Positions 1 through 37,560 of a DNA stretch of 37,560 bases are shown one piece after another (the stretch's first letter is position 1; every line of letters begins with the position of its first letter). The DNA comes from a bacterium (GTDB lineage: Bacteria > B130-G9): contig DATLAJ010000135.1 of NCBI GenBank assembly GCA_035527515.1, forward strand, positions 1 through 37,560. The letters run 5' to 3'. A program made the position numbers and the translations under genes. Under the pieces are notes generated by a model. The model was not told the origin of the DNA, ran no database searches, and was given only the letters and a program-made list of their open reading frames with translations.

Positions 1-1185
1 CTGGGCTACTTGACGGTCTCCTGCTTGGGCGCAGCTCTGGACGCCGAGAGGCGCTCGAGCCGGGCGTCAGTCCTGGTCTCATTCCTGGACTGGGTCGTTG
101 TGATTTCGATCAGCTATTGGGTGTTTGAGCTGTTCAGAGCAAGCTGGGTCGAGTTCTTCTCTCAGCAGCCCGTGATCAACCATCCGAGATTCTGGGTCGC
201 CTCGATCACTGCTATCGCGCTCCTGTGCAGGTGCGCTATCTCCAAAAGCGTCTTGCCTAAGGTCTCCCGGGTGCCGCTGAAGGCATTATCAGTTGGCCTG
301 ATCGTGCTGATCGTCGGCTTTTACGCTGGCGGCTTCTTGAAAGTGATGGCAGCATCCGTGGCCGAATCGGATGATGCTGCCAAGCTTCCCGAGGCGATTA
401 TTGCGGTAAAACCGCAGGTTCCGGATAATACCTTGATACTGGTGGTCTTCGACGGCAGCGTCCCCATCAAGGACGAGGAGGTCCTCTGCGCAAGCCTCCG
501 GTGTAGGCTTAGGGGTGAGTATGGGAAGGACTGGATGACGCTGGGTGCGGCCAGCTTTCGCGCTTGGACCAAGAGCTTTCAATACAACGCGATAGCGCCG
601 GAGACAACGTTTCTGGCGTTTCGGTATGACGGAAAGAAGGCGGTTGAGGACCCAGAACTGGTCAGACGCATTCTCAAGCGCCAACAGTCATATCTGGCGC
701 TACGATCCGACGTGATACACGCCCGGGCGGCTGTCGCCTCAACAGCCAATAGCGCTCTGCTGCGCCTCGAGCCAGAGATCGATTCGATGCTTATTGACAA
801 GGCGGAGCTTCACATCACCAATACGTCAATGCAGAGCTTACATGTGCGGCTAGAGTTCACCTCAAACGGTAGGACCGGCTCACTCGAGCTGCCGGCTCAC
901 ATCGAAGGGACAAAGGCTACGGTTGTTCTTGACCGCGAGCCGCAATGGGTGTTGGCCGGGCGCCTGAGCGAGGTGCGCATCTTGGTCCTGGCGGGCCCGT
1001 CCGATTTCTCTATTGTCGAGGCAAGACTCGTCCAGACGAAGGGCCGAATCACTGAGACCCCGCTACCAGTGCTGCCGGATGGACCATCTCCAACGATAGC
1101 TTATATACCTTGGCTCCCTCTAACCCACGTGCTGCCTATATGTTTCCCAATCAAAGACGTAGCCGGATGCGTTGCGCTGCCATAA
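1..1185 (+). CDS. Membrane protein of unknown function, probably 5'-partial
   Basis: The frame is open from base 1, so the true start may lie outside the window; the first usable start inside is a TTG at 10. Counted from that TTG, about the first 115 residues hold three hydrophobic segments (near 24-42, 63-80 and 93-112). A soluble region of about 275 residues follows, with alternating beta-like stretches and no motif I recognise. The layout suggests an inner-membrane protein with an extracytoplasmic domain. The last dozen codons (from about 1145) may come from the adjoining repeat, because the sequence there looks like a decayed copy of the left terminal repeat of the element at 8141-8478. 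No function is assigned. Confidence 0.6.
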   Translation: MGYLTVSCLGAALDAERRSSRASVLVSFLDWVVVISISYWVFELFRASWVEFFSQQPVINHPRFWVASITAIALLCRCAISKSVLPKVSRVPLKALSVGLIVLIVGFYAGGFLKVMAASVAESDDAAKLPEAIIAVKPQVPDNTLILVVFDGSVPIKDEEVLCASLRCRLRGEYGKDWMTLGAASFRAWTKSFQYNAIAPETTFLAFRYDGKKAVEDPELVRRILKRQQSYLALRSDVIHARAAVASTANSALLRLEPEIDSMLIDKAELHITNTSMQSLHVRLEFTSNGRTGSLELPAHIEGTKATVVLDREPQWVLAGRLSEVRILVLAGPSDFSIVEARLVQTKGRITETPLPVLPDGPSPTIAYIPWLPLTHVLPICFPIKDVAGCVALP

Positions 1186-1235
1186 TGCTGCCCTAACCCC
1201 TGCCCGCTTCGCCTGTTGCACCCAACGGGTGATTT

Positions 1236-1258
1236 GGAGTGCGGAGGCTCGACGCGGC
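1236..1258 (+). repeat. GGAG-type REP-like hairpin, degenerate
   Basis: GGAG followed by an imperfect stem around a GGCTCGAC loop. It matches the better-preserved pair at 16285-16312 and 16416-16443 over most of its length. Confidence 0.45.
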
Positions 1259-1312
1259 GTGGGCTCTGCTAAGGAGCGTACGGTTGTCTCGCGGATGGAG
1301 GGCAGAAGCTCG

Positions 1313-1353
1313 TGCCCGAAGGGCAGACCATGGGTAGCCGCAGGCGTAGCCTG
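1313..1353 (+). repeat. GTAG-type REP-like unit, copy A forward
   Basis: First hairpin TGCCCGAAGGGCA (1313-1325), short linker, GTAG (1334-1337), then second hairpin CAGGC-GTA-GCCTG (1341-1353). The same order occurs at 8211-8253. The inverted partner is at 1393-1436. Confidence 0.65.
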
Positions 1354-1392
1354 ACGGTGCGAATAACGCCACAATCCCCCTTTCTAACCTCC

Positions 1393-1436
1393 CCGTTGCG
1401 TTGCACGCACGGCTAACCCATGGTATCCCCTGTCGG
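1393..1436 (-). repeat. GTAG-type REP-like unit, copy A reverse
   Basis: Inverted partner of 1313-1353. Read on the minus strand it gives a CCC-GACA-GGG hairpin, a linker, GGGTTAGCC (one extra T compared with GGGTAGCC) and a bulged 7-bp stem. In that stem the pair G1400-C1406 is replaced by A8300-T8306 in copy C, a compensatory change that keeps pairing. Confidence 0.6.
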
Positions 1437-1474
1437 GCGGAGAGCCTCCGCTCCCATAGCCTGCGCCTCCGGCG

Positions 1475-1550
1475 GAGGCGAGCTCGGAACGTGCGAGCCG
1501 ACCTCCGCGATGGCCAATAGAAAAAGCTACCCGAGTGCCGTGGGCACCCC
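1475..1550 (+). repeat. Left arm of a 76-bp long-range inverted repeat
   Basis: Bases 1475-1499 are an exact reverse complement of 5912-5936 (25 of 25), and 1535-1550 of 5861-5876 (16 of 16). The spacing is identical and the middle has diverged. The two arms bracket the kelch gene, the remnant and the ATPase/nuclease pair. Confidence 0.8.
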
Positions 1551-1667
1551 GTTAGGTGAAGGAGGCACCAACTCCGCTTTCCGCATGAACTCCCCTGCCT
1601 ATGTGCCAGCCAGCTTCAGACCTCAACTTCAGAAACGATCAGTCTGATTATTGGCTCTCGAGGGCTG

Positions 1668-1696
1668 TTGACATGACAAGCTGCAGCTTGCATAGT
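1668..1696 (+). promoter_or_regulatory. Candidate sigma-70 type promoter for the kelch gene
   Basis: TTGACA (1668-1673), a 17-bp spacer, then CATAGT (1691-1696, 4 of 6 to TATAAT). It lies directly after the end of repeat copy A and about 65 bp before the kelch start at 1762, so the repeat insertion would sit just upstream of the -35 box. Confidence 0.45.
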
Positions 1697-1761
1697 TGCT
1701 TCTTGTTTGAAGTGAGATGTTCTCTTTCTTGGTAACGGATTGTCGGGGGAGTGAGGCTCGT

Positions 1762-2829
1762 ATGAAGACGAAGTGTTTGGTTGTATTGGTTATGGTCTTT
1801 GGTCTTTGTGCAGCATTGTTGCTTGCTGCGCAGAAGGCCAAGCGGCCAAGGTTTGCGGAGATTACGACGAATAAGAGCGCGCCCAAACCTCGTGTCCAGC
1901 CTGTTGTGGTATTCCGTGAGAAGGCCAACCAGCTTGTGGTTTTCGGAGGCCGGCTTGAATCACTCACTCCGTTGGGAGACCTGTGGACTCTGAACCTGAA
2001 GACGAGGGAGTGGTCTCGGATTGAGCCCAAGGATGGTGATTTGAGGAAGCTTTGGCTTGGGATAGGCGTTTATGACACCAAAAGGGACCGGATGGTTGTC
2101 ACTGTTCCGCTGGTTGAGAAGGGGATTGAGACACACTGGTATAGTTTCTCCGAGAACAAGTGGCACGATGCATCACACAGCGGTGATATTCCCACGTGCC
2201 GGATGCTGACGGCATCTGTCTATGACCCCAAGTCGGACTCGATGGTCTTTTTCGGAGGATCAGCCTGGGTCAACCCGGACAACACACGATATCGGACAGT
2301 GTATTTCAATGATGTCTATTCACTTTCGCTGGAAGATTTCAAGTGGAAGAAGTTGGAGACAAAGGGCGACATTCCCGAGCCGCGCGACCGGCACAGCGAG
2401 ATATATGACCCCAAGACCGGGTCACTTCTGGTCTTCGGTGGAATTGGGACAGGTAAGGGCGGCTCTGAGATGGATTTCAGCAACGTCTATTCGCTTGACC
2501 TAGCCAAAGCTGAATGGAAGAAGATCGAGACCAAAGGCATCGTGCCTGGGTTAAGGTCAGGGCATTGTGCGGTTTACGATCCCGTCAGGCACCGTATGGT
2601 CGTTTTCGGCGGCCAGGATGATTTCAAACATAAGCATTACTTGGAGCTTCTGGCGTTGGACCTTACGACGTATGAGTGGTCGCAAATCCAGCCTGAACTG
2701 CGAATGACGCTTCAGGTGTGCGGCGCTGCCGCTGTCTGGGATTCAGTTCAGAAGCGTGCTCTACTCTTTGGCGGGAGCCAGCCGGGCAGGATGCACATGA
2801 ACTCAGTCTGGGAGTTAGTCGATAACTAG
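1762..2829 (+). CDS. Secreted or exported kelch-repeat protein
   Basis: 355 residues starting with a signal-peptide-like stretch (MKTKCLVVLVMVFGL then a small-residue region), then about five to six kelch motifs of roughly 50-60 residues. The recurring pattern is VVFGG, a DVYSLDL-type strand, then a W-(K/S)-(K/R/Q)-(L/I) strand; a G-x-R-x-x-H before 'VYDP' is also repeated. Kelch repeats fold as beta-propellers used in binding or carbohydrate interaction; no enzyme motif is visible. I chose ATG 1762 over ATG 1717 because it begins the signal peptide and follows a GGGGGAGTGAGG Shine-Dalgarno region. It stands alone, between repeat copy A and a minus-strand remnant. Ligand and role are unknown. 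Confidence 0.8.
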   Translation: MKTKCLVVLVMVFGLCAALLLAAQKAKRPRFAEITTNKSAPKPRVQPVVVFREKANQLVVFGGRLESLTPLGDLWTLNLKTREWSRIEPKDGDLRKLWLGIGVYDTKRDRMVVTVPLVEKGIETHWYSFSENKWHDASHSGDIPTCRMLTASVYDPKSDSMVFFGGSAWVNPDNTRYRTVYFNDVYSLSLEDFKWKKLETKGDIPEPRDRHSEIYDPKTGSLLVFGGIGTGKGGSEMDFSNVYSLDLAKAEWKKIETKGIVPGLRSGHCAVYDPVRHRMVVFGGQDDFKHKHYLELLALDLTTYEWSQIQPELRMTLQVCGAAAVWDSVQKRALLFGGSQPGRMHMNSVWELVDN

Positions 2830-2955
2830 CCGCCTGGGTATGCGACGACTCAAACGCACGGCGACGATGTTCGCTACCAACGCGAGTAGCCAATAGCGTC
2901 TGGATAGAACCGCTCAAACGTAGGAATGTGCGCCTTCTGCGCCAGGTACTCGCGG

Positions 2956-3306
2956 TCAGAGGACGTCGATCGGGCGAAGGAATCTGAACTCGCCGGGCGA
3001 CGAGATGCCGCAGTAGAAGTGAATCGGCTCAATTGATAAGCCATACGGGACCTGCGCCTCAATTAGCGAATAGCGGTCGAGATAGAAGTGAACGGGCGCC
3101 GCAAACGGGATGCCGCTCGGCTCCGGCGTGAACTCCGGGTAGAACAAGAGCTGGCCATCGCCTAAATCGCAGGCGATATAGATGTCGATGTCCCGCGCCG
3201 GGCCTGGGTTGACGAGGGTGAACGTCGCCTTGACCTCGCCGACGGTCTCCGCGTTGGCCTTGTTCCAGCCGAGCGACTGGACCGAGCGCCTCAAGAACAA
3301 GTCCAA
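2956..3306 (-). pseudogene. Remnant of a secreted protein: isolated C-terminal beta-domain
   Basis: The translation carries a domain of about 100 residues with VNPGPARDIDIYIA, FYPEFTPEP and FYCGISSPGEF. It parallels the C-terminal domain of the propeller protein at 29584-31836 (QNPGPAITVDIYLG, WPGFTPGLAP, YFWFAAMTKPE). There the domain follows a long propeller; here there is no signal peptide or upstream domain. The frame stays open only to 3375, where it runs antisense-free but out of frame into the 3' end of the nuclease gene, and the only start at hand is a TTG with no Shine-Dalgarno. I read it as a 5'-truncated leftover of such a gene; a short expressed gene is less likely. The 126 bases between its stop and the kelch stop hold nothing recognisable. 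Confidence 0.5.
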
Positions 3307-3353
3307 GAACGCCCTCGCGCTGAAGCTGCTGATGGGGGAGGGGTGAGGCGCGA

Positions 3354-3965
3354 TCAGATGGCCTCTGGTCCAAAGTCAATGATGTCGCGAAGTAGGTGAG
3401 GATGAAGATCTTTGCGAGGATCACATGCCTTATGCAGAAGCCGTTTATTCTTAAGCCCACATGCGACCGTCTTGCCCTTTAGTATGTCGATTTGTTTCTC
3501 TGTCAACGGCAAAGTGATCAGTACGGGGAACCAACGGACCTCAACTTCCCCATTCATTCTTCTCTTAAGACCGCGTAGGATTCTCCGGACTTCTTCAGAA
3601 GTGTGTTTGAATTTCTGGTCGAATTTGGACCTGCCCCGAATGTCTTTCCTTTTGGGTCTTGGGAGTTGACTTCTGATCTCTGCAAGGACAATAGCGATGA
3701 AGGGCTCGCGTCCGTCATCTCGTTCATAGAGTATGATGCAATCACATTTGCGCCTTTTTTCTTTCTGAATCAAAGGCTCGCCCAAAACGACGAATGAGTC
3801 TTCTGGCACCTCTTCGGTGCAGATATGGCATTCGTGTTCCTGGTCACCTGGGAGACGGACGGGTTCTCTACATCCCTCTGGCCTGATCACCTCCTTCAGA
3901 CTCGTGCGATTCTTGAGATAATCCACGGCTCCTTGGCGATCTCTCCTCAATCTACCATTCGTCAT
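3354..3965 (-). CDS. Putative PD-(D/E)XK-like nuclease, partner of the adjacent ATPase
   Basis: 203 residues, highly charged, no membrane segment. Visible marks are HECHIC near residue 43, and a CDCIILYE strand followed about 15 residues later by IAIVLAEIRSQ. Asp on one strand and Glu-x-Lys on the next is the core of PD-(D/E)XK nucleases; here the last residue is Arg (E-I-R), so activity is uncertain. Start ATG 3965 is preceded by AAGGA eight bases upstream and overlaps the ATPase stop by 14 nt, which implies translational coupling; the ATG-less extension further upstream is less likely. With the ATPase it makes a two-gene unit like those of OLD/PARIS/Septu-type defence systems. The family assignment rests on one weak motif and could be wrong. 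Confidence 0.6.
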   Translation of the reverse strand: MTNGRLRRDRQGAVDYLKNRTSLKEVIRPEGCREPVRLPGDQEHECHICTEEVPEDSFVVLGEPLIQKEKRRKCDCIILYERDDGREPFIAIVLAEIRSQLPRPKRKDIRGRSKFDQKFKHTSEEVRRILRGLKRRMNGEVEVRWFPVLITLPLTEKQIDILKGKTVACGLKNKRLLHKACDPRKDLHPHLLRDIIDFGPEAI

Positions 3966-5544
3966 CCAAGTATTCCTTGGGATCGATCTGACGTCTGAGA
4001 TCAACTAGCTCGTCATACATCGCATGGCTAACCTTGACGAATTCCTGCTCGGAGAATCCCTCCTCCGTAACCTCAAGCTCCTCAGTCCGATAGGCTGTCC
4101 CCTTCTTGATCCTGTTGTCCCTCTTGAACAGGTAGGCACCGACCTCATCATGATTGAGATAGACGTCTGGGAGGTCATCTGATTTCTCTTTGAATCGCTT
4201 TGCCCTTAGCTCGCCCCGCAAGATGTAGTTGTTGATCTGCCCAAACAGATAGTCGCTGTGCGTCGTGATGATCAAATTGACGCCCTCCCGGACGAGCTTC
4301 ACAAGGTACTTGGCGAGCACTCTGATATTCGCTGGATGCAGGTGGGCCTCAGGCTCGTCGATGATGAGGGCATCTCCGGGTTTGATTGCATACCTCAAAT
4401 ACAGAAAGAGTGGCGCTAGCTCGGATACGCTTGATGAGGCTCTGTAAAGAGGGATTTTGCCGCCTTCGAACTCATATAGGAAAGTCGGGGGCAGATTCGG
4501 ATGCGCTACTTCCAGGACTATCCGGCCCTGAATCAAATCATCGGACATCTGGATTTCCATCTTGGCAAAAGGTCCTTCTGGTTGAGGCAAATGCGTCAGG
4601 AATGTCATGAAGTTGGAGGTCACGCCAGTTATAGTGGGGATCTCCGATCTCTCGTGCCCGGCTTCGCCCATCTGACGGAAGACGCCCGAAACAAGAGGTT
4701 TATAGACCTCAAGCAAGGCTGATCTGGGGGCGGGTAGGTAGTGGAACTCGCGCTTATGCAACCTCCGCCTCTCCTCACCGAAAGCCTCCAGGAAGTCGTG
4801 CCAAAACCCAAACTGTGCAGTTCGTGCAAGGTGCGCCAGCAAGAAGGCGATCTCCTCATCGTGCGCAAGATCCGCCTCATGCTTGTCATTCGCCACGGCT
4901 TTGATCCTATCGCATATGCTGCTCAGCTTGTTCTCCGCCACAAGGGCATGCAATAGCTTCTCATTTCCCCCAATCCGTATCTCCCCTACATCCGAACCAG
5001 AGTCATACTTGAGATCTAAGTGGCGAGTTCGGCAGAGGAGTTGAAATCGCTTTTGGCCTGATCTAGCGAGGTCGGAGCCTTTCGTGCTGAACGATGTCCC
5101 GATTTGCCCTGCTATATTCTTTCGTAATAGCTCTTGCTGATCATCGAGAAGCTTGGGGAAGAACCGGCTGAGGAAACCGGCTATATCGAGTCCGCCATCC
5201 CCAAATGCGATCAAATCGGGTGCCAGAGACTTGAGGAATGCGTCATATGACTTGAACCATTCGGCTCCGGAGGGATCGGCGGAAAAAGAGAATTGATGAG
5301 AAGCTTTCTCCCTGATTCTCAATACTCGAGCCGGCATTACGGCGTACACGGAGACTATCTGCAAGGCCTTCCACAGCGAATAGAACATCGTCGCTACATA
5401 CGTCTTCCCTGAGTTATTCGGGCCGATGAAGATGGTTAGTGGTTTGAGGTCGATTTCGGCCTTTCGGAGCGGGCCGAAGTTCTCGAGCGTCAGCTTGAGG
5501 TCCAGCGGTTTTGGCTTCGTCTTTTTTTTCTTCTTTGGGCTCAT
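3952..5544 (-). CDS. AAA family ATPase (OLD/AAA_15/AAA_21 type), candidate defence protein
   Basis: 530 residues. A lysine-rich N-terminus leads into LTLENFGPLRKAEIDL, the usual opening strand of RecF/SMC-like ATPases. Walker A is GPNNSGKT at about residues 41-48. The ABC-like signature region begins SSSVSELAPL, Walker B is ALIIDEPEAHLHP near 390, and the H-loop is TTHSDYLF near 427. The middle is alpha-helical and variable. No TOPRIM or nuclease domain is fused, so the small downstream gene would supply the effector. Start ATG 5544 has AGGAGG ten bases upstream; the TTG at 5568 is an alternative. Such stand-alone ATPases with a small partner act as phage-defence sensors in OLD, PARIS, Septu and Gabija families; identity with any of these is not shown. 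Confidence 0.85.
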   Translation of the reverse strand: MSPKKKKKTKPKPLDLKLTLENFGPLRKAEIDLKPLTIFIGPNNSGKTYVATMFYSLWKALQIVSVYAVMPARVLRIREKASHQFSFSADPSGAEWFKSYDAFLKSLAPDLIAFGDGGLDIAGFLSRFFPKLLDDQQELLRKNIAGQIGTSFSTKGSDLARSGQKRFQLLCRTRHLDLKYDSGSDVGEIRIGGNEKLLHALVAENKLSSICDRIKAVANDKHEADLAHDEEIAFLLAHLARTAQFGFWHDFLEAFGEERRRLHKREFHYLPAPRSALLEVYKPLVSGVFRQMGEAGHERSEIPTITGVTSNFMTFLTHLPQPEGPFAKMEIQMSDDLIQGRIVLEVAHPNLPPTFLYEFEGGKIPLYRASSSVSELAPLFLYLRYAIKPGDALIIDEPEAHLHPANIRVLAKYLVKLVREGVNLIITTHSDYLFGQINNYILRGELRAKRFKEKSDDLPDVYLNHDEVGAYLFKRDNRIKKGTAYRTEELEVTEEGFSEQEFVKVSHAMYDELVDLRRQIDPKEYLDDEW

Positions 5545-5607
5545 TCTTTGAGGCCCTCCTTTGTGCAACCGCTTCAGGGTTGATTTCTTATTCTCGTTTT
5601 CACGTTT

Positions 5608-5652
5608 CCGTAGGTTTCACCTACGGCTACCCACGTTATCCCCTTTCAGGGA
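5608..5652 (-). repeat. GTAG-type REP-like unit, copy B reverse
   Basis: Read on the minus strand: TCCC/GGGA hairpin (5652-5639), linker ATAACGT, GGGTAGCC, then a perfect 8-bp stem with 3-base loop (5626-5608; CCGTAGGT / ACCTACGG). It is the cleanest example of the family in this window. Confidence 0.7.
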
Positions 5653-5767
5653 ATTGAAGGATTACAGTATTTTCTCGCGGCAAGCGCATCGCCCACCGTC
5701 TGGTTCCTTCAACTGACCTAAAGATACCACCTAGGGGAAGTCGCATCAAACGGTTCAGGTAATTCAT

Positions 5768-5795
5768 GGGTTAGCCATCAATCGCCTTGCGATTG
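5768..5795 (+). repeat. GTAG-type REP-like unit, copy B forward
   Basis: GGGTTAGCC followed by a perfect 7-bp stem CAATCGC-CTT-GCGATTG (5779-5795). The upstream CCC/GGG hairpin seen in other units is not evident here. Confidence 0.5.
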
Positions 5796-5860
5796 GCGGC
5801 TGGCCGAGAGGTTGCCTCGCAACATCTCGGCGCAAGGCACAAAAGCAGCGGAGGGGTGTG

Positions 5861-5936
5861 GGGGTGCCCACGGCACACGGGAGAACGTTTCGGATTATCT
5901 TTTGCCCTGTTGGCTCGCACGTTCCGAGCTCGCCTC
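5861..5936 (-). repeat. Right arm of a 76-bp long-range inverted repeat
   Basis: Reverse-complement partner of 1475-1550, with two exact blocks (5861-5876 and 5912-5936) at identical spacing. Confidence 0.8.
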
Positions 5937-5977
5937 AGCCAAGCTCCGTTATTGTTTGTGGCTGTCCCTGCATACGA

Positions 5978-6724
5978 TTAATCCCGCCTGGTCAGGAGCC
6001 TTGCGGCGAGGATGCTGAGTTCGTAGAGGGCGAGTAGGGGAATGGCCATTAGGATTTGGGTGAGGGCGTCGGGCGGCGTCAAAATGGCCGCCACGATGAA
6101 GATGAGAACGATCGCGTATCGCCTGGCTCTTCTAACCTGATTGAGCGTCACGATGCCTGAGCGGACGAGAAAGACAATTACGAGCGGCAGCTGGAACACG
6201 AGGCCGAAGGCGAGAAGGACGCGGGCGCAGAAATTGACGTAAAAAGCCAGCGAGATGTTGGGCGCGGCGATGCCCTGTGCGCTTTTTAGGAAGAACGTGA
6301 AGGCATAGGGCAGTATCGTGAAATACGCGAAGAGAATCCCCGCAGCAAAGAGGACCGTGGAGAATATGACGAGCATCAAGCCGGCTTTGGCTTCCTTTTT
6401 CTTGAGAGCCGGCAGCACGAATGCCCAGACCTGGTGGATGATCACCGGGAAGGCGACGATCGCGGCTGCCACGAGCGCCACTTTGATATGAGTTACGAAG
6501 GCTTCCTGCACTTTAAGTATCGCCAGGGTTCCTTCGGGCGAGAGAGCCCTTTTGATCGGCGCTATGAGCACGAGAAGAATATGGTCGGAGAAAACGTAGG
6601 CAACTGCGAATCCGGCAATCACTGCCGCGATGCAAACGATGAGGCGCCTCCTGAATTCGGCGAGATGCTCGACAATCGACATCTTGCCGGAGTCTCGCTC
6701 GTCGTCAGCCTGGGGCTGGGCCAT
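5978..6724 (-). CDS. tatC: Sec-independent protein translocase TatC
   Basis: 248 residues, the normal TatC length. It is the core twin-arginine translocase subunit that recognises folded, RR-signal substrates in the inner membrane. EHLAEFRRRL at about residues 19-28 is the conserved cytoplasmic N-terminal motif, followed by six hydrophobic helices (about 28-46, 80-103, 115-135, 160-183, 204-219, 221-240). ILTPPDALTQILMAIPLLAL near the C-terminus holds the conserved Pro and Pro-Asp of the last hairpin, then an L-Y-E motif. ATG 6724 lies six bases after the stop of the upstream flippase-like gene, so the two are co-transcribed. No tatA/tatB is in the window. Confidence 0.96.
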   Translation of the reverse strand: MAQPQADDERDSGKMSIVEHLAEFRRRLIVCIAAVIAGFAVAYVFSDHILLVLIAPIKRALSPEGTLAILKVQEAFVTHIKVALVAAAIVAFPVIIHQVWAFVLPALKKKEAKAGLMLVIFSTVLFAAGILFAYFTILPYAFTFFLKSAQGIAAPNISLAFYVNFCARVLLAFGLVFQLPLVIVFLVRSGIVTLNQVRRARRYAIVLIFIVAAILTPPDALTQILMAIPLLALYELSILAARLLTRRD

Positions 6725-6730
6725 CTTTCA

Positions 6731-7843
6731 CTACGAGCTCTCCCCGGCTGCCATCCGCTCTTGCTTGCTGGCCTTGATTATCTGGAAGAAGGATGTTTTG
6801 CCGACCCAGCACAGGATGAAGCCGAGTATCGTTACGGGGATGATGGACAGGGCCCACAGCATCAAGGCGTAGCTGGTTGCGACCTGCTCCTGAACGCCAA
6901 GCAAGACCATCGCTGCTGCGGCCGCTAGCTGGAATATGCCGATGAACCCCGGCGAGGATGGGAGCATGACGCCGACCGTGAGTATCGCGGTCACGAAGAG
7001 GCCCATGTGGATTGGGAGCGTCAGTCCGAACGCGAGCGAAAGCAGCCATGGGCCGATCGCAATTGTGCCCCAAGTCAGAAGCGACCACACAAAGACATTT
7101 GCTGCCTGAGCTGGCGTGTTAATCGAGGCGATCCCGTCGGAAAAGGAGAGCAGGGCGTCTGTTACTTTACGAATGGCGGTCTTGGGCGCGAAGAAGAGCA
7201 CTTTGGAAATGACGAGCTCTGTTTTTTTTGATGCAAACCGCAAGAACAGGAGTATTGACATGATTCCGAGGTACAGAGCGAGCGTCGAGTAACCGAAGTA
7301 GCGTAGCCTTTGCTGGGTGATAGCCGCGACTATTCTCTGCATTGGCTCGCTCAATTGGGAGGGGTCTGGTGGCTTGGGAAATGCTGTTACAGTGAGCGCC
7401 AAGACGAGGATGGCCAGGACGCAGAAGCCGTCGCAGAGCCGCTCGACGACAATTGTGGCGAAGGTTGATGTTGCGCGGATATTCTCGTTCTTGGCAAGGA
7501 CATAGGCTCGGACGAACTCGCCGGCACGCATTGGGAAGATATTTGAGGCGGTGAAGCCGATGATGGTGGCCGAGAAAGAGGGGCCAACCGTCACGCGCTT
7601 TAGCGGCCTCAACAGAAAGCGCCACCTGACGGCTCTTGCCCAGTAGGTGGTGAAGATCGAGATGAGGGTCAGCAAGAGGAACCCGATTTTGGCCTCCTTC
7701 ATGGTCTTCCACATCTCGCCGAAATCGCACATTCGGATGAAGTAGTAAAGGCAGCCGGCGCTAATGAGAAGGCCGAGAAGGACCTTCCAGTTTCTGGCCA
7801 AAAAGGGCTTTGGTTCGGGAGCAGTGCTTCGAGAGTTCTTCAT
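6731..7843 (-). CDS. UPF0104/AglD-type flippase-like integral membrane protein
   Basis: 370 residues with about eight hydrophobic helices and a short soluble N-terminus. NIFPMRAGEFVRAYVLA near residues 99-115 is the family hallmark (Pro, G-E, R between two helices), and NVFVWSLLTWGTIA and PSSPGFIGIFQ follow in the usual places. This is the lysylphosphatidylglycerol-synthetase membrane-domain family (UPF0104), whose members are thought to move lipid-linked substrates across the inner membrane; the soluble synthetase domain is absent, as in most members. ATG 7843 follows the small upstream gene by 16 bases with no strong Shine-Dalgarno. It is the middle gene of a three-gene leftward operon ending in tatC. 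Confidence 0.88.
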   Translation of the reverse strand: MKNSRSTAPEPKPFLARNWKVLLGLLISAGCLYYFIRMCDFGEMWKTMKEAKIGFLLLTLISIFTTYWARAVRWRFLLRPLKRVTVGPSFSATIIGFTASNIFPMRAGEFVRAYVLAKNENIRATSTFATIVVERLCDGFCVLAILVLALTVTAFPKPPDPSQLSEPMQRIVAAITQQRLRYFGYSTLALYLGIMSILLFLRFASKKTELVISKVLFFAPKTAIRKVTDALLSFSDGIASINTPAQAANVFVWSLLTWGTIAIGPWLLSLAFGLTLPIHMGLFVTAILTVGVMLPSSPGFIGIFQLAAAAAMVLLGVQEQVATSYALMLWALSIIPVTILGFILCWVGKTSFFQIIKASKQERMAAGESS

Positions 7844-7859
7844 CGGGTTTTGCTGGAGA

Positions 7860-8048
7860 TCAGGCCATTTTCAACCCGACGACCCAGAATGCAAAGGACA
7901 TCACAATGATCATTCCCCACAGCAAGCCTTTTCTGGGCAAAAACTTATTATCCTTCGTGAAGGCTGTGAAGATGAACACAATCGTCGAAGTAACCCACCC
8001 GGCGAAGCCTGCTACACACAATGCTGCCCAAATCTGAGACAATCTCAT
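7860..8048 (-). CDS. Small two-helix membrane protein, unknown function
   Basis: 62 residues with two hydrophobic helices (about 8-30 and 42-60) separated by a charged turn with TKDNKFLPRKG. It opens the operon with the flippase-like gene and tatC, only 16 bases before the next start. A TAGGAG sequence abuts the ATG almost directly, which is tighter spacing than usual. I do not recognise the family; the hydrophobic pattern, spacing and strand make it a credible gene. Confidence 0.55.
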   Translation of the reverse strand: MRLSQIWAALCVAGFAGWVTSTIVFIFTAFTKDNKFLPRKGLLWGMIIVMSFAFWVVGLKMA

Positions 8049-8210
8049 TCTCCTAGCGCAATCAGGGAGAGAAACGCACCCGGCACATCCAGTATGACGC
8101 AGAAGTATATGTGCCCGCCGCCTAGGCTGTCAAGAAGTGTGGGACTCCCCAATAATCAGATTGAAGAGGGGAATGTTGCGGCCGCGTCGGGGACGGGGCG
8201 CATGGGATTC

Positions 8211-8253
8211 TGCCCGAAAGGGCACACCACAGGTAGCCGCAGGCGTCAGCCTG
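8211..8253 (+). repeat. GTAG-type REP-like unit, copy C forward
   Basis: TGCCCGAAAGGGCA hairpin (8211-8224), linker, GTAG (8233-8236), then CAGGC-GTCA-GCCTG hairpin (8240-8253). It is nearly the same as 1313-1353. Confidence 0.68.
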
Positions 8254-8292
8254 ACGGTAAAAGAGAGCTCCTATGCCGCGAGGATAACCCTC

Positions 8293-8339
8293 CCGTTGCA
8301 TTGCATGCACGGCTACCCACGGTATCCCCTGTCGGGGAT
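8293..8339 (-). repeat. GTAG-type REP-like unit, copy C reverse
   Basis: On the minus strand: perfect ATCCCC-GACA-GGGGAT hairpin (8339-8324), short linker, GGGTAGCC, then a bulged 7-bp stem (8312-8293). It is the inverted partner of 8211-8253 within the same element. Confidence 0.66.
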
Positions 8340-8586
8340 TGCAGCCTCGCTCCCTCATTTACACCCGCCAAGTAAAGGAAGCAGCAGTCCGGACTGCAAC
8401 ATGAACTCATCTATCTACGTGTCAGGCAACTTCAAGAGACAACTTCGCGCACGGTCAATCTGACTATTGGGGACTCCTCGGTCAAGGGTCGAGGCGAGAT
8501 TTACCTTGAGTTTTCAACCTCCGCTTACGATAAGGCTTGCCGGTTATAGTAGATTTTTTAGCTGTTGAAACAGATGAGGGACTGTT

Positions 8587-9420
8587 GTGCTGAAGACCTG
8601 GAACTACGGAGGGGTCATCGTCCTTGAGTTGGGCGGTGTTGTCAACGTAACTAACACGCGGAACATCTTCGGCCAGATAAAGCACTTGGTTGAGGACCCG
8701 TCCGTCCATAGGATCGTGTTCGACATGTCAGGCGTGCTTCGGGTTGACAGCTCAGGCCTCGGACTACTCGTCAGGATAGCCAAGACGCTCCAGGCGCACA
8801 ACGCGCAGCTGTGCTTGGCGGGCGTTTCAGGTCCAGTTGCAGAGGTTCTCGAGCACACTGAACTTGATCGTTTTTTCAAGATGGCCCAAGACGTCGATGA
8901 GGCGGTCGAGATGTTGGAGCGCGACTCAGGGTCAGGCCACGCCGGCAACTTCATTCCCGATCGCCGGTCTGGTGAGAATCTGGCGGATGGCTTCAGAAAA
9001 CTCCTCAGGTCCATCAGCCCAACGGTATCTGACGACGAGATCAATGATCTGATAGCGTCAATACAGCAGCTGGAGAAGTGGGAGAGCATGATGGGGCTTT
9101 TGGTCGAAGCTTATGATAAGGACCTTCTGGCGAAGGCGGACGAGATCGCAACCAAAAGACTCTCCGTCATACGTGAGGTTGCGATCGGTTTGAGCCACGA
9201 AATTAACAATCCCTTGACAGTAATCCTCGCGACGAGCGAGCTGTTGGAGAGAAAGCTCTCCGGCGGCGTCGAAAACGGCGTCCTACAACGACTCAGGTCG
9301 ATCCAGTCGCAGTGCGAGCGCATCAAGGAGATCGTGGCGAAGGTCTCGGCGATCGTTAAGCCCGTCTCAAGTGAATACTACTGCGGGATGAAGATGATCG
9401 ACGTCCACAAGTCTGCCTAG
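8587..9420 (+). CDS. STAS-HisKA protein without a kinase ATPase domain
   Basis: 277 residues. Residues 1-110 are a STAS domain of the anti-sigma-factor antagonist type, with VDSSGLGLL near 54-62 giving the usual phosphorylatable Ser. Residues about 190-260 are a HisKA dimerisation helix pair with GLSHEINNPLTVIL; the phospho-accepting His is near 205. The frame stops soon after, and no HATPase_c domain is present or recoverable in the 121 bases before the next gene. It may act as a phosphotransfer intermediate or need a partner kinase such as the one at 10737. GTG 8587 has GAGGG six bases upstream. The function is inferred from domains only. Confidence 0.8.
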   Translation: MLKTWNYGGVIVLELGGVVNVTNTRNIFGQIKHLVEDPSVHRIVFDMSGVLRVDSSGLGLLVRIAKTLQAHNAQLCLAGVSGPVAEVLEHTELDRFFKMAQDVDEAVEMLERDSGSGHAGNFIPDRRSGENLADGFRKLLRSISPTVSDDEINDLIASIQQLEKWESMMGLLVEAYDKDLLAKADEIATKRLSVIREVAIGLSHEINNPLTVILATSELLERKLSGGVENGVLQRLRSIQSQCERIKEIVAKVSAIVKPVSSEYYCGMKMIDVHKSA

Positions 9421-9559
9421 CCTGCGCCTCACTCCTCTGATATGACCGCACCTGCATTAAGGGTGCAGCAAGCGGCACCCCTTGTGATTTCATAGCGCCT
9501 TCGATCTTTCCTCATTTTCTCATGTCCATTCGTCCCCGTCCGTGGTTGAATCAGCTCTT

Positions 9560-10744
9560 ATGGAACGCATACCTCTGTCAAATGAGCCAGCAGGACTCAC
9601 CCGCGTGCTGCGGGTCATAACGCAGCTCTCTCGCGGTGGGGTCGAGGCGAAACTCGCGTCGCTTCTGCCGCTCTTGCGAGACCGGGGCTTTGATGTGGCA
9701 GTCTGCTGCATCAAGGAGGCAGGCTCGCTTGCGGGGCGACTCGCCCAGGCGGGGGCACGCGTTCACGTCTGCCGCGTTCGCTCGCGCCTCGACCCGGTCG
9801 GGATTTTCGGCCTCGCCCGGTTCATCAGGCGGCAGCAGACCGACATCGTCCACACGCACATGTACGCAGCGAACATCACCGGGACGCTCGCCGCGCGCCT
9901 CGCCGGCGCTCCTGTCATTATCTCGAACGTTCACAATGTTGGGAAGTTCCGAACGAGGCGCCAGGTTATTCAAGATCGGTTCGTGGCGCGTTTTCGCGAC
10001 GCAACCGTCTGTGTGTCTGAACGTGTGAAGCAGGACTATCTGGAGGCTACTGGTCTTTCAGGACGAGACATTGTTGTGATCTATAATGGTGTTGATACTG
10101 AGAGATTCAGGCCCCGTGAGCTCTGGCGTGCTGGGAAGCGCAGCCCAAGCAGCGAGGTGAGAGCCCAGCTTGGGATCGGAGATGACGAGCAGCTCGTGGT
10201 TGCTGCTGGCCGGCTCATCCCACAGAAGAGACCTGAGCTGCTGCTCTCGGCTTTTGCAATTGTCCATGAGTCGCAGCCCGGGACGCGGCTGTTGGTTCTT
10301 GGGAGCGGCGAGCTTCACGATTCGCTCGTCGAGCTTTCGAGAAAACTTGGGATTGCGCACGCCGTCATATTCGCGGGTTACCGCAAGGACGTGGCCGAAT
10401 GCCTTGCCGCCTCGGACGTATTTGTGTCATCCTCAGCAAAAGAGGGCTTCTCCAATGTGCTGTTGGAGGCGCTGGCCACGGGACTTCCGGCGGTTGTAAC
10501 CGACGTCGGCGGCAACCGGGAGGCGGTTCGGGACGGCCAGGAGGGATTTCTGTGCGAGCCGTGCGCGGAGGGGCTTGCCGAGCGAGTTGTGCGCATTTTG
10601 ACCGATGCTGAGCTTCGGAAGGAAATGTCGAGAAACGCAAGGAGCCGTGCGATGGAGTTCGGATTGGAGCGGATGGCGGATCAGACCGCGGCGCTTTATG
10701 AGCGGCTCCTTTCGCGGGGAATAGAGCGGGCGTCAGATGGATAA
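9560..10744 (+). CDS. GT4-family glycosyltransferase
   Basis: 394 residues with a GT-B fold. The N-terminal Rossmann domain has TQLSRGGVEAKLASLL near residues 15-30 and DIVHTHMYAANITG. The C-terminal domain has NGVDTERFRP, AAGRLIPQKRPELLLSAF and the E-x7-E donor-binding motif KEGFSNVLLEAL near 293-304, then GLPAVVTDVGGNREAV. GT4 enzymes are retaining transferases that use a nucleotide sugar to build polysaccharide or lipid-linked glycan; donor and acceptor are unknown. No Shine-Dalgarno separates ATG 9560 from an upstream GTG at 9542, so the start is uncertain. The stop overlaps the next start by 8 nt (ATGGATAA), so it is coupled to the histidine kinase. Confidence 0.93.
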   Translation: MERIPLSNEPAGLTRVLRVITQLSRGGVEAKLASLLPLLRDRGFDVAVCCIKEAGSLAGRLAQAGARVHVCRVRSRLDPVGIFGLARFIRRQQTDIVHTHMYAANITGTLAARLAGAPVIISNVHNVGKFRTRRQVIQDRFVARFRDATVCVSERVKQDYLEATGLSGRDIVVIYNGVDTERFRPRELWRAGKRSPSSEVRAQLGIGDDEQLVVAAGRLIPQKRPELLLSAFAIVHESQPGTRLLVLGSGELHDSLVELSRKLGIAHAVIFAGYRKDVAECLAASDVFVSSSAKEGFSNVLLEALATGLPAVVTDVGGNREAVRDGQEGFLCEPCAEGLAERVVRILTDAELRKEMSRNARSRAMEFGLERMADQTAALYERLLSRGIERASDG

Positions 10745-12659
10745 CACGTTTGTTTTTGTGGCCGATCTCATGCTGCGAGGATTGACCACGTTCTTCTACG
10801 AATTAAGCGGCATGTTTTTCTCCCACTTCATACAATTCATGTTCGCCGTCCTGATCCTCGTGATGGTCAACATCGAGCGCAAGCGGACACACAGTAGGGA
10901 GTACACCTATCTGACGCTCGGGTTCATAGTGCTGATGTCCCAGGAGTATCTCAACTGCTCGGTCTTGGGTCTGCGAGTGATCGCTCACCTCTCTCCGGTG
11001 GAGCAGTATTCCGTCCTGCTAGATAGAGTGCTGGAGCTTTTCGCGCTGATAATCCTGACTACGGCCTTTCTGTATCCGGTGACCAGGCGGAAGATGTTTC
11101 TGCAAAAGATCATGGTCTATAACCTTCTATCCGCTGTCGGTATATCGCTGGCGGTGTTTGTCTCGTTCCATTTGCAGCAGCCACCTGTCGCCTTCGCTCT
11201 TCACTGGGGTTGTTGGCTCATCGCATCTCTCGATCTCGCGCTTCTGGCTGCGATCGTGTTCTACACCCTACTTGCGGGACGCAAATCGACGTGGCTTATC
11301 GTCGCTGCCGCATTGCTGTGGGCATTCGCGCAGGCGTGCATATTGCGGAACGTTCTTGGGTTCGAGGGCCGAGATTCTACGCTTGTGATGCTCAGCGAGA
11401 CCGTCCCGATCTTCGTCTATGCGCTGCTGGTTCTCGCCATCTACAGGCAAATAGCCAGGCAATACATTAGCTTGCACCTTGCCACCCTGAAGAGCAAGCA
11501 GCGACTACAGGCGATTTTTGACGGCATAACTGATGGGATAATCACGCTGGACAAGAACCTGGGAGTCCTCAACGTAAACGAGAGTGAGCAGAGACTCCTG
11601 GGCCTTCCGGTAGAAGAGATAGTTGGCAAAAAGTGCCACGAGCTTTTCCAAAGAGGCGACCGACCATGCCCAAACTGCCCAGCGCTCACCACGCTCAGAT
11701 CAGGTAAAAAGGCCTCCGCGGCGTTTCATGCTCCGAGGAAGGAGGGCGAGGAACCCTCGTTCCTCGAGGAGGAGGTGTTTCCGCTCTTCAACCAGGAGGG
11801 CGAGGTCGAGCAGGTAATACTTTACATCAAAGACACCACCGACCGGCACAAAATCGAGGACCGCATGAGGTCGCTCGATCGCCTCGCAGCGGTCGGCGAG
11901 ATGGCAGCTCGGATAGCACACGAAATTCGCAACCCACTTGAGGCGATAAGCGGCTCCGCTGAGTATCTCGGCCAGACAGTAGATAGCGACTTGGTCAGGG
12001 AGTTCACCAAGATAATACGTGACGAGTCCAGGAGGCTTTCCAGCCTCACGAGGAATCTGCTCGACTACTCGACCCGCATCAACCTGAACCCCAAACTGAG
12101 CAACATCAACTACCTCGTAATGGATACCAAAAAACTCTTGAAGACCGAGTTCGACGAGGCGCAAGCAAAATTGAAGCTGCAACTTGACAGAGACCTGCCG
12201 GACACTCTCTTCGACCCCGGCCTGATCAAGCAGGTCCTGATAAACCTCGTAATCAATTCATTGGAGGCCGCGAAATCACCGGCCGTGGTTGTTTTGGGCA
12301 CGCGCCTCAATCGCGACGGGCTCGGCGTCGGCGGGGCAGAGGGCCAAGAGCCGGTGGTGAGCGAGTTTATGTCGCTTGGCCCCGCACATCAGGTCGTTGG
12401 AGACGACGGACTGAAGGCCCGGAAGCACATCGCAATATACTGTCGCGATTTCGGCAAGGGGATGACTGAGAAGAGCATCGAGACCATCTTCAACCCATTC
12501 GTTACGAGCAAGGCCAAAGGCTCTGGGCTGGGACTTGCCACGAGCGAGAGGATTGTCTCGGAGCACAACGGGATGATCGAGGTCTATTCGCGCCTCGGCA
12601 AGGGGACGCTCTTCGTGGTCAGGTTGCCGTTCATAAGGGATGTGAACAGTTTCGGCTGA
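10737..12659 (+). CDS. Membrane sensor histidine kinase with PAS domain
   Basis: 640 residues. About 1-235 form seven to eight membrane helices of a 7TM-like sensor. A PAS domain starts near 252 and carries a Cys cluster (CHELF about 301, RPCPNCPAL about 310-315) that could bind metal or respond to redox. HisKA has RIAHEIRNPLEA with the acceptor His near 395. HATPase_c has the N box LVINSLEA near 502, DFGKGM near 571, and FNPFVTSKAKGSGLGLA near 580-600. It should autophosphorylate on His for a response regulator not in this window. Start coupling to the glycosyltransferase suggests control of envelope glycans, which is inference. Its last 76 bases overlap the convergent gene at 12584. Confidence 0.94.
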   Translation: MDNTFVFVADLMLRGLTTFFYELSGMFFSHFIQFMFAVLILVMVNIERKRTHSREYTYLTLGFIVLMSQEYLNCSVLGLRVIAHLSPVEQYSVLLDRVLELFALIILTTAFLYPVTRRKMFLQKIMVYNLLSAVGISLAVFVSFHLQQPPVAFALHWGCWLIASLDLALLAAIVFYTLLAGRKSTWLIVAAALLWAFAQACILRNVLGFEGRDSTLVMLSETVPIFVYALLVLAIYRQIARQYISLHLATLKSKQRLQAIFDGITDGIITLDKNLGVLNVNESEQRLLGLPVEEIVGKKCHELFQRGDRPCPNCPALTTLRSGKKASAAFHAPRKEGEEPSFLEEEVFPLFNQEGEVEQVILYIKDTTDRHKIEDRMRSLDRLAAVGEMAARIAHEIRNPLEAISGSAEYLGQTVDSDLVREFTKIIRDESRRLSSLTRNLLDYSTRINLNPKLSNINYLVMDTKKLLKTEFDEAQAKLKLQLDRDLPDTLFDPGLIKQVLINLVINSLEAAKSPAVVVLGTRLNRDGLGVGGAEGQEPVVSEFMSLGPAHQVVGDDGLKARKHIAIYCRDFGKGMTEKSIETIFNPFVTSKAKGSGLGLATSERIVSEHNGMIEVYSRLGKGTLFVVRLPFIRDVNSFG

Positions 12660-15600
12660 CTGGGCCAGCCCCGCAGACCACCAAGCGTCGCGGACACCGG
12701 CCCATGTGCCGTCCATTTGCCGCTCGTGTCGACGTCAACCAGCCAGTAATCGTAGCTGACGCCCGCCTCGACGTTGCGGTCAACGAATCTGTATGAGGCG
12801 CCCGAGGCCGCCGTGCCCTCCGCTGCGATCAGATCGCCCACCTGCACGTAGTCGCTCGCGCCCGCAATCGCCCGATAGATAAGGAAGCCGGCGTTGTCGA
12901 TCTCGGCGCCCGTCTGCCAGCGCAGCACGATGCTTGAGCCATGCGGCCGCGCCTCGAACGACACGAGCTCGATGTATGTGCAGCCGTGATATTCATAGTG
13001 GTAGCCCATATCAACGGTGTTGATGTCTAGAAAGCCGTTTACAGCGGTCGAGTATTCCTCGTTGTCCGCTCCGCCGAATGGATCGCTGCTGGGGTCTCCG
13101 GCGTCGATACATAGACTCCACTGAGCCTCGGGCCATCCGGCGCCGTCGTTCTCCTGCTTCAGGAAATACCCGTCATAATTGGTTTCCCCACCTCGTGAGC
13201 AGAATCGTGGGTCATTGTCAATGTTCCCAGTGCCTGCCCAGCCACCTTGAACATCGGAGTATGTGACTGTAACAGAACCGGGGCCGGCGATCTCGTCGGG
13301 CGAATTGCCCCAAAGAATCGAATTCTTCACCTCGGGTTCACAATCAGTATCCGCGTAAACCGCACCGCCACCATTAGCATTCGAGGCGCTGTTGTCAGCT
13401 AGGGTGCAGTTTCTGATAATCGGTGAGGATGGGGCGTACCCTGAACCAGTGCCTCCTTTGGAGCAGTATATACCACCCCCAGCGCCCTCAGTATCACCAT
13501 CACCGTATTTCTCACCGGTTGCTTGATTCTGTTTGATGATGTTGTTTGTGATCGTCGGAGAGCTGTTGTCTAAGCAGCATATTCCGGCCCCGGCGCCGCA
13601 GGAGCGCTCTATGGAGTTGCTAGTGATTTGGTTGCTGTGAATCGTCGGCGATGACTGATAGCAGTATATGCCGCCGCCATATATTTCGGCCACGTTCCCC
13701 GCTATGATGTTGTTTTCAACGGTGGGGGAACTATACTCGCAGCAAATTCCGCCTGAGTTGCCAGTGATTTCGTTGCTTCTGATTGTGGGCGAACTTTCCT
13801 CGTTGCAGTATATCCCGCCCCCGGCGCCGCTGGAGCGCTCTACGGAGTTGCCAGTGATCTGGTTCTTCTCAATCATGGGCGAGCTGTTGTCCAAACAGCC
13901 TATCCCGGCGCCACACATTTCGGCCACGTTCTCCGCTATAGTGTTGCTGTCAATCGTCGGCGATGACTGATAGCAGTATATGCCGCCACCATAGCAGTAA
14001 GCGCTGCCGGAGGCCTCATTGTGTATGATATTATTCCCCGTGATCGTCGGATTAGAATAGGCGAAACAGGATATCCCGCCACCATGGCGTTCCGCGCAGT
14101 TGTGAGTAATCGTGTTATTTTCAATACTCGGCGAACTCAAATAGCAGCAGATTCCGGCACCCTCAGCACCTGATGTGTTCTCGCTGATGACGTTGTGTGA
14201 AATCGTCGCAGGACCGCTGCTGCCTAAGTATATGCCACCGCCGTAGCTATACGGCGATGAGCTTTCTGTTACGAGATTACTTGTGATAGTGTTGTTGGTG
14301 ATCGTCAGGTAATCGCAGGCGGCGCAGAAGATTCCGCCACCTTTATACCTGGCAGTGTTGGAAATTATGGTGTTGTTCTGAATCGACACCGAACAAGACC
14401 AGGCGCAGTATATGCCCCCGCCAGTCTTGTCGGGAGCACTGGTACTGTCTGCCCGGCCTCCTGTTATCGTAAACCCTTCTATCGTCAGGTCGTTCACCGT
14501 ATCGCAGTAGATCACATGATATGCGTCATCCTCCGCGTCAAGGATCGTTGTGTCTCGGTTCTCGCCCAACAGCGAGACCCAGCTCTCCATATAGAGGGGG
14601 AACGTCTCCCCGTTGTATGGGGGGGTTGAGGCGGCATAAGTGCCGGCCGCGACGTGAATGGTGACGGGTTCCGCCTCGCTGCCGGAAACAGTGTCAAGCG
14701 CGTGAGTGATTGTCTGCCAGGGGCCGTGGGTCCCGTCGTACGTCGGGCGCATCCCGTCATAAGAGTCGCTTCCGCTGTCCCCGTTCACATAGTAGCTGAC
14801 TGGGTAATCGCCTATGGCATACAAGACACCGTCAGGATTGACGCAATATAGCGTCCCATCCTCTCCAAGGGATGGACCGAGCATCCATCCCACTCGCCCG
14901 GCAATTTCTAATGACCAGAGCAATGTGCCGTCCGGCTCAATCGCCCATGCCGTTCCGTCATCGCCATTGCGGGTGCAAAAGAAGACAACACCGTCATCGT
15001 CGATTATTGGAGACGATGCGTGACTTTCTCCTGTATCATAGGACCATTTCAGGCTGCCGTCAGGCCATAAGGCGCTCACTTTGCCATTATAGTCGCCAAC
15101 ATAAACCACCCCATCCTCGCCTAGTGCCAAAGATGTATGGACCCGAACGCCGACGTTGTAGTCCCAGATGATCGATCCGTCGGCTGGGTCAACGGACCAT
15201 ACGTGACCGTTATACCCGGTCGGCACGTATAGAATGCCCTCTTCGTCAATGGTTACAGTAGCCCAGCCCATATTTGACTCTGAGATCTTCCACTTCTGGG
15301 TCCCGTCCGGATTGATGGCATAAAGCCCACCGCTGTAATACGAGCTGATATAGATTGTGCCATCTGCAGCCAGCGCTGGGCTGGCATCAACATCACAAGC
15401 AGCCGTGAAGGACCATTTCACGGTTCCGTCGGGGTTGAAGGCGTAGAGACGGTTGTCGACAGATCCGACATAAACTGTCCCATCCGCGCCGATACTTGGG
15501 GCTGAGCAAACGCGGTCTCCCGTGGTGTAACTCCACTTAAGCGTGCTATCACTATTGATAGCGTAGAACTTATGATCCCTTTCTCCCCCGACGTATAAGG

Positions 15601-15949
15601 TGCCATCTTGCGCCACTGCCGGGTCTGAGTAGTAGAATCCCCCGCCCGGGGCGTCATAGGTCCAATGCAAAGTGCCATCGGAATCGATGGCGTAGAACGT
15701 CCCCGCATAGGTACCCAAATAGACAATGGAATCCGGACCGATAGCCGGCGAACAGGCTACCTCTCCGTCGGTTTGGTAGGTCCACCTTATTGTGGGGCTC
15801 TTTGGTCCTCTGTGAGGACTGCGACCTGTATGTTTCGGGTTCATCTGGTGCATCGGCCACACGTCGTCAGCCAGGGCACCCGTCACCATGATCGCGAGGA
15901 CCGTGATCATGGTAGCGAGCGTCAACGTCATCTCTCGTCGTAAAAACAT
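12584..15949 (-). CDS. Large secreted protein: PQQ-like propeller plus parallel beta-helix
   Basis: 1121 residues. A signal peptide (about 1-27, ending GALADD) is followed by eight repeats of about 43 residues with DGTLYVG and YAINSDGTLKW patterns, forming a PQQ-like beta-propeller (to about 385). A DUF1565-like linker, YYVNGDSGSDSYDG, leads into a right-handed parallel beta-helix (about 440-960). Its coils repeat GGGIYC, SSPTI and NNTI(T/I), and Cys recurs at the same coil position. A fibronectin-III-like domain near 1000-1105 has VLRWQTGAEIDNAGF. ATG 15949 has AAGGAG seven bases upstream. No sorting signal is clear at the C-terminus. Probably a cell-surface or released binding protein; no enzyme site is recognised. 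Confidence 0.88.
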   Translation of the reverse strand: MFLRREMTLTLATMITVLAIMVTGALADDVWPMHQMNPKHTGRSPHRGPKSPTIRWTYQTDGEVACSPAIGPDSIVYLGTYAGTFYAIDSDGTLHWTYDAPGGGFYYSDPAVAQDGTLYVGGERDHKFYAINSDSTLKWSYTTGDRVCSAPSIGADGTVYVGSVDNRLYAFNPDGTVKWSFTAACDVDASPALAADGTIYISSYYSGGLYAINPDGTQKWKISESNMGWATVTIDEEGILYVPTGYNGHVWSVDPADGSIIWDYNVGVRVHTSLALGEDGVVYVGDYNGKVSALWPDGSLKWSYDTGESHASSPIIDDDGVVFFCTRNGDDGTAWAIEPDGTLLWSLEIAGRVGWMLGPSLGEDGTLYCVNPDGVLYAIGDYPVSYYVNGDSGSDSYDGMRPTYDGTHGPWQTITHALDTVSGSEAEPVTIHVAAGTYAASTPPYNGETFPLYMESWVSLLGENRDTTILDAEDDAYHVIYCDTVNDLTIEGFTITGGRADSTSAPDKTGGGIYCAWSCSVSIQNNTIISNTARYKGGGIFCAACDYLTITNNTITSNLVTESSSPYSYGGGIYLGSSGPATISHNVISENTSGAEGAGICCYLSSPSIENNTITHNCAERHGGGISCFAYSNPTITGNNIIHNEASGSAYCYGGGIYCYQSSPTIDSNTIAENVAEMCGAGIGCLDNSSPMIEKNQITGNSVERSSGAGGGIYCNEESSPTIRSNEITGNSGGICCEYSSPTVENNIIAGNVAEIYGGGIYCYQSSPTIHSNQITSNSIERSCGAGAGICCLDNSSPTITNNIIKQNQATGEKYGDGDTEGAGGGIYCSKGGTGSGYAPSSPIIRNCTLADNSASNANGGGAVYADTDCEPEVKNSILWGNSPDEIAGPGSVTVTYSDVQGGWAGTGNIDNDPRFCSRGGETNYDGYFLKQENDGAGWPEAQWSLCIDAGDPSSDPFGGADNEEYSTAVNGFLDINTVDMGYHYEYHGCTYIELVSFEARPHGSSIVLRWQTGAEIDNAGFLIYRAIAGASDYVQVGDLIAAEGTAASGASYRFVDRNVEAGVSYDYWLVDVDTSGKWTAHGPVSATLGGLRGWPSQPKLFTSLMNGNLTTKSVPLPRRE

Positions 15950-15973
15950 CTCTCTTCTCCTTACAAGTCTTTA

Positions 15974-16021
15974 GGGCGATTTGACGTTCCGTCGCGCTAC
16001 CGCTTTGTGAATCGCCCCTAC
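15974..16021 (-). repeat. GTAG-type palindromic repeat, unit 1
   Basis: On the minus strand GTAG is followed by GGGCGATT, a loop of about 28 bases, and AATCGCCC. The same foot and GGGC stem appear in the next unit (16032-16055). Confidence 0.5.
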
Positions 16022-16031
16022 AACCATATTT

Positions 16032-16055
16032 GGGCAGGGCAAGCACTGCCCCTAC
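16032..16055 (-). repeat. GTAG-type palindromic repeat, unit 2
   Basis: On the minus strand GTAGGGGCAGTGCTTGCCC, a compact hairpin (GGGCA / TGCCC) right after GTAG. It is tandem to unit 1 in the leader of the secreted-protein gene. Confidence 0.5.
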
Positions 16056-16196
16056 AAATCAAAACGACAAACCATGCAGTAAGGGGGAGTCTGCGGATGG
16101 ACTATCCGCGAGAGGAAAAGATGACAGGCGACAGGCTAGGCCCGCACCCTATCGTCGCTTCCGACTCTCCTTAACGCACTACATCCTTATATTAAC

Positions 16197-16226
16197 AAGA
16201 TAAGGGCAAGATAAACCGGTTGTCAA
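16197..16226 (-). promoter_or_regulatory. Candidate sigma-70 type promoter for the large secreted protein
   Basis: On the minus strand TTGACA (16226-16221), 18-bp spacer, TATCTT (16202-16197, 4 of 6). It would give a leader of about 240 bases that includes the two palindromic repeats. The 500-base gap to flgL supports a separate promoter here, but the -10 match is modest. Confidence 0.4.
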
Positions 16227-16284
16227 GCTGGTTTTTTCGGCCTGAAAGATTGGATTGACGGCCGTCGCACTCGACGGAGGCATC

Positions 16285-16312
16285 TTTGGAGTGCGGTGGC
16301 TTGACACCGCTT
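16285..16312 (+). repeat. GGAG-type REP-like unit (left of an inverted pair)
   Basis: GGAG followed by GCGGTG-GCTTGA-CACCGC, a perfect 6-bp hairpin. It pairs with 16416-16443 in inverted orientation. A related small hairpin, GGTGGT-GGCTCGAC-ACCACC, lies next to it at about 16317-16336. Confidence 0.6.
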
Positions 16313-16415
16313 TGATTGGTGGTGGCTCGACACCACCTTCTGATCAACAGCCCAGAAGGCTCTGAATGGGACTATTGCGCGCGTGACTGGCGATCGGCAA
16401 GGGCCGCGGCGAGCC

Positions 16416-16443
16416 AAAGCGGCGTCGAGCCGCCGCAGTCCAA
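16416..16443 (-). repeat. GGAG-type REP-like unit (right of an inverted pair); possible flg terminator
   Basis: On the minus strand GGAC, then GCGGCG-GCTCGA-CGCCGC and TTT. It matches 16285-16312 with few changes, all of which preserve pairing. It lies just after the flgL stop, so the hairpin could also help end the flagellar transcript, although the T-run is short. Confidence 0.55.
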
Positions 16444-16449
16444 GGGGGC

Positions 16450-18351
16450 TTACAGGTAGTTCAGGAGGGTAACCTGATTCAGTATTCTGGCGCCCACCGC
16501 CAACGATGTCTGGTAGGCCAGCTCCTCCTGCTGGAGTTGCGCAATCGCCTCCACCAGATCTACTCCCTGCACCTGGTCAAGCTGTCCCTTCATCAGCGTC
16601 TGATAGTCAAGCAGGTTCTTCTGGACCATCTCCATGTATTGCAGCGTGGAGCCGACGAGCGATTCGGTCTTGATGAGATCATTTATGCTGTCATCCAGCG
16701 CCGCCGACTCGCTTCTGTCGCACCGGAGGTCAAGCGTGAACGAATCGCCGGCCTCGAGCGTGCCTGGGACCCCGGAGAACGATACCTGGACGCCATCGGC
16801 TATCAATATGCTCTCGCCGGAGGAGTACGCCTCGCCAACGTCGATCGTCTTGATGACCTCGCCGGTCGCCTCGTCAGTTACGGTGATCGTCAGGCCGTCA
16901 GTCTGGCCGACGAGGCCGCCCTCGTCGCCGACGGTAAAGACCCACGTAGCGTCGTTAGCGCCCGTGTAGTAGCCGTCTCTGCTGACCGATGCGGTGCTGC
17001 CGCTAGCCCAGTCAGATGGGCTGAATATCTTGGACTGAGTTACTCCCGCGTCGATGTTCCGCGCCAGACGATTGAGAGTGTCCAACACGGCAGTGCCGTC
17101 AGTCTGGCCGCTTGACATACCAAAAAAGCTCTTCAGCGTGTTGGCGCCAGTGCTCAGATCGTTCAGGACGATCTTACCGGGGATGCCCTCGGAGGTAGGC
17201 CGAAGCCTGAGATGCCCCTGAGCATCGAAGCTCGCACTTATGAAGACCTCGTCGTCGTGTTGGTCGCCCTCGCCGATGAATAGGCCGGCCTGATCGAGTA
17301 GATTTAGAACGTCAGATTGCGTGTATGAGACGCCCTCTGCAAAAGTAATCGTCTTTGTGGTAACCCCATCAGAGATGAGGAACTTCACGTCGCCGCCGCC
17401 GGATGCAAGAGGCGTTCCCTGGACCATATCGATAGTCTCGGTCCCAATGACCGTGTCCGCCTGGAGAAATGTGTGCCCGGCCACATTCACATCTACGATG
17501 AGGTCATCGCCGATCTTGGACTTCACCGCGCCGCTGTTGCCTACGTACTCGAAGCTTCCATCCGGCGTAAAGATCACTCGGAAGGTCTGCACGCCCAACG
17601 CCATGGTCGAGGAGGTCTTGATCCTGATGCCCCTGCCGGTATCTGCCGTCTCGCCGAGGGATACCGTTACTGAGTTTGCCAGATGGTTGTAGCTGGAGAG
17701 GTAGGATGTGTCGTCCTTCGAGTTGTCATCGATCTGGACCGACGAGCCATCGGCGTCCTTCAGCAAGACTGTCGCGTTCTCGCCGTCCGAGGTTACCTCG
17801 ACTGTATAGACGGAGCGCTGAAGTTCAGGAAGGTCGGAGAACTGCGAGCCAATAGTAACATCCTCAACGCCGTCCGGCAGCGAGCCAACCAGCGTGATGT
17901 CTCGCTGTAGCCTGACGAACGGCTTGGTCGATGTCTTTGTGCCAGAGAACAGGTAGCGATTGTTCTGGGAGCGGTTGGCCAGTGAGATGAGCTCGTCGAT
18001 GTAGCCGTTCACGGCTTGTGAAAGGCCTTCTCGTGCTTCGTCCGAAGTGGAGTCGCTCAGGGCTATCATCGCTTTTTCCAGCGACTGCTGAACAAGGTCC
18101 GAGCCCTCTTGAATGCTGCTCTGAGTCGTCTGAGACCACGCAGAGGCCATGTTCACGTTCGCCATGTACCCCTCAATCCTCGACACCGCCGTCGTGTACC
18201 GGAAAATCCGCGCAAGCCCACTGGGGTCATCAGACGGCTTGTTGACCCTCTTGCCGGATGCTATCTTCAGATTGAGTTCATTGAGCCGTCCGTATTGCTG
18301 CTCGGCCCTAGTGAGAAAGTCCTGAACCATCATGTTCCGTGTAACACGCAC
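16450..18351 (-). CDS. flgL: Flagellar hook-associated protein 3 (hook-filament junction)
   Basis: 633 residues, about twice the usual FlgL length. The N-terminal D0/D1 helices match the flagellin/FlgL family (VTRNMMVQDFLTRAEQ, KIASGKRVNKPSDDPSGLAR, NRYLFSGTKT), as does the C-terminal helix (VDLVEAIAQLQQEELAYQ to ILNQVTLLNYL). The extra length is one long central beta-rich insertion (about 170-560) that would face outward. It joins FlgK to the filament. GTG 18351 has AGGAGG seven bases upstream and starts 12 bases after the flgK stop. It is the last gene of the operon; the csrA-fliW pair that often follows is absent. Confidence 0.93.
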   Translation of the reverse strand: MRVTRNMMVQDFLTRAEQQYGRLNELNLKIASGKRVNKPSDDPSGLARIFRYTTAVSRIEGYMANVNMASAWSQTTQSSIQEGSDLVQQSLEKAMIALSDSTSDEAREGLSQAVNGYIDELISLANRSQNNRYLFSGTKTSTKPFVRLQRDITLVGSLPDGVEDVTIGSQFSDLPELQRSVYTVEVTSDGENATVLLKDADGSSVQIDDNSKDDTSYLSSYNHLANSVTVSLGETADTGRGIRIKTSSTMALGVQTFRVIFTPDGSFEYVGNSGAVKSKIGDDLIVDVNVAGHTFLQADTVIGTETIDMVQGTPLASGGGDVKFLISDGVTTKTITFAEGVSYTQSDVLNLLDQAGLFIGEGDQHDDEVFISASFDAQGHLRLRPTSEGIPGKIVLNDLSTGANTLKSFFGMSSGQTDGTAVLDTLNRLARNIDAGVTQSKIFSPSDWASGSTASVSRDGYYTGANDATWVFTVGDEGGLVGQTDGLTITVTDEATGEVIKTIDVGEAYSSGESILIADGVQVSFSGVPGTLEAGDSFTLDLRCDRSESAALDDSINDLIKTESLVGSTLQYMEMVQKNLLDYQTLMKGQLDQVQGVDLVEAIAQLQQEELAYQTSLAVGARILNQVTLLNYL

Positions 18352-18363
18352 CTAAAAGCCCTC

Positions 18364-20082
18364 CTAACCGCCAAGTTCCTGAAGCACCGTGTTGATCATC
18401 GAATTGACGACGGACACGAAATAGGCCGCGCTGTTGTAGGCCTGTTGATATACGATGAGGTTCGCCATCTCCTCATCGATCGAGACACCTGCGGTCTGCT
18501 GCTTAAGACCATCGTAATAGTTGACGTTGTCCGTCTCCCGGTTCACCTCGAACTCGGCTGAGGCGCTCTCGTTGCCGGCCCGGGTAACGACCGAGTTGAA
18601 AAAATCGCCAAACGTCGCCGTCCCGTCATTCAACAACTGCTTATCCGCAAGCATCGAGAGCAACAACGCATTCTCACCGTCCCCAGACGTGAACGTCGCC
18701 CCCGCAGCAACGAGCGTTGGGTCTTCCGCAACCGCATCCGCCACCTGAATGTCGGATGAGTCAAATCCCGTAAGCAGGACGTTCACGCCAAGCTGCGCAA
18801 GCACACCACCGGTGTCTTTTCCAACCACGAACTCGTGTCCGTCATCGCCGGTGATCTGAAGGCTGTTCTGAGAGATGCTCGCCGTCAAATACGTCGTTGA
18901 GGAATTGATCCTGTCCACGACGTCCTGAAGCGAGTCCGTGTTGGGGTCCACCGCAACTGTAACGCTCTGAACTATCTCTCCATCCTGGGTGATCGTGATG
19001 TTAAACGTCCCTGCCTCCGAATCGTAGGCCAGGTTCGAGCCGCCCTCGAGATTCAGAGCGTCGTTTAACGCAATCGTTGAGCTATAGACCGAGTAAGCTC
19101 CTGTTACGCTCGTCTGGTCCCGAAGGGCAAAACCCATGCTGTGCGCACGGTTGACGGTCTTCAGCAGCGTTGTGGTGAGCTCGTCGAGGTCGGCCATGTA
19201 GGAGACGACCATCTCGTCCCGAGCCTCGAGGTCGGCGCCGAGCCTCCCACCGGCTATGCGTGAAGTGATGTTGTGCTGAGAGTTACCGTCGTCGAGGTAA
19301 ACATCATAAAGGCCGTTGTTGTCAACGTTGTTGCGGCAGACAAGCGTGTTCCGCTGGTCAGCACTGACGAGCGTGCGGTTGTCCCCAACGAAGATAGTTA
19401 CTCCGCCCCTGTCGTCCTCGAGCATGTTGAAATCAATGAGCTTCGAAAGCTCATCCAGCGCCTCGGACCGGCGGTCAATAAGGTCGTTTGCGTGGGTCAT
19501 CTCGCCGCCGGATGCGGACGTTATCCCGACGTTGAGCTCGGCTATCTTCTTTGCCAAGTTGTTGATCTGCTCAACGGTTTGGCTGACCTCGTCGTTTGCG
19601 AAGGTCCGCTGATCCGAGAACCTGGCGTTCTGCGCGCGGATTGCGCTCGTCAGGCGATCTGCCGTCTGGACCAGGTTCTGCCTCTCTGCGGCGCCTTCAG
19701 GGCTGTTGCCAACCTGCTCGCACGACTGCCAGAACTCGGTCAACGTATCGCCAAGATGCTGGGCATTGGTCGAGACGAGCGATTGCTCGATCTCAGAGAT
19801 GAAGGAGTGCTTTCGCTCAGCGAAAGCCAGCAGACCCTTGTGTAGATTGGCTTTCGATATAGCATACTCGTCGCGGTATTGCATAATCTGCGTGATGTCT
19901 GTGCCGGTGCCAATCTGAAGCAAGCCCAGCTGCTCCGGACTGGATGACGAAAACACCGCTGACTGCCGCGAGTAGTTCGGCGTGTTGACGTTGGCGATGT
20001 TGTGGCCGCAGATGTTAATCGCCGTTTGCTGGGCCGTGAGGGACCTGACGCCGATATTTAGAAGAGAAAAAATGTCGCTCAT
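18364..20082 (-). CDS. flgK: Flagellar hook-associated protein 1
   Basis: 572 residues. The N-terminus LLNIGVRSLTAQQTAINICG and NIANVNTPNYSRQ is the FlgK rod/hook signature; the C-terminus VSIDEEMANLIVYQQAYNSA is the matching D0 helix. FlgK forms the first hook-filament junction ring, exported by the flagellar type III apparatus without a cleaved signal. ATG 20082 is preceded by AAGGAGG. It lies between flgN (its predicted export chaperone) and flgL, the standard order. Confidence 0.96.
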   Translation of the reverse strand: MSDIFSLLNIGVRSLTAQQTAINICGHNIANVNTPNYSRQSAVFSSSSPEQLGLLQIGTGTDITQIMQYRDEYAISKANLHKGLLAFAERKHSFISEIEQSLVSTNAQHLGDTLTEFWQSCEQVGNSPEGAAERQNLVQTADRLTSAIRAQNARFSDQRTFANDEVSQTVEQINNLAKKIAELNVGITSASGGEMTHANDLIDRRSEALDELSKLIDFNMLEDDRGGVTIFVGDNRTLVSADQRNTLVCRNNVDNNGLYDVYLDDGNSQHNITSRIAGGRLGADLEARDEMVVSYMADLDELTTTLLKTVNRAHSMGFALRDQTSVTGAYSVYSSTIALNDALNLEGGSNLAYDSEAGTFNITITQDGEIVQSVTVAVDPNTDSLQDVVDRINSSTTYLTASISQNSLQITGDDGHEFVVGKDTGGVLAQLGVNVLLTGFDSSDIQVADAVAEDPTLVAAGATFTSGDGENALLLSMLADKQLLNDGTATFGDFFNSVVTRAGNESASAEFEVNRETDNVNYYDGLKQQTAGVSIDEEMANLIVYQQAYNSAAYFVSVVNSMINTVLQELGG

Positions 20083-20101
20083 TGAGGCGCCTCCTTCACA
20101 G

Positions 20102-20620
20102 CTACAACGTTATTGACGATGTGGGAGACTGTCCACCAGTACTCAGCCGGCCCTTAGAAGAATATGTCGAGGGCGGATTCTGAGGCTGTGTGATCATTCG
20201 GACCATGTGTTCAACGTAACCCATGGACTTCTTCAGCAGCTCTTGTGTCCTTAATCCCGACTCGCCGGCGCTTTGGGCCGCGAGTCGGTGCTCCTCAAGC
20301 CGGCTCGCCAAGACGCAGGCCCTCTCGTCATCATTTCCCAGAAGGTATCCCGGAAGCTGGTTCATTGTTATCCTGCCGCGATCGATCTCCGCCGTCTCGC
20401 AGACAGCTCTCATCGCCTGCTCGGTAGCCTGCGCCGCAGACGAAAGGTCTTTTTGAAGCCCCCGCTTTTTCTTGGTCATGCGGTCAAGAGCTTTCACATC
20501 GCCGCTGATCACGAGCTTTCGCTCGGCAGTGAAAAGTTCTGCCAGACTATTGAGGATGGCCGTCTCGGCCTCGATCGATTCGGCCAACTGATCAAATAAG
20601 GGGTAGATGGAGGGTAGCAC
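20102..20620 (-). CDS. flgN: FlgN-like export chaperone
   Basis: 172 residues, almost wholly alpha-helical, with charged heptads (LAESIEAETAILNSLAELF, MTKKKRGLQKDL) as in the FlgN family, which bind the C-termini of FlgK and FlgL before export. Sequence identity within the family is low, so position between flgM and flgK is important evidence. The start is GTG 20620 with AAAGGAG seven bases upstream. The last 25 residues are Ser/Gly/Pro-rich and probably disordered. Confidence 0.85.
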   Translation of the reverse strand: MLPSIYPLFDQLAESIEAETAILNSLAELFTAERKLVISGDVKALDRMTKKKRGLQKDLSSAAQATEQAMRAVCETAEIDRGRITMNQLPGYLLGNDDERACVLASRLEEHRLAAQSAGESGLRTQELLKKSMGYVEHMVRMITQPQNPPSTYSSKGRLSTGGQSPTSSITL

Positions 20621-20718
20621 TATATGCTCCTTTCGTCCATTAGTCTGAGACGTCAGTTGGGCTTCGGGACGTTAGGAACCGGCCTAAGTGCTAAACCACC
20701 GACAAGTGTGCTCGAGCG

Positions 20719-20736
20719 AGGTCTGAAATCAGACCT
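20719..20736. other. Palindrome across the flgM stop codon
   Basis: AGGTCTGA-AA-TCAGACCT, an 8-bp perfect stem overlapping the flgM stop (TGA 20731-20729). No T-run follows on the minus strand, so it is more likely an mRNA-processing or partial-attenuation hairpin than a strong terminator. The 108-base flgM-flgN gap holds nothing else recognised. Confidence 0.35.
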
Positions 20737-21055
20737 TGATGCTGAGACCGCTCAGTATCTTCTCGGCAATCTTCTCGGCGTCGGGGTTGTACCGACCGCT
20801 CTGGATCAGTTTGGAAAGCCTATCAACCTTCTCCTGGCGAACGTCGGGCAACTTCTCAAGGGTCTTCTGAGCCAGTGCACGAAGCTTGGCCTCATCAGAG
20901 ATGGAGACATTGTCAGACATCTCTTTTGATATCCGCGCTGAAGCATCCTGGTCCATGCCCACATCGCTTGCCTTATTGACCTCCGCCTGCTTGCGACTGT
21001 CAACTTTCCGATAAGAATCAACTACCTGGCTTGGTATGTTGCCTTCGATCTTCAT
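20729..21055 (-). CDS. flgM: Anti-sigma-28 factor FlgM
   Basis: 108 residues, typical size. The C-terminal half VSISDEAKLRALAQKTLEKL, DVRQEKVDRLSKLIQSGRY and AEKIAEKILSG matches the FlgM helices that hold sigma-28 (FliA) inactive until the hook is complete and FlgM is exported. ATG 21055 gives the family start MKIEG; an ATG at 21100 would add 15 atypical residues, and GGAGG lies 12 bases before 21055. Presence of FlgM implies a sigma-28 elsewhere in the genome. Confidence 0.92.
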   Translation of the reverse strand: MKIEGNIPSQVVDSYRKVDSRKQAEVNKASDVGMDQDASARISKEMSDNVSISDEAKLRALAQKTLEKLPDVRQEKVDRLSKLIQSGRYNPDAEKIAEKILSGLSIKV

Positions 21056-21113
21056 CCTATTGTCCAACCTCCTGCACTTTCCCGGTGCCACCACATCCAT
21101 ACTACCAATGTCG

Positions 21114-21578
21114 TCATCGGTGCGTCAAGCCAGAAACTTTAGCCGATTCTTCACCCATCTTGATCTCCGATTCCTTCTCTCCTCTGTCCGACTGCTCCTC
21201 CCGTGTGTTGTTGTTCAATAAATCATTAAAAATCATATCTGCAAGGCCGATACCGCCTGTCTTGCACGCGGCCTGGGCCACTTCATCATCCAACATCGAT
21301 CTGTATATCTTCTCGGCCGGCGTCTCAGGAAAAAGCGATGATTCGGGCACCGTCTGCCGCATCTGCTTCAACATGTACCCCACGAATATCGCCTCGAACT
21401 TCTGGCACGTCTCACGAAGGCTCTTTCGCTCATCCATGTCCAACTCGTGAGAACGCCTCCCGGACGCCTCGACCTCGGACCTCGCCTGCTCCGCTCGTCT
21501 AATCACTTGCCGCCAACTTGCGTCCGAGGCGAGCCTGTTCAGGTCAATTAAACCACCCATCGAAAAATTGCCTGCCAT
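21114..21578 (-). CDS. flgJ: Rod-binding protein, FlgJ N-terminal type
   Basis: 154 residues, matching only the rod-binding domain (PF10135-type): ETCQKFEAIFVGYMLKQMR near 56-75, EKIYRSMLDDEVAQAACKTG near 90-110, GGIGLADMIFNDLL. The muramidase domain of enterobacterial FlgJ is absent, as in many non-gammaproteobacterial phyla, so another peptidoglycan hydrolase must open the wall. It acts as the rod cap during rod assembly. ATG 21578 has AAGGA upstream. The C-terminal 30 residues are charged and probably flexible. Confidence 0.9.
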   Translation of the reverse strand: MAGNFSMGGLIDLNRLASDASWRQVIRRAEQARSEVEASGRRSHELDMDERKSLRETCQKFEAIFVGYMLKQMRQTVPESSLFPETPAEKIYRSMLDDEVAQAACKTGGIGLADMIFNDLLNNNTREEQSDRGEKESEIKMGEESAKVSGLTHR

Positions 21579-21614
21579 AACTGTTCCTTATTCCTCTTTC
21601 CTGAAAGTCGCTTA

Positions 21615-22829
21615 TCAGATGATCTTCAGCTCCGCCCGCAGCGCCCCGGCCGCCTTGATCGCCTGGAGAATCGCGATGAGGTCACGAGGCGAGACGCCTA
21701 TGGCGTTTAAGCCGGCCACCACGTCCTGGATCGTTACTGCCTGGCTCATTAGTAAGAGCCGCTGCTTCTCCTCGTCTATCTTCAGCGTTGTCTGCGGCGT
21801 AACAACCGTCTGCCCGGCGGATTCCGGGTAGGGCTGGCTGACCTCCGCCTCGGTCTTGATGACGACATTGAGGTTGCCGTGCGCAATCGCAATCGTGTCA
21901 ACCTGAACGTCCCGACCGATCACGACCGTCCCCGTTCGCTCATCGATGACAACGCGAGCTGTCGAGTCCGGAACGACCCTCACCGTCTCCAGCTGTGATA
22001 TGAACTCCACGATGTTGTTACGTAACTCAGTAGGCACGCTAACCTCGACTGCGCCAGCATCTAATGTCCTCGCTGAACCGACAAACTTCTCGTTTATCGC
22101 CTCCGCAACCCTTGCGGAGGTTGTGAAATCCTCCTCGTCCAGCTTGATCGTCAGGGCGCTTCGCGCCTCTAGCGTTGCCCTCAGGTTCCTCTCAACCGTG
22201 CCGCCGTTGGGGATTCTGCCGACAGTCGGGTGGTTTTTCTGCGCCTTGGCGCCTGCACCCGCAGCCAGAAAGCCGCCGATCGAAACAGGTCCCTGCGCCA
22301 CGGCGTATATCTTTCCATCTGGCCCGCGAAGCGGCGTCATAAGCAGCGTCCCGCCCTGGAGGCTTGAGGCGTCCCCAAGAGAGGAGACAGTTACGTCCAG
22401 CCGTGAGCCTGACCTCGCAAACGCCGGAAGCGTGGACGTCGCTATAATGGCCGCAACGTTCCCGACCTTTATCTTGGTCGCGTCAGCTCTTATCCCAAGC
22501 CTGTCCAGCATGTTGGCCAAACTCTGAGTTGTGAACTTCGTCCCAGAAGCGTCCCCCGTCCCGTTTAGCCCTATCACCAAACCGTAACCGATCAGCTGCT
22601 GAGACCGCATCCCTTGAATCTGCGCAATATCCTTCAGCCTCACCATGCCGGCGCAGGTCGCACCATTGGTAACTAGAATGACGATCAGCGCAAAAAAGAC
22701 AGAAGCCCTCAAGGCAACAGAGCAGCTCGTCGGCTCAGCGGCCCGTTTGCACAACCTAGCTTTGAATCCTTGACTGCGAGTCTCAGAACTGGTCCCGATC
22801 ACGAACTTATCCTCCAAACTGCGCTCCAT
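21615..22829 (-). CDS. flgI: Flagellar P-ring protein FlgI
   Basis: 404 residues with clear family blocks: MVRLKDIAQIQGMRSQQLIG, GYGLVIGLNGTGD, TLLMTPLRGPDGK, VAQGPVSIGGF, VVIDERTGTVVIG and ISPRDL-like VSPRDLIAILQAIKAAG. It forms the periplasmic P-ring bushing around the rod. A hydrophobic segment (ASVFFALIVILVT) is the Sec signal, but the N-region before it is unusually long. The start is uncertain: ATG 22829 lies five bases after the flgH stop without a strong Shine-Dalgarno; GTG 22874 would overlap flgH by 40 bases. Confidence 0.94.
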   Translation of the reverse strand: MERSLEDKFVIGTSSETRSQGFKARLCKRAAEPTSCSVALRASVFFALIVILVTNGATCAGMVRLKDIAQIQGMRSQQLIGYGLVIGLNGTGDASGTKFTTQSLANMLDRLGIRADATKIKVGNVAAIIATSTLPAFARSGSRLDVTVSSLGDASSLQGGTLLMTPLRGPDGKIYAVAQGPVSIGGFLAAGAGAKAQKNHPTVGRIPNGGTVERNLRATLEARSALTIKLDEEDFTTSARVAEAINEKFVGSARTLDAGAVEVSVPTELRNNIVEFISQLETVRVVPDSTARVVIDERTGTVVIGRDVQVDTIAIAHGNLNVVIKTEAEVSQPYPESAGQTVVTPQTTLKIDEEKQRLLLMSQAVTIQDVVAGLNAIGVSPRDLIAILQAIKAAGALRAELKII

Positions 22830-22834
22830 TGCCA

Positions 22835-23620
22835 CTAAAACGGCCATAAGACTGAAATAAGACGACCGGCCCACCCGGCCCGCTGGTCCTCCGAGACCTG
22901 GCCCTTGCCTCCGTAGAATATCCTCGCGTCCGCTATCTTGGTGGAGACGACCGTGTTGTCGGCCTGGATGTCCTCTCTGCGAATTATCCCAGACACAAAT
23001 ATCGTCTCCTTCTCGCTATTGATGCTTATCTCTCGCTGGCCTAGTATCACGAGGTTGCCGTTTGGCAGAGCCCTGACGACCCTAGCGCTTATGGTCGCTA
23101 CTATCTTGCCCGAACGAGCCGTCTTTCCATCCCCGCTGAACGTCTTGTCGAGGTTCGCGGACAGCAGATTTGACGAATCAAATCCCTTCGTTACCTTGCC
23201 CGCTAGCTCGGCCTCCCAACCAAAAAATGATGGGACGCCGGCCTTGATCTCGGATTTCTTGGCGCCCGATGTCGAGGCGCTGTTCTCTGCTGTGGTGTTC
23301 TCGACTATCAGGATGGTTATGATGTCGTTCACGCCTCTTGCCCTGGGATCGCTGTAAAACACCCCGAACGGCAGCTGGTCGTTCCAGAGCGAATCAGGTG
23401 CGAAGTCATCCTCCCCTGCTGGCTGCGCAGCCGGCAAGACAGGCGCCATCTGCTGTGACATGGAGTCTGCCAAGGCGGTCTGCCGTTTGCTCAACGAACA
23501 CCCTGAGTAGATAAACAATAGAGCTGAAATAGCCAGCAACATGCCGACTATCTTGAGTGTGAAACCTCTCAATTCCGCCCTCCCTTTCTCTTCATCCCAA
23601 TTCATCATTGACCCGTCCAT
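22835..23620 (-). CDS. flgH: Flagellar L-ring lipoprotein FlgH
   Basis: 261 residues. A long N-region and hydrophobic helix end in a lipobox, LLFIYSGCS, with the acylated Cys near 41. Family blocks include SDPRARGVNDIITILIVENT, KGFDSSNLLSANLDKTFSG-like GKVTKGF, GNLVILGQREISINSE, FVSGIIRREDI and the GQVSEDQRAGW tail. It builds the outer-membrane L-ring, direct evidence for a diderm cell. The start overlaps the flgA stop (TAATG), with GGGAG upstream. Confidence 0.95.
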   Translation of the reverse strand: MDGSMMNWDEEKGRAELRGFTLKIVGMLLAISALLFIYSGCSLSKRQTALADSMSQQMAPVLPAAQPAGEDDFAPDSLWNDQLPFGVFYSDPRARGVNDIITILIVENTTAENSASTSGAKKSEIKAGVPSFFGWEAELAGKVTKGFDSSNLLSANLDKTFSGDGKTARSGKIVATISARVVRALPNGNLVILGQREISINSEKETIFVSGIIRREDIQADNTVVSTKIADARIFYGGKGQVSEDQRAGWAGRLISVLWPF

Positions 23621-24345
23621 TAGTCGCTCCCAACGAGCACAACCACTGTCCCGTCCTCCTGCACAACGCCATAGACCGTCCTTCTTGATGCGATGTTCCT
23701 GACCGGAATTAGGTCCCCCGCTCTGCCGTCCTTGAGCGCCTTGCCCAGAGTCGTGATGCGAAGCGATCTGACTCTTACCTCAAGCCTAACGACCGATCTT
23801 CTCTTGACCGTCGGGGGCACATACAGCATGTCCGTGGTGAGCATCTTGCCCTTTGGAACACCTCGCTTGAGCATCTTGCCGACTGCAAGTTTCACGTCCA
23901 GAACCGGACGTTTTGAGAAGTTGCCCCTGATCTCGCGCTCCCTGAGTAAGACATCGCCAGGGCCAACTACAGAGCCCGCCTTTAAGAGCTGAGCAGCGCA
24001 GACGGCCGTCGCACGCGCTGAGACATTTGCTGTTACCCAATATCTTTTCTCGACGCCCCCGTCCCCCAGGGCAGTAACAAGAAACGACAGCCGGCCCAGC
24101 TCTCTCGCAGAATTCTCCCGCGAAACGTGTATGCGGCAGACTTTGCCGGGAATCGAGACCTTGGGGACGCGGATGAACTCGATGTTCAGGTTCTCGCGCT
24201 TGAGGGCGGTGTTGTTGACTATCTTCTGACGCACGACCGACTCGATCTTGCCCTGTGGGACAACCTCGGCGCAGAGCGTGCTCGCAAGCAAGACTAGCGC
24301 AACGCTTGCGCTCAACATAAGGCTGGTCATCTTAAACTCATCCAT
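23620..24345 (-). CDS. flgA: Flagellar P-ring assembly chaperone FlgA
   Basis: 241 residues. A Sec signal (about 1-25, ending TLCAEV) is followed by a long N-terminal domain and a C-terminal SAF/FlgA domain: ARATAVCAAQLLKAGSVVGP, REREIRGNFSKR, AVGKMLKRGVPKGKML, and the end GDLIPVRNIASRRTVYGVV. FlgA is a periplasmic chaperone for FlgI. It lies between flgG and flgHI; ATG 24345 has only a weak ribosome-binding site just after the flgG stop. Confidence 0.92.
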   Translation of the reverse strand: MDEFKMTSLMLSASVALVLLASTLCAEVVPQGKIESVVRQKIVNNTALKRENLNIEFIRVPKVSIPGKVCRIHVSRENSARELGRLSFLVTALGDGGVEKRYWVTANVSARATAVCAAQLLKAGSVVGPGDVLLREREIRGNFSKRPVLDVKLAVGKMLKRGVPKGKMLTTDMLYVPPTVKRRSVVRLEVRVRSLRITTLGKALKDGRAGDLIPVRNIASRRTVYGVVQEDGTVVVLVGSD

Positions 24346-24355
24346 CGTTACTACC

Positions 24356-25141
24356 CTATCGCTTCAGGTTGTTGGCCTGGCTCATCATCTCGTCTGTGGT
24401 CTGTATCGACTTGGCGTTCAGCTCGTAGGCCCGCTGGGTCATGATCATCTGAACCATCTCATCGACCACAGAAACGTTCGACATCTCCAAAAAGCCCTGG
24501 GCTATGCTCCCCCGACCCTCCTCGCCCGGCGTTCCGGTTGTCGGCGCCCCTGACGAATCAGTCTCCCGAAACAAGTTTCTGCCAATTCCACTCAAGCCGC
24601 CTGGGTTAGAGAACAGGGCAAGCTCTATCGACCCAACCTCCGTCGGGGAAGTCTGTCCCGGCTGCATCACCGAGACCGTCCCGTCCGATTCGATCGAAAC
24701 CGATAGCGCATCGGGCGAGATGACAATGTCGGGAGAGAGCTTGTAGCCATCAGGCGTTACGACCGAGCCAGAGCTGTCCATCTGGAACGAGCCGGCTCGC
24801 GTGTAGGCCGTGTCGCCATTCGGCATGATCACCTGAAAAAACCCTTTGCCCTCGATCGCTAAGTCCAGCGGCGAGCTGGTGTTCTTCAGGCTTCCTTCGC
24901 TGAACTCCCGCTGAGTCGAGACTGCCCGAACGCCGTGCCCCAATTGTATCCCGCTCGGGACCTGTGAGCCCGCCACCGGAGCACCGGGTGAGCGGAGCGT
25001 CTCATACATCAGGTCCTGGAACTCAGCTCTCGACTTCTTGAAACCGCCTGTATTGACGTTGGCGAGATTGTTGGAAATCGTATCGATCGTTAACTGCTGC
25101 GCCTGCATCCCTGTCGCAGACGTCCAAAGCGATCTTATCAT
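24356..25141 (-). CDS. flgG: Flagellar distal rod protein FlgG
   Basis: 261 residues, the standard FlgG length. It begins [20 protein letters not shown] and [20 protein letters not shown], the distal-rod signature, and ends [20 protein letters not shown] and QTTDEMM. It is secreted by the type III apparatus and forms the drive-shaft through the P and L rings. ATG 25141 has GGAGG five bases upstream. It follows flgF by 54 bases. Confidence 0.97.
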
Positions 25142-25195
25142 GTTAGCCTCCAGCCAATTACATAAGAAGTTCGCGTTATGATCATTTAGCTATAG

Positions 25196-25924
25196 TTATT
25201 TCAAACTGGGCAGGCTATCGATTGTCCTGCCTATTGTATCGTCCAGAATCGAGCGGATGGTCTTCTGGTGCGCCTCGTAACGCCTCATCTCATCAATCAT
25301 CGAGACCATCTCCTCGATGACGTTCGCGTTCGACGATTCCAGGAATCTCTGTTGGACCTTCGCACCGGTCGCCTTCTTCGGCTCGGCCTTCTCCGTTCCG
25401 TCCACCCAGAGACTGCTTCCCACCTTTTTGAGGACAGACGTGTCGTCGAACGTCATCACTTTCAGCACGCCAATTGAGTTACCATCCGTGAAAACCTCTC
25501 CATTTGAATCGATGGTTACTTGTGCCCCAGCCGGGATGCTGAGCTCGCCCTCCTCCGCGAGAACAGACAACCCGTTCTGGTCCATGAGCTTGCCGTCAGG
25601 GTCAACCTTGAAATTGCCAGCCCTTGCGTAGCCCTCCTTGTCCCCAAACTGCACCACGAAGAACCCATCGCCATCGAGCGCCAGGTCCAACGAATTGCCG
25701 GTGCTCCTCAGCGGCCCCTGCGAGAAATCCGTGGCGGTCCCGCCCACAACGACGCCCGATGGGTCATTGGAGGAGCTCGAGCTGCTCTCTGCAAGGAGCC
25801 GGAAAAATGGCGTGTCCTTCTTAAACCCAACCGTGTTTATGTTAGCGAGGTTGTTTGCACGTATTTCGTGCGCCCGTGCCTCGCTCAGAAGTCCTGACGC
25901 CGCATCATATAGGCCCTTAATCAT
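25196..25924 (-). CDS. flgF: Flagellar proximal rod protein FlgF
   Basis: 242 residues. It starts MIKGLYDAASGLLSEARAHE with NNLANINTVGFKKDTPFF, has the hook-basal-body loop SLDLALDGDGFFVVQFGDKE, and ends with NANVIEEMVSMIDEMRRYEA. Proximal to FlgG in the rod. ATG 25924 has AAGGAG ten bases upstream; an upstream in-frame start at 26008 is unlikely because it adds 28 residues before the family start and would lie upstream of the sigma-54 promoter. It is the first gene of the operon. Confidence 0.95.
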   Translation of the reverse strand: MIKGLYDAASGLLSEARAHEIRANNLANINTVGFKKDTPFFRLLAESSSSSSNDPSGVVVGGTATDFSQGPLRSTGNSLDLALDGDGFFVVQFGDKEGYARAGNFKVDPDGKLMDQNGLSVLAEEGELSIPAGAQVTIDSNGEVFTDGNSIGVLKVMTFDDTSVLKKVGSSLWVDGTEKAEPKKATGAKVQQRFLESSNANVIEEMVSMIDEMRRYEAHQKTIRSILDDTIGRTIDSLPSLK

Positions 25925-25971
25925 CTCTCGAATGCTCCTTAGTATTGTGCTAGCTTGCGGTAACCATCTCA

Positions 25972-25987
25972 AGCAGATACCGTGCCA
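25972..25987 (-). promoter_or_regulatory. Sigma-54 (RpoN) promoter for the flgF-flgL operon
   Basis: Minus-strand CTGGCACG-GTAT-CTGCT matches the -24/-12 consensus (YTGGCACG-N4-TTGCW) at all but one position, with correct GG-to-GC spacing. Predicted transcription start is near 25961, giving a leader of about 37 bases to the flgF ATG. Middle flagellar genes are sigma-54 dependent in several phyla. A second TGGCAC at 26007-26002 lacks the -12 element. The remaining 300 bases to the divergent DUF1015 gene show nothing else I can name. Confidence 0.75.
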
Positions 25988-26306
25988 GCGTGAGAATAAT
26001 TGTGCCACATAACGCAGCCAAGCTGCATCCGGAAGGCTCCCGATGATAACTCAACCACACCGCCCAAGATAACCTCACGAGACAATTCCCGAGCAAAACG
26101 ACATGAGGTTCCGGCAACTTTTTCCCTCTCCTCGCTGCTAATTCGCATCTGAGAGCTTCTTGTTGATAACCATTCTGATGCTGGGATATAGTCATTAGTG
26201 GGCTGCGGGTTGCGCACTAGCCATCGGATCGGAAATAATTTCCTCTTCGTGCATGGCAACGCAGAAAGGAGCGCGCAAGTTCACAATTATCGTAGTGGAG
26301 GAGTAG

Positions 26307-27650
26307 ATGGCAGAAATACTTCCATTCAGAGGGTATCGCTACAGCCCTGACAAGGTGAGGGCTCTCGACGACGTAATAGCCGACCCCTACGACAAGATAG
26401 ACGATGAGCTCCGGGAGTTCTATTACGAGAAAAGCCCGCACAATATCGTTAGGATCATCAAGGGCAAGACATACCCAAAGGACACAAAAGACAATAATCA
26501 ATACGTCCGAGCCGCGGGCTTCCTCGACGCCTGGATACGCGAGGGGATACTTCAGCGGGACCAAAGCCCCTGCATATATATCTACGACCAGGAGTATGTT
26601 GTCCCGGGGGCCGGGACCACGAGGACAAGAAAGGGGTTCGTTGCCCTTTTCCGGCTGATGTCCTACGAGGAGGGCGGCGTCAAACCTCACGAGCAGACGC
26701 TGGCAGGTCCCAAGGCCGACAGATTGAACCTGATGCGCGCCACGAGAGCCCAGTTTGGCCAGATTTTCATGCTCTACCCGGACCCGGACAACCTAGTGAA
26801 CAATCTTCTGGACGAGGGGCGCTCCGCACGCCAGCCCCTAGTGGCCAAGGACCGCTTCTCAGACCTGCACAAGGTCTGGCCCGTCAGCGACCCAAGCATG
26901 ATCGGCGAGCTGCAGAAGCTGATGCTTGATAAGCAGGTTTTCATAGCGGACGGGCATCACCGTTACGAGACTGCGCTCGCTTTCAGGGATGAGATGCGAG
27001 GCAAGGTCAGCCAGACGGACGATTTCGAGACGATCGAAAGCCGCATGATCACTTTCGTGAGCTTCGATGATCCGGGCCTTCTAGTCCTTCCCACGCATCG
27101 GCTTGTCAGCGATGTAAAGAGCTTTGATGCGATGGCTTTGATTGAGAACCTGAAGCAGTTTTTCGAGCTGGAGTCGCTGCCGTTTTCGGACGCTTCGTCA
27201 CGAGAGACCGCACAGCGCAAGACAATGGAGATACTCCATCGCGCCTCGCCGAAGGGCCACGTGTTCGGCGTGCTATTAGCTGGGCAGAAGCAGTTTCTGG
27301 TGGCGAGGCTTAAAGATGAGAGCTGGCTGGATGAGATGCTGGCGGGGGCTGGGTCCGAGGAGTTTAGGCGGCTGGACGTCGTCATTCTCTCGACTCTGAT
27401 TCTTGAGAGAATGCTGGGGATTACAAAAGAGGACCTGACCAGCGAGCGGAACGTCCAATACCTACGCGATGTGGGCGAGGGCGTTAAGTCGATCATCGGC
27501 GGCGAAGGTCAAGCCCTCTTCGTGCTGAATCCAACCAAGGCGAGGCAGGTCCGAAATGTCGCCTCGGCTGGTGTGCGGATGCCTCAGAAATCGACGGACT
27601 TTTATCCGAAGCTTGTAACGGGTCTTGTGCTTAACAAGCTTACACTTTAA
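26307..27650 (+). CDS. DUF1015 family protein
   Basis: 447 residues, the usual family length. Markers are ILPFRGYRYSPDKV at the start, DVIADPYDKID, HNIVRIIKGK, the central FIADGHHRYETALAF and PTHRLV. The family (PF06245) is widespread, cytosolic and without an agreed function. GGAGGAG lies just before ATG 26307. It is divergent from flgF and starts a rightward run with the small membrane protein, FapA-like and PilZ genes; the association is positional. Confidence 0.92.
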   Translation: MAEILPFRGYRYSPDKVRALDDVIADPYDKIDDELREFYYEKSPHNIVRIIKGKTYPKDTKDNNQYVRAAGFLDAWIREGILQRDQSPCIYIYDQEYVVPGAGTTRTRKGFVALFRLMSYEEGGVKPHEQTLAGPKADRLNLMRATRAQFGQIFMLYPDPDNLVNNLLDEGRSARQPLVAKDRFSDLHKVWPVSDPSMIGELQKLMLDKQVFIADGHHRYETALAFRDEMRGKVSQTDDFETIESRMITFVSFDDPGLLVLPTHRLVSDVKSFDAMALIENLKQFFELESLPFSDASSRETAQRKTMEILHRASPKGHVFGVLLAGQKQFLVARLKDESWLDEMLAGAGSEEFRRLDVVILSTLILERMLGITKEDLTSERNVQYLRDVGEGVKSIIGGEGQALFVLNPTKARQVRNVASAGVRMPQKSTDFYPKLVTGLVLNKLTL

Positions 27651-27689
27651 TCCGAATAAGTATCTATAAGGGTAACTTTAGGTGATGCC

Positions 27690-27932
27690 ATGATGACGTT
27701 TTTCAAGGTGCTTGGGATATTGACCGCCGCGGTTCTCGGCGTTGTGGTTCTGTTGTTCGTAGTCTTGCCGGTCATTGCATTCTGTCTGGGTCTTTGCTGG
27801 ACGGTGCTTTGGGGACTTGCGGGTCTTTTGGTTTTTGCTCTCAAGATCGCGATATTCATCGGGCTGGTTCTGTTCGTTGCCTTTCTTTTATTGCGGCTGA
27901 TTGCCAAGGGGCTCGAGCTGATTCTCTATTAA
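27690..27932 (+). CDS. Small hydrophobic membrane protein
   Basis: 80 residues, almost entirely hydrophobic, with two or three helices (about 5-40 and 45-75) and a basic kink near RLIAKG at the end. AGGTG precedes the tandem ATGs 27690/27693. It stops 13 bases before the FapA-like start, so the two are likely cotranslated. I do not recognise the family; a membrane anchor for the beta-helical neighbour is possible. Confidence 0.65.
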   Translation: MMTFFKVLGILTAAVLGVVVLLFVVLPVIAFCLGLCWTVLWGLAGLLVFALKIAIFIGLVLFVAFLLLRLIAKGLELILY

Positions 27933-27945
27933 GGGGGCTTATTGC

Positions 27946-29004
27946 ATGGAGGCTCCGTTGCTTGTCGAGGGTAACGTTGACATAAGATACGGCGATGTCG
28001 AGGCTCCCGGCAGTGTCGTGGTCAGGGGAGACGTGCGCTCAGGACGCTCGGTCTCGGCAAAGGGCTCGATCACCATCCACGGGGTGGTCGAGGCTGCCAC
28101 CATAGTCGCTGAGGGCGATGTGTCGGTTCAGCACGGGGTCGCCGGCCGCTCCAAGGGAAGCATCAGCGCACAGGGCAAGATAACGCTCGGCTATGTGAGC
28201 GAGGCTAAGCTCGACTCGAAGTCCGGGATCGTAATCGGCTCGTCCGCCATGAACAGCACACTGCTGACCGACGGGGATGTCGTCATTGAGGGCGATGGAG
28301 TGCTTGTCGGCGGAGTCGTGATGGCCGCTGGAAACCTGACAGCAGGTAGAGTGGGTCACAAGGGAGTCGATCTGTGGGAGAAAGGCGTGGCTAAGCACAT
28401 TGTGGAGAAAACCACCATCATGCTCGGGTTTCCGCCTAACCTCCGCAAACGTCTCATGGAGTCCCGGCCGCAGCTTTCGCTGGCCGAGAAGTCAGGGCGC
28501 GCGGCGGCAAGAAACGTCCAGTATCTCCTGTCCCGCGGGGTCCCGGAGGTGGACGAAACCACTTCAGAACGGCTGATGTTTCTGGCGAAGGCGCCTGTAT
28601 CTGTGGCTTTTCTGCTGGGCAAAGGAGCTAAGGCGGCCGCCGCCGTTAACGAGGAGCTCCGAATGATGCTGGCTGACATTGCGCAAGAGCTGCCGTTGCC
28701 ACACAACGTGTCCGCAAGTGAGCATTCCGCACTTCAAGACCTTAGTCTGCACCTGTATCACCTTTTCGCTGCAAACGACTTCGTGATCGATGTTCATAAG
28801 GATATTGAGGCGCTGTTGGGCAGCCCCAAGCTCAACAAGAACGCGGCGTTTTACGCGCGAGATACCGTCTATAAGGGCGTGGAGCTGACAATAGGCTTTG
28901 CAGAGTTGGCGGTGGACCAGCTGATGGGCGGGACCGTCTTCAAGCTCGCGGGCGACGAGATCGTGGCGGAACCCTGGACTGAAGGAGCTGTTGCGGAGGT
29001 GTAA
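27946..29004 (+). CDS. FapA/DUF342-like beta-helix protein with an unusual C-terminal helical region
   Basis: 352 residues. Residues 1-150 repeat short Gly/Val strands (VEGNVDIRYGDVEAPGSVVV, RGDVRSGRSVSAKGSI, GVVEAATIVAEGDV), as in the polymer-like beta-helix of FapA/DUF342 proteins. The usual N-terminal domain is missing and the protein starts directly in the helix. Residues about 160-350 are alpha-helical (AEKSGRAAARNVQYLLS, LAKAPVSVAFLLGKGAK) and unfamiliar. AGGGGG precedes ATG 27946. A cytoskeletal or flagellum-placement role is suggested only by family and neighbours. Confidence 0.75.
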   Translation: MEAPLLVEGNVDIRYGDVEAPGSVVVRGDVRSGRSVSAKGSITIHGVVEAATIVAEGDVSVQHGVAGRSKGSISAQGKITLGYVSEAKLDSKSGIVIGSSAMNSTLLTDGDVVIEGDGVLVGGVVMAAGNLTAGRVGHKGVDLWEKGVAKHIVEKTTIMLGFPPNLRKRLMESRPQLSLAEKSGRAAARNVQYLLSRGVPEVDETTSERLMFLAKAPVSVAFLLGKGAKAAAAVNEELRMMLADIAQELPLPHNVSASEHSALQDLSLHLYHLFAANDFVIDVHKDIEALLGSPKLNKNAAFYARDTVYKGVELTIGFAELAVDQLMGGTVFKLAGDEIVAEPWTEGAVAEV

Positions 29005-29005
29005 G

Positions 29006-29392
29006 GTGAGCGACGAGACGGAACAGACCAGCAAACAGAGAAGAGACTTCTTTCGGAGGCAGATGGCGCTGCCGGTTGGCGCAAAGCTCTTTGCCCTCCC
29101 CGGCCACACCGAACTGCCGCCCGAGAGGGACTTAGCGGTGAAAACCGTCAATCTGAGCGCCGGCGGCGTCCTACTTCTGGCAACGGGACCTACGCCGGCG
29201 GCCGAGCTGCTTTGCGAGGGAGCTCTAATTGACCTCTCGGTTTCTAGCTTCGGCTCACCCCTGCCAATCAGGCTTTTAGGTCGCGTCGTGAGAGTAGAAG
29301 ACCCCGGCCCGGACGAGCTACGCTTCGCCGTCGAGTTCATTCTCATCACTCCTAGCGAGGCCGACGCGATCGTCCGGAAAGTCTCGCTTTAG
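29006..29392 (+). CDS. PilZ-domain protein, predicted c-di-GMP receptor
   Basis: 128 residues. QRRDFFRRQ near 11-18 is the RxxxR c-di-GMP motif, and VNLSAGGVLL near 48-57 the (D/N)xSxxG motif. The rest fits a six-stranded PilZ barrel. GTG 29006 comes directly after the FapA-like stop, with GGAGG six bases upstream; an in-frame TTG at 28991 would overlap that gene. It may tune motility or envelope functions in response to c-di-GMP. Confidence 0.85.
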   Translation: MSDETEQTSKQRRDFFRRQMALPVGAKLFALPGHTELPPERDLAVKTVNLSAGGVLLLATGPTPAAELLCEGALIDLSVSSFGSPLPIRLLGRVVRVEDPGPDELRFAVEFILITPSEADAIVRKVSL

Positions 29393-29452
29393 CCGGCTGA
29401 TAAACAGCGGCTTCAATTCTAGCGCCTTGCACGAATCTGCTTTCCGACAAAC

Positions 29453-29471
29453 CAAAAGTATGTATGATTGA
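29453..29471 (+). repeat. Short direct repeat upstream of the propeller gene
   Basis: Nineteen bases that recur with 17 identities at 31864-31882, upstream of the mlaD-like gene. Both copies continue with a TTGA-start, and a similar TCTTGC lies about ten bases on. It could be a shared promoter or regulator site, or duplicated flank. Confidence 0.3.
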
Positions 29472-29583
29472 GCTACCTAAGCTCTTGCACATGATGAACG
29501 TTTGGTGACGTGATGGATCGGATGCCGAGGGAGAAGGGGCGCCGCAACGCGGAAAGAGAGGAAGAGGAATAAGGAAGAGAAGG

Positions 29584-31836
29584 ATGAATAGGATCGTTCT
29601 GCTGGTGACGGTGGTGGTCCTGGCGACGACGACGGCGGGAACGTTCGCGGCGGATAGGTGGATTAACTACACCGCTGGCAAGTATGTACGGGCAATCGCT
29701 TGCGAGAACGAACGATATGTATTGTGTGCAACTTCAGGTGGCGTCGCTCGTTTTGACATCACTACCGGTCAGAAGACCGTTTATACGAGAGCAGACGGCT
29801 TGGCCTGCAACGACGCGCGTGCCATTGCCATAGGTTCCAAGGGGGATAAGTGGTTTGGGACATACAATGGCGGCGTCAGCGTCCTCCACGCCGACGGCAG
29901 CTGGACGACCTACAACAATGCCAACAGCGGCCTGGCCGACAACTATATGCGGGCCATTGCTATAGATATGGCGGACAGCAAATGGTTCGGGACCTTGTAC
30001 GGGGGCGTCAGCGTCTTCCATTCTGATGGTAGTTGGACAACCTACGACACCCACAACAGCGCTCTGGTAGATGACTGTGTCTGTGCCATTGCCACAGAGA
30101 CCAATGGCAACAAGTGGTTTGGGACGGTTGAGGGTGCTTGCGTCCTCCATTCTGATGGCAGCTGGACAACCTACGACACCCACAACAGCGGCTTGGCCTC
30201 TAAGTTCGTGTCGGACATTGCCATTGATGCAGCAGGCAACAAGTGGTTCGGCACCTATTATGGCGGCGTCAGCGTCCTTCACGCTGATGGCAGCTGGACG
30301 ACTTACAGCACTGGCAACAGCGGTCTGGCTGACTACCGTGTGTTGGCTATTGCCATAGATGCCGATGGCAACAACTGGTTCGGGACCTATTATGGCGGCG
30401 TCAGCGTCCTCCACGCTAACGGCAGCTGGACAACCTACGACACCGACAACAGCGCCCTGGCCGATAACGAGGTGCATGCCATTGCCATAGATGGCGATGG
30501 CAATAAGTGGTTCGCAGCCGGCTGGGCCAGCGGTCCCAGCGTCCTCCGTTCTGATGGGAGCTGGACGATTTGCAGCCCTGACAACAGTGGCCTGGCCGAT
30601 AACTGGGTGCTTGCCATTACCATAGATGCCGATGGCAACAAATGGTTTGGGACATACTGGGGCGGCGTCAGCGTCCTTCACGCTGATGGCAGCTGGACAA
30701 CTTACAGCGTTCGCAAGAGCGGTCAGGTTTACGATAGTGTGTTTACCATCGCCATAGATACCAACGGCAACAAGTGGTTCGGGAATTGGTACGGCGTCAG
30801 CGTCCTTCACGCTGATGGCAGCTGGACAACTTACAGCCGGGACAATAGCGGTCTGGCCGATAACGAGGTGTCTTCCATTGCGATAGACACGGCTGGCAGC
30901 AAATGGTTCGGGACCTCGTACGGCGGCGTCAGCGTCCTCCACGCGGATGGCAGCTGGACGACTTACAGCCCTCACAGCAGCGGTCTAGCCGACAACGGAG
31001 TCGGGGCGATTGCCATAGACCCCGACGGCAACAAGTGGTTCGGCACGGGCGAAGGCGTCAGCGTCCTACACGCTGATGGCACTTGGAAAACCTACAACAC
31101 CGACAACAGCGGTCTGGCCGACAACTGGGTCCAAGCCGTTGCCATAGATGGCTATGGCAACAAGTGGTTCGGCACCTATTATGGCGGCGTCAGCGTCCTC
31201 CACGCGGATGCCAGCTGGACAACTTACAACACCGCTAACAGCGGGTTGGCTGCTGATCGTGTGAATGCAGTCGCGGCAGACGCGGCCGGCAACAAGTGGT
31301 TCGGCACCTCGCTTATTCTGATACCTGACGGTGCCGTCAGCGTTTTGCACCATGATGGCAGCTGGACAACTTACAATACCGATAACAGCGGTTTGGCCGG
31401 CAACGAGGTGGGGGCGATTGCCATAGATGCCACAGGAAACAAGTGGTTCGGGACATTATACGGTGCGTGCATCCTGACTCAGATGCCGGTAGTGTCCGTT
31501 TCAATCAACCAGTCCCTCTATCATGTCGGCGAGCGAATGGTTGTCGAGGCCAGTTTGCAGAATCCGGGGCCGGCGATAACGGTCGATATCTACCTGGGCG
31601 TTGGCCTGCCTGATGGTACTTCCCTGTCTTGGCCGGGCTTCACGCCGGGATTGGCGCCAGCTTATGATAACTTCATTATTCCTGATAGCTTCTCCTTCGG
31701 ACCCTCGGTGATTCTTGAGATGAACCTGCCCGCGCTCTCGACCGGCGACTATTTCTGGTTTGCCGCAATGACTAAGCCTGAGTATGCCTCGCAGACTGTG
31801 GGTGAAGTCTCTATCGCCTCGTGGAGGTTTGAGTAA
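29584..31836 (+). CDS. Secreted protein with two-component-regulator-type propeller repeats
   Basis: 750 residues. A signal peptide (about 1-22, ending TFAADR) precedes about 14 repeats of 47 residues. The first is degenerate; 13 carry GNKWFGTYYGG, VSVLHADGSWTTY and NSGLADN-type turns. Fourteen repeats fit two seven-bladed propellers of the Reg_prop type. A C-terminal beta-domain (about 640-750; SLQNPGPAITVDIYL) matches the remnant at 2956-3306. No membrane helix or kinase follows, unlike hybrid two-component sensors with this propeller. AAGGAAG lies upstream of ATG 29584. Probably surface-located binding or structural protein. Confidence 0.85.
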   Translation: MNRIVLLVTVVVLATTTAGTFAADRWINYTAGKYVRAIACENERYVLCATSGGVARFDITTGQKTVYTRADGLACNDARAIAIGSKGDKWFGTYNGGVSVLHADGSWTTYNNANSGLADNYMRAIAIDMADSKWFGTLYGGVSVFHSDGSWTTYDTHNSALVDDCVCAIATETNGNKWFGTVEGACVLHSDGSWTTYDTHNSGLASKFVSDIAIDAAGNKWFGTYYGGVSVLHADGSWTTYSTGNSGLADYRVLAIAIDADGNNWFGTYYGGVSVLHANGSWTTYDTDNSALADNEVHAIAIDGDGNKWFAAGWASGPSVLRSDGSWTICSPDNSGLADNWVLAITIDADGNKWFGTYWGGVSVLHADGSWTTYSVRKSGQVYDSVFTIAIDTNGNKWFGNWYGVSVLHADGSWTTYSRDNSGLADNEVSSIAIDTAGSKWFGTSYGGVSVLHADGSWTTYSPHSSGLADNGVGAIAIDPDGNKWFGTGEGVSVLHADGTWKTYNTDNSGLADNWVQAVAIDGYGNKWFGTYYGGVSVLHADASWTTYNTANSGLAADRVNAVAADAAGNKWFGTSLILIPDGAVSVLHHDGSWTTYNTDNSGLAGNEVGAIAIDATGNKWFGTLYGACILTQMPVVSVSINQSLYHVGERMVVEASLQNPGPAITVDIYLGVGLPDGTSLSWPGFTPGLAPAYDNFIIPDSFSFGPSVILEMNLPALSTGDYFWFAAMTKPEYASQTVGEVSIASWRFE
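29830..31470 (+). repeat. Tandem ~141-bp repeats inside the propeller gene
   Basis: Thirteen near-identical coding repeats. DNA identity is high enough that a 413-codon antisense frame stays open across most of them (30975-29734). This indicates recent duplication or gene conversion among blades. Confidence 0.75.
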
Positions 31837-31920
31837 GGACTTGGAATCCGCTTTCAGTGCGATCAGAAGTACGTATGATTGAACCGACAGGTCTTGCTTA
31901 ATCATTGCTGAGTGGATTCA

Positions 31921-33456
31921 ATGGAACGAACGCTGAAAGAGAAAAGCTTGGCCCTCAAGGTGGGGATTTTTGCCGTCATCGGCATTGCCATCCTGTTCTA
32001 TCTGAGCATCCGTGTCGGCGAGATATCACTCACAAAGCGGGAGGACAGGATCGACGTTTACGTCGTGTTTGATACGGTCGGTGGGCTTGAGGAGAAGGCC
32101 GAGGCCCGTCTGGCGGGCGTCGTAATTGGCCGTGTCACGCGAATATACCTGCGAAACGGCAAGGCCGCGGTCGAGGCGGCAGTCGATCGCTCGGCGCAGC
32201 TGCGAGTGGACGCGACGGCGAGAATAACTGTGCAATCGATGGTCGGCGCATCCTATCTAGAGTTCTTACCTGTCTCCGCTACTGCCGCTTTGGCTGAGGA
32301 GGGCACAGAGTTCAGGGGCGAAGTGTCGCCCGGCTTCGCTGAGCTCGCTGGCAGCACGACCTCGCTCATGACCAAACTCAGCCTCATAGCCGACGACATG
32401 AAGCTCGTCTCCGAATCGGTCAAGAACGTCATTGGCACCCAGCAGGGCGAGCAGCAGTTGAAGGGCATACTTCAGAAGCTCGACCAGGCTACCTCGAACA
32501 TGAACCTGATGATCGTCCAGAACAGGCAGGATGTAGATAAGGCCGTCGTGGCCATTCGCGAGTTTGCGGAGACGCTCCGCGACATGACGCCTGCCGTCCT
32601 GCACAAGGTCGAGCAGCTCGCCGATAGGGCCAATTCTATGGTCTCGAGCAACCAGGCGGAAGTCAGGGAGATGATGAAGAAACTGAACGCCGCCTCGGGG
32701 CGCCTCAACGAAGTTCTGGCGGACGTTCAGGACATCACCAAGAGCGTCAAGGAGGGCAAGGGCACAATCGGCAAGCTCATAGCCGAAGACACCGTCCATC
32801 AGGAGCTTACCAACACGCTCTCCGAGTTCCGCCAGACAATGAGCTCGGCGAAGGACTTTCTGGACAAGACCAGTCAGATCAAGGCCTATCTTGGCTACCG
32901 CGGCGAGTACCTGACTGACGAGGCGGAGTTCAAGAACTACGTAACCGTGAAGCTTGAGCCGCGCGAGGGCAGGTATTTCCTCTTCGAGTTGGCCAACGAC
33001 CCCTATGGCAAGGAGAAGACCGTGGAGGAGTACAAGGTCACCGAGACGGTTACGGAGGAGGGCGGGCTCGTCAAACTCGTGAGAACGCACAAATACTCCG
33101 AGACGACCAGGAAGGAAAAAAGGGCGCTCTTCAGCCTTCAATACGCGAGGCGCTTTGGGCCGGTGACGTTCAGGGGTGGTCTGATAGAATCGGAGGGTGG
33201 CTTTGGCACAGACCTGAACCTGATGAACGACCGCCTGGCGCTGTCGTTGGATGCGTTTGATTTTGACGAGGACGACTACGACCCGCACCTGAAGTTCACA
33301 GGCCGGTTCGATATATACAAGTCGTTTTACATCACCGCTGGCGTTGACCAGATTCTGAACGAGCAGCGCCGCTCGTTCTACGCGGGGCTTGGCCTGATGT
33401 TCCGTGAGGACGACATCAAGTATATCTTCAGCCAGATGCCCACTAGCGGGTTCTAA
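31921..33456 (+). CDS. MlaD-family (Mce) lipid-transport protein with C-terminal barrel-like domain
   Basis: 511 residues. A membrane anchor (about 12-30) is followed by the MCE domain (about 40-125; VYVVFDTVGGL, EARLAGVVIGRV, VQSMVGASYLEF), then long helices (about 140-320) as in needle-type Mce proteins, and a C-terminal region rich in alternating strands (YARRFGPVTFRGGLIESEGG, DRLALSLDAF, FYAGLGLMF) that looks like an outer-membrane beta-sheet. Mce proteins shuttle phospholipids between membranes with an ABC engine (MlaEF), not seen here. ATG 31921 has a GAGTGG just upstream; an in-frame GTG at 31912 has none. Confidence 0.9.
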   Translation: MERTLKEKSLALKVGIFAVIGIAILFYLSIRVGEISLTKREDRIDVYVVFDTVGGLEEKAEARLAGVVIGRVTRIYLRNGKAAVEAAVDRSAQLRVDATARITVQSMVGASYLEFLPVSATAALAEEGTEFRGEVSPGFAELAGSTTSLMTKLSLIADDMKLVSESVKNVIGTQQGEQQLKGILQKLDQATSNMNLMIVQNRQDVDKAVVAIREFAETLRDMTPAVLHKVEQLADRANSMVSSNQAEVREMMKKLNAASGRLNEVLADVQDITKSVKEGKGTIGKLIAEDTVHQELTNTLSEFRQTMSSAKDFLDKTSQIKAYLGYRGEYLTDEAEFKNYVTVKLEPREGRYFLFELANDPYGKEKTVEEYKVTETVTEEGGLVKLVRTHKYSETTRKEKRALFSLQYARRFGPVTFRGGLIESEGGFGTDLNLMNDRLALSLDAFDFDEDDYDPHLKFTGRFDIYKSFYITAGVDQILNEQRRSFYAGLGLMFREDDIKYIFSQMPTSGF

Positions 33457-33515
33457 GGCTGGCAGGAGGGTCAAAACCGGCTGGATGCGCCAGCACGGCT
33501 GCCGTATTCTGATCT

Positions 33516-35243
33516 TCAGGTCAGCGGGCCCGGCTGCCGGAACTGTAGGTCATAGAGTCGCTTGTAGGCGCCGGCTTTTTTCATCAGCGCTGCGTGTGTG
33601 CCCTCCTCAACGATGCGACCCTTCTCCAGGACGAGTATCTTGTCGGCGGCCCGGATAGTGGAGAGTCGGTGGGCAATAATCAGCACCGTCCTGTTCTTGA
33701 CGAGGTTCATGATCGCATCCTGAACCAGCATCTCGGCCTTTGAATCAAGCGATGATGTCGCCTCATCCAGGAGTAGGATCGGCGGGCTTTTCAGTATGGC
33801 ACGTGCGATCGACAGCCGCTGCCTCTCGCCCCCGGAGAGCCGCGAGCCTGCCTCCTGGATGTTCGTGTCATAACCATTGGGCAGCGATGTGATGAACTCG
33901 TGAGCGTGGGCAGCCTTGGCCGCCGCGATGACCTTCTCCTCCGGGAAGTCCATACGGCCGTAGGCGATGTTGTTGCGAACAGTGTCGTTAAAAAGAATTA
34001 CCTCCTGCGTCACGATGCCGATCTGCGACCTGAGCGATTTGATCGTGGCCTTCCTGATGTCTAAGCCATCTACCTCGATTGCGCCCTGTGTGGGGTCGTA
34101 GAACCGGGGCAAGAGGTTGGCGATGGTTGTCTTGCCGGCCCCGCTCTCACCGACCAGCGCCACGATGCGGCCCACTGGTATCTCGAAGCTGACGTTCCGC
34201 AAGACGAGCTCGTGGTCGTAGGCAAATGAGACGTTAACAAAGGCGATGCCCTTTGATATGACGGGCAGCTGGATTGCATCCGGCGCCTCGACAACCTTGG
34301 GCTTGGTATCCATTATCTCGAAGACACGCTCAGCCGCCCCAAAAGCCCTCTGGATGTTCACGTTTATCCTGCTTAGTTTCTTAGCTGGCTCGTATATAGC
34401 GAACAGCGCGACAAGCATCGCTGTCAGCTCCCCAGCAGTTATAGTGCCGCCGGCGACCTGGTAGCCACCGATTACGAGGACGATCGCAGCACCTATCACG
34501 CCGATAAACTGCACCAAAGGGCTAGAAAGCGCTGAGACACGGGCGGCGCGCATCAGGACGCCAAAGTACTTCATCGCTTGTTTGTAGAACCGGTTGACCT
34601 CGAACCTCTCCATGCCGAACGCCTTCACCACGCGGGCGCCCGAGATTGCCTCGTGCATCAGCTGCGTTACGTCGGCTATTTTGTTCTGTGCTTGCTTGCT
34701 CGTGCGCCTCATCTTTCTGCCCAAGTGCAGGATCGGGATTGCGAGAATGGGGAACAGAGCAAAGGCGAGCAGCGAGAACTTCCAGCTAGTATAGAAGGCA
34801 AAGATCAGAAGCCCCACAATCTTGAAGAAGCTCTGCACGAGGTCGGCGAGGTCTCTTGTAACAAGGTCTCGCAGTTTCGAGATGTCATTGATGATCCGAG
34901 ATATGAGTGCGCCGGTCGATTCCCTCTGGAAAAAACCGAGGGACAGGGCGTGAATGTGTTCGTAAAGCTCGCAGCGGATGTCTCGCACGACGTTGTGGCC
35001 GACAAACTTGATGAGGTATGTGGACATATAGCCCATGACGCAGATAATCAGGCCGAGTGTGACGAGCGAAAGCGCAATCAGTGGGATTAGGCTTGCCTGT
35101 TTGGCGACGAGCACGTCGTCAATGAATGGTTTGAGTCGCGAGATGAGCCCGACATTCGCCCCGGCGAGAATGCTCGAGGCCACGATGGCAACCACGAGCC
35201 TGAACGTATAGGGCTTTGCATAGGCCAGAATACGCCCATACAT
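33516..35243 (-). CDS. MsbA-type ABC exporter
   Basis: 575 residues, the normal half-transporter size. Six membrane helices in residues 1-310 include FFQRESTGALISRIINDISK, the coupling region. The ATPase has Walker A GESGAGKTT near 368, signature LSGGERQRLSIARAIL near 470, Walker B ILLLDEATSSLDS near 485, and IIAHRLST near 523. It likely exports lipid A or a related lipid as a homodimer. The start is uncertain: ATG 35243 fits the family start (MYGRILAYAKPY) but GGAGGG touches the ATG; TTG 35309 or ATG 35441 would add an unusual N-terminus. Extension to 35573 would run into gltX. Substrate is inferred from family. Confidence 0.92.
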   Translation of the reverse strand: MYGRILAYAKPYTFRLVVAIVASSILAGANVGLISRLKPFIDDVLVAKQASLIPLIALSLVTLGLIICVMGYMSTYLIKFVGHNVVRDIRCELYEHIHALSLGFFQRESTGALISRIINDISKLRDLVTRDLADLVQSFFKIVGLLIFAFYTSWKFSLLAFALFPILAIPILHLGRKMRRTSKQAQNKIADVTQLMHEAISGARVVKAFGMERFEVNRFYKQAMKYFGVLMRAARVSALSSPLVQFIGVIGAAIVLVIGGYQVAGGTITAGELTAMLVALFAIYEPAKKLSRINVNIQRAFGAAERVFEIMDTKPKVVEAPDAIQLPVISKGIAFVNVSFAYDHELVLRNVSFEIPVGRIVALVGESGAGKTTIANLLPRFYDPTQGAIEVDGLDIRKATIKSLRSQIGIVTQEVILFNDTVRNNIAYGRMDFPEEKVIAAAKAAHAHEFITSLPNGYDTNIQEAGSRLSGGERQRLSIARAILKSPPILLLDEATSSLDSKAEMLVQDAIMNLVKNRTVLIIAHRLSTIRAADKILVLEKGRIVEEGTHAALMKKAGAYKRLYDLQFRQPGPLT

Positions 35244-35519
35244 CCCTCCGAAGTTGCGGAGTGCGAGTTTGCCGCTGGTGGCCAAGTTGGTGTCGTTCTG
35301 ACTGGACAATCTGTCCCTTACCTGAAGTTCATGGCGAAACTTACTGCACTGCCTTCCCAAGACCGCGTTATAGGATAAAACATACCATAACCGGAGGAGG
35401 TTGCCAGCAGGGCCAATTGACTCAACGGGTAGCCTTGCCATACGATCTGCTTCAGACGTGAGGCATTCAAAGGATACTCTCACGAGGCGCTTTACAGCAT
35501 ACTCACAGTAGGGATGCAG

Positions 35520-36995
35520 ATGACAGAGAACGTTCGTGTCAGATTCGCTCCATCGCCGACAGGTTATCTCCACGTTGGCGGGGCGAGGACAGCGCTATTC
35601 AACTGGCTGTTCTCCAAAAAACGAGGCGGCAAGTTTGTGCTCAGGATCGAGGACACCGACCTCGCCCGTTCCGAAAAGAAGATGGTTGACGAGATTCTGG
35701 AGTCGCTGAGGTGGCTGGGGCTTGATTGGGACGAGGGCCCGTTCTATCAGTCGGAGCGATTCGGCCTTTACGACGGCGCTGTCGAGAAGCTTCTGGCCGA
35801 CGGGAAGGCCTACTATTGCTTCTGCGACGTTGAGAAGCTTAGGTCCATGAGAGAGGAAGCGCGCAAGAGGGGCAGGGCTTTTCGATACGACCGCAGATGT
35901 CTGAACCTCCCGGAGCACGAGAAACAAGGGCTGCTTGCCCAGGGCGTTCCGAAGGCGGTTCGCTTCTTTGTCCCTGAGGGCACAACTACGATAACAGATG
36001 CTGTGCACGGAGCTGCCACGTTCGAGCACAAGGAGATCGGCGACTTAGTCATCAAGAAGGCGGACGGCTCGCCGACCTATCAGCTCGCGGTCGTCGTTGA
36101 CGACCATGACATGAGGATAACCCACGTTATCCGCGGCGATGACCATTTTAGCAACGTTCCCAAACAGGTGATGCTGTTCGAGGCCCTGGGATACGAACCA
36201 CCGCAATTTGCGCACGTCCCGCTGATACTCGCGTCCGACAGGACAAAACTTAGCAAGCGAAACGCCGCGGTGGCGGTCTCGGATTACCGGGACTCGGGCT
36301 TCATGCCCGATGCGGTCAGGAACTTCCTCGCGCTTCTTGGCTGGTCGCCCGGGGACAACAGAGAGGTCATGACGCTTGACGAGCTGATCGATGCGTTCAG
36401 CCTTGATGGCATCAGCAGGTCAAATGCGGTGTTCGACGTCAAGAAGTTGGAGTGGATGAACTGTGAATACATCAAGAGTCTGGGGCCGAGCGAGCTATCC
36501 AGTCGCGTCAAGCCGCTGCTGCTTCGCTCCGGTCTGATAGACGACGATTTCGCGGCCAAGAACGCCGACTGGATCGAGAGGATACTTGTCCTCTTACAGG
36601 AGCGCGTGCGGAAGCTCACGGACTACCCAGACGCTGCGCGATATTTCTTCACGCCCGACTTCGAGTATGACGAAAAAGGTGTGCGCAAGCATTTCAAGAG
36701 CCCTCAGATTATCGACGTGCTGACGCGCCTTAAGCAGCGATTTGAGGCCGCCGAGGACTTGTCGCTGGAGACGATCGAAACAACTATTCGGGGCCTCGCT
36801 GACGAGCTCGGGACCGTAGCGGGAAAGGTCATCCACCCGACGAGGCTTGCCTGCACGGGTTGCACCGTCGGCCCCAGTCTCTTTCATCTCCTTGAGGTCC
36901 TCGGGAAGGAAAGGGTGCTCGAAAGGCTCGACAATGCGATAGAGTTTCTCAAGAGCGATGTCAACGATGGAAAACCTGAGGCGTCCGAGGAGTAA
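35520..36995 (+). CDS. gltX: Glutamyl-tRNA synthetase
   Basis: 491 residues, a full class I GluRS. The HIGH motif is in PSPTGYLHVGGARTALFN (about 9-27); KMSKS is KLSKR near 245. A zinc-site-like C-x-C (YYCFCDVEKL near 100) and a later Y-x-x-x-C match the bacterial zinc-containing branch. RIEDTD binds substrate. The C-terminal anticodon-binding helices are complete. ATG 35520 has AGGG six bases upstream; ATG 35514 touches that motif. It charges tRNA-Glu, and possibly tRNA-Gln if no GlnRS exists; that cannot be judged here. It is divergent from the ABC exporter. Confidence 0.97.
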   Translation: MTENVRVRFAPSPTGYLHVGGARTALFNWLFSKKRGGKFVLRIEDTDLARSEKKMVDEILESLRWLGLDWDEGPFYQSERFGLYDGAVEKLLADGKAYYCFCDVEKLRSMREEARKRGRAFRYDRRCLNLPEHEKQGLLAQGVPKAVRFFVPEGTTTITDAVHGAATFEHKEIGDLVIKKADGSPTYQLAVVVDDHDMRITHVIRGDDHFSNVPKQVMLFEALGYEPPQFAHVPLILASDRTKLSKRNAAVAVSDYRDSGFMPDAVRNFLALLGWSPGDNREVMTLDELIDAFSLDGISRSNAVFDVKKLEWMNCEYIKSLGPSELSSRVKPLLLRSGLIDDDFAAKNADWIERILVLLQERVRKLTDYPDAARYFFTPDFEYDEKGVRKHFKSPQIIDVLTRLKQRFEAAEDLSLETIETTIRGLADELGTVAGKVIHPTRLACTGCTVGPSLFHLLEVLGKERVLERLDNAIEFLKSDVNDGKPEASEE

Positions 36996-37054
36996 GCCAC
37001 CGGACTAGCTCATCGATTAGTTTAAGATAGTGTGAGGCCTGGAAGAAGGAGACG

Positions 37055-37414
37055 ATGAGGATACCAACTCAGGTGCAGCAGCATGGAGAGCTGATACCGC
37101 GGCAGACCATAGATGCTATCATCCAGGCTATAGCCGAGACGTTTTCGCCACAACAGATTGTCCTTTTTGGGTCGTATGCATCTGGCCAACCCGCGCCGGA
37201 CAGTGATCTAGACCTTTTGATCGTTATGAACAGCGATCTCCCTCGGCACAAAAGGGGCGTCCCTATAATGCTTCTGTTTCGTCCAATTCCGTGCTCAATA
37301 GAGGTCCTGGTTTACACCCCTGAAGAGGTCGCCAAATGGAAGGGCACGACAAATCACATCATTACGGAAGCGTATCGATCAGGTAAGGTAGTGTATGAGC
37401 GGACCAAACCATGA
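37055..37414 (+). CDS. mntA: MNT-type minimal nucleotidyltransferase, probable antitoxin
   Basis: 119 residues. The core VLFGSYASGQPAPDSDLDLL holds the GSx10DxD nucleotidyltransferase motif, followed by a strand with a third acid (IEVLVYTPEE). Such proteins AMPylate and neutralise a HEPN RNase toxin (HepT) whose gene normally overlaps downstream. AAGGAG sits close upstream of ATG 37055. The expected toxin is not intact here: see 37395. Confidence 0.85.
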   Translation: MRIPTQVQQHGELIPRQTIDAIIQAIAETFSPQQIVLFGSYASGQPAPDSDLDLLIVMNSDLPRHKRGVPIMLLFRPIPCSIEVLVYTPEEVAKWKGTTNHIITEAYRSGKVVYERTKP

Positions 37415-37450
37415 ATTAGCAGGAGTTTTCGTGTTTTCGGGGAGAGGAGT
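37395..37450 (+). pseudogene. Possible start of a truncated HEPN toxin gene
   Basis: An ATG overlaps the mntA stop by about 20 bases and gives MSGPNHELAG, reminiscent of HEPN protein openings. The residues that follow (VFVFSGRGVLG) lack the helical E-D core, and the DNA soon enters repeat-like sequence (37520 on). The frame remains open to the window end but does not look like HEPN. Decay or interruption is possible; chance is not excluded. Confidence 0.25.
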
Positions 37451-37519
37451 GTTGGGTTGCAGGCCGCAAGGCGGTGATTTGGGTGTGCGAGAAGTGGAAT
37501 CGGTGAGCTGGACGCCGCC

Positions 37520-37560
37520 AGCCCCAACGGGGCTGAATGTGAGTAGCCCCACGTGCAACG
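37520..37560 (+). repeat. GTAG-type REP-like unit, cut by the window edge
   Basis: Hairpin AGCCCC-AAC-GGGGCT (37520-37534), linker GAATGTGA, GTAG (37543-37546), then the first arm of a second hairpin (CCCCACG) that ends at the window boundary. Same layout as 1313-1353, 5652-5608 and 8211-8253. Confidence 0.6.

Follow-up and report, generated by a model that had tools for sequence, protein, structure and literature searches.

A STAS domain fused to an ATPase-less histidine phosphoacceptor domain: a conserved bacterial protein and putative phosphotransfer or phosphatase module

The gene at 8587..9420 on the forward strand of the window (the whole stretch of 37,560 nucleotides that was analysed) encodes a protein of 277 residues, P0001, in which a STAS domain of the anti-sigma-factor-antagonist type is joined to a HisKA-type phosphoacceptor domain without the ATPase domain of a kinase. 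This fusion, pointed out in an earlier note on the same DNA, is real as judged by Pfam and conserved as judged by orthologues in three relatives. We refer to the ATPase-less HisKA-type phosphoacceptor domain with its C-terminal tail as DHp*, a name coined here, and to the gene as STAS-DHp*. With a probability that we put at about one half, STAS-DHp* is a putative dimeric phosphotransfer and/or phosphatase module in the manner of Spo0B, ChpT and PhyT, gated by its anti-sigma-antagonist STAS domain. The leading idea is that its presumed phosphoacceptor is fed from elsewhere.

The reading frame begins with a GTG codon and is delimited by ORF, Pfam and orthologue evidence. The STAS domain occupies residues 7-106 (8605..8904, +; PF01740, E 5.6e-21, 74.7 bits against a cut-off of 22.6) and also matches TIGR00377, the anti-sigma-factor antagonists, with 62.1 bits against a cut-off of 53.45. 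Foldseek groups its fold with TM1442, SpoIIAA and RsbV (1vc1, SpoIIAA 1th8 and RsbV 6m36, TMt about 0.9), and the best 50 rows for the full model are almost only STAS-type matches. D54-S55 aligns with SpoIIAA (1th8_B), which places Ser55 of DSSGLG (8749..8751, +) where the phospho-serine of SpoIIAA lies. With a fold of the antagonist kind and a serine that follows an aspartate, the domain is of the RsbV/SpoIIAA type. HisKA (PF00512) matches residues 201-253 (E 1.7e-10, 41.2 bits against a gathering cut-off of 26.9), within a DHp* helix pair that spans residues 173-258 (9103..9360, +) according to Pfam and the two alignments described below, and the presumed phosphoacceptor, His204 of H-E-I-N-N-P, is encoded at 9196..9198 (+). 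Up to E 1, the Pfam matches of P0001 are STAS, STAS_2, HisKA and one sub-threshold match, with no HATPase family among them. P0001 is thus not an orthodox sensor histidine kinase, and it has what characterises an ATPase-less HisKA protein, namely HisKA with the conserved histidine behind a regulatory N-terminal domain. Since the next gene begins at 9542, 121 bases past the stop codon, there is no room for a hidden ATPase.

AlphaFold2 (44 aligned rows; mean pLDDT 90.9, pTM 0.51) models, in this order, the STAS fold, a linker that is disordered at residues 119-129 (8941..8973, +; pLDDT below 50), a short helix, one long helix of residues 149-224 (9031..9258, +) in which a signalling helix is predicted to continue as DHp helix 1, a second helix of residues 230-254 and a C-terminal hairpin. 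The two modelled helices and the Pfam score together are those of a HisKA phosphoacceptor domain. Only 23 residues remain after the second helix, the hairpin included, and they hold the conserved tail Y..G..MID(V/L) (9361..9417, +), modelled as a beta-hairpin (strands 261-264 and 268-271, with a mean block pLDDT of 95) in place of a kinase's continuation into its ATPase.

Around the gene, Rfam finds no RNA element in the whole window at gathering scores nor in 7844-8586 at E up to 1, and a promoter scan of 7800-9700 reports none close to the start codon of STAS-DHp*. A weak terminator-like stem lies downstream of the gene at 9461-9480, and a hydrophobic ORF of 62 residues, possibly a membrane protein, lies upstream at 7853-8048 (-). 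Two other parts of the window deserve mention in their own right. Overlapping genes at 3354-5568 (-) encode an AAA_15/AAA_21 ATPase, whose best PADLOC matches are PD-T4-4_A, PDC-M47A and AriA, and then a 216-residue protein without Pfam or PADLOC match, a pair that resembles two-gene anti-phage modules composed of an ATPase and a partner. A flagellar run (flgK/flgL-, flgI-, flgH-, flgA- and flgG-like, by eye) extends over 16450-26008 (-), with its gene order conserved in the relative G001.

Three other genomes (G001, G002 and G003) were found in the family of the source genome, G000, which shares its genus with G001, so that the four genomes represent three genera. Among 60 genomes searched at the protein level, with G000 one of them, orthologues are found in all three relatives: one with 73% identity over 277/277 residues in G003, a full-length one with 62% identity in G002, and one with 94% identity over residues 120-277 in G001, where the gene is cut by the start of its contig. 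DSSGLG is kept in G002 and G003, the G001 contig starting downstream of this part. In the eyes of the earlier note, a downstream HATPase_c in relatives would have pointed to a local truncation. It is absent from all three, and the homologues with the same truncated architecture that the note had suggested looking for are found in these genomes, with the C-terminus at the same place in each. No further full-length STAS-HisKA relative was listed, best matches first, for the other 56 genomes of the protein search, and a pattern search through 84,980 species genomes adds none among the best 80 of at least 324 confirmed loci. The dN/dS ratio is 0.05 against G001 over the 158 codons covered; whole-gene comparisons with G002 and G003 have saturated synonymous sites, the ratio over helix pair and tail being 0.05-0.07. 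For the STAS domain, linker, helix pair and C-terminal tail in turn, identity to G003 is 76/110, 29/62, 79/86 and 17/19, and identity to G002 is 66/110, 21/61, 65/86 and 18/19, making the linker (residues 111-172) the least conserved part and the helix pair and tail the most constrained. The observation of an ATPase-less STAS-HisKA protein is thereby confirmed: it is real, conserved and not a truncation.

Judged from sequence, DHp* is a widespread and little-noticed set of domains that mostly keep the histidine without an adjacent ATPase. Alignment A1 comprises 36 ORFs with a stop codon no more than about 30 residues past HisKA, the four orthologues included; the pattern scan used six seed patterns, of which HEINNPLT is one. 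The named contigs among them are assigned to Geobacter, Nitrospirae, Neomarinimicrobiota, CSSED10-310, Calditrichaeota, Gemmatimonad, Zixibacteria, Acidobacteria, Acetofilamentum, Chloroflexia, Rokubacteria, Deltaproteobacteria and one unplaced bacterium. No A1 member (0/36) matches an ATPase profile built from the kinases of the same loci, and all 36 trimmed domains match Pfam HisKA, with no other Pfam family common to two of them. Searching 290 genomes with the A1 profile, scoring the first 16 candidates per genome and then reading further loci, gave matches that reach model position 103 or beyond in at least 51 genomes (the one in G134 being canonical when read) and 98 distinct DHp* ORFs, defined by a match that extends through the tail and by having no ATPase immediately behind it. 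Two ORFs that reach the tail columns (L195 and L211) were dropped because an ATPase follows directly, while L186 stayed among the 98 though an ATPase lies further on in the same ORF. The 36 seed members score 85.8-123.9 bits against A1 and ATPase-bearing ORFs at most 79.0, a gap that is partly built in, A1 having been made from these 36, and that fails for the other 62 of the 98 ORFs, which score 63.1-114.3 bits. P0001 matches at model positions 2-104 with 119.1 bits, again partly built in since it is within A1; with a match through the tail, the tail residues and no ATPase directly after, it belongs to the tailed DHp* set.

Across the 98 domains the histidine is present in 96, a glutamate at H+1 in 86 (glutamine in 6), an asparagine at H+3 in 94 and a proline at H+5 in 95, conservation that is partly built in because HEINNPLT was a seed pattern and A1 seeded the search of the 290 genomes. 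Position H+4 is N in 71, P0001 among them (N208), Q in 23, T in 3 and S in 1; only 2 of 97 kinase rows have Q there. Kinases with an ATPase differ notably at two glycines, at H-8 (91/97 against 22/98 in DHp*) and at H-3 (76/97 against 7/98). Two DHp* proteins (L179:3004-5829 and L184:2275-3819) have an aspartate in place of the phosphoacceptor histidine. The shared tail reads Y..G..[MI].D[LI]: in P0001 numbering, Y264 is found in 83 of the 98, M or I at 270 in 95 and D272 in 89, while position 273 is L, I, V or M throughout. A profile comparison aligns this tail, plus a few extra residues, opposite the stretch that joins the helices of kinases to their ATPase, so that DHp* ends at the point where a kinase's ATPase begins.

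A tree built from the helices without the tail (78 columns; 96 DHp* and 97 kinase rows) requires 4 changes against about 65 in shuffles, and holding the DHp* rows together yields a likelihood 81.6 above that of the free search (AU p 0.954). Given the few columns, the A1-based alignment and the choice of both sets by A1 similarity, the tree, though compatible with a single origin, is no proof of a DHp* clade. Earlier, less clean row sets gave 6 and 7 changes; in the 100-row version, with 7, the best split takes in three kinase rows and leaves out four DHp* rows. A 101-row set had contained five rows from outside the 98, namely L047 ORF 7366 (with an ATPase), L078 ORF 2174 and L199 ORF 2204 (weak) and L178 and L192 (from further reads), all of which the final tree omits. 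The hairpin recurs in the AlphaFold2 model (mean pLDDT 88.7) of a free-standing DHp* of 103 residues (L063), 27% identical to P0001 in the aligned part, as strands 90-93 and 97-100 with block pLDDT of 86-90. Two distant members thus have a tail that is predicted to fold into a beta-hairpin, both models being monomers whose alignments have rows in common. No Foldseek match to the L063 model reaches E 0.001; the first of its weak rows are kinase DHp domains and DivL, with ChpT (4fmt) at rank 20 (E 0.23), and VIA-align Z scores of up to 9.2 are within the chance level for helical bundles. Since the hairpin lies mostly beyond the Foldseek-aligned rows, the fold comparison covers mainly the helices.

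The partners to which DHp* is fused include REC, GAF, PAS and HD, with STAS found only in the G000-G003 family among the genomes searched. The 98 ORFs divide into 34 REC-DHp*, 3 REC-REC-DHp*, 3 REC-DHp*-REC, 3 X-DHp*-REC, 42 X-DHp* whose N-terminus is something else or unassigned (GAF among those scanned, PAS in two), 3 STAS-DHp*, 3 that lack an N-terminal domain (one being the contig-cut G001 orthologue), 1 REC...DHp*...DHp-ATPase and 6 that are open or have a longer C-terminus. Two long proteins of about 1620 residues (L178:893-5779, 1628 aa, and L186:1558-6411, 1617 aa) carry REC, a mid-protein ATPase-less DHp* and, downstream of it, a complete terminal DHp-ATPase pair. G000 itself encodes two further DHp* proteins, a REC-GAF-DHp* (contig C53) and a GAF-DHp*-HD (C75, with H-Q-I-N-N-P). 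The latter layout, seen in L002 (on the G000 contig C75) and L236 (G001), keeps the histidine with glutamine at H+1 and possibly has an HD-type output. Within 1.5 kb on both sides, an ORF with ATPase or REC is found for 16/63 DHp* genes and 39/58 kinase genes, leaving 47/63 and 19/58 without one; most DHp* genes are thus orphans. Six adjoin a gene with an ATPase domain (L019, L046, L117, L210, L226 and L237). At L226:91-2957 a REC protein, a kinase and a REC-DHp*-REC protein lie within 2.9 kb, a compact candidate phosphorelay.

What might such a domain do? Retention of the histidine and of the acid at H+1, together with loss of the H-8 and H-3 glycines, fits a phosphoacceptor freed from the constraints of a self-phosphorylating kinase. 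A dimeric phosphotransfer domain, perhaps one that also dephosphorylates receivers, is favoured by these features, by REC fusions on either side, by the free-standing form and by hybrid kinases without a clear Hpt. STAS-DHp* would then be a dimeric histidine phosphoacceptor making no use of ATP of its own, in which two DHp* helix pairs would form a four-helix bundle displaying His204, and the receiver of another protein would pass its phosphate on to that histidine or be stripped of it there, much as in Spo0B, ChpT and PhyT. The STAS domain, coupled via the one long helix, would set or report the activity of DHp* through binding to an RsbW-type kinase or through phosphorylation of Ser55 by that kinase, so that serine partner switching and a His-Asp relay would meet in one dimer. 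We infer the dimerisation, the phosphotransfer or phosphatase activity and every partner of STAS-DHp*; the bridge between Ser/STAS and His-Asp signalling, as the earlier note had imagined it, is a plausible, putative one. Several observations count against this phosphoacceptor reading: the 47/63 DHp* genes without a nearby ATPase or REC ORF, the orphan state of STAS-DHp* outside one genus, the two rows with aspartate for histidine, and N, T or S at H+4 in 75/98, which also fits a phosphatase. It is possible, though doubtful, that DHp* domains make up an ancient, so far unrecognised family of dimeric phosphotransfer domains without an ATPase, spread over many phyla, in which a conserved Tyr-anchored beta-hairpin replaces the start of the ATPase, and that its fusion here to an RsbV-like STAS lets one dimer couple RsbW/RsbV switching to a His-Asp phosphorelay.

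Genes of the types that such a bridge would call for are present in G000. It has two HATPase_c_2 (RsbW-type) matches over cut-off (on C57 and C170), SpoIIE-type matches, four STAS matches and three or more hybrid kinases that end in a REC, among them those on C164, C81 and C114. No Hpt match over cut-off is found in G000 (95.6% complete, so that absence is no proof), and since G001, G002 and G003 carry 1, 4 and 3 such matches, the idea of DHp* as a replacement for Hpt is weakened. The C170 protein (L262:2933-3850, 305 aa) combines a receiver with an RsbW-type ATPase (REC-HATPase_c_2) and in itself bridges His-Asp and Ser partner-switch signalling. It has a full-length orthologue of 56% identity in G002. 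In G001 and G003 (83% and 86% complete) only receivers match and no REC-HATPase_c_2 orthologue is found, though both have STAS-DHp*, which argues against this protein as the partner. Still, it is a more fitting candidate than the neighbouring kinase discussed below, though in 2/4 genomes, and it is attractive because it offers both surfaces, an ATPase for STAS and a receiver for DHp*. In the boldest form of the proposal, the REC-RsbW-type fusion would be held at two points, with STAS on its ATPase and DHp* on its receiver. The C57 ORF (L261:4903-5754, 283 aa) joins an RsbW-like HATPase_c_2 to an RsbV-like STAS. Two short HATPase frames on C79 (213 and 152 aa) were considered as partners in trans and set aside, as they lie in a cluster that by eye is hydrogenase/NADH-dehydrogenase-like.

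The alternative that survives best, an unlikely one nonetheless, is that of a split kinase, in which the ATPase of a separate full-length kinase phosphorylates the DHp* histidine in trans or in a mixed dimer. Willett and Kirby report that the acid at H+1 is needed only for kinase activity and N or T at H+4 only for phosphatase activity (PMC3510030), and the H+1 acid, as E, is kept in 86/98 DHp* domains. The six genes that adjoin an ATPase gene and the two proteins (L178 and L186) that hold DHp* before a DHp-ATPase pair would fit, and HisKA and HATPase of EnvZ are stated still to function on separate chains (PMC3591291). However, the H-8 and H-3 glycines, nearly fixed and common, respectively, in kinases with an ATPase, are mostly missing, 47/63 DHp* genes have no two-component gene within 1.5 kb, and no kinase is linked to STAS-DHp* in the stretches covered in G002 and G003.

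More unlikely again is a dedicated receiver phosphatase, in which STAS would gate the dephosphorylation of a response regulator and His204 would itself stay unphosphorylated. The N or T at H+4 that phosphatase activity requires and kinase activity does not (PMC3510030) is an N in 71/98 DHp* domains, P0001 included, and a T in 3/98; glutamine at H+1, which phosphatase activity tolerates, is found in 6/98; and Galperin and co-authors raise a phosphatase role for archaeal HisKA proteins without HATPase (PMC5847659). Yet 23/98 domains have Q at H+4, as against 2/97 kinase rows, and the glutamate at H+1, unneeded by a phosphatase, is kept in 86/98. It is improbable that DHp* is purely a dimerisation or signalling helix without phosphochemistry. 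The two members with D for H (L179 and L184) would suit this, as would GAF-DHp*-HD (L002 and L236), where DHp* could be a connector to another output, with H kept and Q at H+1. The histidine is nevertheless kept in 96/98, though the searches favoured it.

The earlier note had proposed as phosphate donor the PAS-HisKA-HATPase sensor kinase encoded at 10737..12659 (+), a claim that synteny does not support. Orthologues of this kinase are present in 4/4 genomes, always directly downstream of a GT4 glycosyltransferase gene (9542..10744, +; Pfam and synteny), its conserved neighbour, and the kinase is not in a conserved unit with STAS-DHp*. The latter adjoins the glycosyltransferase-kinase pair only in G000, 1.3 kb from the kinase, and in G001, close by, that is, in one genus. 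In G003 it follows a radical-SAM-like gene (by eye) and precedes a long gene resembling that at 12584-15949, the contig ending 3.3 kb beyond STAS-DHp*, and in G002 it lies beside a 637-residue ORF without Pfam match. Thus, although the two genes are near each other in G000 and G001 and both occur in the four genomes, the constant glycosyltransferase neighbour and the location of STAS-DHp* elsewhere in two of three genera lead us to reject the kinase as a linked partner and make it very improbable as the specific donor. A locally truncated or decaying kinase, which would indeed leave HisKA without HATPase, can be set aside with near certainty: no decay is seen, the C-terminus is the same in the three relatives, dN/dS is 0.05, and the tail is common to most other aligned ATPase-less proteins.

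ATPase-less HisKA proteins as such are already in print. Archaeal proteins with HisKA and no HATPase have been described as nonenzymatic and histidine kinase-like, with phosphotransfer or phosphatase roles suggested, and most of them can be annotated as histidine kinases (PMC5847659); P2CS has phosphotransfer and incomplete-HK classes (PMC2716373); and among 42417 HisKA proteins in SMART, 1556 lack HATPase, 711 of these with HE/DxxN/T (PMC3591291). DHp* proteins have HisKA without HATPase in common with all of these, and a sensor-type N-terminus and conserved histidine with the archaeal ones. In the parts of the three papers at hand such proteins are counted or listed, and no single family, tail or STAS fusion is described. 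Likewise, neither a tailed DHp* family nor a STAS-HisKA fusion is described in the titles and abstract starts of the papers listed in searches of the open-access literature, with subscription journals mostly outside it. The distinction matters because ATPase-less HisKA proteins can carry the annotation of histidine kinase though incapable of kinase activity. Should DHp* prove to be a single family marked by its tail, members would be separable by sequence from kinases and truncations, and one well-chosen member could settle whether the role is that of a relay, a phosphatase or a partner to another protein's kinase. In one polypeptide, the STAS fusion would directly link serine partner switching and the His-Asp relay, two main logics of phospho-signalling in bacteria.

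Among known systems, Spo0B and ChpT have a DHp-like helix pair with a phosphoacceptor histidine and keep a degenerate ATPase-like domain. DHp* resembles them in the helix pair, the histidine and the want of a working ATPase, but has a short hairpin only. P0001 matches neither the ChpT nor the Spo0B model of Pfam up to E 1 and has no ATPase-like domain. RsbR and the stressosome proteins carry a C-terminal STAS behind a sensory N-terminus, unlike P0001, in which STAS is N-terminal. The likeness to RsbV and SpoIIAA lies in the STAS fold and the DSSG serine; those are single-domain proteins, whereas here STAS is fused to DHp*. Finally, PhyT of Sphingomonas acts as a histidine phosphotransferase between a receiver and PhyR in the general stress response (PMC5898713); it is membrane-bound, unlike STAS-DHp*, and the two are likened by proposed function, not by sequence.
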